Source of the DNA: Ferrithrix thermotolerans DSM 19514
GTDB lineage: Bacteria > Actinomycetota > Acidimicrobiia > Acidimicrobiales > CAIXPF01
DNA: 64,000 bases
Reading direction: 5' to 3'
Assembly (NCBI GenBank): GCA_945906305.1
Contig: CAMDQT010000008.1
Location: forward strand, 1-64,000
In this document: positions 1 to 64,000 of the stretch, piece by piece
Position numbering within the stretch: the stretch's first letter is position 1
How the letters are laid out: each line of letters opens with the position of its first letter
Notes under the pieces: model-generated
Database searches by the model: none
Told to the model about the DNA's origin: nothing
What the model saw: the letters and a program-made list of their open reading frames with translations, nothing else
Translations under genes and position numbers: made by a program

Positions 1-612
1 CGCTACCACCGTAAAGCGGAGATCGAGCGGCCGGACCGGCCGACCGTCCGCGCCGACGACGGCGAAAGTCACACCGTAGTGATCGGCATAACGGCAGCCC
101 GTGCTCCAGGTCGCCACGCCGTCGAGCACGACCTCGTCGCCCTCGATGCGCCCGTAGACGGCACTGCCGGCTCCGGCTCCCATCGAGACCCATTCGCCGC
201 GAGCCACGATCTGGGTCAAGAAGGACAAGTGGCTGGGTCCAAGCGCTCCGGCGAACAGGTGGAACAGGCACAGGTGATTCCACAGGCACCAGGCCAGGCT
301 CGGGCAGGCGGCGGCGACCGCTTCGAGCTCGCGGCCCATTTGGCCGATCCCGTCCTCGAGACCGCCGAGTTCGCGGGTCGCGGACATACGCATCACGTCG
401 CTGCCCCGTAAGGACTCGATGACCGAGGCGGACACCGTGCGAGTGAGGTCGGACTCTTCGGCTTGCTCGGCTATGGCGGCCAGCAACGGTCCGACGCGCA
501 GCCGGTCGGCCGCGTTGGCCAGGAAAGCGGCGACGGGGTCATCGTCGGATTGGGCCCCGGCGTTGGTGCCAGGGCCGATGTCCGCTGGGGCATTCAGAGT
601 AGGCGTGGTCAC
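1..612 (-). CDS. Acyl-CoA dehydrogenase-like flavoprotein (3' part missing)
   Basis: The reading frame enters from the left edge and ends upstream at a GTG (610-612) that follows an in-frame stop, so about 204 N-terminal residues are present. The run from RVGPLLAAIAEQAEES through the helical segment SLAWCLWNHLCLFH to the middle-domain-like WSTGCRYADHYGVTF resembles acyl-CoA dehydrogenase-fold enzymes, particularly the flavin-dependent monooxygenase branch (HsaA/DszC type). The catalytic C-terminal domain lies outside the window, so dehydrogenase and oxygenase cannot be separated. It is divergent from the SNF2 gene. Confidence 0.65.
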   Translation of the reverse strand, partial: MTTPTLNAPADIGPGTNAGAQSDDDPVAAFLANAADRLRVGPLLAAIAEQAEESDLTRTVSASVIESLRGSDVMRMSATRELGGLEDGIGQMGRELEAVAAACPSLAWCLWNHLCLFHLFAGALGPSHLSFLTQIVARGEWVSMGAGAGSAVYGRIEGDEVVLDGVATWSTGCRYADHYGVTFAVVGADGRPVRPLDLRFTVVA

Positions 613-936
613 AGTTGGTCACGGTACCCGACGTGGGGGGTTGCCGGTTCGTCGGCGCGGAACCCTCGCCGCGGGTGGGTAGCGTGGCACACCGAGCGCC
701 AGCCCAGATGCCCGGTGCAACGAGTTGGCGGTGGGGCGCGGTACACTGCAATTTGCGCATCCCGTTTCGTGCTCCTGCCCTGGGCAGGTGCTGGAACATC
801 CGCCCACCGGGTTGTCGTGCGCAGCGATAGGCAGGCATCGAGCCCGCGACTTGGGACTGGCGCCGAGGTAGGGCCGATCGGCACCCTGTGGTGGGGCCCG
901 CAATGACGGAGACGACGAAAGCAGGACGGACGGTCG
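613..936. other. Divergent intergenic region without a recognised gene
   Basis: These 324 bases separate the divergent flavoprotein and helicase genes. Short overlapping frames occur on both strands, but none has a recognisable protein pattern. A TACACT hexamer at 742-747 could be a -10 element, but I see no convincing -35 partner. Presumably promoters for both genes lie here. I see no hairpin terminator or RNA gene. Confidence 0.5.
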
Positions 937-3900
937 ATGCTCGACACCGGGCAGCTTGAGTCGGCGATCTGGTCGATCGCCGACGGACGGGCCACCGACG
1001 ATGATCTGGTTCGGGTTCATGCCGACGCTGGTCTGACGCTTCGCTTGCTTGATCGTTTCATCACCGAGGCCGAAGAAGACCTAGCGACGGTGTCTCGTCT
1101 GCCGGGCGAGGAGCGCGAGCAGGTACGGGCCGATTTTCTCGAGACCTTGGATGGGCTGCTGTCGGCCGAACAGCTTCTGCGCCCCTCGGCCCCAGGCCCG
1201 AAGCGCAACGCCGGTAGCGAGGGGTCCCCGCCGCTCGAGCCGGTCGACGAATCGCAACTCGCTCCGGCCGAGGTCCAGTTGCAGGCCTCCTGGGCGGCAG
1301 GACAGGTGGTGGTATGGGCCGGGGGACGCGGCGTGTCGCCCGAAACCTCCGACGCACTGCTCCTCCGGCTGGGCGCAGCCGGCGGTCCGCCCGCCGGGGG
1401 CGAGGCGTATCACGGGGTCACGCTCAGCGGAACTGTCCCGGTGGACGCGCTGGCATTCGCGGTGTCTCATGTGCTGGGTTGGCTGGTAGCGGTTGGAGGT
1501 GGCCACGGGGGGCAGGAACTCGGGGCGTCGGTGCGGTGGCTGGGACGGGTGGCGGTCGAAGGTGTCCGTCTCACCGCGGCCGGCGCGGTGGTGCCTTCGC
1601 TCCACGTCCGACGGCGGAGCGAGGGTCGCCACACCGACGCGGCCGTAGGTTGGCAACCGGCCCTACTCGACCAGGCACTGCTCGATGGCTTGGCTGCGGC
1701 CATGCCCGCCACTGTGGCTATCGCCGACAGCGCCGGCGGCGGTGCGAACGGCGCTAACGGCGCTACGAGCCATGGCCACCCAGGCCTGTCGAACGCCCGA
1801 TCAATCGTGCTCGCCGTGATCGCGGCGGTGGTCGATGCCATCGTCGGCGAAAGCATCGAACGAATGGAGTTCCCGGCGGCCCCGCCGACGGCGAACGTAC
1901 CGACCGATCTCGATGACACCGTGATCGCCCGGATGGACGGAACGCCGTTCAAGGCGCCGACCCGGCTGGTGTCCGACCTGGCCAAAAAGCTCGACCAGTG
2001 GTCGCGGCCGGTCACCACGAGCCAACGGGCGAGCATCATCATCGAGTTGTCTGCTCCCGATTCGGGCGGGGTGTGGATGATCTCGGTGTTCGCGCGGGGC
2101 GAGAAGGATGCGCTGCTGACCATCGACGACGCCCTTCGTCAAGAGAGCGCCCGCGACGTCGGCCGCGGCGGGGTGACGGCTGAATGGGCTCGCCTCGGAC
2201 GGCTGTTCCCGAGCCTGGGCCGCGCCGCCGCATCGCGGCAGGGGAAGGTGGCGTTGAGCCAGCCCGAGGCCTGGGCGTTCATGACCACCCTGGGTCCGGT
2301 GCTGGCGTCGGTGGGATTCGACGTGCGGGTACCCGCGCTGTCCCGGCGCAAGTTGAAGCCTGCTCTGCGCCTGTTCACCGAGACCGCCCCCGGTTCGGTG
2401 GTCGGGGTGAACCAACTGAGCAACGTCGCGTGGTCGGTGCTGTTCGACGATGTGGAGTTGACCGCCGCCGATGTGGCCCGCCTGGCCCGCCTGGCCCGTC
2501 CATTGGTGCAGTCGCGCGGCAAGTGGATCGAGCTTGACCGCGTCGACCTCGAGGAGGCGGCGGCAGCGCTGGCCGAGCGAGAATCGGTCACCCAGCTCAC
2601 CGGGGCTGAAATCCTCCGCGAGAGCATGGGCCTCGGGGGCGGCGGCCTCGCCGGTGGCGTCGTGGTCCAGGGCAACAGTTGGGCCAACGACATTGTGCGC
2701 AAGGCCGGAGAGGCGTCTCTGGCACTAGACGCCAAGCCCCCAGGCTTCTTCGGCGAACTCCGTACCTACCAAGCCGAGGCGTTGGCCTGGCTGGGGTTCC
2801 TCGACGCCGCTGAGCTTGGGGGCTGTCTGGCCCTGGACATGGGCCTGGGCAAGACCCCGACCGTGCTCGCACACATGGCGCGTTGCGCCGGGTCGGGCCC
2901 GGTGCTCGTCGTCGCCCCGGCCGCCGTGGTCGGCAACTGGGCGGCAGAGGCGGCCCGTTTCGCGACCGGGCTGCGCGTTGTTGTCCATCACGGTGCCTCG
3001 CGGGCTTCGGCCGCGGAGTTGCAACGTGAAATCGCCGGCGCTGACGTGGTGATCACGACCTACGCCACCGCGGTGCGCGATGTCGAGGCCTTGGCCGCCA
3101 CCTCGTGGGCCAGGGTGGTGCTCGACGAGGCGCAGGCCATCAAGAACCCGGCCAATGAGACCTCCCAGCAACTGCGGCGCATCCCTTCCCGGAGCCGCAT
3201 CGCCCTTACCGGGACTCCGGTCGAGAATGGTTTGGGTGACCTGTGGGCCATTCTCGATTTCACCAACCCGGGCCTGGTGGGCACCCGAGCGGCCTTTCTC
3301 AGCCAGATGGCTGGCGACGGCGAAGCGGCGTTGCGGACCCTCAACGGCATCCTGCTGTTCCGCCGCACCAAGGCCGAACCCGAGGTCGCGGCGGAACTAC
3401 CGGACAAGATCGACGAACTCGACCACTGCACCATGACCCCCGAGCAGATCGGGCTCTACCAAGCGGTCCTTGATCAGCTGGTGCGCAACATGGCCGACGG
3501 CGACGTCGAGGCCGAGGCGAAGAAGGGCGCGGTGCTCGCCGCGATCACGGCGCTGAAGCAGATTTGCAACCACCCCGCCGCTTACCGCGACGACGGGCAG
3601 CCGTTGGCCGCACGTTCGGGCAAGCTTGCCCGGCTGGAGGAGATCGTCGAGTCGGTCTTCGCCGCGGGGGAGCGGATCTTGGTCTTCACGCACTTTGCGT
3701 CCTGGGGCCGTCGTCTCGCGGCGCACCTCACTGAGGTCACCGGCCAACCGGTGGCCTGTTATGACGGCAGTCTGGCCCGAACCGTGCGCGACCAGATGGT
3801 GAGCAGCTTCCAGGCCATCGAGGGTCCGGGGGCGATGGTGCTGTCGCTCAAAGCCGGGGGCACCGGTCTGAACCTGACCGCCGCGAACCATGTGGTGCTC

Positions 3901-4164
3901 TACGACCGCTGGTGGAACCCTGCGGTTGAGGACCAGGCCCGAGATCGCGCCTGGCGAATAGGCCAGGGGCGCACGGTGATCTCCCATCGCCTGGTCTGCC
4001 CTGGCACCATCGACGAGCGGGTCGAGGAGGTGGTGGAGGGCAAGCGACATATCGCTGATGTCGTGCTTCCACGATCGAGTTCACTGGCGGATCTCAACAC
4101 TGGCCAACTGCGTCTGGCCTTGGGTCTTCGGCCGGACGAACTGCTCACCGGGGACGAACGATGA
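937..4164 (+). CDS. SNF2/Rad54-family DEAD-box-like ATPase
   Basis: This 1075-residue protein is a Swi2/Snf2-type double-stranded DNA translocase. The N-terminal ~560 residues fit the SNF2-associated region of bacterial HepA/RapA-like proteins and include an Ala/Gly-rich stretch near residue 270. The ATPase core has Walker A DMGLGKT (lysine 639), a DEAQ box (730-733) and LTGTPVENGLGDLW. The C-terminal RecA lobe has LKAGGTGLNLTAANHVVLYD and the RAWRIGQ arginine-finger motif near 1003-1009. The length is typical of bacterial SNF2 proteins. Family members remodel protein-DNA or polymerase complexes; the exact target cannot be read from sequence. A short gene overlaps its stop codon. Confidence 0.92.
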   Translation: MLDTGQLESAIWSIADGRATDDDLVRVHADAGLTLRLLDRFITEAEEDLATVSRLPGEEREQVRADFLETLDGLLSAEQLLRPSAPGPKRNAGSEGSPPLEPVDESQLAPAEVQLQASWAAGQVVVWAGGRGVSPETSDALLLRLGAAGGPPAGGEAYHGVTLSGTVPVDALAFAVSHVLGWLVAVGGGHGGQELGASVRWLGRVAVEGVRLTAAGAVVPSLHVRRRSEGRHTDAAVGWQPALLDQALLDGLAAAMPATVAIADSAGGGANGANGATSHGHPGLSNARSIVLAVIAAVVDAIVGESIERMEFPAAPPTANVPTDLDDTVIARMDGTPFKAPTRLVSDLAKKLDQWSRPVTTSQRASIIIELSAPDSGGVWMISVFARGEKDALLTIDDALRQESARDVGRGGVTAEWARLGRLFPSLGRAAASRQGKVALSQPEAWAFMTTLGPVLASVGFDVRVPALSRRKLKPALRLFTETAPGSVVGVNQLSNVAWSVLFDDVELTAADVARLARLARPLVQSRGKWIELDRVDLEEAAAALAERESVTQLTGAEILRESMGLGGGGLAGGVVVQGNSWANDIVRKAGEASLALDAKPPGFFGELRTYQAEALAWLGFLDAAELGGCLALDMGLGKTPTVLAHMARCAGSGPVLVVAPAAVVGNWAAEAARFATGLRVVVHHGASRASAAELQREIAGADVVITTYATAVRDVEALAATSWARVVLDEAQAIKNPANETSQQLRRIPSRSRIALTGTPVENGLGDLWAILDFTNPGLVGTRAAFLSQMAGDGEAALRTLNGILLFRRTKAEPEVAAELPDKIDELDHCTMTPEQIGLYQAVLDQLVRNMADGDVEAEAKKGAVLAAITALKQICNHPAAYRDDGQPLAARSGKLARLEEIVESVFAAGERILVFTHFASWGRRLAAHLTEVTGQPVACYDGSLARTVRDQMVSSFQAIEGPGAMVLSLKAGGTGLNLTAANHVVLYDRWWNPAVEDQARDRAWRIGQGRTVISHRLVCPGTIDERVEEVVEGKRHIADVVLPRSSSLADLNTGQLRLALGLRPDELLTGDER

Positions 4165-4451
4165 ATCAGCGCAAAGCCTCCCGGTCCAACCCGCGTCGCC
4201 GGGGGCCAAAGCGCCCCCAGCCGGGCGTCGCGGATAGCTGGCTTCTGCCCGTGGCGGAGTTGCCCGCGGTCGAGCCGATCGTGATGCCGGGCGATGTCGG
4301 CGCGATGTTGCGTTCGCTGGGCGACCCGCCGATGCGCAATGGGGTGGCGGCCGCGGGGTACTTCACCACCGTTGTGGAGCGCGCCGCTGGGGTTGCCTTG
4401 GCGCTCGCGTTCAGTGCCGACCTGGTTGCTCCGGCGGATGCTGATGGCTGA
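4161..4451 (+). CDS. Small hypothetical protein coupled to the SNF2 gene
   Basis: This 96-residue product starts with an ATG overlapping the SNF2 stop (ATGA, 4161-4164), which implies translational coupling. The N-terminus is strongly basic (MNQRKASRSNPRRRGPKRP), then comes a hydrophobic/acidic body with GDVGAMLRSLGDPP and an alanine-rich helix. I recognise no family. In other actinobacteria a SWIM zinc-finger gene often follows this SNF2 gene, but no zinc ligands are visible here. The overlap and codon use support a real gene. It may act with the helicase. Confidence 0.6.
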   Translation: MNQRKASRSNPRRRGPKRPQPGVADSWLLPVAELPAVEPIVMPGDVGAMLRSLGDPPMRNGVAAAGYFTTVVERAAGVALALAFSADLVAPADADG

Positions 4452-4486
4452 GCCGTCCGGCACGCGGGGTCGCGGCTGGCGTCGGC

Positions 4487-5398
4487 TCAGCGGGCCTCGG
4501 CGATGAGCAGCGCCCGGGTGCGGGCCCGAGCACGCGGGTCCTCGTCGAACTCGACTGCGGCGAAATCAGTGGCCCCGGCGTCGCGGAAACGGGCGAGCGT
4601 GCGAGCCACCGTGGCCTCATCGCCCACCACCGCGGCGTCAGCCGGGCTGTCCCAGCCTTCTCGGTCCAACATCGCCCGGTAGGAGGGCAGCCCGCCGTAG
4701 CGGGCGAACACGTTGGCGGCGCGGGTTCGGGCCGACTCGATGTCTTCGGTGACCAGAACTGGCGCCGCCACGATGACTCTGGGTCGAGGTCGGCCGGCGG
4801 ATTCCGCGGCCGCGTTGATCTGGGGCACGGTGTGATCGCCGATGGTGACTGGGCCGGTCATCCAGGTGAAGGTGCCCGCGGTCATCCGTCCCGCCAGGGC
4901 CAACATTCTCGGGCCCAGGGCGGCGACCACTACCGGTACGGGCATGGGGTCAGGGTGCGTCAGGCGATGGTGGGAGGTGTAATCGCTTCCGGAGAAGTGG
5001 ACGGCTTCGCCCGCCAGCAAACCGGTGAGTACCGTGAGGTACTCTTCGGTATGGCGGATGGGGGCAGCGAAGGAGAGTCCGAACGCCCCTTCGATGAGCG
5101 GCTTGTGCGAAGGCCCGACACCCAGCACAAAGCGGCCGCCCGTGGCCACCGCAACACTCACCGCGGCGGGGGCCATGTCGGCGGGATGGCGGGGGTAGGT
5201 GCGCATCACCGCCGTGCCCAGTTCGATGCGCGAGGTGCGCTCACCGGCGAGGGCCAGGGCGATCATCGGGTCGTGGGCTGAGATCCACGGTAGCCAGAAG
5301 CTGTGAAACCCCTCCGTCTCCGCGGCGACCGCCTCGTCCACGAGGCGGGCCAAAGTGGTTGGCCCGGTGACATCGCCCGCGAAGATCCCGATATGCAT
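4487..5398 (-). CDS. LLM-class F420-dependent oxidoreductase (TIGR03564-like)
   Basis: The 303-residue product has the luciferase-like monooxygenase barrel. Its N-terminus MHIGIFAGDVTGPTTLARLV, the strand RIELGTAVMRTYPRHPADMA and the GRFVLGVGPSHKPLIEGAFG segment match the actinobacterial F420-dependent TIGR03564 type. Such proteins usually transfer hydride to or from F420 on unknown small substrates. AGGGAG lies about nine bases upstream of the ATG. It is divergent from the RidA gene across a repeat-containing promoter region. Substrate is unknown. Use of F420 rather than FMN is inferred from the family. Confidence 0.85.
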   Translation of the reverse strand: MHIGIFAGDVTGPTTLARLVDEAVAAETEGFHSFWLPWISAHDPMIALALAGERTSRIELGTAVMRTYPRHPADMAPAAVSVAVATGGRFVLGVGPSHKPLIEGAFGLSFAAPIRHTEEYLTVLTGLLAGEAVHFSGSDYTSHHRLTHPDPMPVPVVVAALGPRMLALAGRMTAGTFTWMTGPVTIGDHTVPQINAAAESAGRPRPRVIVAAPVLVTEDIESARTRAANVFARYGGLPSYRAMLDREGWDSPADAAVVGDEATVARTLARFRDAGATDFAAVEFDEDPRARARTRALLIAEAR

Positions 5399-5419
5399 GG
5401 TGTGGCTCTCCCTGAAAGA

Positions 5420-5466
5420 TCCGGAGTGTGACTGTCTGGAGTCTGAGTGATCTGGAGTCTGAATGG
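5420..5466. repeat. Three tandem ~16-bp iterons in a divergent promoter
   Basis: Two near-identical 16-bp units, TCTGGAGTCTGAGTGA (5435-5450) and TCTGGAGTCTGAATGG (5451-5466), are preceded by a weaker 15-bp copy TCCGGAGTGTGACTG (5420-5434). The array lies between the divergent LLM and RidA genes. Direct repeats at such a spacing often bind a regulator in tandem on one helix face. No regulator gene is adjacent. Confidence 0.55.
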
Positions 5467-5509
5467 CAAGAGAATCGCCTCGGTCTCGTCGACCGTGCTA
5501 GAAGGCGCC

Positions 5510-5860
5510 ATGACCATCGAGCGCATCCAGCCTGGGCCCATCATGAGTGCCGCCGTCGTGCACGGTGACACCGTCTATTTGGCCGGGCTCATCGCCGCCG
5601 ACCTCGACGTCGGCACCAAGGCCCAGACCGAGCAGATCTTGGCCAAGATCGACGAATTGCTCGCCGCCGCTGGCTCGGACAAGTCCAAGCTGGTCAAAGC
5701 GAACATCTGGCTGACCGACATCGGCGAGTGGAGCCTGATGAACGAGGCCTGGTCGGCATGGATCGTGCCCGGCGCCACCCCGGCCCGTGCGACTGTGGAG
5801 GCTCGCCTCGCCGCCGCCAAGGCGCGGGTGGAGATCATGGTCGAGGCCGCCCGCGACTGA
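5510..5860 (+). CDS. RidA family protein (reactive intermediate/imine deaminase-like)
   Basis: This 116-residue protein has the YjgF/YER057c/UK114 fold signature: VHGDTVYLAGLIAADLDVG at the N-terminus, QTEQILAKIDELLAAAGSDKSKLVKANIWLTDI in the middle and PGATPARATVEARLA near the end. The terminal segment holds the arginine that binds carboxylates in RidA enzymes. RidA proteins hydrolyse enamine/imine intermediates from PLP enzymes, though many homologues have other or unknown roles. The frame is open from 5447, but the ATG at 5510 gives normal family length and follows GAAGG, so I chose it. Confidence 0.85.
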   Translation: MTIERIQPGPIMSAAVVHGDTVYLAGLIAADLDVGTKAQTEQILAKIDELLAAAGSDKSKLVKANIWLTDIGEWSLMNEAWSAWIVPGATPARATVEARLAAAKARVEIMVEAARD

Positions 5861-5921
5861 GCCGGACTGCTCTGGGCGCCGCACAGGCCGCGATGTTTCG
5901 TCGCCACCCGTACGGCGCCGT

Positions 5922-7523
5922 TCAGGGACGGACCGCTCGTTTCGGTCGCTGGGCCAGCTTGGCTAACGCCGGTTGGGCAAGTTTCACGAACGTGCAGGCC
6001 AGTCGCCGGGTGTCGCGAGGGTCGATCAGGTCGGTGACATCACCTTGGTGGGCGGCCTTGAACGGCGAGCGGAGCCGCAAGAGCCGCTGTTCGATCATCT
6101 CCCGATGGGCCTCGGGGTCCTCGGCCGCGTCGATCTCGCGCCGGTAGGCCGCGGCCACGCCGCCCTCGATGGGAATGCCACCCCACTCGCCCGCAGGCCA
6201 GCCGAAGCGAAGGTTCAGCCCATTGGGCTGGCCGAGGCTGTTGGGGGCGTCCGCCGCCACGCCGTAGCTCTTGCGGACGTTGAACTCCACCTTGGGTACC
6301 TTGGCCTCCGCGCTGGCGATGAGCGCCCGTACCCCCCGGCGCATGGTGGCCTTGCGTTCCGCGGCCGAGCCCAACATGAAACCCGGCATGTCGAGGAAAA
6401 TCACCATGGGCAGGTTGAAGGCGTCGCACAGGTCCACGAAATGGGTGTACTTGTCCGACACGTTGCCATCCATGGCGCCCGCAAGCTTCATGGGATCGCT
6501 GCCGAGAATGCCGACGCTGTAGCCGTCGAGGCGGGCGAAACCGGTGATGACGGCACCGGCATAATGGCGACGCATCTCGAAGAATTCGCCGTTGTCCACG
6601 ACATGGCGAATCAGCGCCCGGGCGTCGTAACCCCGACGGCGGTTCGTCGGGATGAGGTTCAGTAACTCCTCGGGGCGGCGATCGGGCGGATCGCCGGTCT
6701 CCACCCGGGGTGCCACATCGGCGGTGGTGTTGGGCAAGTAGGACAGGAACTGACGAATCTGCTCGAACGCCTCCTCTTCGGTGTCTGCCTCGTTGTCGAC
6801 CTGGCCCGATTCGTGTACGTGCATCTGCGAGCCGCCGAGGGCCTCTTTGTCCAGGGTTTCGCCGATGGCTCGACGAACGACCGGAGGCCCGGATGGGAAA
6901 ATTTGTGAATTGCCCTTCACCATCACCGTGAAATGTGACATCAAGGCGATTCCGGCCGGCCATCCAGCCACGGAGCCCAAGATGGCCGAAGCGATGGGCA
7001 CGGTGGCGAGCAGTTGGCACATCTGCCACCACATGTCACCCGAGGGCAGACCCATATGGCCCGACGCTTCGTCGGCCTTCGAGCTGTGACCCACTCCTTC
7101 GACGAGATGCACGAGCGGGATGCCATACTGCAGCGCCAGGGGATGGATGAAGTCGTGCGGTCGCTTGTGCACGTCATGGGGCGAGCCGCCGGAGATGGTG
7201 AAGTCATCGCCGCCGACGGCTACGGGCCGACCGTCAATCTCGCCGAGACCGTGCACGTACGCCCCGGGCGTGAACGCCCGCAAGTTGCCGTCCGAGTCGT
7301 ACTCGGCGGCACCGACGAGCGGGCCTGCCTCGACAAAGCTGCCGGCATCGACAAGCTTGGCGATGCGCTCGCGCACGGTGTCTCGGCCCCCGGCGTGTTG
7401 GCGGTCGACGCGCTCCTGGCCGCCCATCTCCGCCGCTAGCGCACGGATGTAGCCGATGTCCTCGATAGCGGCTTCCCAAGGCTGGCCCGGCTTCCAGCTC
7501 TCACGGTTCGGGTCGATGGGCAC
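5922..7523 (-). CDS. Acyl-CoA carboxylase beta subunit (carboxyltransferase)
   Basis: The 533-residue product has the two crotonase-like halves of propionyl-/methylcrotonyl-CoA carboxylase beta chains. The N-terminal half carries RVDRQHAGGRDTVRERI and VGGDDFTISGGS. The C-terminal half has IVFLDMPGFMLGSAAE, the oxyanion-forming region before RRGVRALIASAEAKVP. It would transfer CO2 from carboxybiotin to an acyl-CoA. No biotin-carrying alpha subunit is in the window, so it must be supplied elsewhere. It starts with GTG two bases after the CaiB stop, with GGAGG upstream, and is the last gene of the operon that begins at 12498. Confidence 0.9.
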   Translation of the reverse strand: MPIDPNRESWKPGQPWEAAIEDIGYIRALAAEMGGQERVDRQHAGGRDTVRERIAKLVDAGSFVEAGPLVGAAEYDSDGNLRAFTPGAYVHGLGEIDGRPVAVGGDDFTISGGSPHDVHKRPHDFIHPLALQYGIPLVHLVEGVGHSSKADEASGHMGLPSGDMWWQMCQLLATVPIASAILGSVAGWPAGIALMSHFTVMVKGNSQIFPSGPPVVRRAIGETLDKEALGGSQMHVHESGQVDNEADTEEEAFEQIRQFLSYLPNTTADVAPRVETGDPPDRRPEELLNLIPTNRRRGYDARALIRHVVDNGEFFEMRRHYAGAVITGFARLDGYSVGILGSDPMKLAGAMDGNVSDKYTHFVDLCDAFNLPMVIFLDMPGFMLGSAAERKATMRRGVRALIASAEAKVPKVEFNVRKSYGVAADAPNSLGQPNGLNLRFGWPAGEWGGIPIEGGVAAAYRREIDAAEDPEAHREMIEQRLLRLRSPFKAAHQGDVTDLIDPRDTRRLACTFVKLAQPALAKLAQRPKRAVRP

Positions 7524-7525
7524 GG

Positions 7526-8713
7526 TCAGTCCCTTTCCTCCTGCTGTGCGGCGTCTTCGGCCAACAGCGCTCCGGCGTCGACGAGGGCGTCGACGTCGCC
7601 CGCCGCCATGCCCAGCCAGTCATCGAGGGCGTCGTAATTGTTTTCACCGCGGTACGCCGCCGGTCCACGTACCCCAGCTTCGGCGGCGGAGAACTTGTAG
7701 GGCGTGTTGGTGACCTGACGGCGTCCGCCGTCGCGGTCATCGACTTCGGTGAGGATCTGGCGCGCCTGGATCGAGCCTTGCTTCGCCAAAACCTCGCGGT
7801 GGTCGAACACGTCGCCCCACGCCAGGTTGACCTCGTTGAGCTTCGCCACCAACGAAGCCCGGTCAGGGAAGGATTTGAAGTACTGCTCGATGGCCTCACG
7901 GCGCAGTCGGATCTTGGTGGGCAGGTCGGCACCTTCTGGAGTGGGGTCCACCAGGCCGGCCCGAGTGTTGAGCACTCGCCAGTACCACTTCTCGTCCCCG
8001 GCCACCATGATCGGGCCGCCGGTGGCATCGAAGACGATGCCACCCCCGGTGCCGATCCTCGCCCCGTCGATGGCGAAGTGCACGTAGTCGTCGGTGAACA
8101 TCAGCGCGTTGATCATGGCCATGTCGACGTGTTGACCTATCCCGGTGCGCTGGGCGTGGTGCAGCGCGGCGAGCAGGCCGATCAAGCCGTGCATGCCGGT
8201 AGAGGTGTCGGCCACGGACAGGGCAAGGTCCACCGGCCGATCGGCCCCGGTCACCTGCTGCTGGCGCTGCAGCAGGCCCATCTCGGCATGGATGATGGGG
8301 GCGTAGCTGGCCCGCTCGCGCTCCGGGCCCTCTTGGCCAAAGCCAGAGATGGACATCATGACCAGCTTGGGGTTGACGGCGCGTAGGTCATCCCAGCCCA
8401 GCCCGAAGCTGGCCATGACGCCGGGCCGGTAGTTCTCGGTGACGACATCGGCCTCCGCCGCGAGCCGCAGGGCCAACGCCTGGGCCTCGGGCTTGGCCAG
8501 ATCGAGACAGATCGAGCGCTTGCCCACGTTTTGTTGGGTGTACAGGCCCGAGATGCCGGCCGTCTTGCGGCCGATGGTGCGGGTCATGTCGCCCTCGGGC
8601 GGCTCGACCTTGACGACGTCGGCACCGAGATCGGACAGGATGCGCGTGGCGAAGGGGCCGGCGAGCACCCGGGTGAAGTCGAGGACCTTGATCCCCTCGA
8701 GCGGATAGGCCAT
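7526..8713 (-). CDS. CaiB/BaiF-family CoA-transferase
   Basis: The protein of 395 residues is a class III CoA-transferase. It starts MAYPLEGIKVLDFTRVLAGP and continues with ILSDLGADVVKVEPPEGDMTR, including the usual nucleotide-binding lysine region. GKRSICLDLAKPEA and a central DVVTENYRPGVMASFGLGWDDL follow. The family aspartate lies in SVADTSTGMHGLIGLL. The frame is open further upstream, but the ATG at 8713 is preceded by GGGGAG and gives normal length. It would move CoA between carboxylates, activating the substrate degraded by this operon. The substrate is unknown. Confidence 0.9.
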   Translation of the reverse strand: MAYPLEGIKVLDFTRVLAGPFATRILSDLGADVVKVEPPEGDMTRTIGRKTAGISGLYTQQNVGKRSICLDLAKPEAQALALRLAAEADVVTENYRPGVMASFGLGWDDLRAVNPKLVMMSISGFGQEGPERERASYAPIIHAEMGLLQRQQQVTGADRPVDLALSVADTSTGMHGLIGLLAALHHAQRTGIGQHVDMAMINALMFTDDYVHFAIDGARIGTGGGIVFDATGGPIMVAGDEKWYWRVLNTRAGLVDPTPEGADLPTKIRLRREAIEQYFKSFPDRASLVAKLNEVNLAWGDVFDHREVLAKQGSIQARQILTEVDDRDGGRRQVTNTPYKFSAAEAGVRGPAAYRGENNYDALDDWLGMAAGDVDALVDAGALLAEDAAQQEERD

Positions 8714-8715
8714 GC

Positions 8716-9285
8716 TCAGCTCCCCGAGCCAGGGGCGACCGGCCAGCCGGGAACGCCTTCGTCGAGTTGTACGCCCGCCGAGTTGAGCAAGCCGCTGACC
8801 ACCCGATAGCAACCGGCGGCCATGAGCAGGTGGATCATCGCCGGGGTGTCGAAGTGCTTGGTCGCTTCGTTCCAGGTGGCGTCGCTGACACAGTCGTCGC
8901 TGTAGAGGTCGTCCACCATCTGTAACAAAGCCCGCTCCGACGGGGCCCAACCGTGCTGGCTGAGGGGCCGGGTGACGAAGTAGATCTCCTCGTCGCTGAG
9001 CCCGGCGTGGCGGCCGAAAAGGGTGTGCTGGCCGAACTCGTAGATGGCTTGGCAGTTCCAGCCCATGCGTAGCACGGCGAGTTCGATGTTGCGGCGACTG
9101 ACGCCAGCGTCGAAGAGCACCGCCTGGGCGAAGGTGCCGAAGGCCCGGTTGAGGTTTTTGTTGTGGGCCATCGTGCCCACGACGTTGACCGCGTTGACCG
9201 GCGAGTTTTTCTGTGACTCGCGGATCCTGTCGAGTAGGTCCGCTCGCGGTTGGATCCGCGGCGCGGACGGTCGGGCTCCATGCAT
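8716..9285 (-). CDS. Carboxymuconolactone decarboxylase (AhpD-fold) family protein
   Basis: The 189-residue protein has the all-helical CMD/AhpD fold. Typical segments are GTMAHNKNLNRAFGTFAQAVLF, RRNIELAVLRMGWNCQAIYE and HTLFGRHAGLSDEEI. The usual peroxidase CxxC is not present: the helix reads WNCQAIYEFGQH, with one cysteine and a downstream histidine. This favours a hydrolase or decarboxylase-like role over AhpD peroxidase activity. I chose the ATG at 9285 because AAGGGGGAAG precedes it. The longer open frame upstream gives low-complexity translation. It lies between the SDR and CaiB genes of the same operon. Confidence 0.8.
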   Translation of the reverse strand: MHGARPSAPRIQPRADLLDRIRESQKNSPVNAVNVVGTMAHNKNLNRAFGTFAQAVLFDAGVSRRNIELAVLRMGWNCQAIYEFGQHTLFGRHAGLSDEEIYFVTRPLSQHGWAPSERALLQMVDDLYSDDCVSDATWNEATKHFDTPAMIHLLMAAGCYRVVSGLLNSAGVQLDEGVPGWPVAPGSGS

Positions 9286-9370
9286 GGTGCTTCCCCCTTG
9301 GTAGATCGAGCCGGACCTTAGCCGTCCGCTGTCGGCGTAGACCTCGGTGTGCGCCGACACGCTCCTCGGA

Positions 9371-10153
9371 CTAGAGATGCCCGGAGCGCCGACCGCCGGT
9401 GGTGGACCACTGCCCGGTACCGCAGGTGACCCCGCCATCCACGGGAATCTCGACGCCGGTGATGAACGAGGCCTCACCTGACGCGAGGAAGGCGATGACG
9501 TTGGCGATCTCGGACGGCTCGGCAAAACGCTGCAGGGGGATGCGGGCCTGCATGGCGCCGTGCATGGGCCCCCCGGCGATGTTGGCGGTCATGGCGGTGT
9601 TGACCGGCCCTGGGCACACCGCGTTGATGCGCAGGCCGAGATGGCCGATGTCCAGCGCCACCGAGCGGACCAGGTTGACCACGGCAGCCTTGGAGGCGTT
9701 GTAGGCCCACAGCCCCGAATCGCCAAAGAGGCCCGAAACCGAGCCGGTCACCACCAGGGCACCCCCCGGCCGTTTTTGAAGTTCGGGCAGTGCGGCTCGG
9801 ATGCCCAGCGCAACCGCCCGCACGTTGATATCCATGGTGCGGTCGAAATCCTCCAACGAGCCGCGCAGGATGGTGCCTTGCACCACGATGCCGGCATTGA
9901 GGGCAACCGCATCGAGTCCGCCGAAGCGTGACACCGCGAGCTGCACCATCTCGGCGTTGACCGCGGGGTCGGTCAGGTCGCCAGCGAGCGCGGCGATGCG
10001 CTCCGAGCCTGCGGTCCACGCCAGCGCCTCCCGGTTGACGTCCACCGCGACGACACCGCGCGCGCCTTCGGCGAGAAACTTCTCGACCGTGGCCCGGCCA
10101 ATGCCTGCCGCAGCACCCGTGACGATCGCCACCCGATCATCGTGGCGGCTCAC
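9371..10153 (-). CDS. SDR-family NAD(P)-dependent oxidoreductase
   Basis: This classical short-chain dehydrogenase of about 260 residues has the cofactor loop TGAAAGIGRA near the N-terminus and an NAG motif in ALNAGIVVQG. The catalytic serine lies in VTGSVSGLFG and the YxxxK pair in YNASKAAVVNLVRS. The end VEIPVDGGVTCGTGQW is the normal C-terminal signature. It probably oxidises or reduces a hydroxyacyl intermediate. I prefer the GTG at 10153, which overlaps the upstream LLM stop by four bases. An ATG at 10180 would add nine residues and lie inside the preceding gene. Confidence 0.9.
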   Translation of the reverse strand: MSRHDDRVAIVTGAAAGIGRATVEKFLAEGARGVVAVDVNREALAWTAGSERIAALAGDLTDPAVNAEMVQLAVSRFGGLDAVALNAGIVVQGTILRGSLEDFDRTMDINVRAVALGIRAALPELQKRPGGALVVTGSVSGLFGDSGLWAYNASKAAVVNLVRSVALDIGHLGLRINAVCPGPVNTAMTANIAGGPMHGAMQARIPLQRFAEPSEIANVIAFLASGEASFITGVEIPVDGGVTCGTGQWSTTGGRRSGHL

Positions 10154-11037
10154 AACAGCGCCTCGGCCAGCCTCCGCCATTGCGCCACCGGCGGCACGGT
10201 GCGGTCCTCGACGAGGTGCTGGAGGCAGACATGGTCGGCACCGGCATCGAGGTGGGCTTGGACTCGGGCCGCGATGGCTGCTTCGTCCCCCCAGACCACG
10301 ATGGCGTCCACCAGGCGGTCAGTGGGGCCGGCGAGGTCCTCGGCGGTGAAGCCGAGACGCACCAGGTTGTTGGTGTAGTTGGGCAACCTCAGGTAGCGGG
10401 CCATGTCCGCTCGTGCAAGGTCGCGGGCGCGCCCGGGGTCGGTGTCGAGGATGACCATCTGCTCCACGGCCAACAGCGGCTCGGGGCCGAGTGCCTCGCG
10501 GGCGATCGCGGTGTGCTCGGGTGGCACGAAGTAGGGGTGGGCCCCCTGAGTCGCCGTCCGGGCCAGCTCGAGCATCTTGGGGCCGAGGGCGGCTATGACG
10601 ACCGGTGGATCCGCGGCGGGGCCGAGGGCGGTGAACGGTGCCTCGGCCATGTCGGCGAGGTACTGCTTCATCATGGAATACGGCTTGGTATAGGCCGTCT
10701 TGCGGACCGATTCGATCATGGGCTGGTGGCTCACCCCGAGACCGAGCAGGAAGCGATTGTCGTAAGCCTCGGCCAGGGTGCGCTGGGCGTTGATCATGGT
10801 GACGGGATGGCGGGCATGGATTTGGGCGATTCCGGTAGCGACCTTGAGGCGGGTCGTGGCACCGAGCAGCACCGCCGAGGAGACCATGGCGTCGCGTCCG
10901 GTCGATTCGGGTAGCCACAGCGACGGCCAACCCATCTCTTCGATCTCCGCCGCTAGCTCGCGCACCCGGCCTGATGGCTGCTGGTCGAGCACGCCTTGCC
11001 AGATTCCGATCCGCCCGATGTCCACAGAGGTCTGCAT
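10150..11037 (-). CDS. LLM-class F420-dependent oxidoreductase (TIGR03620-like)
   Basis: The product of 295 residues is a luciferase-like barrel protein. IGIWQGVLDQQPSGRVRELA, WPSLWLPESTGRDAMVSS and ATGIAQIHARHPVTMINAQ followed by NRFLLGLGVSHQPMIE fit the TIGR03620 F420-dependent type. The open frame extends to 11508, but translation before the ATG at 11037 looks non-coding and overlaps the flavodoxin-like gene. It is translationally coupled to the SDR gene by GTGA. Within the operon it is a likely redox step, perhaps fed by the flavin/F420 partner gene upstream. Confidence 0.88.
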   Translation of the reverse strand: MQTSVDIGRIGIWQGVLDQQPSGRVRELAAEIEEMGWPSLWLPESTGRDAMVSSAVLLGATTRLKVATGIAQIHARHPVTMINAQRTLAEAYDNRFLLGLGVSHQPMIESVRKTAYTKPYSMMKQYLADMAEAPFTALGPAADPPVVIAALGPKMLELARTATQGAHPYFVPPEHTAIAREALGPEPLLAVEQMVILDTDPGRARDLARADMARYLRLPNYTNNLVRLGFTAEDLAGPTDRLVDAIVVWGDEAAIAARVQAHLDAGADHVCLQHLVEDRTVPPVAQWRRLAEALL

Positions 11038-11119
11038 GGCGGCGACGGTAGCCGCTGAGGGTCGACCCGGTACAGGTTCCCTGGTCAGGTCGGGAGCGGC
11101 GTCGATTCGGGGCGTGTTC

Positions 11120-11581
11120 TCAACCAGCCACGATGTGTGCCCCAACCGTGGCACCGAGGTTCCAGCAGGCGTCGAGTGCGCCTCGGTCGGGTTGACCGAG
11201 GACCGAGACCGTCGCCGTGCACTGCCGCCAACGAAGTCCGGTGATGATCTTGGTGATGTCGTTGATAGCGCCGGCCGTGTCGTTGTTGCCGTGCACGTAC
11301 AGACCGAAGGGCCGGCCAGCGGTGATATCGAGGCAGGGGTAATACACGGTGTCAAAAAAGTGCTTGAGCGCCCCGGCCATGGACCCGAGATTGGCCGGGG
11401 TGCCCAGGATGTATCCGTCCGCGGCGAGGGCATCGCTCGGCGTTGCGCCGAGGGCTGGCCTGCTGCACACCTCGAGTCCGGCCCCGCTGAGCTGCGGGTC
11501 GCCTGCACCGGACAGGACAGCCTCGAAGAGGCTGTGCAACGCCGGGGACGCGGTGTGGTGCACGATGAGCAAACGGGCCAT
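11120..11581 (-). CDS. Flavodoxin/NAD(P)H-dependent FMN reductase-like protein
   Basis: The 153-residue product begins MARLLIVHHTASPALHSLFE, a flavodoxin phosphate loop with relaxed Ser/Thr content. The second FMN loop is YILGTPANLGSMAGALKHFFD and the third strand region is GLYVHGNNDT. This pattern is typical of the WrbA/FMN-reductase superfamily in short form. It probably binds FMN and handles electrons. The ATG overlaps the stop of the upstream SCO6745-like gene (ATGA at 11581), and an LLM oxidoreductase follows, so it may be that enzyme's redox partner. Confidence 0.8.
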   Translation of the reverse strand: MARLLIVHHTASPALHSLFEAVLSGAGDPQLSGAGLEVCSRPALGATPSDALAADGYILGTPANLGSMAGALKHFFDTVYYPCLDITAGRPFGLYVHGNNDTAGAINDITKIITGLRWRQCTATVSVLGQPDRGALDACWNLGATVGAHIVAG

Positions 11582-12498
11582 CAGCCGGCGTCTCGCTTGC
11601 GTAGATCGGCCGGGAAGCTGCCCGCGTCAATACAGGCGACGCTGCACCGTTCGAGCGCCTCGAGCGTGTCAGCCAGAGCATCGCCGAGGGCTTCGATCAT
11701 GCTGGCCTGCGCCACATCGGTGGCCGCTTCGAGTTGGTCGCGTCGGGTCCGGCCTAATTCGCTCAGCTCGTCGCCATCGAGCAGACCGTCTCGCCGCAGT
11801 CCTTCGAGAGCGGTGTTGGTGCGCGCCGGTGACCAACGGCGACTGGCGCTGTAGCCGCCGAGGGGATAGCCCACCCACAGCTCCGTCAGGATGTTCATCG
11901 AAACCGGGTCGAGGCCCTCGGCGACGAAGACGGCGACGTGGCTGTCGCCGCGGTGCTCGCGCAATGCATGGCACGATCGCCACAGGGCCCCGAGGGGATC
12001 GGTGGGGCGCTCCAAGGCTCGAACGCCACAGAACAGCGGCCGTCCCGTCCCGTCCGCCGCATCGACCGCGGCGCCAAGCCGGGCGGCGAGATCGGCGAGT
12101 TCGGCTGGGTCGAGGACGGGGTCGAGGACGTGGTGCAGCGACGCGATGGTGGCCCGGTCTACGGTGGCGAGCAACTCGGTACGGCCGATGGCGGACTGTC
12201 CGGCGCGGACCGCGGCGGCGACTGATTGAGGCTCGAACACCGCGAACGCGGCGGCGGCGACGGCGGGATCGACGTCGCCGAGTACGGCGGCCCGGCCCCA
12301 GGCGTACAGGGCGAAGAACGCGAGCCCGGTGCTGGCCAAGGCGTGATGGACCTCGGCGGACCAGACATGGTGCATGGCGATCGGTTCGATTGCGTCGCGC
12401 AAGCTTCGGGCGGGGGAGCGATGATCCTCCCCGACGACCGACGCGACGCGATCCCCGGTGACACTGAACTGGGCGACCTGTACCGCGGCGTCCTGCAT
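11581..12498 (-). CDS. SCO6745-family helix-turn-helix-like protein
   Basis: The protein of 305 residues resembles the actinobacterial SCO6745 family, with SLRDAIEPIAMHHVWSAEVHHALASTGL, a GRAAVLGDV loop and a C-terminal winged-helix-like segment PARTNTALEGLRRDGLLDGDELSELGRTRRDQLE. Members carry an HTH-like fold but their biochemical role is not established. It is the first gene of the minus-strand catabolic operon, so a regulatory role is possible. The ATG at 12498 is favoured over an upstream start because it gives the family's usual beginning. It is divergent from the SRPBCC gene. Confidence 0.75.
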   Translation of the reverse strand: MQDAAVQVAQFSVTGDRVASVVGEDHRSPARSLRDAIEPIAMHHVWSAEVHHALASTGLAFFALYAWGRAAVLGDVDPAVAAAAFAVFEPQSVAAAVRAGQSAIGRTELLATVDRATIASLHHVLDPVLDPAELADLAARLGAAVDAADGTGRPLFCGVRALERPTDPLGALWRSCHALREHRGDSHVAVFVAEGLDPVSMNILTELWVGYPLGGYSASRRWSPARTNTALEGLRRDGLLDGDELSELGRTRRDQLEAATDVAQASMIEALGDALADTLEALERCSVACIDAGSFPADLRKRDAG

Positions 12499-12591
12499 GG
12501 TGGGCAATCTAGGCGTGGCTTGCGCCACTCCCAAGACGCTACCGTGCCCGCAGGCGGCCCCCGGGGGGCCTGTCGATCAGGGGAGTAACCG

Positions 12592-13047
12592 ATGAGTGCG
12601 GAGACCGTGTCGTTCCAACGCAGCCACGACATTTTCATCGAGGCACCACCGGAGGCGGTGCTTGACTACGTGTCGAACCCCCAATCCTGGCCACAGTGGA
12701 TGCCCGCCACCCATCACATCGACAGTCCCGACCGCGCCATGCGCGCCGGCGAGCAGTTTTTCGAGAAGTGGCACACCCGCCAAGGGGAGGTCGCGCTGGA
12801 CTGGAACGTGGCGGACCGCGTCGACGGTCGCCGCTGGGAAGCGCGCACTTCGACCCCGTTCACCGGGCCGATCGTGGCGGTCTATGAGGTCCAACCGGAA
12901 GGCACGGGCTGTCGCTACACCCGCCGGATCATCAACCCCGAACGTCCCAAGGCTCCAACGGCAGAGATGGTGGCCCGCATGGACGATGAAGCGGCCGTCT
13001 GCCTTGCCAACATCAAGCGCAACGTCGAGGCTGCCTCGCACGGCTGA
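12592..13047 (+). CDS. SRPBCC (START/polyketide cyclase-like) family protein
   Basis: This 151-residue protein has the helix-grip pattern of the SRPBCC superfamily: SHDIFIEAPPEAVLDYVSNPQSWPQWMP at the start, TPFTGPIVAVYEVQPEGTGCRYTRRI in the sheet and a terminal helix. These proteins bind hydrophobic ligands in a deep cavity, and some are cyclases or lipid carriers. AGGGGAG lies seven bases before the ATG. It is divergent from the seven-gene operon and may share its substrate, but I cannot assign a ligand. Confidence 0.85.
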   Translation: MSAETVSFQRSHDIFIEAPPEAVLDYVSNPQSWPQWMPATHHIDSPDRAMRAGEQFFEKWHTRQGEVALDWNVADRVDGRRWEARTSTPFTGPIVAVYEVQPEGTGCRYTRRIINPERPKAPTAEMVARMDDEAAVCLANIKRNVEAASHG

Positions 13048-13092
13048 GGGCGCCATCGCGGTGCGAAGCCCTTGACACAACCGGGGGCCGGC

Positions 13093-13872
13093 TCAGAACG
13101 TGAAGCGCAGGTTGCGTGCCAACTGCTCCGCCACGCTGAGGTCGCCGGCGAAGCTCACCTTGCCCGCGGCGATCGGTACCTCGGGGTCGATACGGCCGCA
13201 GGCGAGCAACATGAAGGTGAGCAGGTCGGTACTGACCGTGGCCGTCGGATCGTCGAGCCGATCGACACCACGGGCTCGACCATCGACGGTGGCGCACAGC
13301 TCGCCGCCCACGGGCCCACTGAGCACGATCTTTATGCGCTGGCCCTCGGGGATGGAGGCGCGCTTGCCCACGATGTAACCGAGGCTTAGTCGCACCTCGT
13401 CGAGGGACATCGCGGCAGCACCCCCATCGAGATGGCCCTCCAGACCGAGTGGGACCCGGATGTCTTGCTCGTGCACCCAAAAGTCGAACGTGCGCACCGC
13501 CATGAAACGCCCGTAGGTCTGCACCCCTACTGGCGTCCACGACGTGGCCTCGAAATCGGCGTCGGCCATCGCGCTGAGTTCTGCCTGGCGACCTTGCACG
13601 ATGGCGTTCATGTCGGCGAGCAGCTCGGCCCCGCTGCGGCCTCGTGCCTCGGCCATGTAGGCGCCGATCTGGTCGAAGGGCGGCGGGTTCTCGGCCGAAG
13701 GGACCCAACCCGACAAGGCCCGTTCGATGCCGCTGAGGTGCGCGGCGACGTCTTTGACCGACCAGCCGGGGCAGAGCGAGGCGCTGTTCCACTCCGCTTC
13801 GCTGAGTTCGGCCCCCAGCGCAGTAAAGGTCCTGAAGCAGTGCAGCAGGTTCGTAACGGCAGCGATGGTCAT
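13093..13872 (-). CDS. Maleylpyruvate isomerase family mycothiol-dependent enzyme
   Basis: The 259-residue product begins with a DinB-like four-helix bundle. CPGWSVKDVAAHLSGIERALSGWVP contains the first metal-binding histidine. RFMAVRTFDFWVHEQDIRVPLG contains the further His/Glu/Asp ligands typical of MDMPI proteins. The second half, about residues 165-259, resembles the SCP2-like MDMPI C-terminal domain. Family enzymes use mycothiol with a divalent metal for isomerisation or conjugation. The ATG at 13872 has GAAAGGAT upstream. It points toward an actinobacterial, mycothiol-producing host. Confidence 0.85.
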   Translation of the reverse strand: MTIAAVTNLLHCFRTFTALGAELSEAEWNSASLCPGWSVKDVAAHLSGIERALSGWVPSAENPPPFDQIGAYMAEARGRSGAELLADMNAIVQGRQAELSAMADADFEATSWTPVGVQTYGRFMAVRTFDFWVHEQDIRVPLGLEGHLDGGAAAMSLDEVRLSLGYIVGKRASIPEGQRIKIVLSGPVGGELCATVDGRARGVDRLDDPTATVSTDLLTFMLLACGRIDPEVPIAAGKVSFAGDLSVAEQLARNLRFTF

Positions 13873-13922
13873 CGTGGATCCTTTCGGCGGGCCGGCGTCA
13901 AGCTAGCCCGGCTGGGGGAGGC

Positions 13923-14672
13923 TCAGCGGCCTTGCCAGTTGGGGCTGCGCTTGTCAAAGAAGGCAGTACGGCCCTCTTTGAAATCCTCGGTGCCACGCAC
14001 TACGCCGGTGGCCGTCGTGGTCGCCGTCCAACCAGACTCGTCGGTAAGGGTGGTGACCTGCTCCAACGCCCAGAGGCTTTGGCGAACGGAGACCGGGGCG
14101 TTCACGCAGATCCGCTCGGCCAGCGCCAGGGCCTGCTCAAGGGCGTCACCTGGCTCGGTCAGCCGATTGACCAGGCCGAGTTCGTACGCCCGCTGGGGTA
14201 AGAGCTGATCGCCGGTGAGCAGCATCTCCTTGGCGATGTTGAGCGGCAGAGCTCGAGCCGAGCGGAACAGCCCGCCGCAGGTGGGCAGGATCCCCCGCGC
14301 TACTTCGGGCAGGCCGAAGCGGGCGGTCGCTGACGCCACCACGAGGTCGCAGGCCAGCACGATCTCCATGCCACCGCCGAGGGCGTAGCCTTCTACCGCC
14401 GCGATCAGCGGTTTCCAACGCACCCGGCGGATGACGCCGTATTCGCCTCCACGCTCGGTGGCCGGGCTCGATGCTTGCTTGAGGTCGGTGCCAGCGGAGA
14501 ACACCGTCGGGGTTCCAGTGAGGATGCCGACCCACAACTCCGGATCGTCCTCGAGGGTGTTCAGCGCCGCCTCGATGCCATCGGCGAGTTCGCGATCGAT
14601 GGCGTTGCGCTTTTCTTCGCGGTGCAGCGAGACGACTAGCACCCGTCCCCGCCGTTCGGTCTCCACTCCCAT
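13923..14672 (-). CDS. Enoyl-CoA hydratase/isomerase family protein
   Basis: This 249-residue crotonase has the first oxyanion loop TPTVFSAGTDLKQASSP and the second at EGYALGGGMEIVLACDLVVA. Both acidic positions of classical hydratases are occupied: the glutamate of GGGMEI and that of FGLPEVARGI. Hydration of an enoyl-CoA is therefore plausible. The C-terminal SPNWQGR ending is typical. Start ATG 14672 follows AGGGAGCAGG. The open frame to 14789 adds a non-conserved stretch that I reject. It sits alone between the MDMPI gene and the tRNA. Confidence 0.9.
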   Translation of the reverse strand: MGVETERRGRVLVVSLHREEKRNAIDRELADGIEAALNTLEDDPELWVGILTGTPTVFSAGTDLKQASSPATERGGEYGVIRRVRWKPLIAAVEGYALGGGMEIVLACDLVVASATARFGLPEVARGILPTCGGLFRSARALPLNIAKEMLLTGDQLLPQRAYELGLVNRLTEPGDALEQALALAERICVNAPVSVRQSLWALEQVTTLTDESGWTATTTATGVVRGTEDFKEGRTAFFDKRSPNWQGR

Positions 14673-14826
14673 GGCCTGCTCCCTCGCCTTGTCGGATCTG
14701 CTGACGAAGCCTGCTGCAGCCGCCCCTTCGCGTGCACATCGGAGCCCCGCGCCATCGAGACCACACGTCCGCTGCCGGGGAGGTTTCACGGTCTCTGCTG
14801 TGCTCGTGCTACCTTCGAGTCCCTTC

Positions 14827-14900
14827 GGGCCGTTAGCTCAGTTGGTTAGAGCGCTTGCATGACACGCAAGAGGTCAGGGGTTCGAATCCCTTACGGCCCA
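14827..14900 (+). tRNA. tRNA-Val (anticodon GAC)
   Basis: The 74-base cloverleaf has the acceptor stem GGGCCGT pairing with ACGGCCC, D stem GCTC/GAGC and anticodon stem CTTGC/GCAAG. The loop is ATGACAC, giving anticodon GAC, and the T loop is TTCGAAT. The discriminator base is A. The genomic sequence continues CCC, so the CCA end is not fully encoded. No integrase or partial tRNA copy is nearby, so there is no sign of use as an attachment site. Confidence 0.97.
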
Positions 14901-14943
14901 CCCGACGGCCTGGTCAGCGTGGTCTGTCCCGCAAGGCCAGTAG

Positions 14944-16101
14944 TTAGGCCGGCACGTTGCGTCGGCCGACACGGGTGCGGGCGATGATCGTCTTCATGAT
15001 CTGTGCCGTGCCGTCGCCGATCTGGAAGCCGAGTACGTCGCGCAGCCGCTGCTCCATGATCCCCCGGTCGTAGCCAGCGTGACCGAACATGAGCAGGCAT
15101 TCGTGGACGGTGTCGTAGGCCACGCGGGGGCCCCACCACTTGACCATCGCCGCTTCGGTGGTGTGGGGCAGGTCGTGGTCCTTGGCCCAGAGCGCTTGGT
15201 AGCACAACATCCGCGCTGCCTCGACTTGGGTGTCGAGCTCGGCAAGCCGGTGCGAGACCCCCTGGAAGGCCGACAGCGGTTGGCCGAACGCTTCTCGCTG
15301 GGTTACATACTGCCAGGTATCGTCGAGGGCGGCGCGGGCCACGGCCAGCACCTGCAACCCGATGAGGGCGCGGGAGAAGTCGAAGCCCTGCATCACTGAG
15401 ACGAAGCCCATCCCCTCCCCGCCGAGCCGATGGTCGATTGGAACGCAGACCTCGTCGAAGAAGATCGAACCGCGGCCTATGGCGCGCTGTCCGTGACAGT
15501 CGAACCGAGACGTGCTGACCCCGGGCAGGTCGAGCGGGACCAGGAACGCGGTGACCCCGCGGGCTCCGGCACCCCCAGTGCGAGCGAAGACCACGGCGGC
15601 CGCGGACTGGTCGGCGGCGGAGATTGATGTTTTCTCGCCGTCGAGCACGTAGTGGTCGCCCGTCAGGGTCGCCTTGAGCACGAGGTTGGCGGCATCGGAA
15701 CCGCCGCGGGGTTCAGTCAAGGCCAGCGCCAGCATGATCTCGCCGGCGGTGAGCCGTTCCAACCACGGGGTCACCACCGCCCGATCGCCGTGCTCAAGCA
15801 GAATCTGGGCGTTCAACGATCCCAACAGGTTGATGTAGGACATCGACAGGTCCGCGGCGGCGATCTGTTCGTGGATGACACCGGCCGCAGTACGGGTGGC
15901 ACCTTGACCACCGACTGATTCAGGTAGCTCGGGGGCGATCAAGCCCAGAGCCCCCATCTCGCGCATCAGCCCCCGGTCCAATGTCCGGGTGCGGTCCCGT
16001 TCCATAAAGCCAGGGGCGATGCGATCGGCCGCAAAACGGCCGGCCATCTCCGCCAGTGCCACAAGGTCTTCGTCGAGAAAAGCGTTGGCTACGACGTGCA
16101 T
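14944..16101 (-). CDS. aliB: Acyl-CoA dehydrogenase, probable cyclohexanecarboxyl-CoA dehydrogenase
   Basis: The 385-residue protein has the full acyl-CoA dehydrogenase layout: FAADRIAPGFMERDRTRTL, ALTEPRGGSDAANLVLKATL for FAD/substrate contact, REAFGQPLSAFQGVSHRLAE and GFQIGDGTAQIMKTIIAR. At the position of the usual catalytic glutamate (YEGT in medium-chain enzymes) this protein has aspartate 363 (IGDGT). That change, plus the BadI-like gene only ten bases upstream, points to the AliB type acting on alicyclic acyl-CoA. Assignment to AliB rather than another acyl-CoA dehydrogenase is inference from context and overall resemblance. Confidence 0.75.
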   Translation of the reverse strand: MHVVANAFLDEDLVALAEMAGRFAADRIAPGFMERDRTRTLDRGLMREMGALGLIAPELPESVGGQGATRTAAGVIHEQIAAADLSMSYINLLGSLNAQILLEHGDRAVVTPWLERLTAGEIMLALALTEPRGGSDAANLVLKATLTGDHYVLDGEKTSISAADQSAAAVVFARTGGAGARGVTAFLVPLDLPGVSTSRFDCHGQRAIGRGSIFFDEVCVPIDHRLGGEGMGFVSVMQGFDFSRALIGLQVLAVARAALDDTWQYVTQREAFGQPLSAFQGVSHRLAELDTQVEAARMLCYQALWAKDHDLPHTTEAAMVKWWGPRVAYDTVHECLLMFGHAGYDRGIMEQRLRDVLGFQIGDGTAQIMKTIIARTRVGRRNVPA

Positions 16102-16111
16102 GGCAGGGTCC

Positions 16112-16894
16112 TTACTTGGCGTACTTTCGGAAGTTGGGGGCGCGTCGCTCCATCAAGGCGTTGACGCCCTCGCGGGATTCTTCGGTGTCGTAGTACAGCT
16201 TGAGGGCGTACAACCCCAGGCCTGCGATCCCCGCCTGGTGGGCCGTGTCCATATTGAACGAGCGCTTGGCGATGGCCAGTGCGGTGGGGGAGCGTTCGCA
16301 CAACTCCTCGGCCCAGCCTTGCACCGTGGCATCGAGTTCGTCGGCGGGCACACAGAGGTTGGCCAGCCCCATCTCGACCGCCTCGGCGCCGCTATAGCGA
16401 CGGCACAGGTACCAGATCTCCCGGGCCTTCTTTTCGCCCACCACGCGAGCTAGGAAGGCGGTGCCGTAGCCGGGATCGACCGAACCCATCTTCGGTCCGA
16501 CCTGGCCGAAGGTGGCCTTGTCGGAGCACACGGTGAGATCGCAGATCGTGGCGAGCACGTTGCCACCCCCGATGGCGTAACCCTGGACACGGGCGATCAC
16601 CGGTTTGGGAACGTCGCGGATGATGCTGTGCAGCGCCTCGATCTGCATGCCGATCGTGCCTCGGCCGTCGTACTGGCCGTCGTGGGAGGACTGGTCGCCG
16701 CCGGTGCAAAACGCCCGGTCACCGGACCCGGCGAACACGATGCAGCCGATCTCGCGGTCATATCCGGCCCGGTTGAAGGCGTCGATCAGTTCGTCACAGG
16801 TTCGGGCCCGGAAGGCATTCATAACCTCCGGACGGTTAATGGTTATCCAGGCCACCTCGTTGCGGACCTTGTAGAGGACGTCTTGGTAGTCCAT
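16112..16894 (-). CDS. badI: BadI-like 2-ketocyclohexanecarboxyl-CoA hydrolase
   Basis: This 260-residue crotonase-fold protein closely follows the BadI pattern of Rhodopseudomonas palustris: FAGSGDRAFCTGGDQSSHD, VPKPVIARVQGYAIGGGNVL and ATFGQVGPKMGSVDPGYGTA, with GEKKAREIWYLCRRYSGAEA. BadI hydrolytically opens the ring of 2-ketocyclohexanecarboxyl-CoA to pimelyl-CoA. The related naphthoate synthase MenB shares many of these motifs, but the extended match and the adjacent alicyclic-type dehydrogenase favour BadI. It heads a two-gene minus-strand operon with aliB. Confidence 0.8.
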   Translation of the reverse strand: MDYQDVLYKVRNEVAWITINRPEVMNAFRARTCDELIDAFNRAGYDREIGCIVFAGSGDRAFCTGGDQSSHDGQYDGRGTIGMQIEALHSIIRDVPKPVIARVQGYAIGGGNVLATICDLTVCSDKATFGQVGPKMGSVDPGYGTAFLARVVGEKKAREIWYLCRRYSGAEAVEMGLANLCVPADELDATVQGWAEELCERSPTALAIAKRSFNMDTAHQAGIAGLGLYALKLYYDTEESREGVNALMERRAPNFRKYAK

Positions 16895-17064
16895 TGTCTG
16901 CCCCTGATTCTGCGCGCCGGGAAACTCTGCTGGTTGCTGAGGCCATGATGGGTAACCAAGCAGAGGTCACCGAAGCGGAGGCGTCAACAGCTTGACGTAG
17001 GGTACGGAGTCATGGGACCACGGACAAGCGCGCCGCTCACCGCGGTGGGAGCGGACCGAGCGCG

Positions 17065-18045
17065 ATGAGCACGATGGTGCGGAGCAGGGCCTATCTCGAC
17101 GGCGCACTGCTCGCGGAAGGGTTTCCCGTCGCCAACGTGGCGGCCTATCTCGATCAACCCGGCGTCGTGGTGTGGATGGACTTCTGCGCTCCCAGCGAGT
17201 CGGACCTGCATGAGATTGCCGATCAGCTCGGCCTGCACGAACTCGCCGTGGAAGACGCGCTGAGTCGGCATCAGCGCCCCAAGATCGACCACTACGACAC
17301 CCATCTGTTCCTTTCCAACCATGTGATGCGGCTGGACCTCGACACCGGTCTGCCGCAGACCTCGGAGATCGACGCGTTCGTCAACAGCCGGTGGTTGGTC
17401 ACCGTTCGCAGGGACGACTCCTTCTCCCTGGACCCGGTGTTGCAGCGCTGGGACCGCTCGGTGCAGCTCACCGTGCACGGCGCGGGGTTTCTGCTCTACG
17501 GCCTTCTCGACGTCATCGTCGACAGCTACTTCGACCTAGTGGGGCACTTCGATGACTACTACGACAGGGTCAGTGAGTCGCTGTTCTCCGACACCCCACT
17601 CAAGGCTTCCGAGCAACGACGTTGGTTCCACATGCGCCGCTCGTTGGTGCGCTTGCACCGCCTCGTGGGGCCCATGCGCGAGGAGGTCAGCGCCCTGATG
17701 CGACGCGAACATCACGCCGTGGATGAGGCGGTCTATCCGTACTTTCAGGACGTGTATGACCACGTGCTGCGGGTGTCAGAATCGACCGAAGCGCTGCGCG
17801 ACCTGGTGAGTACCATTGTGGAGACCAACCTGTCCGTGCGCGACTATCGCCAGAACCAGGTCATGAGGATGGTGACGAGCTGGGCGGCGATCATCGCGGT
17901 GCCGACGCTGATTACCGGCTTCTACGGGATGAATGTGCCCTACCCGGGGAGCGGACAGCCGGCTGGGGTGGCGATGGCGCTGGGCCTGATCGTCGCCCTC
18001 TCCTTGGGGTTGTACGTCGTGTTCCGCCGGCGCGACTGGCTCTGA
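17065..18045 (+). CDS. corA: CorA-type divalent-metal transporter
   Basis: The 326-residue product is a CorA channel subunit, a homopentameric Mg2+/Co2+ transporter. The N-terminal cytoplasmic alpha/beta domain runs to about residue 170, followed by a long charged stalk helix with YPYFQDVYDHVLRVSESTEALRDL. Two C-terminal membrane helices follow (about 270-290 and 300-318). The selectivity motif YGMN falls between them at FYGMNVPYPGS. The ATG has GGGAGCGGA upstream. It is divergent from badI and unlinked in function. Confidence 0.95.
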   Translation: MSTMVRSRAYLDGALLAEGFPVANVAAYLDQPGVVVWMDFCAPSESDLHEIADQLGLHELAVEDALSRHQRPKIDHYDTHLFLSNHVMRLDLDTGLPQTSEIDAFVNSRWLVTVRRDDSFSLDPVLQRWDRSVQLTVHGAGFLLYGLLDVIVDSYFDLVGHFDDYYDRVSESLFSDTPLKASEQRRWFHMRRSLVRLHRLVGPMREEVSALMRREHHAVDEAVYPYFQDVYDHVLRVSESTEALRDLVSTIVETNLSVRDYRQNQVMRMVTSWAAIIAVPTLITGFYGMNVPYPGSGQPAGVAMALGLIVALSLGLYVVFRRRDWL

Positions 18046-18077
18046 GCCGCAGGCGGTGGCGCCATACCGGCCGAACC

Positions 18078-18476
18078 CTAGGTGCCGCCGATCTCGATGG
18101 TGATGGTGCCGCTGGGATGAAGCGAACACGCCCCAGTGAGGGTGGCGGCTTCGGAGAAGCGTTTGGTCAGGCGCTGCCCGGCCGCCACGGTGAACGGCCC
18201 CACCACATGGGTGCTGGAGTCGTTGTTGACCACCACCAGGCGGTCGCGCAGTTGGAAACGCAGATCGGCAGGAATGAGCTCGACCGGATCGCCTGCCGCC
18301 AGGCGATCCGCCGTGCCAATCGGTATGACGATCACCCGGTCGGTGCCCGACGCGGCGTGCAGCACCCTGCTGAGGCCGACGGTGGCTCCAACCAAGGCCA
18401 ACCCGGCGAGGAAATAGCGCCACGCCGTAGTCCTCGCCTGGCTCGGTCGGGGCGCGCGATGGGGGGCATCGTTCAT
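18078..18476 (-). CDS. Membrane-anchored cupredoxin-like protein
   Basis: The protein of 132 residues has one N-terminal membrane segment (WRYFLAGLALVGATVGLSRV). A small beta domain follows, with LVVVNNDSSTHVVGPFTVAAGQ and SEAATLTGACSLHPSGTITIEI. The histidine, cysteine and second histidine match three type-1 copper ligands. The axial methionine expected in CxxHPxM is absent because the sequence is CSLHPSG. It may bind copper with altered chemistry or act as a sorting or carrier domain. It is convergent with corA and divergent from the dioxygenase. Confidence 0.65.
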   Translation of the reverse strand: MNDAPHRAPRPSQARTTAWRYFLAGLALVGATVGLSRVLHAASGTDRVIVIPIGTADRLAAGDPVELIPADLRFQLRDRLVVVNNDSSTHVVGPFTVAAGQRLTKRFSEAATLTGACSLHPSGTITIEIGGT

Positions 18477-18660
18477 GGTCTCACCGCAACCAGCATGACG
18501 CCGTTGCTGGCATCGGGCCCGGCGCCTTGACCATGGGGCCCTAGAGGCTCGACGCTGGAGGGTGACATCGCGACCAGCCTACGGAGGTTGACCACCTCAA
18601 GGTTCGCTACGCTCGCGTCGAGGCGGACGGCAGTCCGTGCCTGGGGAAGGATGTAGCGCG

Positions 18661-19494
18661 ATGGCTCTGTCGGCGCGACCGTTGACGGTTCACCTCGGTG
18701 CGGAAGTCAGCGGGATCGACCTGCGCGATCCCTCCGACGCCGACGTGAAGGAACTCGAGGACCTGCTCTTGCAGTACCTCGTCCTGTTTTTCCGCGACCA
18801 ACCGCTGAGTGCCGCGCAGCAGGTGTCGTTGGGCCGACGTTTCGGTGAGTTGCATCGGCACTCCGTCGCCGAAACCGTCGTTGGACATCCCGAGCTGATC
18901 GTGTTGGAAAACGACGCACGGAGAGCGCCGAATGTCGACGCCTGGCATACCGACGTGACCATGGATCCCGAACCGCCGATGGGCTCGATCCTGCGGGCGG
19001 TGGAGGTGCCCACGGTGGGTGGGGACACCATCTGGGCGTCGATGTATGCGGCCTATGAGGCGTTGGGTCCCTCGTTGCAGGCAATGTGTCGGGAGCTCAC
19101 CGCGGTGCACCACTATCCGACCTCCTTCCGGACCGCCGTACTGCGTCAACCCGACGGTTACGCCAAGCTTGAGCGTTATGACCGCGAGCATCCTTTGGTC
19201 GAGCACCCCGTGGTGCGACGCCACCCCCGTACCGGCCGCTACGGGCTGTTCGTGAACTCGACGTTCACCAAGTACATCAAGGGCATGGGCCGCAAGGAGG
19301 GGGCGGCGTTGCTCAGGATGCTCAACGAGCACATCGCCAGCCGGCCCGAGTTTCAGGTTCGCTTCAAATGGGAGCCAGGTTCGATTGCGTTTTGGGACAA
19401 CCGTTGTACCCAGCACTATGCCGTCGCGGACTACTTTCCGCAGCACCGCTTGATGCATCGGGTGACCATCGCGGGGGATCGGCCCGTGGGCTGA
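18661..19494 (+). CDS. TauD/TfdA-family Fe(II)/2-oxoglutarate dioxygenase
   Basis: The 277-residue product has the facial iron triad: histidine 96 and aspartate 98 in AWHTDVTMD and histidine 266 in MHRVTIAGD. The opening HLGAEVSGIDLRDPSDADV is typical of taurine, alkylsulfate and 2,4-D dioxygenases. Family enzymes hydroxylate next to sulfonate, sulfate or ether groups, releasing sulfite, sulfate or phenol. The chain stops just after GDRPVG, so the usual 2-oxoglutarate arginine further on may be missing or supplied by nearby arginines. The ATG at 18661 follows GGAAGGA, which decided the start. Substrate unknown. Confidence 0.85.
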   Translation: MALSARPLTVHLGAEVSGIDLRDPSDADVKELEDLLLQYLVLFFRDQPLSAAQQVSLGRRFGELHRHSVAETVVGHPELIVLENDARRAPNVDAWHTDVTMDPEPPMGSILRAVEVPTVGGDTIWASMYAAYEALGPSLQAMCRELTAVHHYPTSFRTAVLRQPDGYAKLERYDREHPLVEHPVVRRHPRTGRYGLFVNSTFTKYIKGMGRKEGAALLRMLNEHIASRPEFQVRFKWEPGSIAFWDNRCTQHYAVADYFPQHRLMHRVTIAGDRPVG

Positions 19495-19547
19495 GAGCCC
19501 CGTGGGCGAATCGAGTCCGACCGCAATCCTCCCCGGGTCAGCGGCGC

Positions 19548-20768
19548 CTACCAGAGCGGGCCGGCCACGACGCCCTTGTCGTGTAGCAGCCCGATCTCGT
19601 GCTCGGACAAACCGAGAACCTCGTTGAGGACCTCATCGGTGTGTTGGCCGAGAATGGGCGCTGGCGCCGGTCGTTCGCGAGGCAATTCACTGAAGGCGAG
19701 CGGTGAACCGGGGAGCAGTACTCGACCGACGCCGGGTTGATCCACCTTGTGGAACATGGGGTTGGCGATGGAGCATCTCGGGTCCTCACCGACGAGCTGG
19801 CTGAAGGTTTGGTAGGGGCCCCAGCAGACGCCGTGCTCGTCGAAGGTCTCGCGCAGCTCGGTGAGGGTGTGCCGCGCGATGAACGGCGCAAGGAAGGCCG
19901 CAATGGCGTCGCGGGCCTGGAACCGATCGCCTTCCTTGCGGAGGTCGACGCCGAGGGCCTTCTCGATGGCCGGCAGGTGCTCGGTGATTGCGGTGGCGTC
20001 GGCCAGGCTCTGCCATTGCTTGAGGCTTATGGCCACCACCATGATCCGTCGCCCGTCCCCGGTGGCAAAGTCGCGGCCGAACGCGCCGTAGAGGTCGTTG
20101 CCGATCTGGCTGCGCTCCTCGTGGGTGAGCTGCGCCTGAGCGAGGTAACCGAGGTTGGCAACCATGGCGAAGGCCACGTCGGTGAGTGACACCTTGACGA
20201 GCTGGCCATCCCCGCAACGCGTGCGGTAACGCTCCGCCGCGAGCAGACCGACCGCCGCTGTGAGGCCCGTGGCGGTGTCCCAGGCCGGCAGCACATGGTT
20301 GGTGGGCATCATCGAGCCGGTCGGCCCGGTTGCGTAGGCGAAGCCGGATGAGGGATTGACCGTGTAGTCCACCGCGGTGGACTCGTCGGGATTGCCGATG
20401 ATGTTGACGTAAATCAGGTCGGATCGACGTGCCCGCAGGGCAGCGTCGCTAAGCCAACTGCCCTCAGGGAAGTTGGACAGGAAGATGCCCGCGTCGGGAC
20501 CGGGCTGGGTGATGATCTCCTGTATGAGCTCACGACCCTCCGGCCGCCGCAGGTCTACCTGAATCGATCTTTTGCCCTTGTTGAGTCCGGCCCAGAACAG
20601 GCTGACGCCTTCCTCGGTGACCGGCCATCGGTTGAAGTCGAGACCGCCGCCGATGGCGTCGAAACGGATCACGTCGGCGCCGAGTTGGGCGAGGGTCATA
20701 CCACCAAGAGGTGCGGCGACGAAGGCCGAACCCTCGACGATCCGCAGGCCTGACAGAACTGGCGTCAC
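19548..20768 (-). CDS. mct: Probable 2-methylfumaryl-CoA isomerase (mesaconyl-CoA C1-C4 CoA transferase)
   Basis: This 406-residue class III CoA-transferase has an N-terminus (LRIVEGSAFVAAPLGGMTL, AQLGADVIRFDAIGGGLDF, RWPVTEEGVSLFWAGLNKGK) that matches the Mct proteins of the 3-hydroxypropionate bicycle far better than general CaiB proteins. VDYTVNPSSGFAYATGPTG, LYGAFGRDFATGDGRRIMVV and the ending GLLHDKGVVAGPLW agree. Mct moves CoA within mesaconate from C1 to C4. It starts with GTG preceded by GGAGGAG. No other bicycle gene (mch, mcl, meh) is in the window, so the physiological use is open. Confidence 0.78.
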   Translation of the reverse strand: MTPVLSGLRIVEGSAFVAAPLGGMTLAQLGADVIRFDAIGGGLDFNRWPVTEEGVSLFWAGLNKGKRSIQVDLRRPEGRELIQEIITQPGPDAGIFLSNFPEGSWLSDAALRARRSDLIYVNIIGNPDESTAVDYTVNPSSGFAYATGPTGSMMPTNHVLPAWDTATGLTAAVGLLAAERYRTRCGDGQLVKVSLTDVAFAMVANLGYLAQAQLTHEERSQIGNDLYGAFGRDFATGDGRRIMVVAISLKQWQSLADATAITEHLPAIEKALGVDLRKEGDRFQARDAIAAFLAPFIARHTLTELRETFDEHGVCWGPYQTFSQLVGEDPRCSIANPMFHKVDQPGVGRVLLPGSPLAFSELPRERPAPAPILGQHTDEVLNEVLGLSEHEIGLLHDKGVVAGPLW

Positions 20769-20961
20769 GTAGGGCTCCTCCCTTTGGTGCTTTACCGGGG
20801 TGCTGGTGCTCGAACGCTACTCCCTGTTCGGTGAGGTCGGGCGGTTGGTGACATCAAGCAGTCACGGTGGCGCGCTCGTGGCTCCGTTACCATCTCGCCG
20901 CCGGGCAGCGCGAGTTTGACGTGGTGGCCGTGGTGTGGCCTGCGAGCACAGGAGCGAGACC

Positions 20962-21855
20962 ATGAGTGACGAAACGGTGCTGCTGGAGAAAGACGGAACC
21001 ACTGCCCGGCTTATTCTGAATCGGCCCGAGAAGGGAAACGCTCTGCCCTTCGACTCGCTCGATCTGTTGGTCGATCTGCTGCATGAGGCCGAGGACGACG
21101 ACGACGTGAAGGTCATCGTGCTCAAGGGCCGCGGCGCATCGTTCTGTACGGGCGACGACTTCGATGATGTGGCCGTCGCCTACGGTCACGTCAATGCCAA
21201 GCCGGGCCAACGGCCACCGCGGACCAGCCAACGCCAGCGACTGGCCATCGATCGCCGGCTCGGTCGGGCCGTGGCGGCGTTCCAGAATTCGGCCAAGCCG
21301 GTGCTCGCCCAGGTGCATGGCCACTGCGTTGGGATGGGGATGTTTCTGGTGGAGGTCAGCGATTTGGCGCTGTGCGCCCATTCCACCCGGTTCAGCCACG
21401 CCGAACAGCGACTAGGGCTGGCCGGTAACACCTTCAACCTCGCCACGCTGATTGTTCTGTACGGTCCGAAGAAGGCCCGTGAGCTGTTGCTGTTCGGTGA
21501 TCAGTTCGATGGCCCGACCGCGGAGAAGCTCGGCCTGGTCAATCTCAGCGTGCCCGACGGCGAGCTGGAGACCACCGTGGCGGCTTGGGTGGAAAAAGTC
21601 GCGCGTAATTCCAAGGATGCGCTCGTGGTGGGTAAGGCAGCCCACAGCATGGCCCTGGCCTCGTTGGGGATGAGCAACTACGTCTATGGCGGGATGGTCG
21701 GCCATGCCCTGGGCACCAACGTGAAGTTCGAGCCGGGCGACTTCAACTTCTTTCGGGAGCGGCGCGACGGGGGCACCAAGGCGGCGTTCCAGGGCCGCGA
21801 CAGCCATCACCGCACGGGCGCCGAACCGACCGAGGACCAAGGCGACGCCCTGTAG
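20962..21855 (+). CDS. Enoyl-CoA hydratase/isomerase family protein
   Basis: The protein of 297 residues is a crotonase with the first oxyanion loop GRGASFCTGDDFDDVAVAY and the second HGHCVGMGMFLVEVSDLALC. An unusual basic insertion (GQRPPRTSQRQRLAIDRRLG) follows the first loop. Only one of the two hydratase acids is evident (FSHAEQRLGL), since the first is replaced within GMGMFLVE. Isomerase, hydrolase or lyase activity is therefore as likely as hydration. The C-terminal tail after residue 280 is long and polar. AGGAG lies six bases before the chosen ATG. It is divergent from mct. Confidence 0.8.
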   Translation: MSDETVLLEKDGTTARLILNRPEKGNALPFDSLDLLVDLLHEAEDDDDVKVIVLKGRGASFCTGDDFDDVAVAYGHVNAKPGQRPPRTSQRQRLAIDRRLGRAVAAFQNSAKPVLAQVHGHCVGMGMFLVEVSDLALCAHSTRFSHAEQRLGLAGNTFNLATLIVLYGPKKARELLLFGDQFDGPTAEKLGLVNLSVPDGELETTVAAWVEKVARNSKDALVVGKAAHSMALASLGMSNYVYGGMVGHALGTNVKFEPGDFNFFRERRDGGTKAAFQGRDSHHRTGAEPTEDQGDAL

Positions 21856-21909
21856 GGTTCGCGTCACACCGGCCGAGCGGCGGCTGGAATGATTGCTCCA
21901 GGGGTTGTG

Positions 21910-22827
21910 ATGGACTTCGGTATCCACCTGCCACAGCTAGGTCGCCAGGCGACGCGGGCAAATCTCAAGAAACTGGCGGTCCGGGCCGACGAGTTGGGCT
22001 TCCACTCTGGTTGGGTGTCGGACCACGTTGCTTGGCCTACGGCGGCATTGGAGTCCAAGTACCCCTACACCGACGATGGGTCCTTTCCCGCCGACGCCGA
22101 TATGTCGTGGCTGGATCCTCTGGGCAGCTTGTTCTTTGTGGCGGCGGTGACCGAACAATTGCGGCTCGGCGTCACGGTACTGATCTTGGGCTATCGCTGG
22201 CCGATCCTCACGGCCAAGGCTTGGGCCAGCCTCGATGTGCTCTCGGAGGGGCGGGCCATCGTCGGTGTCGGGGTCGGTTGGATGCGTGAGGAGTTCGAGG
22301 TGCTCGGCATGCCTTACGACCATCGTGGCGCCCGAGCCGATGAACAGCTCGAGTTGTACCAGGCGTGTTTCAGCCAGGACCGGCCCAGCTTCGATGGTCG
22401 CTATTACCAGATTCCCGAAATTGGCTTCGCCCCCAAGCCGGTGCAGCAGCCGATGCCTATCTGGGTTGGTGGAGACACCGAGCCGGCCTTCCGTCGTACG
22501 GTGAAGTATGGATCGGCCTTCCACGCGGCTTTCCAGCCGATCGACGAGGTTGCCGCGGCATGGGCCCGTATCGGTGAGTTGGCCGACGAGGCGGGTCGAG
22601 ATCGATCCGAGATCACCCTGTCCATCCGGCTCTACCTCGATCCGCAAGGGGCGATGTCCCCGGCGAAGTCGGTATCGGGTTCAACCGAGCAGATGGCGGA
22701 CACCATTGGTCGCTGGCGGGATATCGGCGTCGGGCACCTGTTGGTAGACCCGGTGGTCCGCGGCGGCGTCGATGCCCGTATCGAAGCAATGGAACACCTG
22801 ATGAGCGAGGTTCGGCCCCGCCTGTAA
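21910..22827 (+). CDS. LLM-class F420-dependent oxidoreductase (TIGR03619-like)
   Basis: The 305-residue barrel protein starts MDFGIHLPQLGRQATRANLK. It carries FHSGWVSDHVAWP, LGVTVLILGYRWPILTAKAW and GRAIVGVGVGWMREEFEVLG, the usual signatures of the large mycobacterial F420-dependent TIGR03619 group. Such proteins oxidise or reduce unknown substrates with F420. The frame is open from 21889, but the ATG at 21910 gives the standard N-terminus and has AGGGG upstream. It is downstream of a crotonase in the same direction. Confidence 0.87.
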   Translation: MDFGIHLPQLGRQATRANLKKLAVRADELGFHSGWVSDHVAWPTAALESKYPYTDDGSFPADADMSWLDPLGSLFFVAAVTEQLRLGVTVLILGYRWPILTAKAWASLDVLSEGRAIVGVGVGWMREEFEVLGMPYDHRGARADEQLELYQACFSQDRPSFDGRYYQIPEIGFAPKPVQQPMPIWVGGDTEPAFRRTVKYGSAFHAAFQPIDEVAAAWARIGELADEAGRDRSEITLSIRLYLDPQGAMSPAKSVSGSTEQMADTIGRWRDIGVGHLLVDPVVRGGVDARIEAMEHLMSEVRPRL

Positions 22828-22850
22828 CCGGTGGCTATGCGGGTGATGGC

Positions 22851-23600
22851 TTAGTGGGCGTTGAGGGGGTTGCGTTGGGTCTGCACGCCAGCGAGGTGAT
22901 GGAAGTCGTTGGCGGTTAGCACCACCCGCCGTTCGCCACTTACCCGGATGGTGGTGATGGAGGTGTGGTGTATCGCCATGACGGTGTCCACCCGTGACTC
23001 GAAGCAGTGGGCCAGATAAGCGCCGATTACGCCCCCATGGCAGGTGACCACGACGCGTTGGCCCACATGGGCGGCGGCGATCGCATCGATGGCGCTGATG
23101 ACACGATGGCGGAACGATGCCGGGTCCTCGCAATGCGGGTAGGCGTCGTAGCGGCGCTCGCGGTGGGCCCGCGAGAAGATCTCCACCAGTTCGGCCTTGG
23201 TATACACGTCGAGCAGCGCCTTGTCCGCAGGGAAGGACTCCCAGGGGTTGACCTCTCTGATCTCGTGCTCGTGGCGAGTTTGGAGGCCATGGTGGGCGGC
23301 AATGGCCGACGCGGTGGCGATGGCTCGTTGCATGGTCGAGCAGAACACCGCATCGAGTTCGGTGCTGGCGAGACGGTCACCCACCGCTTCGGCTTGGCGT
23401 CGACCGAGATCGGTCAACGGCGGGTCGTAGGCGTCACCCATGGTCATACCATCGAAGAAGAACTGCTCGCCGTGACGCACCAGCAGCAACTCGCACAGTC
23501 CGTCAAGGGAGGCCAGGAACGGGTTGTCGAGGTCGACGCTGCGGACACGGGCGGAAGGATTCACCCCCCGAACATACTGTTCGGACTCCGCGTCCGGCAC
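22851..23600 (-). CDS. Histidine phosphatase (phosphoglycerate mutase-like) family protein
   Basis: The 249-residue product has the catalytic RHG in LCELLLVRHGEQFFFDG and the PLTDLGRRQAEAVGDRLAS segment. The second half contributes VVVTCHGGVIGAYLAHCF with the second active-site histidine and the HHTSITTIRV ending. Branch-1 histidine phosphatases hydrolyse small phosphate esters or act as mutases; the substrate is unknown here. The first ~35 residues precede the fold and may be over-extended, with a later GTG as an alternative start. It is convergent with one LLM gene and divergent from the next. Confidence 0.88.
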   Translation of the reverse strand: MPDAESEQYVRGVNPSARVRSVDLDNPFLASLDGLCELLLVRHGEQFFFDGMTMGDAYDPPLTDLGRRQAEAVGDRLASTELDAVFCSTMQRAIATASAIAAHHGLQTRHEHEIREVNPWESFPADKALLDVYTKAELVEIFSRAHRERRYDAYPHCEDPASFRHRVISAIDAIAAAHVGQRVVVTCHGGVIGAYLAHCFESRVDTVMAIHHTSITTIRVSGERRVVLTANDFHHLAGVQTQRNPLNAH

Positions 23601-23650
23601 TCCGCCGTACGGTGCTTGCCTTTTTTCGGGTTGGTGCCATTCAATACGAC

Positions 23651-24778
23651 ATGGACTTCAACCTGTTTAGCAACTTCACCGTCGGTCGACGGGCCGAACT
23701 TGAGGCCGGTTTGGCCGGGTTACGGGTGGATCTCTACCAGCGGATGCTGGAGGAAACCGCACAGATCGCCGCTGCTGCGGACGAGTGGGGTTTCGCCGGG
23801 TTCGGTCACCCTGAACACCACCTGCAGATCGAAGGCTTGGAGCCCTCCAACGATCTCGCGGCCATGGCGATGTTTCTTGGTCAGCACACCAAGCGGATGA
23901 AGGTGATCTCCTGCGGCTGGGTGTCCACCACGCAGAACCCGCTGCGCGCCGCCGAGACCATCGCCACTCTGGACAACATGCTTCGCGGTCGGTTCTCCTT
24001 CGGTCTGGTCCGGGGGTACCAGTACCGCTGGGTCGAGAACTTCAAGATCCGTCCGGAGCTGACTGCGGTCGGACCGTGGAACAAGGACAGCGCGGAGGAC
24101 AACCTGAATCGCGCGTACTTCGCCGAGTACATCGAAGTGGTGACGAAGGCCTTGACCTCGAGGACCTTCTCCCACCAGGGCGAGTTCTGGCAGTTCCCCG
24201 CCACCGGCATGGTGAACCCGCACCTGCACCGGGTGTACACCGAGATGGGGGCCGGAGTGCGAGAGGACATGACCTTCGACGAGGTGGGCATCGCTCCCCG
24301 GCCCTACCAGCAGCCGATGCCGCAGATGTACGCCGGCTTCAGTTCTTCGCTGCGGACCGCGCTGTTTTGGGCTCGTTACAAGGGCCGACCCATCGTGATG
24401 AGCGACAACTACGAGTTCTGTGACCTGTTGTGGTCGAAATACCGCGAGGAGGCCCTCAAATGGGGCCACGAGCTGGAACGGGGCAGTGAGGGAGCATGGG
24501 GCGGTATCGTCGTCTGCGCGCCGACCGACCTCGAAGCACAGCGGCAGTTCGAGGACATGGCCTGGTTCTGGGACACGTGGCAGGTGCCCTTCGGGAGCGC
24601 AACGCCGGAGCTGTTGGTCGGCAGCCCCGACACCATCAGCGCCAAGATCGAGGCGGCTCAGGCCCGGTTCAACCCGACCGAGGCGTTCATGATCATCCCG
24701 CAGGGCATACATCCGGCCAGCCAGGTTTGCGACTCGTTGGAGTTGTTCGCGAGCAAGGTCATGGCCCGATTCCGCTGA
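23651..24778 (+). CDS. LLM-class flavin-dependent oxidoreductase
   Basis: This product of 375 residues is longer than the other LLM proteins here. MDFNLFSNFTVGRRAELEAG, EWGFAGFGHPEHHLQIEGLE and RFSFGLVRGYQYRWVENFKI resemble the bacterial luciferase alpha-type monooxygenases that use reduced FMN. GVREDMTFDEVGIAPRPYQQ precedes the C-terminal half. The ATG at 23651 begins the conserved N-terminus. A GTG at 23612 would add 13 residues and has a TACGGT hexamer across it, which makes it less likely. It is the last catabolic-type gene before the polysaccharide locus. Confidence 0.82.
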   Translation: MDFNLFSNFTVGRRAELEAGLAGLRVDLYQRMLEETAQIAAAADEWGFAGFGHPEHHLQIEGLEPSNDLAAMAMFLGQHTKRMKVISCGWVSTTQNPLRAAETIATLDNMLRGRFSFGLVRGYQYRWVENFKIRPELTAVGPWNKDSAEDNLNRAYFAEYIEVVTKALTSRTFSHQGEFWQFPATGMVNPHLHRVYTEMGAGVREDMTFDEVGIAPRPYQQPMPQMYAGFSSSLRTALFWARYKGRPIVMSDNYEFCDLLWSKYREEALKWGHELERGSEGAWGGIVVCAPTDLEAQRQFEDMAWFWDTWQVPFGSATPELLVGSPDTISAKIEAAQARFNPTEAFMIIPQGIHPASQVCDSLELFASKVMARFR

Positions 24779-24812
24779 GCTTGGGGCCCGGTCAGGTGGT
24801 ACCCGGCCGGAT

Positions 24813-26753
24813 TCAGCGGGTTATACCGCTGCCCTTGGTCGGCCCCTCCGCTGGCGCCTCGCCGTTGGTGTCGATGCCGAGATGGGCCCGCAGGTTGTCC
24901 AGTAGCGCCGGGTTGGCCGTGGTGCTCGAACTGACGAGCGGTTTGGCCATGGCGGACGATGCGGCCGGTCGAGCGGATCGGGCTTCGGCGGGGAGCGTCG
25001 CGTCGACGAGATTGCGATTAGCCGGAGGCGAGTAGGAGGCGACGCGCTTGGTGGCGCTGGCCGTCGCGGGCGACGGATTGTGCCGGGGCGGCGCCGGGGC
25101 GGCGCCGGTTTCGCGGTTGGTGCTGGCCGCCATCCTCGGGGGGTTCGAGGTCATGGAGCCTTTTGCCTCGCCTCGGGCCACCTTCGAACGGCGACGTCGG
25201 CCGCGCCTGGTCCGCTCGGCGTCGGCCTCGTAGCCGTAGCCGTAGCGGCCGTTGCGCTGCTCGGTGGACTGGTTGAGAACGGTGCCGATAACTCGGGCAT
25301 CGACGTGGCTGAGCGATTCGAGAGCGCGGCTGATGTCGCGTCGTCTGGACACCCCAGCGGTGGTGACGAACAGGGTTCCGTCCACCGCTCGGGCGATGGT
25401 GAGGGCATCCGCGACGGGCAACACCGGCGGAGCGTCAACGATGACGGAGAATCCACGCTCGACGAGTTCCTGCAACACCGCAGGAAAGGTCGGGACTCCG
25501 CTGAGCTGTTCCGCCGGCCATAACAAGTCGGCGGCGTTGGTTGGGCTCGGACCCGAGGTGATGATGTACAGCTCGGGGCAGCCCTCCACAAGTTGCATCG
25601 CGTCGTCGAGCGAATCGGTACCGAGCATGACGTTGGTGAGGCCAACGTCGTTGGGAAGGCCGAATCGCTTAGCGATCATCGGACGCCGCAGGTCGGCGTC
25701 AACCAGCACCGTCGGTGTGCCGCTTCGCGCCATTGCCACCGCGAGGTGGCCGGCGACCACGGACTTGCCTTCGCCAGGCCGGGCCGACGTGATCTGGATC
25801 GTGCGCAGGCCGCCACGGAGGCCGACGAATTGCACGGCCGCACGAAGATTGCGGAACGTTTCGCTGAGCAACGTGTTGTGCAGTGGGTCGATGATCTCCG
25901 AAGACAGTCGTCGAGAGACCTTGGGAATCTGTGAGAGCGTGGTAGCTGCGCCGGTCACCCGCTCTAGGCGGTCCTTCGAACGGATTCGATCGTCGATGAA
26001 TTCACGCATGAACGCCAGGCCGACGCCCATCATCAGACCAAGCACCGCCGCCATGGTGGCGGTACGCGCTGGCGTGGGGCTGAAGGGCCGCGTCGGCCGG
26101 ATCGCGGCGGAGAGCACCTGGGCATTGGAGGCGGCGGCAAGGTCGCTCATCAGGTCCAGGCCGTTCGTGTATTGCTCGTACAGCGCGATCTGGCGGTCAA
26201 CGGCGTCACGCTGGGCGCTGAGCGTGGTGTCTTTCGGGTCGAATCGGGTTCGCTGGGTCTTGAGCTCGTCAAGTTTCTCGGTGATGGCCCGTCGGGTGTT
26301 CGCCGAGCTATTGACGATGCGCTCGCTGCGCAGGGCGATGTAGGTCTCCGCGTAGGTGTCCGCCGCGAGCACGACCAAGTCAGGCAACGGGCCCTCTGCG
26401 GTGAAGGTGATGAGGTCGGCGGACTTGGACTGGCCAGCGACGGACACCTTGGCCTTGAAACCGAGCCGTGCCGCGACGGCGTCGCTGACCAGTCGGCTCT
26501 TGGCAAACACCAACTCATTTTCAAGTTGCCGTGCGACATCGCGAACCCCGCTCGCGGTCGGATCGAGGCTTTGGTTGGCGGTTTGCGCCGACATCAGAAT
26601 CTGTGTTTGGGCTCGGTACTGCTTCGGCTGGGAGACGGACCAAGCGAACGCCGCCCCCCCGGCGAGGATGGTCACGGCGACGATCAGCCACCACCTACGT
26701 CGAAGGACCGACAGGTATTCCGCCAACGTCAACTCGGGCGAGTAGTGCTCCAC
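24813..26753 (-). CDS. Chain-length regulator/BY-kinase (Wzc-type tyrosine autokinase)
   Basis: The 646-residue protein joins a Wzz/LPS chain-length domain to a bacterial tyrosine kinase. It has membrane helices at about 24-44 and 232-252 with an extracytoplasmic coiled region between them. Cytoplasmic ATP motifs are Walker A RPGEGKS (lysine 330), Walker A' LVDADLRRP and Walker B VIVDAPPVLP. A short tyrosine-bearing stretch (GRYGYGYEADAER) follows, then a ~120-residue low-complexity Ala/Pro tail. Such proteins control exopolysaccharide polymer length through autophosphorylation. I chose GTG 26753 because AAGGAG lies ten bases upstream and the protein then begins at the conserved SPELTLAEYLSVLRRRWW. 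It bounds the locus on the left. Confidence 0.9.
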   Translation of the reverse strand: MEHYSPELTLAEYLSVLRRRWWLIVAVTILAGGAAFAWSVSQPKQYRAQTQILMSAQTANQSLDPTASGVRDVARQLENELVFAKSRLVSDAVAARLGFKAKVSVAGQSKSADLITFTAEGPLPDLVVLAADTYAETYIALRSERIVNSSANTRRAITEKLDELKTQRTRFDPKDTTLSAQRDAVDRQIALYEQYTNGLDLMSDLAAASNAQVLSAAIRPTRPFSPTPARTATMAAVLGLMMGVGLAFMREFIDDRIRSKDRLERVTGAATTLSQIPKVSRRLSSEIIDPLHNTLLSETFRNLRAAVQFVGLRGGLRTIQITSARPGEGKSVVAGHLAVAMARSGTPTVLVDADLRRPMIAKRFGLPNDVGLTNVMLGTDSLDDAMQLVEGCPELYIITSGPSPTNAADLLWPAEQLSGVPTFPAVLQELVERGFSVIVDAPPVLPVADALTIARAVDGTLFVTTAGVSRRRDISRALESLSHVDARVIGTVLNQSTEQRNGRYGYGYEADAERTRRGRRRRSKVARGEAKGSMTSNPPRMAASTNRETGAAPAPPRHNPSPATASATKRVASYSPPANRNLVDATLPAEARSARPAASSAMAKPLVSSSTTANPALLDNLRAHLGIDTNGEAPAEGPTKGSGITR

Positions 26754-26966
26754 AGACGCAGGTCTCCTTGCTCGGTGCCGTTCTACTGTACGGCGGGGAA
26801 GTGGCGTAGCGTTGCCGTTGGGCGTCAAACACCACGACGCCGCTCAGTGGCCGTTGGGGCACTGTTGCCCGGGTCGGTCCTTGGTGAGAGTACGCATTCG
26901 GTACGAGCACGCAATCGGTCGAAAGCCCCGGTTTGGCGCGGCGGTTTTTGTTGGCTGGCTCGGCTC

Positions 26967-26972
26967 TAGACT
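26967..26972 (+). promoter_or_regulatory. Candidate -10 element of a leaderless cysC transcript
   Basis: TAGACT ends seven bases before the cysC ATG at 26980, and no Shine-Dalgarno sequence is visible there. In actinobacteria a -10 hexamer at this distance commonly gives a transcript that starts on the A of ATG. The -35 region (TTTTTG, 16 bases upstream) is weak. Confidence 0.4.
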
Positions 26973-26979
26973 TGCTGGC

Positions 26980-27594
26980 ATGCCCGAACCAACGGCGAAT
27001 ATCCGCTGGCATGCACCTGAGTTGACCCGCCCGGAGCGTTGGTCGCGTGCTGGCCATCGCGGTGCGACCGTGTGGTTCACCGGATTGTCCGGATCGGGCA
27101 AGTCCACGGTGGCCGCGGCGGTCGAACGGGCGCTGTTCGATGCCGGCCATGCCTCCTACCTGCTCGATGGGGACAACGTCCGTTTTGGACTCAATGCAGG
27201 GCTGGGCTTCTCACCGGAGGATCGGGACGAAAACGTGCGGCGGCTGTCGGAAGCGGCGGCGCTGTTCGCCGATGCCGGCCTGGTCTGTCTGGTGTCGGCC
27301 ATCAGCCCTTATCGCCACCAACGCGCCGCGGCGCGGGCGGCGCATGAGCGCGCCACGGTGGACTTCGTCGAGGTGTGGGTCGCTACTCCAATCGAGGAAT
27401 GCGAGCGTCGTGATCCCAAGGGTCTCTACCGCAAGGCCCGAAAGGGGGAGATCACCGGGTTCACCGGGATCGACGCCCCCTACGAGGCCCCTGAGGCGGC
27501 CGAACTGGTGATCGGCGAGCAGGAGACCCCACTTGCGGTGGTGGTTGACACGATCGTGCGGTTCCTGCACGAGCGAGCCATCCTCAGCCTCTGA
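26980..27594 (+). CDS. cysC: Adenylylsulfate (APS) kinase
   Basis: This 204-residue protein phosphorylates APS to PAPS, the sulfuryl donor for sulfotransferases. Motifs are canonical: P-loop WFTGLSGSGKST, LLDGDNVRFGLNAGLGFSPE, the ISPYRHQRAAAR arginine region and RRDPKGLYRKARKGEI followed by FTGIDAPYEAPE. The open frame reaches back to 26812, but the ATG at 26980 gives normal length. It is convergent with cysNC and overlaps its 3' end by 11 bases, within a strong stem-loop. Together with cysNC and cysD it supplies PAPS next to four sulfotransferase genes. Confidence 0.95.
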   Translation: MPEPTANIRWHAPELTRPERWSRAGHRGATVWFTGLSGSGKSTVAAAVERALFDAGHASYLLDGDNVRFGLNAGLGFSPEDRDENVRRLSEAAALFADAGLVCLVSAISPYRHQRAAARAAHERATVDFVEVWVATPIEECERRDPKGLYRKARKGEITGFTGIDAPYEAPEAAELVIGEQETPLAVVVDTIVRFLHERAILSL

Positions 27595-27606
27595 GAATGG
27601 CTCGCT
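27572..27606. terminator. Stem-loop formed by the converging ends of cysC and cysNC
   Basis: A 16-base-pair stem with one mismatch (27572-27587 with 27591-27606) and a CCT loop spans both stop codons. Each arm encodes the RAIL-containing end of an APS kinase on its own strand. It has no U-tract but could act as a bidirectional transcription barrier. Confidence 0.6.
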
Positions 27607-29521
27607 GCCGCAGTAGAGCGACAATCTGCTCCACACAGGCTGCAGTGTCCCGTTCCACCGTGTCCAACGTCAGATCGGCGTCCGTTGGACGGTCATAGGT
27701 GGCTGACACTCCGGGGAATTGCGGGATGTCGCCACGATCGGCGGCCTCGTAGAGACCCTCCTGGTCTCGTGCTCGGCAGACCTCGAGCGGGGTGTCGACG
27801 AACACCTCGATGAACCGATCGCGGCCGATCAGCTCGCGGGCGCGTTCGCGCACGTTGGACTTGGGCGCGGCGAGGGCACAGATGGCGATGATGCCCTGAT
27901 CGTTGAGAAGACGGGCGATCTCTGCGGTTCGTCGGGCGTTCTCGGAGCGTTCCTGGGCACTGAAGCCGAGATCGCGGCTGATACCGAGACGCATGTTCTC
28001 GCCGTCGAGACGGACCGTCGTCCATCCTGCGTCGAACAACGTTCGCTCGAGCGCACGAGCGATGGTGGTCTTGCCGGCCGCGGTGAGCCCGGTGAGGAAC
28101 ACCGTGGCGCCGACCTGGTTGAGCCGACGCTGTCGCTCGTCGGTGTCGATGGAACTCGAACGACCGGTCAGTCGCCGGTTCGGGGTGGCGTCCCACGCGT
28201 CGATGGAGGGCAACAACATGCCGGCGGCGACCGTGGCGTTGGTCAGGCGGTCGACGAGGATGAACGAGCCGGTGGTCCGATTCTCCTCATACCCATCGAA
28301 GAGCAGTTCGCGGTCAGCGTGCAGCGTGCACAACGCGATGTCGTTCAGGACGAGATTCTCGGCGGGGACCCTTTCGAGCGTGGTGATGTCGATGCGGTGC
28401 TCGATGCTTTCGATCGTGGCGTTCGAATAGCGGTTGTTGTGCATCATGAGGAACGAGCGGCCCGGCGTCACTTCGTCCTCGGCCATCCACACGATGTTGG
28501 CTTGTACCGCATGGCCTCGGGCCAACACGGCGCCCTGGTGCACGATCACGTCTCCCCGGGAAGCGTCGACTTCGTCGGCCAAGGTGAGGATGACTGATCG
28601 CCCCGGACCCGCCTCGGCCAGATCCCCGTCGAAGGTCACGATGCGTTCAACGGTGGTGCTGACCCCCGAGGGCACGACCTCGACTAGATCGCCGGGTCGG
28701 ACGATGCCCGACGCAATAGTGCCGGCGTAGCCCCGAAAGTCGAGATCGGGCCGAACCACGAGCTGGACCGGGAAGCGGAGCTGTTCCACGTCGCGTTGGG
28801 GCCGTAGCTCGACGTGTTCGAGGTGTTCCATCAGCGTTGGACCGTGGTACCAGTCCATGGCCGCGGACCGGTCCACGACGTTGTCGCCGTTGAGCGCCGA
28901 CATGGGAATGAACAACGGATCGGTGATGCCGACCTGGTTGGCGATCTCGCTCTGGTAGGCCGCACTGATCGTGTCGAACACTTCTTGGGACCAACCGCAG
29001 AGGTCCATCTTGTTGATGGCCACGACCACCTGTCCGATGCCGAGCAAGGCGGCGATGGAGCTGTGTCGACGGGTCTGGGGCAGCAGAGCTTTGCGGGCGT
29101 CGATGAGGATAATTGCCAGGTCGCAGGTCGATGCGCCGGTCACCATGTTCCGCGTGTACTGCTCGTGCCCGGGGGTGTCCGCGATGATGAATTTGCGTTT
29201 GGACGTCGAGAAGTAGCGGTAGGCGACGTCGATGGTGATGCCCTGCTCACGCTCCGCCTTCAGGCCGTCCATGAGCAAGGCCAGATCGACCTGCTCGCCG
29301 GCGTGACCGTGGCTCGCCGAGTCTTTGGCCACCGCCGCCAACTGGTCTTCGTAGAGCAGTTTCGAGTCGTAAAGAAGGCGGCCGATGAGGGTGGACTTGC
29401 CGTCGTCGACCGAGCCGCAGGTGAGCAGCCGCAGCAGGTCCTTGCTCTCGTGCTCCTTGAGATAGGCAATGATGTCCGTCGCGATCAGATCGGACTGGTG
29501 GGTACCACCGGAACTCGACAT
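27584..29521 (-). CDS. cysNC: Bifunctional sulfate adenylyltransferase large subunit/APS kinase
   Basis: The 645-residue protein fuses a GTPase of the CysN type to an APS kinase domain. GTPase motifs are GSVDDGKSTLIGRLLYDSK, DTPGHEQYTRNMVTGAS and VAINKMDLCGW, followed by EF-Tu-like beta barrels to about residue 440. The kinase domain (about 470-645) keeps a P-loop (GLTAAGKTT) but deviates at usually fixed sites, with LDGENMRLGI and ARDQEGLYEAADRGDI in place of LDGDN and DPKGLYKKAR. With CysD it makes APS using GTP hydrolysis. The ATG overlaps the cysD stop by one base. The upstream-extended frame lies within cysD. Confidence 0.95.
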   Translation of the reverse strand: MSSSGGTHQSDLIATDIIAYLKEHESKDLLRLLTCGSVDDGKSTLIGRLLYDSKLLYEDQLAAVAKDSASHGHAGEQVDLALLMDGLKAEREQGITIDVAYRYFSTSKRKFIIADTPGHEQYTRNMVTGASTCDLAIILIDARKALLPQTRRHSSIAALLGIGQVVVAINKMDLCGWSQEVFDTISAAYQSEIANQVGITDPLFIPMSALNGDNVVDRSAAMDWYHGPTLMEHLEHVELRPQRDVEQLRFPVQLVVRPDLDFRGYAGTIASGIVRPGDLVEVVPSGVSTTVERIVTFDGDLAEAGPGRSVILTLADEVDASRGDVIVHQGAVLARGHAVQANIVWMAEDEVTPGRSFLMMHNNRYSNATIESIEHRIDITTLERVPAENLVLNDIALCTLHADRELLFDGYEENRTTGSFILVDRLTNATVAAGMLLPSIDAWDATPNRRLTGRSSSIDTDERQRRLNQVGATVFLTGLTAAGKTTIARALERTLFDAGWTTVRLDGENMRLGISRDLGFSAQERSENARRTAEIARLLNDQGIIAICALAAPKSNVRERARELIGRDRFIEVFVDTPLEVCRARDQEGLYEAADRGDIPQFPGVSATYDRPTDADLTLDTVERDTAACVEQIVALLRQRAILRG

Positions 29522-30459
29522 CAGAAGTACCCTTCCCGCTTCTTTTCTTCCATGGACCCGGATTGGTCGTAGTCGATGACGCGGCCCTCTCGCTCGGAGC
29601 GGGTGGCCAGCAACATCTCCTGGATGATGTCGGGCAGGGTCTGCGCCGTGGACTCGACGGCTCCGGAGAGGGGATAGCACCCAAGGGTGCGGAATCGGAT
29701 GGATCGCATTTCCGGTTGTTCGCCCTCCTCGAAGCGGAAACGGTCGTCATCGATCATGATGAGGTTGCCGTCGCGCTGGACCACCGGACGCTCGGCGGCG
29801 TAGTACAGCGGCACGATCGGGATGTTCTCCAGCCAGATGTATTGCCAGATGTCGAGTTCGGTCCAGTTGCTCAGCGGGAACACCCGAATCGACTCGCCCT
29901 TGTGATGGCGTCCGTTGTACGCCCGCCACAGCTCGGGCCGCTGGTTCTTGGGGTCCCAGCGGTGGAACCGGTCGCGGAAGGAGAAGACCCGTTCCTTGGC
30001 CCGGGACTTCTCCTCGTCCCGACGGGCGCCACCGAACGCGGCGTCGAAGCCGTGCTGATCGAGCGCCTGCTTGAGGGCCTGCGTCTTCATCACGTCGGTG
30101 TAGTTCCGTGAGCCGTGGTCGAAGGGGTTGATGCCAGCGGCAATGCCCTCTTGGTTCGTGTGCACGATCAGGTCGAGACCGAGTTCGGCAACGGTGCGAT
30201 CCCGGAAACTGATCATGTCCCGAAATTTCCACGTCGTGTCGACGTGCAGCAACGGGAAGGGCAGGCGACCGGGCCAGAAGGCTTTTCGGGCCAGGTGGAG
30301 CATGACGGCAGAGTCTTTGCCGATCGAATACATCATGACCGGCTTGTCGAACTGAGCGACGACCTCGCGCATGATGTGGATGGCCTCGGCCTCAAGTTCC
30401 TCGAGGTGGGTGATGCGCACGGCGCCGGCGTGAGATACCGGCGGAGCCTCGGCAACCAT
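29521..30459 (-). CDS. cysD: Sulfate adenylyltransferase small subunit
   Basis: The 312-residue product is the ATP-pyrophosphatase subunit that forms APS from sulfate and ATP. The PP-loop [17 protein letters not shown] lies at about residues 45-61. [36 protein letters not shown] and [19 protein letters not shown] are strongly conserved CysD segments, and [14 protein letters not shown] and the C-terminal KREGYF complete the match. AGGAAG lies about six bases before the ATG. It heads the cysD-cysNC operon and is divergent from the first glycosyltransferase gene. No assimilatory APS/PAPS reductase accompanies it. Confidence 0.97.
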
Positions 30460-30704
30460 GAAGCTTCCTTTCTTGCAACAAAAGACTCGCCATCGGACAA
30501 GTGGCTCGACGGTGCAGGCCGTGTCGCCCCCACCATGGATTGACTCGAAGGTACCTTTTCAGGGGCAGGCAATCAGTGCGACGTTCATCCCATGCCGCAG
30601 AGTTGATGTCGTCATGCTACGGGTGGTCCGTTACTCTCCGTGAGGGTGGGCGCCAAAAAGAAGACCGATTTCCGGTCAGCAGGGGCTAGTTCGGACTGGT
30701 CGCA

Positions 30705-31931
30705 GTGAAGAGTCCTTATCGACCATCGGCTCCCTTTCGTCCCGGGGACGCGGAGTTGAACGTACTGGTGGTCTCGCCGCCAGCACCGGTGTGGGGTGCG
30801 CAGCTCTACCTTCTCGACCAGGTCGAGCCACTGCGCTCGCGCGCTATCACCCTGACGCTGGCGAGCCCGGCCGATTCGCCCTTCGCTGAGGAGTGGGTGG
30901 CTCGTGGCTGGCCCATGGTCGAGTTGCCGTTACGCCTGCACGGTGGGCTGCGCCACGCCCCTGGCAGCGATCGTCGGGCCAGCCCAGGGGGTCTGTGCCT
31001 CGACGCGGTGGCGATGGTTCGCTCTGCCGCCCGCCTGGCCCGAACCGGACGACATTTCGACCTGTTGCACTCCTACTCGTTGCGGTCCCATCTCGAGGTC
31101 GCGTTGGCCGGACACCTCTCTCGGCGCCCATCGGTACTCGATCTGGTGAACATCGTTCGACCGGGTGTCGGCCGCCACGTGCTGCGCGGCATCGCCCGCA
31201 TGGCGTCGCTGACCGTGGCCAACTCCGCCGCCACTGCCGCGGTGGTGGGTTCCCGGGCGAGGGTCAGGGTGATCCAGCCGGGGATCGACCTGCATCGCTT
31301 CGCCCCCGGCGCGCCCGAACCGGGTCTACGTGAAGAGTTGACGGCGGACCCTTCGGCTCCGCTGGTGGCGATCATCGGGCGCCTCGATGTGCGCAAAGGC
31401 ATCCAAGTCTTGCTTGAGGCCATGGCGCGCCTGGGCGGTTCCGCCGCGGCAGCGCACCTCGTGGTGGTCGGTGATGCCGGAACCGGACCGCCGGAGTTCG
31501 CCGAGCAGTTACGGCGTAACGGTGAGGCCTTGTTGGGGGAGCGGGTGCGCTTTGTGGGACGACGATCTGACGTGCCGCAAATTCTCAGGACGGTGGACGT
31601 GATGGTCAACGCCTCCAGGGCCGAACCGTTCGGCCTGAGCGTCTTGGAGGCCCAGGCCTGTGGCACGGTGGTGATCGGCACGAATGCCGGGGGTATCCCC
31701 GAGTTCGTCGAAGATGGGGTGACCGGGCTGCTGGTGGCCCCCTTCGAGGTCGCCCCGATGGTGGCCGCGCTCGAACGAGTGTTCGCTGAGCCGGCGCTGG
31801 TCGAGTCGATGAGGGCCGAGGCGTTACAGCGGGCTCATCCGGCGCGCGGTCTCGAAGCCCAATACGACGAGCTGGCGGCGGTTTACCACTCCGTCGCCGG
31901 GCGATCAGTCAGGCCTTCAGCAGGCCGTTGA
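30705..31931 (+). CDS. GT-B glycosyltransferase (family 4-like)
   Basis: This product of 408 residues has the two Rossmann halves of a retaining GT4 enzyme. The N-terminal acceptor half includes LNVLVVSPPAPVWGAQLYLL and DLLHSYSLRSHLEVALAGH. The C-terminal donor half includes VAIIGRLDVRKGIQVLLEAM and the EX7E-type region SRAEPFGLSVLEAQACGTVV, then GTNAGGIPEFVEDGVTGLLV. It probably adds one sugar to a lipid-linked repeat unit. It starts with GTG and shares 15 bases at its end with a convergent secreted-protein gene. It is the first glycosyltransferase after the PAPS genes. Confidence 0.88.
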   Translation: MKSPYRPSAPFRPGDAELNVLVVSPPAPVWGAQLYLLDQVEPLRSRAITLTLASPADSPFAEEWVARGWPMVELPLRLHGGLRHAPGSDRRASPGGLCLDAVAMVRSAARLARTGRHFDLLHSYSLRSHLEVALAGHLSRRPSVLDLVNIVRPGVGRHVLRGIARMASLTVANSAATAAVVGSRARVRVIQPGIDLHRFAPGAPEPGLREELTADPSAPLVAIIGRLDVRKGIQVLLEAMARLGGSAAAAHLVVVGDAGTGPPEFAEQLRRNGEALLGERVRFVGRRSDVPQILRTVDVMVNASRAEPFGLSVLEAQACGTVVIGTNAGGIPEFVEDGVTGLLVAPFEVAPMVAALERVFAEPALVESMRAEALQRAHPARGLEAQYDELAAVYHSVAGRSVRPSAGR

Positions 31932-32603
31932 CCAAGCCGTCGGGCAACCTGTCCAGCTGGTCGGTGGCGTCAGGGTGCGGCCTTGGCTCACCATGATGAA
32001 GTCGATTGTCAGGTTGAACGGCACGTGGGTGTCGATGTCCGGTAGCTGATAACAGGTCGTGGCGCAGCTTTTGGTGTACATCAACTTGCCGGTGATGGGG
32101 TCCTTCAGCAGCGGACGGATGTCCGAGGCCTGCTTGGTGTAATCCCACGTACCGCCCTTCTTCCACCAGCTACCGAAGTTGCCGATGTCGAAGTAGTAGG
32201 TCCCGTTGGTGGTGATCGGCGCTTTGCTTCCGGAGGAACAGGTTTCCCAGTAAAACTTGATCGTCGGTATACCGGGACCCTGGCGATGGCGCCACATGCA
32301 GATATGGACCCACAACGCTTTGGTTGAGGGCTTGCCCGATACGACGACTCGCAGGTACGACTTGCCCTCGCGGTAGTTGGCTGGTGTGAGGTAATTCAGC
32401 GGTTGGTTGAGGACCGGCCAGATGTACTGGTCCTTTCTAGCGATGCCGTTTACCGCGAAGATCGTCCGTTGCGTTTCCGCCGCTGCCGGGGTGATTGCGG
32501 CCGTAGGAGGAGATTCGGCTTGCGCCGCTGCCGCCGGGAACAGCACCGGTGCGAGCAGGACAGTGCCTAGCAATACGCGCGTCAAGAACGGTCGAAGTTT
32601 CAT
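31917..32603 (-). CDS. Secreted protein with a GH26-associated C-terminal-type domain
   Basis: The 228-residue protein has a Sec signal peptide (MKLRPFLTRVLLGTVLLAPV with AAAAQA before the likely cut). Residues from about 80 on, including LWVHICMWRH, GNFGSWWKK and DIRPLLKDPITGKL followed by a CATTC pair, resemble the C-terminal domain of the GH26-like protein encoded at 44961-46625. This suggests a free-standing carbohydrate-associated module. The last ~20 residues (TLTPPTSWTGCPTAWSTAC) look less natural than the neighbouring frame, so a frameshift near 31975 is possible. It is convergent with the first glycosyltransferase gene. Confidence 0.7.
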   Translation of the reverse strand: MKLRPFLTRVLLGTVLLAPVLFPAAAAQAESPPTAAITPAAAETQRTIFAVNGIARKDQYIWPVLNQPLNYLTPANYREGKSYLRVVVSGKPSTKALWVHICMWRHRQGPGIPTIKFYWETCSSGSKAPITTNGTYYFDIGNFGSWWKKGGTWDYTKQASDIRPLLKDPITGKLMYTKSCATTCYQLPDIDTHVPFNLTIDFIMVSQGRTLTPPTSWTGCPTAWSTAC

Positions 32604-32735
32604 CCGCCACCTTCGTGTTGCGACTACCCCGCCAAAGGGTTTCCTGCCTTGACGCTATACCACGCTGGGAGGGTTTTCAATCGCTTGATGTGGTGAATGT
32701 GCCGGTGGGGTGGGGCGTGATTGGCTGAGTACAAC

Positions 32736-32755
32736 GGCCCGGTAAAGGCCGGGCC
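32736..32755. other. Intergenic 7-bp hairpin
   Basis: GGCCCGG (32736-32742) pairs perfectly with CCGGGCC (32749-32755) around a six-base loop. It lies 47 bases before the first sulfotransferase gene, in the divergent gap with the secreted-protein gene. There is no U-tract, so a terminator is unlikely. It may be a leader hairpin or protein site. Confidence 0.35.
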
Positions 32756-32802
32756 AACCGCCCGTAGGATGACCGGCGTGACCTTGCTCGAGGCGGTGGC
32801 CC

Positions 32803-33699
32803 ATGGTGCCTGACTTCCTCGTGGTGCCTGACTTTTTCGTCATCGGCGCCTACCGCTGTGGCACCACGTCGTTGTACCGGTCGCTGCGCCAGCACCCGCA
32901 AGTCTTCCTGCCGCTGGAGAAGGAACCGAACTTCTTCGCCGTGGATGGCAACCCCGAAGCCGGGGCCGTGCTGCGCTCTCGCAGCACGGTGACGCCCTCC
33001 GACTACCACGCGCTGTATGCGAGCGCATCGCCCGGCCAGAAGACCGGTGACATCTCACCAGAGTATTTGCGCAACCCGCGGGTGGCCTCCCGCCTCGCTG
33101 AGGTCGCGCCTCGCGCACCACTCGTAGCGGTGTTGCGCAACCCGATTGAACGGGCCTGGTCGGACTACCTGTTGCATGTACGTGACGGCGACGAGCCGTG
33201 CGATCTGTTGCGAGATGCCTTGGCCCAGCAGGCGCAACGCCAACAAGTCGAGCATCGTGGCGGCCATTATCTCGATTCGGGGTTCTACGCGACGCAATTG
33301 GCTCGCTACTTCGCACTGTTCCCTCGAAACCAGATCCAGGTGCATCTCTTCGAGGAGCTGATGCAAGACCGTCAGACCGTATTGGCCCAGATGTTTCGTC
33401 ACATCGGTGTCGACGCCGCCTTCGTGCCGGAGCCCGAGCCGGCGGTGAATGTCTCGGGAATTCCCGACTCGAAGGGGCTCGCCTGGGTCTTGCGCGCCCG
33501 CAAGGTAGTCCGGCCGCTGGTCAACCGCGGGGTGATCGAGCGGGCCCGCCCGGCCTGGGAGCGTTTCCTTAACCGGCGGCTTCGCCGCCCTGCTCTCGAG
33601 CAGGAGGATTGGGATTTGCTCGCGGGTATCTTCCGCGACGACGTGCTGCGGCTGGGCGATCTACTCAACCGTGATCTTTCCAACTGGCTGGTGAGGTAA
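32803..33699 (+). CDS. Sulfotransferase (PAPS-dependent, family 1/3-like)
   Basis: The 298-residue protein carries the 5'-phosphosulfate loop FFVIGAYRCGTTSLYRSLRQ near residues 10-29 and LPLEKEPNFFAVD. The 3'-phosphate strand is LVAVLRNPIERAWSDYLLHV. HYLDSGFYATQLARYFALFP matches bacterial heparan-type sulfotransferases. It would transfer sulfate from PAPS to a sugar hydroxyl. It is the first gene of a tight run reaching the second glycosyltransferase pair. The ATG has GAGG upstream. A GTG seven codons later is an alternative start. The acceptor is unknown. Confidence 0.9.
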   Translation: MVPDFLVVPDFFVIGAYRCGTTSLYRSLRQHPQVFLPLEKEPNFFAVDGNPEAGAVLRSRSTVTPSDYHALYASASPGQKTGDISPEYLRNPRVASRLAEVAPRAPLVAVLRNPIERAWSDYLLHVRDGDEPCDLLRDALAQQAQRQQVEHRGGHYLDSGFYATQLARYFALFPRNQIQVHLFEELMQDRQTVLAQMFRHIGVDAAFVPEPEPAVNVSGIPDSKGLAWVLRARKVVRPLVNRGVIERARPAWERFLNRRLRRPALEQEDWDLLAGIFRDDVLRLGDLLNRDLSNWLVR

Positions 33700-33703
33700 C
33701 CAC

Positions 33704-34327
33704 ATGTTGCTGTCAGAGCAGCACAACTACATCTACGTCCATGTGTACAAGGTCGCCGGACAGTCCGTGAAGCTCGCCTTGCGCCGCCATCATTATCGCT
33801 ACTTGCCTGGGTTGCGCACGCCGTTGTCCCACGTGTTGGAGTCGCCGCAGGCCTACACGTTCCGCAGCGTTGAAGCCCACGCCACCGCGACGCAACTACG
33901 TGACTGGTTGGGTCAGGAGAAGTGGGACCGTCTTTATTCGTTCTCCTTCGTGCGCAATCCGTGGGATTGGCAGGTTTCGCTGTACCACTTCATTCAGAAG
34001 AACAAGTTCAACTACCAGCGGCGCATGGTCTCCTCGATGTCATTTGATGAGTACATCCGCTGGCGGGTCCAGGAGGATCTGCACCTCCAGAAGGATTTCA
34101 TCTACGACCGCCACGGCGAGAAGCTCGTGGACTTCGTCGGTCGATACGAGAACCTTGGCGAGGACTTCCAGACGGTGTGCCGCCAGATCGGCGTGAAGGC
34201 CGAACTACCCCATGTGAACGCCAGTTCTCACGCCACGTTCCGTAGTTACTACAACGACACGACTGCGTCCCTGATCGCCGAGGCATTCGCGGCGGATATA
34301 GACGCCTTCGGTTATAAGTTCGAGTAG
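33704..34327 (+). CDS. Sulfotransferase family 2-like protein
   Basis: This 207-residue product resembles the compact carbohydrate sulfotransferases (Sulfotransfer_2, chondroitin/heparan 2-O type). YIYVHVYKVAGQSVKLALRR holds the PAPS 5'-phosphosulfate loop, and YSFSFVRNPWDWQVSLYHFI holds the 3'-phosphate arginine and serine. FDEYIRWRVQEDLHLQKDFI and VGRYENLGEDFQTVC follow in the expected order. It begins five bases after the previous sulfotransferase, so the two are probably co-translated and act on one polymer. Confidence 0.88.
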   Translation: MLLSEQHNYIYVHVYKVAGQSVKLALRRHHYRYLPGLRTPLSHVLESPQAYTFRSVEAHATATQLRDWLGQEKWDRLYSFSFVRNPWDWQVSLYHFIQKNKFNYQRRMVSSMSFDEYIRWRVQEDLHLQKDFIYDRHGEKLVDFVGRYENLGEDFQTVCRQIGVKAELPHVNASSHATFRSYYNDTTASLIAEAFAADIDAFGYKFE

Positions 34328-34338
34328 CGGTTCTGCCG

Positions 34339-35934
34339 ATGAGCATTCTTGTGCCAACCTCCGTCGATGGCCCGCCTGAAGGCGACGATGCAAGCGTCTC
34401 GCCGCTCGACGTTCTCATCGCGCCTCTCGATCAACGAGGCCCGGCGATAGGTAGCGCGGTGCGTTGGGTGGCCTCGGTGCAGGGTGGATCCCAGGTCATC
34501 CGGCTACTTGGAACCATCGGGCTGGCACGTCTGCTGACGCCGGCCGACTTCGGCCTGGTCTCGTTGGTGATGGTGATCACCAACATGGTCGAACGAGTTC
34601 TCGGTGACACTGGGACCACATCCGCGTTGATACGCCACGACCATTTGACTCAACGCTTGGCCAGCACCGTGTTCTATTGGAACCTTGTAGTCGGGGCGGC
34701 GACCACGCTTCTGTTCGTCGTTGCCGCCCGGCCGATGGCGATGTTGCTCGGTGACCGCGACGCGGCAGGGGTGGCCCGGGTCATCGGTTGTCTGGCGCTG
34801 GTCAATGCCACCACCTATGTGCAGACCGGTCTGTTTCGGCGCACCTTGCAGTTCAAGCGCCTCGCTGGAATCAACATCGTGAATCTGACCGTGACCATGG
34901 GGTCCAGCCTCGGGCTCGCCGCCATGGGTTGGGGCGCCTGGGCCCTGGCCGTGGGCACCCTCACGGGAAGCGCGTCAGCGGCGATGGTGGTGTGGGTCTG
35001 GTCGGATTGGCGGCCGAGCCGTCATTTCGCCTGGATCGACCTCGAACCGATCCGAGGGTTCAGCGTTCGTCTCAGCGCTCAGAACCTCCTGAACTATTTC
35101 GCTCGGGTCGGGGACCGCTTCGTGGTCGGCCGCCTGCTCGGCGTGACCGACCTCGGTTACTACGGGATGGCGAATCGACTTATCAACTATCCGCTCATGG
35201 CGTGCACGCAAACTGGCCGTGAGGCGATCTACCCCAATCTGGTCCGGATCAAGCACGACGCGGCGGCGCTGCGGGTGATGTATCGGCGCACGCTCGCGGG
35301 AATCGCCTTGGTGATGTTGCCAATTTGCCTTACTACTGCCGCAGTGGCGGATCCCTTGGTCCACGTCGTACTGGGCGAGCTGTGGGTACCGGCAATTCCG
35401 CTGATCTCCATCGTTGCGGTGGTAGGTGCGTTGCAGTCGCTCACGGTGACCACGGGCCCGATCTACCTCGTATTGGGTCGGGTCGATCTGTTGCTGCGCT
35501 GGAGCATCATCAGCTGCGTGGTGTTGCTTTTGGGCTATCTGGCCGGGGCGCACTGGGGTGTGACGGGGGTCGGTTTGGGCTACCTAGGTGGCACCGTCGT
35601 GCTCGCCTACCCCGCGTTTCGGATTCCCCTGCGGCTTATCGATGCCCGTCCGTCCTATTTGTTCGGGGCGCTGCTCGGTCCGGTGGCCTGCGCCGCTGCC
35701 GGGTCCGCCGCCGCCTACCTTTCGGTGCGTGCGTTCGCCGCCGCCGGACGGCCCGATTGGGTCACCCTGCTGGCCGGGGTTGGGATCTCTGGTGTCGTGA
35801 CCGGCGCGGCGTTGCTGTTGGTCCGACCCGAGGCATTACGCGACGCCTGGGCGGTGGCGACGAGCCGACGTGGCCCGTCACGATCGAGTCGAATGGCAGC
35901 GACGCCCGAGCAGAAAGATTCTGACAAGCGGTGA
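34339..35934 (+). CDS. Wzx-type polysaccharide flippase (MATE/MOP superfamily)
   Basis: The 531-residue protein is highly hydrophobic, with about 12-14 membrane helices in two bundles. LIRLLGTIGLARLLTPADFGLVSL at the start is the usual opening of polysaccharide transporters, and FVVGRLLGVTDLGYYGMANRL is the mid-protein signature. It would flip lipid-linked repeat units to the outer face of the membrane. A ~30-residue polar tail (SRRGPSRSSRMAAT) ends the protein. Its stop overlaps the next glycosyltransferase start by GTGA. Confidence 0.88.
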   Translation: MSILVPTSVDGPPEGDDASVSPLDVLIAPLDQRGPAIGSAVRWVASVQGGSQVIRLLGTIGLARLLTPADFGLVSLVMVITNMVERVLGDTGTTSALIRHDHLTQRLASTVFYWNLVVGAATTLLFVVAARPMAMLLGDRDAAGVARVIGCLALVNATTYVQTGLFRRTLQFKRLAGINIVNLTVTMGSSLGLAAMGWGAWALAVGTLTGSASAAMVVWVWSDWRPSRHFAWIDLEPIRGFSVRLSAQNLLNYFARVGDRFVVGRLLGVTDLGYYGMANRLINYPLMACTQTGREAIYPNLVRIKHDAAALRVMYRRTLAGIALVMLPICLTTAAVADPLVHVVLGELWVPAIPLISIVAVVGALQSLTVTTGPIYLVLGRVDLLLRWSIISCVVLLLGYLAGAHWGVTGVGLGYLGGTVVLAYPAFRIPLRLIDARPSYLFGALLGPVACAAAGSAAAYLSVRAFAAAGRPDWVTLLAGVGISGVVTGAALLLVRPEALRDAWAVATSRRGPSRSSRMAATPEQKDSDKR

Positions 35935-36905
35935 GCAGCCATAACGAACATTCTCCGGACCAGTCGATGGCGACGAGTGCCACCAAGACGCGGGTCGCGA
36001 TCTGTGCCCTCACCTACCGGCGGCCACAGGGCTTGGCGCGCTTGCTCAACGCCCTGGCTGAGCTCGAGGTGCGGCCCGAGGTCGCTCTGCGCGTGGTGAT
36101 AGTCGACAACGATGCCGACGCTTCGGGTGCCACAACTGTCGATGACGCACGAGAACGACTGGCCGTGCCGCTGACCTATGTTGTCGAGCCGGCGCGATCG
36201 ATTTCTATCGCCCGCAACCGTGCGGTGCGCGAGTCCGTCGACTCCGATTTCATTGCCTTTATCGACGACGACGAGTGGCCGGAGTCGGATTGGCTCAAGG
36301 AGTTACTCGAAAGCCAGGCACTGACCGGAGCCGACATTGTGGCTGGCGGTGTGCTCCCATCTTTCGAGATTGAGCCCGATGCTTGGGTGCGCAAGGGCGG
36401 ATTCTTCGACCGGCGCCGGCACCCGCACAACGAGTCCATCCGCTACGCCACGACGAGCAATGTGCTGATCCGTCGAGTCTGTCTCGACCTTGTGGATGGT
36501 CCGTTCGATGAAGCCTTCGGTCTGTCCGGTGGGGGGGACACCCACCTCTTTGCGCAGCTTCGCGAGGCCGGTTGTTCGATCGTGTGGTGCGACCGTGCCC
36601 CGGTACAGGAGCTGATCGCCAAGTCGCGGGTGTCTACCCGCTGGCTCTTGAGGCGAGAATATCGGCGGGGTCAGACGCTCAGCTTGTCGTTGCGGGCAAG
36701 GGGGATGACCCCATGGCTCGTCCTGCGCCGCGTTGGCAACGGTTTGTCCAATATCGGGCTCGGTGCCCTTGGCGCGCTGTTTGGTGTTCGGCGAGGTCGT
36801 GTCGGGGTGCTGATTGGTATACGGCGAGTGAACTTCGGCGTTGGGATGCTCACCGGCCTCGCCGGTGTGCGTCATCTCGAGTATCGGAAGGTCCATGGTG
36901 CCTGA
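35931..36905 (+). CDS. Family 2 glycosyltransferase (paralogue A)
   Basis: This GT-A enzyme of 324 residues has AICALTYRRPQGLARLLNAL, VVIVDNDADASGA and the metal-binding FIAFIDDDEWPESDWLKELL. The acceptor region includes SGGGDTHLFAQLREAG, and HLEYRKVHGA closes the protein. It starts with GTG overlapping the flippase stop, and its own end overlaps the next sulfotransferase start by 11 bases. It is clearly paralogous to the gene at 40713-41651, which also ends in VHG-plus-one and overlaps a sulfotransferase by 11 bases. Confidence 0.9.
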   Translation: MSSHNEHSPDQSMATSATKTRVAICALTYRRPQGLARLLNALAELEVRPEVALRVVIVDNDADASGATTVDDARERLAVPLTYVVEPARSISIARNRAVRESVDSDFIAFIDDDEWPESDWLKELLESQALTGADIVAGGVLPSFEIEPDAWVRKGGFFDRRRHPHNESIRYATTSNVLIRRVCLDLVDGPFDEAFGLSGGGDTHLFAQLREAGCSIVWCDRAPVQELIAKSRVSTRWLLRREYRRGQTLSLSLRARGMTPWLVLRRVGNGLSNIGLGALGALFGVRRGRVGVLIGIRRVNFGVGMLTGLAGVRHLEYRKVHGA

Positions 36906-37893
36906 TCGTTTGACCAGACCTGATTCGAACTACGTACAACTCGCCGCGAAGGCCCTTGTCCGTGAGGCCATCTGGTGGGCTACGTGCCGACATCGGCAGG
37001 GTGCCCAGCGTAATATCTGCCTGTTCGCCACCCGACGTGGGGGTAGCACCTGGGCGATGGAGATCATCGCCGCCAACCGTGGCCTTCGAGCGCTGAACCA
37101 GCCGCTGGAGACTCTCAGCCGCAATCTCACCTACGCTCAGGCGTTCGAGATCCCACGCTTTCCCCAGGGCCAGATCACCTCGCTTGGGGAGCCTGAAGCG
37201 GTCGCATTGGGACATTACGTGGCTCGAATGTTCTCCGGCGAACTCGTTGTCAACGCTCCGATCCGCTTCTGGCAGAGTGATTTCGATCGGGTATCGGACC
37301 GTATCGTGCTCAAGATCACCGACGCCAAGGCGGTTATTGGCTGGTTCGACGAGAACGTGGACGCAGACATTCTTTACCTGACCCGCCACCCGGTGGCTCA
37401 GTCGCTGTCCTGCATCCGTAATGGATGGACCTTGACCAGCCGTTCCTACCTGGCCGACCCGAGGTTCTGCGCCACCTACCTGGGAGCAGCGGAAGGGCGT
37501 TGCCACGAGGTCGTGGCACATGGTTCCGTCCTCGAACAATGGGTACTCAACTGGGCGCTGGAGAACGTGGCTCCGTTGTCCCTGTTGCCGGATCGTCCGC
37601 AGTGGCTCCATTTGCGCTACGAGGACGCCGTGCTTCACGCCGAACGTGAGCTCCTGCGGCTGGCACAGCGACTTGGTTTGAGGGACATGGAGCGCATGGA
37701 GCAGGTTCTACGACGTCCCTCAGGATCGTCGCGCCGGTCCCTCGGTGGCACGCGTGCCGCGATCAAGAAGGGCGACCGGTCGGGCGCGCTCGACGGTTGG
37801 AGGCACAAGGTCACCGCAGAGGACCTGCAAAGGACAGCCTCGGTGTTGGAGTTGGTCGGCATCGACCCCAAGGCTGTCGTCGAAAAATGGTGA
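36895..37893 (+). CDS. Sulfotransferase family protein
   Basis: The 332-residue product carries NICLFATRRGGSTWAMEIIA, a PAPS-binding loop near residue 40. ILYLTRHPVAQSLSCIRNGW matches the 3'-phosphate-binding strand, and WLHLRYEDAVLHAERELL is the usual RYED segment of sulfotransferases. The open frame reaches back to 36841, but the ATG at 36895 avoids a long overlap and leaves an 11-base one with the preceding GT2 gene. It probably sulfates the sugar added by that neighbour, which is inference from coupling. Its acceptor is unknown. Confidence 0.82.
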   Translation: MVPDRLTRPDSNYVQLAAKALVREAIWWATCRHRQGAQRNICLFATRRGGSTWAMEIIAANRGLRALNQPLETLSRNLTYAQAFEIPRFPQGQITSLGEPEAVALGHYVARMFSGELVVNAPIRFWQSDFDRVSDRIVLKITDAKAVIGWFDENVDADILYLTRHPVAQSLSCIRNGWTLTSRSYLADPRFCATYLGAAEGRCHEVVAHGSVLEQWVLNWALENVAPLSLLPDRPQWLHLRYEDAVLHAERELLRLAQRLGLRDMERMEQVLRRPSGSSRRSLGGTRAAIKKGDRSGALDGWRHKVTAEDLQRTASVLELVGIDPKAVVEKW

Positions 37894-38053
37894 CATTGGC
37901 AATGCGGTTCTCGGTTCGACACCGCCCAAGGGGGGCCGGATGGCCGATGGGCAACTCCGGTGCCAACCGTGATGCTTGGGGGGTATGGCACGGTACGCAA
38001 TCGATTCCGACGTCCATCCGGCGAGCGATCCCGGCCCAACTACGCTCGCGGTC

Positions 38054-39277
38054 ATGACGGGCGCTGGGCGCCAGTTCCGCTCTATCGCGGTACACGACTA
38101 TTCGGGCCATCCCTTCCAGGCCCAGCTCAGTCGGGAGTTGGCGCGTCGTGGCCATGCAGTGACGCACTACCACTGCCCGTCTTTCTCGACGCCCAAGGGC
38201 AAACTCGAACGCGAGGAGTTCGACCCGCCGACGCTTCGTATCGAGCCGGTCCGGTTGCGCCGGCCCTTCGCCAAGTATTCCGGGGCGCGGCGCTTTGGCC
38301 AGGAGATCGAGTACGGCTTGCGTCTTGGCGCGCGCTTGCGCCGGGAACGTCCAGAGCTGGTGTTGTCGAGCAACACTCCGCTACTCGCGGCGGCGGTCCT
38401 GCAGGCTGTCCTGCTTGCTTCACGTGTTCCAGTGGTCTTTTGGCAACAGGACGTTTACAGCGTGGCGATGGCTAACCATGCGCGCCGACGGCTACCCCGA
38501 CTCGGAGCAGCCTTGGGGTCGGTGTTCATAGGCCTCGAGAAGCTTTTGCTCAAGACCAGTCGACGTGTGGTCACCATCAGCAACGACTTCTCTGCGACGC
38601 TCGACGAGTGGGGCGTGAAAGCTGACCGGGTCGACGTGGTGGAGAACTGGGCACCGATTGATGAGTTGCCCCTGCGCCCGCGCCGCAACGCCTGGTCGCA
38701 CCGTCATGGCCTCGATGACCTCAAGGTTCTGCTGTATTCGGGCACGCTCGGACTCAAGCACGATCCCTCGATGTTGCTGGCCTTGGCTGAGACATTTGAA
38801 AGTCGCGGTGATGTGCGGGTGGTGGTTGCCTCCGAAGGGCGGGGAGCGGATTGGCTGGCCGAACATGGTTCGCACCTGTCCTCGCTGGTTCTGGTCGGCT
38901 TCCAGCCCTATGACGACCTGCCCGACATGATGGCGTCGGCCGAAATACTCGTGGCGCTGCTCGAGCCCGACGCCAGTTGCTTCTCAGTTCCGTCGAAGGT
39001 CCTGACCTATCACTGCGCCGGCCGGGCCATACTGGCGGCGCTGCCGAAGGAAAACCTTGCCGCCCGGATCATCGAGCACGAAGGCTCTGGCATCGTGGTG
39101 TCCTCCGCCGACCACGGGGCGATCGTGACGGCGGGCCGGAAGCTCATCGACGATGTTGAGCTGAGCCGGTTGATGGGGGACCGGGCTCGGGCCTACGCGG
39201 TTGACACCTTCAACATCAGCACCATCGGCGATCGTTTCGAGACGATCATCGAGCAGGTGTGCAACACCGATCGGTAG
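38054..39277 (+). CDS. GT-B glycosyltransferase (family 4, WcaI/WbuB-like)
   Basis: This 407-residue protein starts near FRSIAVHDYSGHPFQAQLSR and has FWQQDVYSVAMANHARRRLP, a segment typical of WcaI-like fucosyl- or N-acetylfucosaminyltransferases. The donor domain shows VLLYSGTLGLKHDPSMLLAL and LLEPDASCFSVPSKVLTYHC, the latter with the phosphate-binding loop. The ATG at 38054 gives a normal start. A 160-base gap precedes it, the largest within this run, so an internal promoter is possible. The sugar specificity cannot be fixed by eye. Confidence 0.87.
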   Translation: MTGAGRQFRSIAVHDYSGHPFQAQLSRELARRGHAVTHYHCPSFSTPKGKLEREEFDPPTLRIEPVRLRRPFAKYSGARRFGQEIEYGLRLGARLRRERPELVLSSNTPLLAAAVLQAVLLASRVPVVFWQQDVYSVAMANHARRRLPRLGAALGSVFIGLEKLLLKTSRRVVTISNDFSATLDEWGVKADRVDVVENWAPIDELPLRPRRNAWSHRHGLDDLKVLLYSGTLGLKHDPSMLLALAETFESRGDVRVVVASEGRGADWLAEHGSHLSSLVLVGFQPYDDLPDMMASAEILVALLEPDASCFSVPSKVLTYHCAGRAILAALPKENLAARIIEHEGSGIVVSSADHGAIVTAGRKLIDDVELSRLMGDRARAYAVDTFNISTIGDRFETIIEQVCNTDR

Positions 39278-39288
39278 GGGACGGCGCA

Positions 39289-40716
39289 GTGAACAGGTCC
39301 TCCATGGTGATGTTCGCGCTGGCCGGCATCGGGCTGTTGTGGCTCTTCGCCTGGTTCGTGCGACTCGAACGTCGGAACCAGCGTCACACGATCTTCGTGA
39401 TTTTCGTAACCGGCTATCTCGCGGAGGCGATTCTGGCCTCCCAATCAGCCCGCGTGGCCGTCGGCATCCTGCGGCCGAAGATCGCCGGACAGGACTTCCG
39501 GCTGCCCGACGTACTGATCGTCCTCGTGCTGGCGGCCCGCTGCTTTGGGACCGCTAGGGGTGGACGCATCATGTCCGGGGTCATGTCGATCTGCGCCTTC
39601 GGGGCATGGTACGCAACGGCGGCCGTGGTCGGGCTACTCAATCAGATGCCGACCGCGGTTGTTCTGTTTCAGGGCAAGGCGATCTTCTACGTCCTTGGAG
39701 CTGTCATTGTCGGCTCAGGTGTTGACACTGCCCGCCTCTCCGAGCACTTGGCGCTACCGGCGGTGGTGCTTGCCTCGGTGTTGGCGGTGGCCGCCATCCT
39801 CGGGTTGCTGCATCGCAGCATCAGCGTGGTGACCCCGGTGCAGCGCTTCGATCACCTAGGCATGGTCAGCAACGACACGGCCTCGGTACTGGTCGTCATC
39901 GGTGCCTTGGTGCTCGTAGCCGAGGCGGTCCGACCACGTCGCAGGCGGGCGTTGGTGGTGGCCGGAATCTGGTTGCTTATGGCCCCGTTGGTCGGGGACC
40001 ACCGGGCGACCTACCTGGTGCTCATGGTCGTGGTCGGCATGATGTTGCTCGCGGTGTTTGGCCGGACGTGGAGCCGTCGATCGAGCGTCAGACCATCCGT
40101 GCTGATGTGCTCCGTGTTAGGCGTCGTGGTGTTCGGCATGGCTGCCGCTAGTCTCACGCCGCTGTCGACGGTGGTGCTCCAACGATTCGACACCGCATTT
40201 GCAGGAGAGGCGACCGCCCGCAGTTCCGAGTCACGAGTTGTCATGGCCGAACGTGCGGTCGAGCACATTTCCGAGCACCCAATTATCGGCTCGGGAGTCG
40301 GCATGCAAGTCCTGCGTACCGGTGAGTACATGGACGAAGATCTCGCGTCGGCACACAACTTTTTGCTCGACATCACCCTGCGGTCCGGTCTAGTCGGCCT
40401 GACCTTGTTCTTGGTGGTGCTGTTCCACGCCCTGCGCATCGGCGTGCAGCGGTGGCGGACCGAGCCCGACCACCGCACCGCGGTGGTCTGTTTGGCCGCG
40501 ACCCTGGGTGTGGCGGGGGTCTTGAGCAAGGCGATGGTCGAACCGGCGTTGGACAAATATCGCCTCAGCATCTTGTTCGGCCTATGTGTCGGCGTCATCT
40601 TCTGCGCTGATCGGCGTCCAACCCAGGTTCCGGTGCCGGGTCTGCCCACTCGTGGGCCTCGGGCCATCGGCCCGATGACGCCGTCGATGGCGGATGTCAT
40701 CACCCCGGCCCGATGA
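39289..40716 (+). CDS. O-antigen ligase/Wzy-type polymerase
   Basis: The 475-residue integral membrane protein has about ten to eleven hydrophobic helices and an extracytoplasmic loop in its second half. AVEHISEHPIIGSGVGMQVL followed by SAHNFLLDITLRSGLVGLTL is the diagnostic Wzy_C (O-antigen ligase) signature, with GSG and HN motifs. It would polymerise or ligate lipid-linked repeat units outside the membrane. I chose GTG 39289 with AGGGG upstream rather than the upstream ATG inside the previous gene. Its stop overlaps the next GT2 start by ATGA. Confidence 0.87.
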   Translation: MNRSSMVMFALAGIGLLWLFAWFVRLERRNQRHTIFVIFVTGYLAEAILASQSARVAVGILRPKIAGQDFRLPDVLIVLVLAARCFGTARGGRIMSGVMSICAFGAWYATAAVVGLLNQMPTAVVLFQGKAIFYVLGAVIVGSGVDTARLSEHLALPAVVLASVLAVAAILGLLHRSISVVTPVQRFDHLGMVSNDTASVLVVIGALVLVAEAVRPRRRRALVVAGIWLLMAPLVGDHRATYLVLMVVVGMMLLAVFGRTWSRRSSVRPSVLMCSVLGVVVFGMAAASLTPLSTVVLQRFDTAFAGEATARSSESRVVMAERAVEHISEHPIIGSGVGMQVLRTGEYMDEDLASAHNFLLDITLRSGLVGLTLFLVVLFHALRIGVQRWRTEPDHRTAVVCLAATLGVAGVLSKAMVEPALDKYRLSILFGLCVGVIFCADRRPTQVPVPGLPTRGPRAIGPMTPSMADVITPAR

Positions 40717-41651
40717 GCGAACGCGAAATGACCGACCTCGTTCTGTGCATCATCACCTTCCGTCGTCCTGAGGGGCTCGCCCGTCTTCTCCAGGCGACCG
40801 GTCGGCTGGTGCTACCACCGGGGGTCCGCTTGTCCCTAGTGATCGTGGACAACGACCCCGACGCTACGGCACGATCCGTCGTTGAGGCCGCGGCCCTCGA
40901 CCATCCGCTTCGTTACGAGATAGAGCCGAGACGCGGTATTTCCTCTGCTCGAAACCGTGCCCTTCGACTGGCGCTGGGGTGTGGACCGCAGTTCATAGCC
41001 TGGATGGATGATGACGAGCATCCGGCGCCGGATTGGCTCTGCAACGTGTTTGAGACCCAGAACCTCACCGGTGCAGATGTGGTCATGGGGCCCGGGGTGC
41101 CCTGTTTCGAGGCGGGGACGCCGCAGTGGATCGAGAAGTCCGGCCTGTTCGATCACGATCGCTTCGAGACCGGTGACACCTTTCCCTACTTCCATACCCG
41201 CACCAGCGGTGTCCTGGTGCGAGCGGCGATGGTTCCGGCCGAGGGATTCGACGAGCGACTCGCACTCACTGGTGGGGAGGACCGGCTGTTCTTCACGCGG
41301 ATTCATCGTTCCGGCGGACGCTTCGTATGGGATGACCGCGCCGTCATGCACGAGGACATTCCGCCCAGCCGGGCCACCTCACGATGGTTGCTTCGTCGCT
41401 GGTACCGAACTGGCGTTACCCGCAGCCTCGTCATGATCTATCTTGATCGACCTGGCGTGCTGCGCCGTGGCCGCCGCTGCCTCGGAGCTCTAGCTATGGT
41501 CGGCCAAGGAGTTGTCCGCACCCTCCTCGGGTTGCACCGCGGCCGAACAGAGGTCCTGCGTCGTTGGCGTCTCGTCATGTTGGGCCTTGGAGCATTCGCT
41601 GGTGCGCTTGGAATTCATTACGAGGAGTATCGGACCGTTCATGGAAGTTGA
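40713..41651 (+). CDS. Family 2 glycosyltransferase (paralogue B)
   Basis: This GT-A product of 312 residues shares with paralogue A the opening CIITFRRPEGLARLLQATG, VIVDNDPDATARSVVE and the metal site FIAWMDDDEHPAPDWLCNVF. LTGGEDRLFFTRIHRSGG and the C-terminal HYEEYRTVHGS correspond as well. It probably transfers a related sugar, or the same one at another position. It begins in the ATGA overlap with the Wzy-type gene. Its stop lies 11 bases inside the next sulfotransferase gene, exactly as in the first pair. Confidence 0.9.
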   Translation: MSEREMTDLVLCIITFRRPEGLARLLQATGRLVLPPGVRLSLVIVDNDPDATARSVVEAAALDHPLRYEIEPRRGISSARNRALRLALGCGPQFIAWMDDDEHPAPDWLCNVFETQNLTGADVVMGPGVPCFEAGTPQWIEKSGLFDHDRFETGDTFPYFHTRTSGVLVRAAMVPAEGFDERLALTGGEDRLFFTRIHRSGGRFVWDDRAVMHEDIPPSRATSRWLLRRWYRTGVTRSLVMIYLDRPGVLRRGRRCLGALAMVGQGVVRTLLGLHRGRTEVLRRWRLVMLGLGAFAGALGIHYEEYRTVHGS

Positions 41652-42597
41652 AGCTGGACAAGTCACGGCCTCAACGGTCCAGGTCGATCGGCCCGACGTC
41701 ATATTCATCCTGGGCATGTTGCCGCGCACGGGCACCAATCACCTCGCCGACCTCTTTGAACTTCATCAGGACGTGGCGGTGCTCAAGCCGGTTTTCGAGG
41801 ACCACCTGGTCCGGTTCAGTCCGCTCCTCACTGCCTACGTCGAAGAGGTGAGCAGGCACTGGTCATCGGAGTGGGAAGTACCGCTCGATGAGCCGGCAAA
41901 TTTGTTGGCGGAGATCGGTGGCGGTGTGGTGCGCTGGATCCGTGCACCGTTTCCGGGCAAGACGGTGGTGACGAAAATGCCCCGGGTCGAGAACGTTGGG
42001 CGGTTTTTCGACCTGTTCCCGAACTGTGGTTTGGTCATCTTGACCCGCGATGGTCGCAGCGTCGTCGAGTCAGGTGTCCGTAGCTTCAATTGGCCCTACG
42101 AGTTCGCTTTCCGCATGTGGAACAACGCCGCCGAGGAGGTGCTGCGCTTCCGTGAGGCCCATGAGGATCACCCGCGTCTCGTAATCTTGCGCTACGAGGA
42201 CCTTATCGATGACGAGGGCTCCGTCATGGCCCGCTTGTTCGCCGCGTTCGGCCTGGACCCCGAAGGATTCAGCCGCGCCGCGTTGGAGGAGCTTCCAGTG
42301 CGGGGTTCGTCGCTGCTCGCCGACAGTGGGGCGTTGCACTGGCAGCCGGTGGCGCGGCCCGAGGGCTTCGATCCCCGCCAACGCTGGGAGAGTTGGGATC
42401 GGCATCTGCATCGGCGTTTCAATGCCATCGCCGGTGCGGCCCAGCAGGATCTGGGCTATTCGGTCGAGTCCACCCCGGGCTCGGACTCCGTGCTTGAACG
42501 GGCGGTGTCGCTACGGGGAGCTGCATCGGCACGGTGGCGGGAGTTCAAGTCGAGCTTGCGGCGAATGCGCCGGGTGGTCGTGGGGACATGGTGGTGA
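41641..42597 (+). CDS. Sulfotransferase family protein
   Basis: The 318-residue product has VIFILGMLPRTGTNHLADLF as its PAPS loop (residues about 20-39), with GTN in place of the commoner GTT/GST. CGLVILTRDGRSVVESGVRS is the 3'-phosphate strand and LVILRYEDLIDDEGSVMARL the RYED motif. EGFDPRQRWESWDRHLHRRF near the end is the usual terminal helix region. The ATG at 41641 overlaps the preceding GT2 by 11 bases. An open frame to 41512 is out of keeping with this organisation. It likely acts on the same glycan. Confidence 0.85.
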   Translation: MEVEAGQVTASTVQVDRPDVIFILGMLPRTGTNHLADLFELHQDVAVLKPVFEDHLVRFSPLLTAYVEEVSRHWSSEWEVPLDEPANLLAEIGGGVVRWIRAPFPGKTVVTKMPRVENVGRFFDLFPNCGLVILTRDGRSVVESGVRSFNWPYEFAFRMWNNAAEEVLRFREAHEDHPRLVILRYEDLIDDEGSVMARLFAAFGLDPEGFSRAALEELPVRGSSLLADSGALHWQPVARPEGFDPRQRWESWDRHLHRRFNAIAGAAQQDLGYSVESTPGSDSVLERAVSLRGAASARWREFKSSLRRMRRVVVGTWW

Positions 42598-42618
42598 CGG
42601 CATGGGCGATGTTGCTCG

Positions 42619-42646
42619 TTGACAATGACGCGGTGCTCGGTACGTT
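42619..42646 (+). promoter_or_regulatory. Candidate sigma-70-type promoter for the next GT2 gene
   Basis: A consensus TTGACA (42619-42624) is separated by 16 bases from TACGTT (42641-42646). The GT2 start at 42686 lies 40 bases further on, with GGAGG between. This suggests a new transcript starts within the locus. Confidence 0.5.
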
Positions 42647-42685
42647 GGCGGTGGGTAACACGGTGCACCCACGGAGGAACTAGTG

Positions 42686-43582
42686 ATGGCCGCAGCACGG
42701 GTGTCGATAGGCTTGCCGGTGTTCAATGGTGAGAAGTTGGTGGCGGAAGCGCTTGACAGCTTGCTCGCGCAAACATTCGAGGATTTCGAGGTCGTGGTGG
42801 CCGACAACGCGTCGACCGACCGGACCCTCGACATCGCCCGCCAGTTCGCGGCGCAAGATCCTCGGGTCAGCGTACTGACCAGCGACCGCAACCGCGGTGC
42901 CGCCTGGAACTACAACCGGGTCTTCGCTGCCTGCCACGGCGAATACTTCCGCTGGCAGGCCCATGACGATCTCGTGCTGCCGACGATGACCGAACGCTGT
43001 GTGGAGGCGCTCGACGCCGATGCTGGTGCGGTTCTCGCCCATCCCTACACCAGGTTCATCGATCCGGCCGGACAGTTCGTGCGCAACTACCCCAGCGATC
43101 TCGGCGCCACTGCTGACTCGGCCGCGGACCGTTTCCGCTCGACGGTAAAGCGGGTGACCTACTGCCATCCGGTGTTCGGGTTGATGCGACGCGAGGCGCT
43201 GCAACGCACGGCCCGAATTGCCCCCTTCGTCGGCTCCGACATGACGTTGCTGTACGAGTTGAGTCTCCTCGGCCGATTCAGTGTGGTGCCGGAGTATCTG
43301 TTCGTCTCGCGCCCGGCCAACTCGCTACGGGCCAATCCGACCAAGAAATCCCTCACCGCATGGTTCGACCCTGACCATCATCGGCGTCCGCCCGTACCGG
43401 TCGACCACGCCTGGGCCATGGCCGTCGCGATCAAGCGGGCCCCGCTCGGTCTGGGCGAGTCGGCGAGATGTGCCGCGATGTTGGCCACGCAATGGCCTCC
43501 GGCGTTTGCGCGTCGGAGGCGCCGGACCCGGCGTCGAGAGCGGCTTGCCGCAGGACCGGCGGCCCCCAATCGGGCAGTCTGA
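42686..43582 (+). CDS. Family 2 glycosyltransferase
   Basis: The 298-residue GT-A enzyme opens with VSIGLPVFNGEKLVAEALDS and has VVVADNASTDRTLDIARQFA. Its donor site FRWQAHDDLVLPTMTERCVE has HDD in place of the DDD/DDDE of the other GT2 proteins, so it belongs to a different GT2 subgroup. The C-terminus is very basic (RRRRRTRRRERLA), suggesting contact with the membrane surface. GGAGG lies about seven bases before the chosen ATG. A GTG directly in front is an equal alternative. It is followed by a GT4 gene whose start overlaps its stop (TGATG). Confidence 0.88.
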   Translation: MAAARVSIGLPVFNGEKLVAEALDSLLAQTFEDFEVVVADNASTDRTLDIARQFAAQDPRVSVLTSDRNRGAAWNYNRVFAACHGEYFRWQAHDDLVLPTMTERCVEALDADAGAVLAHPYTRFIDPAGQFVRNYPSDLGATADSAADRFRSTVKRVTYCHPVFGLMRREALQRTARIAPFVGSDMTLLYELSLLGRFSVVPEYLFVSRPANSLRANPTKKSLTAWFDPDHHRRPPVPVDHAWAMAVAIKRAPLGLGESARCAAMLATQWPPAFARRRRRTRRRERLAAGPAAPNRAV

Positions 43583-44778
43583 TGGCTCCTCGGCGATGTT
43601 TGTGGCTTACGGCTGAACTCCCCGAGCGACCGCGCAACGGTGGCCATGTCTACTCTCGCGGCCTGCGAGAAGCCTTGGGTGCCGCGGGGGTGATGGTCGA
43701 GGTGGTGGGCTTGGGACCGCCGGAAGGGAACGAAAGTAACCCGGTAAACCGACGGCCCGTACCAGGTGGTATGCGACCGTGGTGGGGCAGCGTTGTGTCG
43801 CGGTTGCCCAACCTGTGTTACATGCCGGCGAGCTCAGCCTTTCGCCAGGCGATCGACACGGTTCGGCGGGAAGGCGGCTGGGACATTGTTGTCGTGGACC
43901 ATCTGCAGATGGCTTGGGTGCTCAAGTGCTGGCCGGGACTTGGGTTGCGCCAAGGCGGTACGCCGTTGGTGTTCGTCACGCAGAACCACGAGCAGAGCGT
44001 GCGACTAGCGGTGGCGGCGGGCGAGGCGCGCCTGTCGCCCAAGGGACTCGTGTTGCGCGCCGATGCCCGCAAGGCCGTCGCGCTGGAACGCCGGATGGTG
44101 GCCTCGGCCGATCTGGTGACGACCATCACCGACGCCGATGCGGCGGCATTTGCGGAGAGTTCACCCGACACCGCAATGTTCGTCGCTCCACCGGGCTACG
44201 CCGACCCGCATGTACGCCCGATCCGCTCCGCCGAGCGTGCCCGTCGGGTGGTGATCGTGGGCAGTTTCGACTGGCATGTGAAGGCATCCAACTTCTGCCA
44301 GTTCGTTCGTGCCGCCGATCCGGTTTTTGCTGCCGCCGGGGTGCGACTGACGGTGGTAGGCCGCGTGCCCGACAGCGTGATCGCGGCGCTCGGACCGCTG
44401 CATGGAACCGAATTGTTGGGTTGGGTCGATGACCTTGGCCCGGTGCTCGGAGACTGTCGTGTTGCCGTGGTCGCGGAACCTGGCGGCGGTGGCTTCAAAA
44501 TGAAGGCGCTCGATTATCTGTTCCACCACGTGCCACTGGCGGTCACGCGCGGCAGCGTCGAGGGCATTGACCTGGCCGGGGGACGAGCCCTCGTGCAAGC
44601 CGACGACGTCGAATCGCTAGCCCGGATGATCGTTGCCCGCATCGACGATGTCGATGCGCTCGATGAAACCGCGGCGCGGGCCTACCGATGGGCGTCAACG
44701 CGCTTCCACTGGGCGAACACGGGCCTTGTCCTTGCCCAGGCACTCGAGCGTTGCTGTCCCCATGGGGTGAAAACCTGA
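43582..44778 (+). CDS. GT-B glycosyltransferase (family 4-like)
   Basis: This protein of 398 residues begins MAPRRCLWLTAELPERPRNG, a typical glycosyltransferase glycine-rich acceptor loop. DIVVVDHLQMAWVLKCWPGL and FVTQNHEQSVRLAVAAGEAR follow. The donor domain shows RRVVIVGSFDWHVKASNFCQ and VAVVAEPGGGGFKMKALDYL, where the usual acidic EX7E pair is modified. It overlaps the stop of the preceding GT2 gene by one base, which suggests coupling, and ends the glycosyltransferase run. A 182-base gap with a promoter/operator signal separates it from the GH26 genes. Confidence 0.82.
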   Translation: MAPRRCLWLTAELPERPRNGGHVYSRGLREALGAAGVMVEVVGLGPPEGNESNPVNRRPVPGGMRPWWGSVVSRLPNLCYMPASSAFRQAIDTVRREGGWDIVVVDHLQMAWVLKCWPGLGLRQGGTPLVFVTQNHEQSVRLAVAAGEARLSPKGLVLRADARKAVALERRMVASADLVTTITDADAAAFAESSPDTAMFVAPPGYADPHVRPIRSAERARRVVIVGSFDWHVKASNFCQFVRAADPVFAAAGVRLTVVGRVPDSVIAALGPLHGTELLGWVDDLGPVLGDCRVAVVAEPGGGGFKMKALDYLFHHVPLAVTRGSVEGIDLAGGRALVQADDVESLARMIVARIDDVDALDETAARAYRWASTRFHWANTGLVLAQALERCCPHGVKT

Positions 44779-44839
44779 CCGCCTCAACCACGTTGGTGTC
44801 GGCGCTCTCCCCAGATCAGGGGGAATACGGGCCGGCGGG

Positions 44840-44881
44840 TTGAGAGAAGAGAGACCGTCGGTACCGTGACAGTAACGGTAC
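44840..44881 (+). promoter_or_regulatory. Candidate promoter with dyad operator before the GH26 genes
   Basis: TTGAGA (44840-44845) and TACCGT (44862-44867) are 16 bases apart. The -10 lies within a perfect inverted repeat, GTACCGT (44861-44867) and ACGGTAC (44875-44881), separated by seven bases. A repressor bound there would block the promoter. The GH26-like gene starts 80 bases downstream. Confidence 0.45.
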
Positions 44882-44960
44882 GAACATCCTGGCTTGGAGG
44901 GGTGTTCGCGTGGTTCTCATCCTGAGGTTGAGGCCACCGCGCGTATGAAGGCGGATTGCA

Positions 44961-46625
44961 GTGCAGCCTCTAATGGCATTACTCAAGGGCTCGTTGCACG
45001 GTGGCGGGAGGCGATCGGCACGTCTGGTGACCGTGGCCCTGGTGGCCTTCGCCGCGATCCTGTTTCAAGCCGTCGTGGCCGATGGACAGGAGGTCCAGGC
45101 GAACACAAGGTCTGGTACCCTCGGCATGCGGGTCAGTACGGGCAAGTTCAGCCGAGCCCGTTTCGACGCCGTCGAGATGTGGCTCGGTAGACCAGTGTCG
45201 TGGACCACGCTGTTTGCAGACCGCGATTCGCCCTCCGAGATGGTTGCCTCGGTGTGGGGCGAGATGGTCAACCCGGTGGCACCGCTGCCCGCGTTGGCTG
45301 GTCGCCTTGATGTGGTGATGACCGTTCCGCTGGCCTTCGGCAAGGGCTCAGGTCGAGACACGGCGGGCCGGGAGGCCATTCGCGCCCAGCTTTCGGAGAC
45401 CGCAGAAGGGGCTTGGGACAGCTACTACCAACTGGTGGCTCGCCACCTCGCCACCGGGGGGTACGGCGACGCCGTCGTGCGCCTGGGCCATGAAATGACC
45501 GGCCCGTTTTACCCGTGGTCGGCCCAGGGCAACGGCGACGCCTATATCAGAGCGTTTCGGCATGTCCATGACGTGATGAGGGTCGTCGCACCGGAGCTTC
45601 GTTTTGAGTGGAACGCGGCGCGCAACACCTTCGCCGAGCATGGCCCGGATGCGTACCCCGGTGATGAATACGTGGACGTCATTGGACTGGACACCTATTA
45701 CGACCCCCTGAAGGGCGACCCCGTCCCGCTGGTCGAAGATGTCTGGACTCGCCGCTATGCCGCGGTGCTCCAGGAGCACCTCGCCTTTGCCCAAGCTCAC
45801 GACAAGCCGGTCAGCTATGCCGAATGGGCAGTTGGTGGGGTGGACGACCCGGCCTACATCCATCGGATGCGTGGGTGGTTCGAGGCCTTGCCGACTAGCG
45901 GGCCCGGTCACTTGCTCTATCAGTCCTATTGGAATGTGACCAGCGAGAAATACGACCTAGCGTTGCGGACGCGTAACGCCAAGGCCTACCGGGCATCTTT
46001 CGGTGCGGCCCATCCTTCGGGGCCTCAGAACATCTTTGCGGTGGAAGACGGCGTTTCGAACCCTGGTGACGGTCAACCGCCGATAACTTGGACGTCCTCG
46101 CCGGTGACCGTGACCACCACCACATCGCCGGCACCCGTCGTGACCACGCCCACCAGTACTCCGGCCAGCACGGTGCTGCTCGACAGCACAATTACCCATG
46201 CCGCGGACCGCCTTGTGGAACGTCCGCTCGATGCGCCGCTGCAGTGGAGCGGTCCGACTTCATTGCGGGCCCCATCGTTTCGGCTTAGCGCCAACGTGAC
46301 CGCGCGGCCGATTGAGGGGCCCGTGAATCTGCAGATCTGTTTCTGGCAAGACAACCATCGGGCTCAGGCGTGTGCCCTGCCGGTTCTACTCGGTGACGGC
46401 ACGACCGAAGTGGATCTCGGGCCGACCAGCGGTTGGTGGACCAGCCCGGAGTGGCGCTGGTCCCAGCCCGCGGACGCCATCCGGGTGTTGTTCAAGGACC
46501 CCGCATCGGGAAGGCTGCTCAATGACCGGCTGTGTGGCTCGGTGTGCTTCCGGGGGGGAACCCTGCCTGCCGGGCCGCTGCTCACCGCCCGGGTACAGGT
46601 GGTCGTGGCACCGGCTTCGGGCTGA
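44961..46625 (+). CDS. Secreted GH26-like glycosidase with C-terminal accessory domain
   Basis: The 554-residue protein has an N-terminal membrane or signal segment (LVTVALVAFAAILFQAVVADG). A GH26-like barrel follows to about residue 350: GGYGDAVVRLGHEMTGPFYPW carries the likely acid/base glutamate 178, and KPVSYAEWAVGG the likely nucleophile glutamate 288. A Thr/Pro-rich linker (about 370-403) leads to a C-terminal domain with LQICFWQDN, GWWTSPEWRW and IRVLFKDPASGRLL plus a CGSVC pair. GH26 enzymes cleave beta-mannans or related glucans; exopolysaccharide cleavage is inferred. It starts at GTG 44961 and has a paralogue immediately downstream. Confidence 0.85.
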   Translation: MQPLMALLKGSLHGGGRRSARLVTVALVAFAAILFQAVVADGQEVQANTRSGTLGMRVSTGKFSRARFDAVEMWLGRPVSWTTLFADRDSPSEMVASVWGEMVNPVAPLPALAGRLDVVMTVPLAFGKGSGRDTAGREAIRAQLSETAEGAWDSYYQLVARHLATGGYGDAVVRLGHEMTGPFYPWSAQGNGDAYIRAFRHVHDVMRVVAPELRFEWNAARNTFAEHGPDAYPGDEYVDVIGLDTYYDPLKGDPVPLVEDVWTRRYAAVLQEHLAFAQAHDKPVSYAEWAVGGVDDPAYIHRMRGWFEALPTSGPGHLLYQSYWNVTSEKYDLALRTRNAKAYRASFGAAHPSGPQNIFAVEDGVSNPGDGQPPITWTSSPVTVTTTTSPAPVVTTPTSTPASTVLLDSTITHAADRLVERPLDAPLQWSGPTSLRAPSFRLSANVTARPIEGPVNLQICFWQDNHRAQACALPVLLGDGTTEVDLGPTSGWWTSPEWRWSQPADAIRVLFKDPASGRLLNDRLCGSVCFRGGTLPAGPLLTARVQVVVAPASG

Positions 46626-46767
46626 CACGGACCGCGACACACGGCAACGCCCGGCGAGGCGGTAACGTGGCCCCACCGGGTGGGTCTACAGGCCAAGCCG
46701 GGCGAGCCCAACCGGGCGGCGGTTGGCGGTGACATAGGCGGACGCGTGGTCGCGCCTTTGGGGTTGC

Positions 46768-49494
46768 GTGGTGCATCAGCGCAGAACGGTCGGGGCGGCG
46801 CTAGCGATGACTGGCGTGCTGTTGGTGGCCGTCGTCGCTACGGTGCGCGAATCCCACCGTGCCGAGGCCACCACAGCCCCTTCGACCCTGGGCATGCGGC
46901 CGAACGGTGGGTCCTTGAGCGCGGAGCGATTCGCCGCTGCCGAAACCTGGCTTCGCCGGTCCATCGCCTGGACGGTCGCCATGGCCGATCGCGAGTCGCC
47001 CTCGGCGATGCGGGGATCGGTGTGGGGCCAGTTGGCGCGAAGCGACGCCGTGCTGCCCCGACTGGCTGATCGGCTCGATCTGGTCCTGACGGTGCCGTTG
47101 GCATTCGGGGCTGGCTCGGCCCGAGACAGCGCCGGGCGAGCGGCCATTAGACAGAACTTGAGCGAAACGGCGGCCGGTCGATGGGACAACGACTACGCCG
47201 CGGTGGCGGAGCGTCTGGTGGCGGGCGGCTACGGCGACGCCGTCGTGCGGCTGGGCCATGAGCTGACAGGCTCATGGTACCCGTGGTCGGCACAGGGAAA
47301 CGCCGATGTCTATGTCGCCGCGTTCCGTCACGTGCACGACGTGTTTGCATCGGTTGCCCCCGGCCTGCGCTTCGAGTGGAACGCGGCGAGGTCCACCTTT
47401 GTCCGCTATGGACCAGATGCCTACCCCGGTGATGACTACGTCGATGTAATCGGACTCGACGTCTACTACGAGCCAACCAAGGGTGACCCGGTTCCGCTCG
47501 ACGAGGAGGCCTGGCTCGGTTCCTACCAGGCGGTCCTGCAGGCACATCTCGACTTCGCCATGGGGCACGCCAAGCCGATCAGCTACGCCGAATGGGCCAA
47601 CGGCGAACTCGACGAGCCGCTGTTCGTCGAGCGGATGCATCGGTGGTTCGAGGCGTTGCCTGCATCCGGGCCGGGACGGTTGTTGTACCAGTCCTATTTC
47701 AATGTCACCCAGGATGCCTACAACCTGGCCGGCTTTCCACGTTCGGCCTGGGCCTATCAACGCCTCTTCGGGGTCGTTGCCGACGGCACGCCGATGTACA
47801 CCGGCACCGGTGCCGATGAGCTGGTTCACCTGTACCGCGGCGGTATCGAGATCGGCACGATGACCCTCGAGTCGGTCACCTCGCCTGGTATCACCGTGGT
47901 CCATCCGAGGTCCCCGTCGGCGAGCGGAGGCCCTAAACCGAGCGGATTCCGGTTGTTCGCCACCGATCCGGTCCTGTTGGACATCTCCACCACGGCGTCG
48001 TACGCCGGTGCGGTTTCGGTGTGCCTGCCCTACACGACGGCCATCTACTGGGGGCAGGAAAACCCGCAGTTGCTCGCCGTGCGCAGGGACGGTTCGTCGG
48101 CGCGCTGGGAGAACGTGACCCGGCGGGTCGACTGGGAGAATCACGTGGTGTGCGGTTCGCCGGCCGGTGTGGACAGGCTGGCGGTCGGTATCGGATTCAA
48201 CACCGCACCGACCGTCGGTGGCTCCTCGGCGTCGCTTGATGAGGACACGGTCGTGACGGTGACCCTCACCGCGATGGACATCGACGGCAACGATGTCACC
48301 TTCGAACTCGGTGATGCCGCTTCGGGTGCGGTCGGATTACCGTCGCCGAGCAGGTGCCGCGGTACCTATCCGCGCACCTGCACCGCTACCGTGGCCTATC
48401 GGCCCGATGCGGACTTCTTCGGGGTCGACCGGTTCTTCGTCCGAGCGGACGATGGAAGGTCTTACTCCGACGCGGCGTGGGTGTCGATTCGGGTGGATGC
48501 GGTTGGCGATGAGCCACAGGCGCTGGTGACCGACGCCCGCACCGTGGAGGATGGCGTCGTCTCCGTCCTCCTCACCGGTCGCGATCCCGATGGCCACGAC
48601 TTGATCATCGAGGTGGGCGAGCGACCGTCCCACGGCGTGTTGGGCGCCGTCGGGCCCCTGTCCTGTTGGGCCGCTCCGGCGCGTCTTTGCGCCCGGAGCG
48701 TGCGCTTCACACCCGAGCCCAATTGGTCGGGAACTGACGAGTTCACCTATACGATTCGCAACGCCACCGGGGAGCTCACCGGGCGCGTTGCCCTCAGCGT
48801 CGATCCGGTTAACGACGCGCCGGTGTGTACGCCCGCCGCCATCGAGACGCGTGAGGACGAGGCCGCGGGGTGGCCCATGCGCTGCCACGACGTGGATGGA
48901 GGGCCGCTGGTCTACCGCGTGGTCACAACCCCCACGAATGGGGTCTTGACGGCAGATGCGGCCATGTTGAGCTATCGCCCGATGGCCGATTTCAACGGCA
49001 CTGACTCGTTTCGTTACGCCGCGTTCGACGGGGTCGATTCGTCCGATCCGGCGCTGGTGAGCCTCACGGTGGTGGCCCAGGAGGATGGGCCAGAGGTCGA
49101 TGAGTTGACCGAAGCCGTGGTGGAGGACAGGGCGGGGATCGTGATGCTCAGTGGGAGCGATCGCGACGGTCAGAACCTGGCTTTCGAGGTCACGTCGCCA
49201 CCGGCGCACGGTACCCTCGGCTCGATCGGCGCCCCGAGTTGTTTGGGGCTCGCCCCGAGTCGGTGTAGCGCACTGGTCCGCTACCAAAGCGACGCTGGCT
49301 TCGATGGGGTCGACACGTTCCGTTACCGAGCCCACGACGGGCAATCGATGTCGGCCGAGCGCACCGTGTCCCTCGTCGTAAGCCTCCTCGCGGATGGGAC
49401 CATCTTGGTGGCTGTGGTGCCGAGCGTCGCTTCTGACCAGGAAGGGTTTGGCCCCTTAGCGGCCCTGATCTCTCCGATGATCCTGCCGGTGTAG
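46768..49494 (+). CDS. Secreted GH26-like glycosidase with four cadherin/Ig-like repeats
   Basis: This 908-residue paralogue of the preceding gene has a signal segment (GAALAMTGVLLVAVVATVRE). Its barrel has GLGHEL-type acid/base glutamate 165 (RLGHELTGSWYPW) and nucleophile glutamate 275 (ISYAEWANGE). From about residue 477 to the end it has four tandem cadherin/Ig-like repeats. These begin near NTAPTVGGSSASLDEDTVV, EPQALVTDARTVEDG, NDAPVCTPAAIETREDE and DGPEVDELTEAVVEDRAG, each with a paired cysteine pattern and an FxGxDxFxYxAxDG motif. The repeats probably extend or anchor the enzyme at the surface. No LPXTG-like signal follows. It starts with GTG. Confidence 0.85.
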   Translation: MVHQRRTVGAALAMTGVLLVAVVATVRESHRAEATTAPSTLGMRPNGGSLSAERFAAAETWLRRSIAWTVAMADRESPSAMRGSVWGQLARSDAVLPRLADRLDLVLTVPLAFGAGSARDSAGRAAIRQNLSETAAGRWDNDYAAVAERLVAGGYGDAVVRLGHELTGSWYPWSAQGNADVYVAAFRHVHDVFASVAPGLRFEWNAARSTFVRYGPDAYPGDDYVDVIGLDVYYEPTKGDPVPLDEEAWLGSYQAVLQAHLDFAMGHAKPISYAEWANGELDEPLFVERMHRWFEALPASGPGRLLYQSYFNVTQDAYNLAGFPRSAWAYQRLFGVVADGTPMYTGTGADELVHLYRGGIEIGTMTLESVTSPGITVVHPRSPSASGGPKPSGFRLFATDPVLLDISTTASYAGAVSVCLPYTTAIYWGQENPQLLAVRRDGSSARWENVTRRVDWENHVVCGSPAGVDRLAVGIGFNTAPTVGGSSASLDEDTVVTVTLTAMDIDGNDVTFELGDAASGAVGLPSPSRCRGTYPRTCTATVAYRPDADFFGVDRFFVRADDGRSYSDAAWVSIRVDAVGDEPQALVTDARTVEDGVVSVLLTGRDPDGHDLIIEVGERPSHGVLGAVGPLSCWAAPARLCARSVRFTPEPNWSGTDEFTYTIRNATGELTGRVALSVDPVNDAPVCTPAAIETREDEAAGWPMRCHDVDGGPLVYRVVTTPTNGVLTADAAMLSYRPMADFNGTDSFRYAAFDGVDSSDPALVSLTVVAQEDGPEVDELTEAVVEDRAGIVMLSGSDRDGQNLAFEVTSPPAHGTLGSIGAPSCLGLAPSRCSALVRYQSDAGFDGVDTFRYRAHDGQSMSAERTVSLVVSLLADGTILVAVVPSVASDQEGFGPLAALISPMILPV

Positions 49495-49576
49495 CAGGCC
49501 GACGGGGATCCAATGGACAGAACTGCTAACGGTCGATGCCGTTCCGGCCGATAACGCCATGGGAGGAAAAAACAGG

Positions 49577-50554
49577 ATGCGAGTTCTCGTTGCAGGAGGT
49601 GGCGGTTTTATCGGTGGCCATCTGGTCGGTCGGCTCTTGGACGAGGGCCACACGGTTCGCGCCGTGGACGTGAAGCCCATGGACGAATGGTGGCAGGTGC
49701 ACCCCGGGGCCGAGCGTCTCGATCGGCACGATCTTCGTCGACTGGGACCTTGCGAGGCGGTGGTCGATGGCATGGATCACGTGTACAACCTCGCGGCAGA
49801 CATGGGCGGCATGGGGTTCATCGAGAACAACAAGGCCGCCTGCATGCTCAGCGTGATGATCAACACCCATTTGCTCGAGTGCTCGCTCGCGGCCGACGTG
49901 AAGCGTTACTTCTACGCCAGTTCGGCCTGTGTCTATGCCGCGGAGCATCAGACCGATCCGAACGTCACGGCATTGCGGGAGCAGGACGCCTATCCTGCTC
50001 AGCCCGAAGACGGCTACGGCTGGGAGAAACTCTTTTCCGAGCGGATGTGCCGCCACTTCCGGGAGGATTTTGGCCTGGAAACCCGCGTTGCTCGATATCA
50101 CAACGTGTACGGCCCGAACGGCACGTGGAAGGGCGGCCGCGAGAAGGCCCCGGCGGCAATCTGCCGGAAAATCGCCATGGCCCAACACAGCGGTGACACC
50201 GTCATCGATGTCTGGGGTGACGGCCAGCAGACCCGCAGTTTCATGTTTGTGGACGACTGTGTGGAGGGGACCCGTCGGCTGACGGACTCCGACATCGTCG
50301 AGCCGATCAACATCGGCTCCTCCGAGTTGGTTTCCATCAACCAGTTGGTCGATCTGGTGGCCGATATCGCGGGGATCAGCGTGACGCGTCGCCACGATCT
50401 CAGCGCGCCGCAGGGCGTCCGAGGTCGTAACAGCGACAACACGATGATCTTGCAGAAGATGGGGTGGGAGCCTTCGATCAAGTTGCGCGAGGGGCTGACC
50501 CGAACCTTCGAGTGGGTGCGCCAGCAGGTCCGGGCGGAACTCACCCGGGTGTGA
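49577..50554 (+). CDS. NAD-dependent epimerase, GDP-mannose 3,5-epimerase-like
   Basis: The 325-residue extended SDR has the cofactor motif VAGGGGFIGGHLVGRLLDEG, and YNLAADMGGMGFIENNKAAC, a hallmark of GDP-mannose 3,5-epimerases. FYASSACVYAAEHQ and the catalytic YGWEK pair (tyrosine 147, lysine 151) follow, with YHNVYGPNGTWKGGREKAPA later. The plant enzyme makes GDP-L-galactose and GDP-L-gulose from GDP-mannose. The exact product here is uncertain. The ATG at 49577 has GGGAGG ten bases upstream, which decided it over 49559. A strong terminator follows the stop. Confidence 0.85.
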   Translation: MRVLVAGGGGFIGGHLVGRLLDEGHTVRAVDVKPMDEWWQVHPGAERLDRHDLRRLGPCEAVVDGMDHVYNLAADMGGMGFIENNKAACMLSVMINTHLLECSLAADVKRYFYASSACVYAAEHQTDPNVTALREQDAYPAQPEDGYGWEKLFSERMCRHFREDFGLETRVARYHNVYGPNGTWKGGREKAPAAICRKIAMAQHSGDTVIDVWGDGQQTRSFMFVDDCVEGTRRLTDSDIVEPINIGSSELVSINQLVDLVADIAGISVTRRHDLSAPQGVRGRNSDNTMILQKMGWEPSIKLREGLTRTFEWVRQQVRAELTRV

Positions 50555-50592
50555 TTATCCCGGCGCTCAAACGCCGCACGGTACCGAACGCG

Positions 50593-50632
50593 AGTGCAGC
50601 CAGCCGCTTTTCCGGCTGGCTGCACTTTGTTG
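50593..50632 (+). terminator. Rho-independent terminator after the epimerase gene
   Basis: A perfect 14-base-pair stem, AGTGCAGCCAGCCG (50593-50606) with CGGCTGGCTGCACT (50613-50626), encloses a six-base loop and runs into a T-rich tract (TTTGTTG). It closes the transcript of the GH26/epimerase genes about 40 bases after the stop. Confidence 0.88.
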
Positions 50633-50985
50633 TCGTTCCGTAACAATCAAGAGCAAAGCCATGCCGGCTGGAGCCGAAACGCTGCACGGTAGGTCGTGTG
50701 TATTCCGCTGGGGTTCGGTTTAACACCCAACGCGACGCAAGCATCACCAATGGTGGCCACGCCATCCTTTCGCCCGACAAGTGGCGGCCTGCGACGGTCC
50801 CACGCCACCGACTTCGGCTTGGGCAGGCGGTACACTTCGAGCCAATTCGGTCCGTCGGGGCGAAACCGTCGGGGCGATGATCAGTGTGCGGGCACTGGTG
50901 GGTCAGTTTCCCTGTATCGGTGGGTGAATCCGTCGTAGAGGATCGAACTGATTCCACGGCGGGGCATTTGTGAGGCGGGCAATTC
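50633..50985 (+). other. Long upstream region of the giant secreted-protein gene
   Basis: These 353 bases lie between the terminator and the giant gene. They contain a small hairpin (CGGC-TGGA-GCCG near 50661-50675) and a 12-base direct repeat CCGTCGGGGCGA (50852-50863 and 50866-50877). A CACC-AAT-GGTG hairpin lies near 50750. A TACACT hexamer near 50830 may be a -10 element. Open frames on both strands are short and unrecognised. The region may hold a promoter and a structured leader, but I cannot assign a known RNA family. Confidence 0.4.
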
Positions 50986-53900
50986 ATGGTGAGGTTTAGG
51001 ACCCGACGGTTGGCGCTTTCGCGTCGCCTGAGCATGGCCGGTCTCGTCCTTGCCGTGCTGAGCCTGTCCCTGATCTCGGTGGCGGTTCGCAGCGAACCGG
51101 CTGGGGCAGGCATCTACTTCAACGACGTCGAGTACACCTACAAGGAGTACTGGGCGAGCCACAATTCCTTTACCGCCGGATGTGGTGTGCACGCTACCTC
51201 CGGTGGCAGCTGGTACTCCGAACCGATGGGCTGCACGAAGTCGATCACCCTCACCATCCCCGACAACATTCAAGGTGCCATCGCGGCGGTGATCTATGTG
51301 GACCTGTGGCGGAACCGCCCCGGCGGATCCGCTCGGTTCAGCATCAACGACGGACCGCAGATTCGCCCGTCGCGCGGCAGCTTGTTCAGCCGCGATACCT
51401 ATACGAACCCGGTTCCGCTGACCCAGCTCCGGCAGGGGGCGAACACCATCACCTTTGATGAGACCACCGGCGCTTTCCACGTGCACGACCTGATGGTTCG
51501 GGTGTATTACAGCCCGACGCAGCCTCTCGTCCCTGGGCCCGGTAGTGATGTGACCCCACCCACCGGATCGCTCGATCTCATCAGTGCCGCGAGCGTTAAC
51601 CGCACTCCGCTCCAGGGTGGCACCCTCAACGTGGACAACAACGAGATCACGCTGTCAGCGAGCGCCAATGCCGCGGCCTACGTCGAGTTTCATGCGTACT
51701 ACGACGGATTCGACGAGGACAACGACGGCCAGACCCTCGACTGGCACAACTTCACCCACAACAACTGGGCCCCGGGGGGGACCGCGGCCAAGCCGACCGG
51801 TGCGACCATGGGCCACATCGGTACCGACAGCGCGGCCCCCTATCGGGTGACGTGGAGCCTTCCCGAGGTCAAAAACCAATCCGGGGTGAAGTTCAAGGTC
51901 CGCATTGTTGACGGCGCCGGCAACGTCCGTGAAGCCCCCGGAGGTGTCTCTAGCCCCTTTACGCTGGCCCGCTCTTACCAGGTGGAGAGTTACACCATTG
52001 CTGGTTTCGAGGATGCCGGTCTCTTCTTCGATGGGCTGCCGCAGCTCGCCACGCGAGCCATCACGTTGCCAACAGATCTCGGCAATGTCAGCCGCGCCTA
52101 TCTCCTGGGCAACTTCTGGGGTAATCCGGGAATCTCCCTCAACGACAACTCGTATTTCCGGGCCTTCACGACCGGCGAGGACACTTGGCGGACCTCCAAG
52201 CGTGAGCTCACCATCAACCACCTGAAGCCTGGCATCAACACCATCAAATACGGTTTCGTGCCCCCGGAGTTCGGTCATCTCATCGAAAAACCGGGTCCTA
52301 TGGTGGTGATCCACCGCACCGCTCCGGCCGGTACGCCAGTTATCACCACCCAGCCCGTGGCGACCGTCGTCGGTCAGGGCCTGCAGGCAACCTTCACGGC
52401 TACGGCGACGGGAGCGCCCGATCTGAGTTATCAGTGGCGCAAGAACAATGTCGCCATCCCGGGCGCTGTCGAGCTCTCCTACACCACGACGCCCCTGCAA
52501 CCTGCGGACAGCGGCAATGCCTACAGCGTGGTGGTCACCAACGGTCAGGGGTCTGCGACGAGCACGGCCGCCACGGTCACTGTTCTGCCCACCGGTGTGG
52601 CCACGGGGCCGTGGTGGGACGCGACATGGGATTTTCGTGTTCCGGTCACGGTCTCTCCAGGTGACACCGCTCGGAGCGACAAGACCGTCGAGGTGCTGCT
52701 CAACTTCAGCGAATTGATGCGTAACGCCGGCAACGGCGGGCCGAGTTTCGACCCGAACTCGGTCCGGGTGGTCGAGGTCGATGCTTCAGGAACCGTCATT
52801 GACGCCAACGTCGCCCGCCAGGTTGATCCGGCAGAGGGCTACAGCGCGGCGGTCAATGCCAAGGCCAACGTCATCTTCACCATGACCGGCACAACCAACC
52901 CCGAGACGTCGCGTACCTATCACGTGTACTTCGACAAGACCGTCAAGAACATCCCGGCACCGACGGTGACGCCACGTATCACCGTGACTGACAACGTGCT
53001 CGACGGCGGTTTCGCCAGCTACCAGTTCAATGGGATCGGCTCCACTTGGGTGTACCACAAGGAGGGCGGAGGCTTCTCAAAGCTGCTCGACGCGGAAGGG
53101 GTGGATTGGATCAACTGGAGAACGAACACCGGCGCGGCCGGCGACTACCGTGGCGTGCCCAACGCGGTCATGCCCAGCAACGGCGGGTATTTCCACCCCG
53201 GCCGGGCGGGCGCGGGGACCTCGAGGATCGTCTCCACCGGTCCGCTGAAGATCACCATCGAAACGGAGAGCGCCGACAAGCTCTGGGTAGCACGGTGGGA
53301 GGTCTATCCGACCTACGCGACCTTCAGCATGGTGCGGGCCAACAAGCTTTTCTGGTTCCTTTACGAGGCCCTACCTGGGGGTACGTTGGACCTCGGCGGG
53401 AACGACGTGGTGGTTCGATCCGATGGGCAATCGGTCAACATCGATGGGACCTTCCATACCGACCTCCCAGGCCAGGAGTGGGTGTACGTCGGGGACAAGG
53501 CCATGCATCGGTCCTTCTATGTGGCGCACCATCAAGATGAGGGCTCGGTCGAGTCCTACTGGCTGCTCCAAGGACAGATGCCTGTGCTCGGCTTCGGCCG
53601 TGGCGGCAAAAGTCTGAACGAATCCTTCCTCAACCCGACGATCAACGGACAGCCGCAGACTTTCACGGTCGGGTTGGTCGATTCCACCGACTTCGACGTC
53701 GCCGCACGTGGCATCCGCGCCGCCTACCAACCTCTTGTTGTGCAGACCGGCGCCGCTGAGTTCAACGGCGTGTTCAACGGGCTGGAGAGCGACGACTTCT
53801 CCGATGGGTCATTGAACTCGAGGTGGACCTTCTACGACCCTGTCGGTAACACCGTGCTCAGCACGACCGGTACCGATGTGCAGTTGGCCATTCCCGGCGT

Positions 53901-56900
53901 TGGCACGCATGACCATTGGACTGGACGCAACAAGGCGCCGCGCCTGCTCCAGACCATGGCGAATGGCGATGTCGGCATCGAGGCCAAGTTCAACTCGTCG
54001 CCGACCAAACGATTCAGCGGGCAAGGTTTGATCTTCGAGGCCGATGCCAACAACTCGATCCGCTTCGGCGTCGAGCACAACGGTACGGTGATTCGGGCCA
54101 CGACCACCGTCATGGTGAACGGCCAGGCACAAATGTTGCAGTCGAAGTACCTCGACTCCGTCGCGCCGAGTTACCTCCGGGTTCTCCGTACCGGCAATTC
54201 GTGGGTGTTCGGTCGGTCCTTTGATGGGGTGGTATGGACCAACCTGCCTTCGGTGACCTTCTCGCTGGTGGTGAGCCGAGCGGGCATCTATGGCCTGTCT
54301 CACGGCACTCCGGGACCCGCCTACACGGCGTCGTTGGATTACTTCGAGAATTACGCTCAGGCTGCCTTGGTCGATGACGCGCCGAAGATGACCAATGTGA
54401 CCATCACCCCCAAGGCGCATCGTGCCGTGGTGTCTTGGACCACCAACGTGCCATCGAGCACAACGGTCCGCTATGGCTCCTCGGCGCTCGTGGCCAACAC
54501 GGTGCAGGACCCGACCTTGACCACCAGCCACCAAGCGACGGTCGACTTTCTCACTTGCGACACGCCTTATTACTTGCAACCGGTCTCATCAGCGGGGGAG
54601 GTGACGACGCAGGGAACGCCCACGTTGTTCACCACGAGCGCGTGTCCCGAGCCTTTCTCCGACGACTTCTCCTCCATGGTCGGCGACGATCGCTGGATCG
54701 TGTCGGACCCTCTCGGCGACACGGTCAGCGCCCTGTCGGGCACGAACAAGCTGTTATCTGTCCCGGCTGGTGTCGATCACAACCTGTACGCCGGGGCGAA
54801 CCGCGCCCCACGTCTTCGTCAAGATGGCCCCGTGGGGGACTTCTCCGTGGAAGCCAAGTTCGACTCGGTGCTCACGGCCCGATTCCAGATGCAAGGCATA
54901 GCCGTGGAACAGGACGCCACCTCGTTCCTGCGGGTGGAGATCCACCACGACGGCTCCGGCCCCAAGGCCTACGTCGTCGCGGTCATCGACGCAGTCGCCA
55001 CGACGATGATCGCTCCCGCCTCGTTGCCGACGAGCGGTTCCCATTACCTGCGCCTAGCTCGCGCCGCTAACAGCTGGACCGTTCGTCATTCGGAGAACGG
55101 CACGGATTGGACGACCGTCGGTTTGTTCAACCTTGCCCTTCGGTCCAACTATCTGTCGCCCTATGTGGGCACGACGTCGACTGGCAATGGCACATCCCCG
55201 TCATTCGTAGGGTCGATCGACTACTTCTTCAACACGGCAGCGCCCATCGAGCCCGAGGATGCTGCGGGCGACGTCACTCCGCCGGTCATGAGTGCCATCG
55301 TTGCGGCCTCAACCGAGTCCAATGCCCAGGAGGCCACGGTCACCTGGAGCACGGATGAGCTTGCCTCGAGCCGGGTTGAGTGGGGGTTGTCGGGTCCCAC
55401 CGGTCTGCCGGTGGTGGTCGACAACACGACGGTGTTCGCTCACACCGCCACGCTCAGCCCGGTCTCCTGCGGGAAGACGTATGCCTTCCGAGTCTTAGGC
55501 AACGACTCGGCGGGTAACACCGGACGGAGCGGGGAACAAACGTTTGTCGCTCCGGTCTGCCCGGCCGGCCCGGTATCGGACGACTTCAGCTCAACATTGC
55601 TCGACCAGCGCTGGCTCGTGGTGGACAAGGCCGGTGACGGCACGATCAGCACGACGGGTGGGCTGCTCATCCTCGATGTACCCGCCGCCTCTCGGCACGA
55701 TCTTTCTGGCTCCAATAGCAAGGCGCTTCGGGTGCTTCAGCCAGTACCCGACACCGACCTAAGTATCGAGGTCGGCTTCGAATCGGTGGTCAATCTGTCC
55801 ACGCAGATGCAAGGGGTCGTGTTCGAGGCCGAAAACGGCAACCTCGTACGTTTCGACCTTTCGTCGAACGGTGTCGAGACCCGGGCCTTCGTCGGGTTCC
55901 TCGACCCGCCCTCTCTAAGCACGTTGGCCTACGTTGCCGTGCCAGGTTCCTCGGCGAGCCGGTTGCGGGTGTCACGGGTCGGCTCGGGCTGGACCTTCGA
56001 GCATTCTTCGGACGGCACCACCTTTGCTACCGTCTACAGCGGCGACCTCGGTGCCTTTGCCCCGGTGAGGGTCGGTCCATTCGCGGGGAACGCCAATACG
56101 GTCCTGTCCTCCGTGCCGCGGCACACCGCGGTGGTGGACCACTTCCTCAACACGGCGGTGACCAACGGCGCCGAAGACGGTGGCTTGGTCGGCGGGCCGG
56201 AACTCGACGTCTTCGGCGGCTCGTCGATGCAGTTCGGTGTACCTGGCCTGACCCAGCCTGACATCAACATCCCCGGCCGGGTCAGCGACCCCGACGGTGT
56301 TTCGGTGCTGACCTACAGCTTGAATGGCGCGATGCCGGTGGCGATGGGTGTCGGTCGCGATGGCCGCCGTCTGACGACGGCGGGTGAATTCAATGCGGCT
56401 ATCGCGGCCGACAGCCTGCAAAACGGTCTGAACACCGTGACCTTCCGGGCGGTGGATGGGTACTCCAATAGTTCGACCGCGACGGTGGAAGTCACCTGGA
56501 CGCCTGGCAACAGTTGGCCGCTGCCATACCACGTGGACTGGGCCAGCACCGTCAACTTGCGCAACGCCGTGCAGGTCGTTGATGGCGACTGGGCTATCGA
56601 AGGCGACACGGTCCGCAACACCGATGTCGGCTACGACCGCATCATGAGCGTCGGTGACGGTACTTGGAAGTCCTTCGAGGCCACCGTCCCCATCACGATC
56701 AACTCCGTCGATCCGGCTGGCGCCCTGACGCCGAATGGCGGGGCGGCAATTGGGTTCATTCCCCATTGGCAGGGCCACAGCGATGTCGGTTTCAGCCAGC
56801 CTCACTGGGGTTTCGACGAAAGGCTAGGTGGATGCGTTTGGTATCGCTTCGAAGCACCCGGCCGCCAGCAGAGACTCGAAATTCGCGACTCTCGGTCGGT

Positions 56901-59514
56901 CCTTAGCGCCGAAGATTTCACCGGCAAGACGTTGACGCCGGGGGTGACCTATATCTTCAAGATGCGAGCCGTGTCCACCGAGGGCAGTGGACCCATCTAC
57001 CAGCTCAAGGTCTGGCCGGCGAGCGAGCCAGAGTCCGCAACGTGGGATGTGACCAGCCAGCTGCCGATCGGAGGCCCAGATGCTGGTTCTCTGATTCTGG
57101 TTGCGCACTATGTCGATGCCAGCTTCGGGGACCTCTCCGTGACGGAGCTGACCGCCGACACGCCCTCGATCAGCCCTGCTGGCGGTACGTTTGCCGGGCT
57201 GTCGACGGTCACGATGAACAGCGAGATGGCCGGTTCGGAGGTCCGCTTCACGCTCGACGGCTCCGAACCCGGGCCCACTTCGATCCTGTACACGGGCCCG
57301 TTCTTCCTTGCCCAGTCGGCGCTGGTGCGGGCCAAGGCATTCCACGATGACTTCGAGCCGAGTGACGAGCGACAGGCCAGCTTCACCATCAACGCTGGCC
57401 CGCAACGGGTCACGACCTCGTTGCAGGTCCTCTACCAGTTCGCCGAAGGGCACGGATCCACAGTGTTCGATTCGTCTGGGGTGGGCACGGCCGCCAACCT
57501 GACCATCGAATCCGGCTCGGTGAGTTGGCTTCCCTACGGCGCACTGCGAGTGAACTCGTCGGCGGTGATACGAACGGCGGGCGCCGTCGGCAAGGTCAAC
57601 ACGGCCGTGGCGGCGAGTGGCGCCTTCAGCTTCGAGGCATGGGTCGATCCGAAGGACACCGTCCAAGGACCCGCGGCCGTTGTGGGCATTGGACCGTCTA
57701 CCGGTGCTGAGCGCAACGCCTCTCTGGCCCAAAACGGTACCGGCTATCGCTCGGTGGTGCGTACCGGTTCGACCAGTACTGGCGGCACCGCGGATTCTGT
57801 CCCGCTTGCGGTTCGGCCGTCGTTGCACCACGTCGTGTTCACTCGAGATTCGGGCGGTTACACCAAGACCTGGATTGACGGGGTGCAGGTCGCCAGCGGT
57901 AGACGGGCGGGTGTGTTGACGAATTGGAACACCGCGTATCGCCTAGGGGTCGCCGCCATTCCTAACGGTTCTGAGTCGTGGTTGGGTGACCTGTACCTCG
58001 TCGCTGTCTACAGCCGGGCCCTGACACCTGCTCAAGTCGGGCAGAACTTCCAGGCTGGTCCGTACCCCGCGAACTCTGCGCCGGTGGTGGACGCCGGACC
58101 ACCGACAAGCGTGCAAGAGGGTACCCCCGGCGCACTCGTCGGCACCGCTACCGACGACGGCATGCCCACCTTGCCAGGCTCGGTGACTCTGACCTGGTCC
58201 ATGGTCTCTGGACCTGGCACCGGCACCTTTGGGTCCCCCAATGCCGCGGCCACGTCGGTCGCCTTCTCCCAAGACGGCCAGTACGTCCTACAGCTAACGG
58301 CAAGCGACGGGATACTCACGTCCTCGGACACGGTCGTGGTCACGGCAACGCCAGACCCCACGGTCGCCACTCGGCCGGTCATCACCCCGGCGGGGGGGAC
58401 CTATGACCTCTCGGTTGAGGTGACGATTCTGAGCAGTTTGGTTGGTTCGGATGTTCGTTATACGACGGATGGTTCGGCGGTGGATGCGTCGTCGTTGTTG
58501 TATGCGGGTCCGTTTACGTTGGATCAGTCGGCGACGGTGAAGGCTCGGACCTTCAGCGTCGGGCTCACCGGCTCGGCTGAGGTGAGCGCGTCTTACACGG
58601 TTCTGCCTGCGGTCATCACGATGGCGGGGGGGACCTATGACCTCTCGGCTGGGGTGACGATTCTGAGCAGTTTGGTTGGTTCGGATGTTCGTTATACGAC
58701 GGATGGTTCGGCGGTGGATGCGTCGTCGTTGTTGTATGCGGGTCCGTTCACGTTGAATCAGTCGGCGACGGTGAAGGCTCGAACCTTCAGCGCCGGGACG
58801 GCGGATTCGGTTGAGGTGAGCGCGTCTTACACGGTGTTGTCTCCATCGGCCCGGGTGACTGCTGGTTTGGTTGCTTTCTATGACCTCGATGAGGGTTCGG
58901 GTGCGACCATCAGGGACACGTCGGGGTTTGGCACGCCGCTGGATCTGACGGTGGCGAACCCGAGTCGGACCACGTGGGTGGTTGGCGGTCTCCGCTTCAA
59001 CGAGGCCACCTACGCCTTGTCGAACACCAGCGCCACCAAAGTGACCGAAGCGGTCAAAGCCTCGGGCGCCGTCACCTTGGAGGCCTGGCTCACCCCGGCG
59101 AATGCCACGCAGAGCGGACCGGCCATGATCGTGAACATGTCAGCGAGTCCGACCGGTCGGAACTGGGCCTTGGGCCAGGCCGGATCGAGCTACTCCACCA
59201 AGTTCCGAACGAGCACGACCACGGCGGACGGCGAGGTGGCCACCACCACTCCCGGCGCGACCACCGCCCGCCAGCATGTCGTGTACAGCAGGGGCAGCAC
59301 AGGCGCAGTGCGGGTATACATCAATGGCACGTTGGTCACCTCGAGGACCTTGGTCGGCAACCTGAGCACTTGGGTGCTGTCGCACAAGCTCTCCTTGGGC
59401 GCCGAGCGAGATGGCACGAGGCCGTGGTTGGGCACGATACACACGGTCGCCATCTACAGCCGAGCGCTGACCTCGACCGAGGTCAGCCAGAATTTCGTCG
59501 CGGGCGAGGCATGA
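50986..59514 (+). CDS. Giant secreted multidomain lectin-like protein
   Basis: The 2842-residue product has a signal peptide (about 1-42, ending EPAGAG). Approximate domains follow: an Ig-like domain (451-535, with LSYQWRKNNVAIPGA), a DUF2341-like domain (541-653, from WWDATWDFRVPVTV) and three DUF1349/LamG-type domains starting near 935, 1224 and 1530 at DDFS motifs, separated by FN3-like domains. Then come a cadherin-like region (1738-1840), three chitobiase-C-terminal-type repeats (2060, 2466, 2544), a PKD-like domain (2363-2455) and two LamG-type domains (2145-2365, 2622-2842). No catalytic site or sortase signal is evident. It probably binds or scaffolds the exopolysaccharide outside the cell. 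It is coupled to the next wzc-like gene by ATGA. Confidence 0.88.
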   Translation: MVRFRTRRLALSRRLSMAGLVLAVLSLSLISVAVRSEPAGAGIYFNDVEYTYKEYWASHNSFTAGCGVHATSGGSWYSEPMGCTKSITLTIPDNIQGAIAAVIYVDLWRNRPGGSARFSINDGPQIRPSRGSLFSRDTYTNPVPLTQLRQGANTITFDETTGAFHVHDLMVRVYYSPTQPLVPGPGSDVTPPTGSLDLISAASVNRTPLQGGTLNVDNNEITLSASANAAAYVEFHAYYDGFDEDNDGQTLDWHNFTHNNWAPGGTAAKPTGATMGHIGTDSAAPYRVTWSLPEVKNQSGVKFKVRIVDGAGNVREAPGGVSSPFTLARSYQVESYTIAGFEDAGLFFDGLPQLATRAITLPTDLGNVSRAYLLGNFWGNPGISLNDNSYFRAFTTGEDTWRTSKRELTINHLKPGINTIKYGFVPPEFGHLIEKPGPMVVIHRTAPAGTPVITTQPVATVVGQGLQATFTATATGAPDLSYQWRKNNVAIPGAVELSYTTTPLQPADSGNAYSVVVTNGQGSATSTAATVTVLPTGVATGPWWDATWDFRVPVTVSPGDTARSDKTVEVLLNFSELMRNAGNGGPSFDPNSVRVVEVDASGTVIDANVARQVDPAEGYSAAVNAKANVIFTMTGTTNPETSRTYHVYFDKTVKNIPAPTVTPRITVTDNVLDGGFASYQFNGIGSTWVYHKEGGGFSKLLDAEGVDWINWRTNTGAAGDYRGVPNAVMPSNGGYFHPGRAGAGTSRIVSTGPLKITIETESADKLWVARWEVYPTYATFSMVRANKLFWFLYEALPGGTLDLGGNDVVVRSDGQSVNIDGTFHTDLPGQEWVYVGDKAMHRSFYVAHHQDEGSVESYWLLQGQMPVLGFGRGGKSLNESFLNPTINGQPQTFTVGLVDSTDFDVAARGIRAAYQPLVVQTGAAEFNGVFNGLESDDFSDGSLNSRWTFYDPVGNTVLSTTGTDVQLAIPGVGTHDHWTGRNKAPRLLQTMANGDVGIEAKFNSSPTKRFSGQGLIFEADANNSIRFGVEHNGTVIRATTTVMVNGQAQMLQSKYLDSVAPSYLRVLRTGNSWVFGRSFDGVVWTNLPSVTFSLVVSRAGIYGLSHGTPGPAYTASLDYFENYAQAALVDDAPKMTNVTITPKAHRAVVSWTTNVPSSTTVRYGSSALVANTVQDPTLTTSHQATVDFLTCDTPYYLQPVSSAGEVTTQGTPTLFTTSACPEPFSDDFSSMVGDDRWIVSDPLGDTVSALSGTNKLLSVPAGVDHNLYAGANRAPRLRQDGPVGDFSVEAKFDSVLTARFQMQGIAVEQDATSFLRVEIHHDGSGPKAYVVAVIDAVATTMIAPASLPTSGSHYLRLARAANSWTVRHSENGTDWTTVGLFNLALRSNYLSPYVGTTSTGNGTSPSFVGSIDYFFNTAAPIEPEDAAGDVTPPVMSAIVAASTESNAQEATVTWSTDELASSRVEWGLSGPTGLPVVVDNTTVFAHTATLSPVSCGKTYAFRVLGNDSAGNTGRSGEQTFVAPVCPAGPVSDDFSSTLLDQRWLVVDKAGDGTISTTGGLLILDVPAASRHDLSGSNSKALRVLQPVPDTDLSIEVGFESVVNLSTQMQGVVFEAENGNLVRFDLSSNGVETRAFVGFLDPPSLSTLAYVAVPGSSASRLRVSRVGSGWTFEHSSDGTTFATVYSGDLGAFAPVRVGPFAGNANTVLSSVPRHTAVVDHFLNTAVTNGAEDGGLVGGPELDVFGGSSMQFGVPGLTQPDINIPGRVSDPDGVSVLTYSLNGAMPVAMGVGRDGRRLTTAGEFNAAIAADSLQNGLNTVTFRAVDGYSNSSTATVEVTWTPGNSWPLPYHVDWASTVNLRNAVQVVDGDWAIEGDTVRNTDVGYDRIMSVGDGTWKSFEATVPITINSVDPAGALTPNGGAAIGFIPHWQGHSDVGFSQPHWGFDERLGGCVWYRFEAPGRQQRLEIRDSRSVLSAEDFTGKTLTPGVTYIFKMRAVSTEGSGPIYQLKVWPASEPESATWDVTSQLPIGGPDAGSLILVAHYVDASFGDLSVTELTADTPSISPAGGTFAGLSTVTMNSEMAGSEVRFTLDGSEPGPTSILYTGPFFLAQSALVRAKAFHDDFEPSDERQASFTINAGPQRVTTSLQVLYQFAEGHGSTVFDSSGVGTAANLTIESGSVSWLPYGALRVNSSAVIRTAGAVGKVNTAVAASGAFSFEAWVDPKDTVQGPAAVVGIGPSTGAERNASLAQNGTGYRSVVRTGSTSTGGTADSVPLAVRPSLHHVVFTRDSGGYTKTWIDGVQVASGRRAGVLTNWNTAYRLGVAAIPNGSESWLGDLYLVAVYSRALTPAQVGQNFQAGPYPANSAPVVDAGPPTSVQEGTPGALVGTATDDGMPTLPGSVTLTWSMVSGPGTGTFGSPNAAATSVAFSQDGQYVLQLTASDGILTSSDTVVVTATPDPTVATRPVITPAGGTYDLSVEVTILSSLVGSDVRYTTDGSAVDASSLLYAGPFTLDQSATVKARTFSVGLTGSAEVSASYTVLPAVITMAGGTYDLSAGVTILSSLVGSDVRYTTDGSAVDASSLLYAGPFTLNQSATVKARTFSAGTADSVEVSASYTVLSPSARVTAGLVAFYDLDEGSGATIRDTSGFGTPLDLTVANPSRTTWVVGGLRFNEATYALSNTSATKVTEAVKASGAVTLEAWLTPANATQSGPAMIVNMSASPTGRNWALGQAGSSYSTKFRTSTTTADGEVATTTPGATTARQHVVYSRGSTGAVRVYINGTLVTSRTLVGNLSTWVLSHKLSLGAERDGTRPWLGTIHTVAIYSRALTSTEVSQNFVAGEA
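58381..58848 (+). repeat. Two near-identical 234-bp tandem units in the giant gene
   Basis: Units 58381-58614 and 58615-58848 encode the second and third chitobiase-type repeats (TYDLS...VTILSSLVGSDVRYTTDGSA). About 95 consecutive bases are identical between them. Their third codon positions are rich in T, unlike the rest of the gene. Both points suggest a recent duplication of imported or newly shuffled sequence. Confidence 0.85.
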
Positions 59515-60914
59515 ACGTAATGCGTGACCCTTGGAGTGTTGTGGGCACCGTTGAACTGCGCTATGCCTTGAGGCGCTATGGACCTCTTTGCATCGCCACC
59601 TTTCTGGTCAGCGTGTTGGTTGGTGCCGCGGCGGCCTACATACCCGCAAAAACCTATGTAACGGGCGCCACCCTCACCGTCGCCGCGGCTGGCCCATCCG
59701 GACCAGATAAGACCACGCCGACCACCGCCTCGATCGGCGTGATGGGCTTTGCGTTGCCAGCGTTACAGGCCCGGGCCGGGTCCCAGGCGCTGCAGGATGA
59801 AGTGGCGGCGGACGTGCCCGCGGAGTTCCGCTACATACCAGTTCGTGTGTCGGCCGTGGCGTCAACGAGCCTTTTGACCATTTCCGGTACCAGCCGGTCG
59901 GCCGCGGCAGCATCGGCCTATGTGAACGCCATGGCCAACGCACTTGCGTCGAATGAAAGGCCTATGGCGGCGTTCCGGCTCACCCTGCTTGATTCGGCGC
60001 CGGTACCGAGACGGCCTGTGTCGCCCCGGCCCAAGCCGATCTTGATCGCGGCGATCGTGTTCGGTTTGATAAGCGCGCTCTTTGTCGGTCTCGCCACTCG
60101 GAGCATTTGCCTTACGTTCGATCCAAAGACGTTGACAGTCCGCCGCTTTGGCGCGACTGCGCTGGGAGAAATACCCAGGAACAGGTCGCTGTCTCGTGGT
60201 CGCAGCGATTTGTTGTCGCATTTGGCATCTGATTCACCAGGCGACCTCGCTTTGGCCTTCCAGAAGGCACGCACGAACTTGCAGCTCCGCTTGGCGCAGA
60301 CGGACGTCAGCAGCGTCGCGGTGATCGCCACCCGCGGGGGGCTGGGTTGCTCGACCATTGCGGTCGGAATTGCTTACTCGCTGGGATCGGTGGGCGGTGA
60401 GGTGGTGCTGATCGAGGCGGACCTTCAAACGCCCTCGTTGGCCAAGTTGCTGGGCGTTTCCGCCGGCGACGGGCTCGGTTCGATGACCGAAAGTGGGCAC
60501 CAACCATCGGTACAGACCACGAAATTCCGTGGCATCGGGTTGGTGAACGCCGCGGCGGAGCCCGGAAAAGGGGATGTCGCCATCAGCCCGATGGTGCATC
60601 GTGCTTTGTCAGAATTGCGCCATGGGCCGAACCTACTGGTCGTCGATGCTCCGCCGCTGCACGAGGCACCTGATGCGATGTTGGTCGCCGCGCTGGTCGA
60701 TGCGGTGGTCCTGGTGGTCGGCCCGAAGCCCAAACAGCAGGTCGAGGCCACGGCGGTCATTGCGGGTCTTGAGGAAATCGAGGCGACGGTGCTCGGGGTC
60801 GTTGTCAACGGGGTTTCGCCTCGTCGATTCCGGCGCGCGAACCGCAACCACCATAGCGCCCTGGCGGGGACCACAATTGCCCCTCCTGTAGCGGAGGGAA
60901 TGCTGGTTCAGTAG
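59511..60914 (+). CDS. Wzc-like protein with degenerate kinase P-loop
   Basis: The 467-residue protein has the chain-length-regulator layout: membrane helices at about 24-44 and 173-196 flanking an outside domain, then a BY-kinase-like cytoplasmic domain. The Walker A region reads ATRGGLGCSTIAVGIA, with cysteine 280 where lysine is expected. Walker A' is LIEADLQTP (Glu for the usual Asp) and Walker B is LLVVDAPPLH. No tyrosine cluster ends the protein. It is probably catalytically weak or dead and acts as an adaptor or co-polymerase. The ATG overlaps the giant gene's stop. It bounds the locus on the right. Confidence 0.85.
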   Translation: MNVMRDPWSVVGTVELRYALRRYGPLCIATFLVSVLVGAAAAYIPAKTYVTGATLTVAAAGPSGPDKTTPTTASIGVMGFALPALQARAGSQALQDEVAADVPAEFRYIPVRVSAVASTSLLTISGTSRSAAAASAYVNAMANALASNERPMAAFRLTLLDSAPVPRRPVSPRPKPILIAAIVFGLISALFVGLATRSICLTFDPKTLTVRRFGATALGEIPRNRSLSRGRSDLLSHLASDSPGDLALAFQKARTNLQLRLAQTDVSSVAVIATRGGLGCSTIAVGIAYSLGSVGGEVVLIEADLQTPSLAKLLGVSAGDGLGSMTESGHQPSVQTTKFRGIGLVNAAAEPGKGDVAISPMVHRALSELRHGPNLLVVDAPPLHEAPDAMLVAALVDAVVLVVGPKPKQQVEATAVIAGLEEIEATVLGVVVNGVSPRRFRRANRNHHSALAGTTIAPPVAEGMLVQ

Positions 60915-61006
60915 CAAACGCCGCGACCGCGCCGCGGACGTGTCCCTGCGGCGCTGTCCGTGCCTTGGAGGCAGGTTAGGGACAAAGCGCGTGCCAGGAT
61001 ACGGCG

Positions 61007-61465
61007 ATGCAGGTGACGGCACGGGTGGACTACGCGGTGCGGACGCTGCTGGAGTTGGCGGCGCGGCCCGATGAACGCCTCACCAGGGACGACATCGCCG
61101 AGGCTCAGGATATTCCCCGGCGCTATCTGGAGGTAGTGCTGAGCCAACTGCGCATTGCCGGAATGGTCAGCGGCCAGCGCGGCGCAGCCGGCGGTTACAA
61201 CCTGGGCCGGTCCCCGGCTCAGATCACCGTGGCCGAGGTGACCCGTGCTGTGGACGGTCCCCTCACGCTGGTGCAGGGCCAGCGTCCCGAGGAGATGTCC
61301 TACTCGGGGTCGAGTGCGCACCTGCCCGAACTGTGGATCGGTCTACGGGCCTCGTTACGCGCCGTGCTGGAGTCGGTGACGATCATGGACCTGTTGACCG
61401 GGCATCTTCCCGCGTCGGTGCAGGTCTTGATCGATGACCCCGATGCTTGGGCGCCTCGGCGCTAA
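61007..61465 (+). CDS. Rrf2-family transcriptional regulator lacking Fe-S cysteines
   Basis: This 152-residue protein has the Rrf2 winged helix: MQVTARVDYAVRTLLELAAR, AEAQDIPRRYLEVVLSQLRI and the wing SGQRGAAGGYNLGRSPAQIT. It contains no cysteine at all, so it cannot bind the Fe-S cluster used by IscR, NsrR and RsrR. It may sense a small molecule, as CymR does through a partner protein. AGGA lies seven bases before the ATG. Its 3' end overlaps the convergent TauE-like gene by four bases. Confidence 0.88.
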   Translation: MQVTARVDYAVRTLLELAARPDERLTRDDIAEAQDIPRRYLEVVLSQLRIAGMVSGQRGAAGGYNLGRSPAQITVAEVTRAVDGPLTLVQGQRPEEMSYSGSSAHLPELWIGLRASLRAVLESVTIMDLLTGHLPASVQVLIDDPDAWAPRR

Positions 61466-62400
61466 TGGCAGTGGGTTTCCGATGGGCTCGCGCTCGAGGC
61501 GGCGTTGTCGGTGCGGGCCTGTCGGCGTTGGCGGTGCCAGCGTTCTAGGGGTGGCTTCACTGCGGCGAAGCTCACGGCCAGGGGGATCGTCAAGTAGGCG
61601 ATCCAGCGACTGCCGGGAAGGTCCGTTGTGCCCGCCAGCTCGCGGGCTTGGGTGATGAGCAGTAGGCCAGCCACGGCGAGGCCGAGGAGCCGGGGCCGGA
61701 AAAGTCGCACCGCATAGGCCGCGAGCGGCGACGCGACGACGCCGCCGAGCAGCATGGCGCCGATGACATCGAAGCGAAGGCCGTCCCGGCCCATGGTGCT
61801 GATGAGGCTTCCAGCAGAGACGACCGCGACGGCGACCTCGGCGGTGTTGACGCAACCGATGGCGTAGCGCGGCGCGACGCCTCGGTGCAGCAGAAACGGC
61901 GTCACAACCGGTCCCCACGCGCCGACAAGTCCGTTCGTGACCCCACCGGCCATGCCGGCCAGCTCGGTGCCGCGGGTGTTGACGTCGATCATCGCGGCGG
62001 CGGCGCTGTCGGCCGGCTCGGTGGCGGTATGGATGGGCGAACTGAAGCGGACCAGGATGCGAACGCCCACCAGGGTCAGCAGGATGGCGAGGTATGGCCG
62101 CAGCTCGTTCCCGTCCACGTTGGCCAACACCGTGGTGCCGATGAGCGCGCCGATCGAGCCGGGGATGGCCAAGCGGGCGACAAGGCGCTTGTCGATGTTG
62201 CCGAGCCGCCAATGCGAGAGGCCAGCGGCCACCCCGGTCGCTACCTTGGCCACGTTTATCGAGGCCGAGACCGCACCGGGGGCGATTCCCATGCTCAACA
62301 TGATGCTCGAGGAGGTGGGGCCGAACCCCATGCCGAGCGAGCCGTCGACCATCGAGGCAAGGAAGCCGGCGAGCGCGACCCCGATGAGTTCGTTGGACAT
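61462..62400 (-). CDS. TauE/SafE-family sulfite/organosulfonate exporter-like permease
   Basis: The 312-residue membrane protein has about eight helices in two halves. It shows the family's LASMVDGSLGMGFGPTSSSIML and GAVSASINVAKVATGVAAGL segments, and AGMAGGVTNGLVGAWGPVVT in the second half. TauE/SafE proteins export sulfite, sulfonates or related anions, which is of interest next to sulfation genes, though other substrates are known. ATG 62400 gives the conserved start. A possible operator lies just upstream. A crotonase gene lies 54 bases further upstream on the same strand. Confidence 0.88.
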   Translation of the reverse strand: MSNELIGVALAGFLASMVDGSLGMGFGPTSSSIMLSMGIAPGAVSASINVAKVATGVAAGLSHWRLGNIDKRLVARLAIPGSIGALIGTTVLANVDGNELRPYLAILLTLVGVRILVRFSSPIHTATEPADSAAAAMIDVNTRGTELAGMAGGVTNGLVGAWGPVVTPFLLHRGVAPRYAIGCVNTAEVAVAVVSAGSLISTMGRDGLRFDVIGAMLLGGVVASPLAAYAVRLFRPRLLGLAVAGLLLITQARELAGTTDLPGSRWIAYLTIPLAVSFAAVKPPLERWHRQRRQARTDNAASSASPSETHCH

Positions 62401-62411
62401 GGCGGTAATCC

Positions 62412-62427
62412 TATCGGAGTACCGGTA
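62412..62427. promoter_or_regulatory. Candidate operator upstream of the TauE-like gene
   Basis: TATCGG (62412-62417) and CCGGTA (62422-62427) form an inverted repeat with one mismatch and a four-base spacer. It lies 12 bases upstream of the TauE-like ATG on the minus strand. The adjacent Rrf2 regulator is one candidate binder, but this is inference. Confidence 0.3.
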
Positions 62428-62454
62428 TTTAGCCATGGGGCCATGGACCCGAGC

Positions 62455-63249
62455 TCAGTGCCCCCGCCAGTCGGGCTCCCGCCGTTCGATGAATGCGGCC
62501 CGACCCTCCTGGGCGTCTTGTGTGCCTTGGGCAACGATCCGCATCGTTTCGCCGAAACGAACCGCATCCACCCACGACAGTTCGCGGCTGCGCACCGCCA
62601 CTTCTTTGGTGGTGCGCACCGCCAGTGGAGCGACCCGGCACAGCCGTTGCGCGAGGATGCGAGCCTCCTCCAGTACCTGATCCTGGGGCACGATTCGGCC
62701 CACGAGGCCCATCTCCTTGGCCCGCACGGCGTCAACCGTGTCGCCGAGGAGGAGCAGCTCCATGGCATCCTCCCAGCGCAGCCTTTGGGGCATCCGGATG
62801 GCTCCCACGATGGTTGGTACCCCGAGTCGGACCTCGGGAAAGCCGAAGGTGGCCTGGTCCGATGCAATGACAAAATCGCAGAAAGACACCGCAGTGAGCC
62901 CGTAGCCGAGGCACACGCCGTTCACGGCGGCGATGGTGGGCTTGAAGAGCTCCAGGCCGCTCTCGAAGGAATTGATGGTGGGTTTCTCCCAGAAGGTGCC
63001 CTTGAAGGTGCCAGCCGCTCCTGCACCGTCGCGGACGTCGGCCCCGGCGCAGAACGCTCGCCCAGAGCCGGTGAGGATCGCCACCCAAGCCTCGGGGTCC
63101 TCCAGGAACCGCATCCACGCGGCGTTGAGCGCCTCTCGCATAGCTGCGTTAATGGCGTTGAGTCTTTCGGGACGGTTATAGGTGATGGTCACGACATGGC
63201 CGTCCTGCGCGTACAGGACGGGCGGTTGCGGTGGGGCTGGGTCGGTCAT
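62455..63249 (-). CDS. Enoyl-CoA hydratase/isomerase family protein
   Basis: The 264-residue crotonase starts MTDPAPPQPPVLYAQDGHVV. The first oxyanion loop is GSGRAFCAGADVRDGAGAAG and the second VNGVCLGYGLTAVSFCDFVI, with FGFPEVRLGVPTIVGAIRMP after it. Of the two acids used for hydration, the FPEV glutamate is present, but the first is replaced in GYGLTAV. This makes isomerase or another crotonase activity plausible. ATG 63249 gives normal length. It is divergent from an acyl-CoA dehydrogenase gene across a palindromic site. Confidence 0.88.
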   Translation of the reverse strand: MTDPAPPQPPVLYAQDGHVVTITYNRPERLNAINAAMREALNAAWMRFLEDPEAWVAILTGSGRAFCAGADVRDGAGAAGTFKGTFWEKPTINSFESGLELFKPTIAAVNGVCLGYGLTAVSFCDFVIASDQATFGFPEVRLGVPTIVGAIRMPQRLRWEDAMELLLLGDTVDAVRAKEMGLVGRIVPQDQVLEEARILAQRLCRVAPLAVRTTKEVAVRSRELSWVDAVRFGETMRIVAQGTQDAQEGRAAFIERREPDWRGH

Positions 63250-63333
63250 GGCCGCGCAGACTAGGTGGCCGTGCCGGTTTGGTGACGGGCAGAGGCCCCG
63301 GGGATGTCTTGGCATCGCTGACAGGCGGTAGCG

Positions 63334-63349
63334 TCACGTGATCGATCAC
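63334..63349. promoter_or_regulatory. Overlapping perfect palindromes between divergent acyl-CoA genes
   Basis: TCACGTGA (63334-63341) and GTGATCGATCAC (63338-63349) are perfect palindromes that share four bases. They lie 19 bases before the acyl-CoA dehydrogenase ATG and 84 bases from the crotonase ATG. TetR-type repressors of fatty-acid genes bind similar dyads, so this may be a shared operator. Confidence 0.4.
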
Positions 63350-63368
63350 CGCACAAAGGACGCAGACC

Positions 63369-64000
63369 ATGAGCGATAACGTCGAAGCCGAGCTCAGCCT
63401 GGAGGAGGCAGCGGCGTTCCGGGTCCGTTGCCGGGCCATGCTCGAGGAACACGCCATCGCCATCGCCATCGAAGGGCCCGATCCGCGCAGTGAGAAGGAG
63501 ATCGCCGCCAACAAGATCTTCCAGCAGAAAGTGGCTGCGGCGGGTCTCGCCGGGATCATCTATCCCGCTGAATACGGCGGTGCGGGCCTGACCAGATCCC
63601 ACGAACGAATTTGGCGGGAGGAGTACGGCAAGTTCCCCGACATGACCGCCCAGCTCACCATCAGCCACGGTATGTGCATGCCGATGCTCGCCGAGTACGG
63701 CACCCACGAGCAGAAGTCGATGTTTCTGGCGGACTGCATCGCGGCGCGAACAGTGTGGTGCCAAATGTTCTCCGAGCCGGGAGCCGGCTCCGACGTTGCG
63801 TCCTTGCAGACCAAAGCAACCCTCGACGGTGACGAGTGGACCATCAACGGTCAGAAGGTGTGGACCACGCTGGCTCACGTGTGCGACTACGGCATCATGA
63901 TCGCCCGCACCGATCCCAATCAGGTCAAACACCGCGGTATCTCGATGTTCATCGTCGACATGAAGGCGGCTGGCGTAGACATCCGAGCCATCAACCAGAT
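63369..64000 (+). CDS. Acyl-CoA dehydrogenase (5' part, runs off the window)
   Basis: The first 210 residues are present. AGLAGIIYPAEYGGAGLTRS is the usual N-terminal domain end, and MFSEPGAGSDVASLQTKATL is the FAD/substrate-binding signature. DEWTINGQKVWTTLAHVCDY begins the beta domain. The catalytic base lies beyond the window. AAAGGA precedes the ATG by ten bases. It is divergent from the crotonase gene and could form a beta-oxidation pair with it. Confidence 0.92.
   Translation, partial: MSDNVEAELSLEEAAAFRVRCRAMLEEHAIAIAIEGPDPRSEKEIAANKIFQQKVAAAGLAGIIYPAEYGGAGLTRSHERIWREEYGKFPDMTAQLTISHGMCMPMLAEYGTHEQKSMFLADCIAARTVWCQMFSEPGAGSDVASLQTKATLDGDEWTINGQKVWTTLAHVCDYGIMIARTDPNQVKHRGISMFIVDMKAAGVDIRAINQ

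Follow-up and report, generated by a model that had tools for sequence, protein, structure and literature searches.

The EPS locus and its two domain carriers

The window analysed here is a 64,000-nt stretch of Ferrithrix thermotolerans DSM 19514 (contig CAMDQT010000008.1, positions 1 to 64,000). It holds an exopolysaccharide (EPS) locus in which one domain occurs both in a free-standing secreted protein and at the C-terminus of a GH26 protein. The features are listed below.

24813..26828, minus strand: Wzz/BY-kinase-type chain-length regulator (Pfam)
26812..27594, plus strand: stand-alone APS kinase (Pfam, E 1.1e-66)
27584..29680, minus strand: CysN/C, sulfate adenylyltransferase GTPase plus APS kinase (Pfam)
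29521..30459, minus strand: CysD-type sulfate adenylyltransferase subunit (PAPS_reduct family; Pfam, E 5.6e-59)
31917..32603, minus strand: free-standing secreted domain protein (free copy 1), 228 aa, ATG at 32603, stop at 31917-31919
32517..32603, minus strand: classical Sec signal peptide of this protein, residues 1-29, read from the sequence, with putative cleavage between AQA and ES
31920..32465, minus strand: domain proper, residues 47-228 of the free protein (profile match of 262 bits; alignment)
32803..34327, plus strand: two sulfotransferases (Sulfotransfer_3, Sulfotransfer_2; Pfam), the first divergent from the free-standing domain gene
34339..35934, plus strand: Wzx-type flippase (Pfam Polysacc_synt_3, E 3.3e-74)
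36841..37893, plus strand: weak sulfotransferase-family protein (Pfam, E 1.9e-4, below cut-off)
39259..40716, plus strand: Wzy-type polymerase/ligase (Pfam Wzy_C, E 8.1e-14)
41512..42597, plus strand: sulfotransferase (Sulfotransfer_3; Pfam, E 1.5e-14)
44961..46625, plus strand: GH26 protein with C-terminal domain copy, 554 aa (Pfam PF02156, E 1.9e-10, above cut-off)
45108..46019, plus strand: GH26 catalytic region (RLGHEMTGPFYPW aligned to RPLHEANGDWYPW of endoglucanase H, PDB 2cip)
46170..46622, plus strand: C-terminal domain copy, the last 151 aa of the GH26 protein (184 bits; after a Thr/Pro/Ser-rich linker)
46768..49494, plus strand: second GH26 (tandem paralogue), 908 aa, in which tandem-95/cadherin-like repeats replace the domain
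50986..59514, plus strand: surface protein of 2842 aa at the end of the locus, without the domain (Pfam)

Several GT2/GT4 proteins and an epimerase are also encoded here (Pfam). The locus thus unites Wzx, Wzy, Wzz, GTs, sulfotransferases and PAPS synthesis, and it is conserved in three species: two relatives keep the genes in this order, their proteins being about 60-95% identical, and both domain carriers hold the same slots in all three, amid genes for PAPS synthesis, GTs, sulfotransferases, Wzx and Wzy. In one relative (G003) the Sulfotransfer_2 gene lies on the ends of both contigs C29 and C19, hence the two contigs are probably one locus split in assembly. Judged from its gene content, the locus probably makes a PAPS-fuelled, sulfated Wzx/Wzy exopolysaccharide. 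Two APS kinases are present in the window, the stand-alone protein and the C-terminal domain of CysN/C, whose genes are convergent and nearly overlapping; among the ORFs picked in the relatives, the stand-alone gene was not seen.

The GH26 protein at 44961-46625 matched the Pfam GH26 family with 41 bits, compared with a cut-off of 20.2. Its RLGHEM is aligned to RPLHEA of endoglucanase H, and the Glu of the HE motif, which we take to be the GH26 catalytic acid/base, is present; a KPVSYAEW segment, in which the catalytic-nucleophile Glu may lie, is found outside the HMMER alignment. Behind the Thr/Pro/Ser linker, the domain forms a discrete module separate from the catalytic domain, and it is presumably non-catalytic, with no invariant catalytic residue set. 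Since the second GH26 has repeats where the first has the domain, the main difference between the two enzymes is what is appended to them. Profile searches found no domain copy in other GH26 proteins of the class, and the C-terminal parts of these proteins were different or absent.

From the letters alone, an earlier note had proposed that the signal-peptide protein and the last ~150 residues of the GH26-like protein share an order of features and represent one unnamed domain. The first of these proteins is indeed a 228-aa minus-strand ORF with a classical Sec signal, and both sequences contain the ICxW motif (HICMW in the free protein, QICFW in the GH26 tail), a further W after WW, an IR-L-KDP-(S/T)G-L segment (IRPLLKDPITGKL free, IRVLFKDPASGRL fused) and a C-x3-C pair (CATTC and CGSVC, respectively), all in the sequence described. 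The glycine before WW is likewise in its place, adjacent in the fused copy (SGWW) and two residues ahead in the free protein (GSWW). A further Cys common to both, absent from that description, lies in WETC (free) and AQAC (fused).

By blastp the two sequences were aligned over 132 columns at 26% identity with E 2e-14. The Smith-Waterman score was 127, compared with a mean of 31 (sd 4.7) and a maximum of 59 in 2000 shuffles (z 20), and profile scores were 262 bits for the free domain and 184 bits for the GH26 tail. The free protein and the GH26 tail are homologous and share one domain of about 150-185 aa. That the two are unrelated, and owe their motifs to chance or to convergence from similar composition, has a negligible probability: an identity of only 26% would suit it, but blastp, the shuffles and the profile scores rule it out, intermediate family members connect the pair, and the strand order is alike in both predicted models.

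Copies, conservation and distribution of the domain

The earlier description of a domain used once alone and once fused in the same locus holds for the two copies seen there, but the family is larger, with 13 copies in four architectures. Three copies are found in the window genome and five in each of two congeneric MAG genomes (G002 and G003). With the free protein as the only query, the own genome yielded two further copies: the GH26 tail (E 1.9e-7) and, on contig C1 outside the EPS locus, the N-terminal part of a large secreted surface protein (E 1.9e-28). In each relative, free copies 1 and 2, the latter divergently transcribed, are joined by the GH26 tail and two others, one in a ~470-aa protein that contains a Thr-rich linker and one in a surface protein within a 922-aa frame. 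One copy of the window genome and two per relative are found away from the EPS locus, with unrelated genes as neighbours. On the multi-module, PKD-containing surface proteins the domain is N-terminal. Two domain-bearing proteins (L034:8879-10285 and L006:9557-12583) also share a second unnamed module of ~190 aa, about 39% identical; and the 2842-aa surface protein of the locus shares with the domain-bearing surface protein of contig C1 a ~380-aa module (38% identity) and a PKD-containing module (42% over 127 aa; both by blastp).

Numbered as in the free protein, the columns invariant in all 13 copies are P74, V88, C102, W104, C122, W146, W147, W153, D168, L174, C180 and C184, i.e. four Cys and four Trp among them, with D168 as the sole invariant acidic residue and no invariant His, Ser, Lys or Arg. 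The domain of the free protein combines the four invariant Cys with a C-terminal CPxxW...C extension, which is present in every copy except the two free-copy-2 sequences and the three GH26 tails. Maximum-likelihood phylogeny groups the GH26 tails in a single clade with full support and places the clades of free copies 1 and 2 as sisters to each other, so free copy 2 is probably older than the split of these species and was later lost in the window lineage. In the relatives this copy lies at L005:7026-7652 and L004:1510-2136, divergently transcribed, and the equivalent interval of the window is 32604-32802, which leaves free copy 1 and the sulfotransferase only about 200 bp apart; searching the own genome returned no remnant of it.

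G002 and G003 each have an orthologue of free copy 1 at the corresponding place in the locus (dN/dS 0.195 against G002). Pairwise dN/dS of the domain copies in the EPS locus was 0.15-0.38, compared with 0.07-0.14 for CysD, GT4 and the GH26 catalytic region. As orthologues are kept in two other species at these ratios, the domain genes are real; they are constrained by purifying selection and evolve faster than the enzymes. A promoter and terminator scan gave nothing informative.

A profile of 13 rows, which scored 184-274 bits on all genus members, matched 3 of 298 genomes of the order, all from this genus. Matches were likewise confined to the own genus among 395 genomes of the class and among 396 of the phylum, apart from one match in G652 (E 0.006) which contains four internal stops and was rejected as noise. 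No profile match was returned from 297 genomes of another actinobacterial class, in a search run without an internal positive control. The single sequence P0001 reached relatives at 25% identity. Plasmids gave no domain match, and viral contigs no match for the GH26 tail. Among the genomes searched (order, class, phylum and another class) the domain is therefore restricted to the genus. Within the family, the three locus-bearing genomes hold three to five copies each, and the congener G001 (88% complete) and two other genomes lack both the domain and the Sulfotransfer_2 gene of the locus, a pattern that supports glycan binding and a link to the EPS.

Searches of Pfam, NCBIfam, PHROGs and PDB sequences returned nothing meaningful for the domain, in agreement with its having been called unnamed; a weak DUF234 match in 2 of the 13 members (E 0.068) was treated as noise. 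By every sequence test applied, the domain is a new family.

Predicted fold, charge and candidate function

AlphaFold models were built from six-row alignments, which limits their quality. Both are nearly all-beta, with mean pLDDT 69 and pTM 0.71 for the free domain and mean pLDDT 54 and pTM 0.52 for the GH26 tail, and at these pLDDT values their strand order is similar. Foldseek returned jelly rolls, chiefly from capsid proteins of viruses, at TM-scores too low to be meaningful. For both models, CBM11 headed a second-look structural alignment, alone or in a tie (Z 6.7 with rmsd 3.5 over 126 aligned positions; Z 7.5 with rmsd 2.9 over 114), CBM30 was also listed (Z 5.2 and 6.8), and capsid jelly rolls had Z similar to CBM11. 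According to the alignment tool's own note, Z below 8 is the range of common arrangements. Thus, the fold, which we assign with low-to-moderate confidence to the jelly-roll beta-sandwiches, a form taken by many CBMs and by viral capsids, does not single out a carbohydrate-binding module (CBM), as Z of 6.7-7.5 is in the noise range and capsids score alike. Kinship to viral capsids was rejected, these matches being taken as the common jelly-roll arrangement. Membership of CBM11 was rejected by sequence, because Pfam PF03425 had no hit among the 13 copies, even at thresholds up to E 10, and hhalign gave a probability of about 0.1% against two CBM11 sequences.

The free copies have a basic pI of 9.2-9.7 and a net charge of +8 to +11, those fused to GH26 have a pI of 4.5-4.6 in the relatives and of 6.6 in the window species, and the remaining copies range from 5.7 to 8.6; in two of the three species the net charges of free and fused copies are opposite. 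The positive charge of the free copies fits an anionic ligand. At the same time, with the free copies basic and the fused ones neutral to acidic, the two may not share a ligand. The earlier suggestion of a carbohydrate-binding module for the polymer of the locus itself is compatible with the predicted fold and with the company the domain keeps, but given the charge contrast and the copies outside the locus, one shared ligand, the own polymer, is only one possibility.

Our best guess is a glycan-binding module for matrix retention. Such a function is favoured by the C-terminal position on GH26 after a Thr/Pro linker, the N-terminal position on surface proteins and the predicted jelly roll. The four invariant Trp are conserved aromatics that we count for glycan binding, and they could instead be core residues and not part of a binding face. 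In the mechanism we propose, the domain would be a non-catalytic, disulfide-stabilised jelly-roll beta-sandwich that binds extracellular polysaccharide. On GH26 it would hold the glycosidase on or near the polymer, as a CBM does. The free basic copy, and its duplicate in the relatives, would act as a small soluble matrix lectin for an anionic, probably sulfated EPS, and would hold together or coat the product of the same Wzx/Wzy locus; at the N-terminus of large proteins, the domain would attach these proteins to the matrix. We lean slightly towards this combination of a GH26-held module and a free matrix lectin, both acting on the EPS of the same locus, in which fold, glycan binding, ligand and role are all inferred. 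In its strongest form, the family would be a genus-restricted set of binding modules for the own sulfated EPS, divided between GH26 targeting and free lectins with charge tuned between them, which is conceivable but doubtful.

The polymer bound need not be the EPS. If it were a wall or surface polymer found throughout the genus, the domain would be a cell-surface anchor that holds GH26, the surface proteins and the free protein at the envelope. The copies on several types of secreted protein, some of them outside the EPS locus, the restriction to one genus, and the lack of LPXTG or a C-terminal transmembrane segment in any carrier (as judged by eye) would all suit such an anchor. We nevertheless consider it rather unlikely, as family genomes without the locus are also without the domain, a stand-alone domain has no cargo to anchor, and the copies differ strongly in charge.

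Less probable still is a protein-protein module, in which the free copy would dock on, or compete with, the GH26 tail or the large surface proteins, as a scaffold or inhibitor. Jelly-roll folds often self-assemble, capsid jelly rolls were matched in the structure searches, and in two species the basic free and acidic fused copies are complementary; but the window species has a near-neutral fused copy (pI 6.6), a conserved interface was not found, and there was no cohesin- or dockerin-like Pfam match. A small enzyme acting on the EPS, e.g. a lyase or esterase, would also be secreted, compact, equipped with conserved cysteines and encoded in an EPS locus, but it is very unlikely, since D168 as the only invariant acidic residue argues against acid/base catalysis, no His, Ser, Lys or Arg is available as an invariant alternative, and fusions to GH26 and to structural surface proteins are typical of binding modules.

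Comparison with known systems

The closest published case to the window locus is the wps-1 cluster of Actinoplanes missouriensis, which contains Wzx/Wzy/Wzz, the GH26 gene wpsE and two sulfotransferases, with a gene for sulfate adenylyltransferase/APS kinase adjacent to it, and for which a sulfated EPS was predicted (PMC13390465). To its authors' knowledge, no further Wzx/Wzy cluster that includes GH26 had been characterised, and their GH26 mutant formed some abnormal sporangia (PMC13390465). WpsE is described there only as a GH26 domain (residues 38-320), and the main text of that paper makes no mention of carbohydrate-binding modules (PMC13390465). The window locus resembles wps-1 in Wzx/Wzy/Wzz, GH26, sulfotransferases and sulfate adenylyltransferase/APS kinase, a likeness judged by gene content. 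In contrast to wps-1, it encodes two GH26 proteins and four of the sulfotransferase family, includes the genes for PAPS synthesis, and adds the free-standing secreted domain protein and the 2842-aa surface protein.

Among named binding modules, CBM11 (e.g. in C. thermocellum Lic26A-Cel5E) comes from a parent enzyme that contains GH26, like the carrier of our domain, and its jelly-roll-type beta-sandwich ranked first for both models, within the noise range (Z 6.7 and 7.5); there is no sequence relation, and the Cys/Trp pattern is peculiar to the domain described here. CBM112, from a Bacteroides GH26 beta-mannanase (PMC13357471), is a recently named CBM family tied to GH26, as here. By description the two are set apart, CBM112 being inserted inside the catalytic domain and serving plant-mannan degradation, whereas our domain is C-terminal and tied to an EPS locus. 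The domain clearly qualifies as a candidate for a new named family, one whose ligands can be tested.

Sulfated bacterial polysaccharides are little known outside cyanobacteria, a point made for actinomycetes (PMC13390465). If the proposed binding is true, an EPS-recognising domain would provide a handle to detect, purify and engineer sulfated polymers, and would show how a freshwater lineage of Acidimicrobiia builds its matrix. The matrix-lectin proposal has a precedent in LecB of Pseudomonas aeruginosa, a small lectin shown experimentally to bind the producer's own EPS, Psl, and to stabilise the matrix (PMC6522473). We use LecB on Psl as a works-like model only, with no sequence relation claimed: the free copy, a putative lectin, may act in a similar way on the EPS of its own locus.
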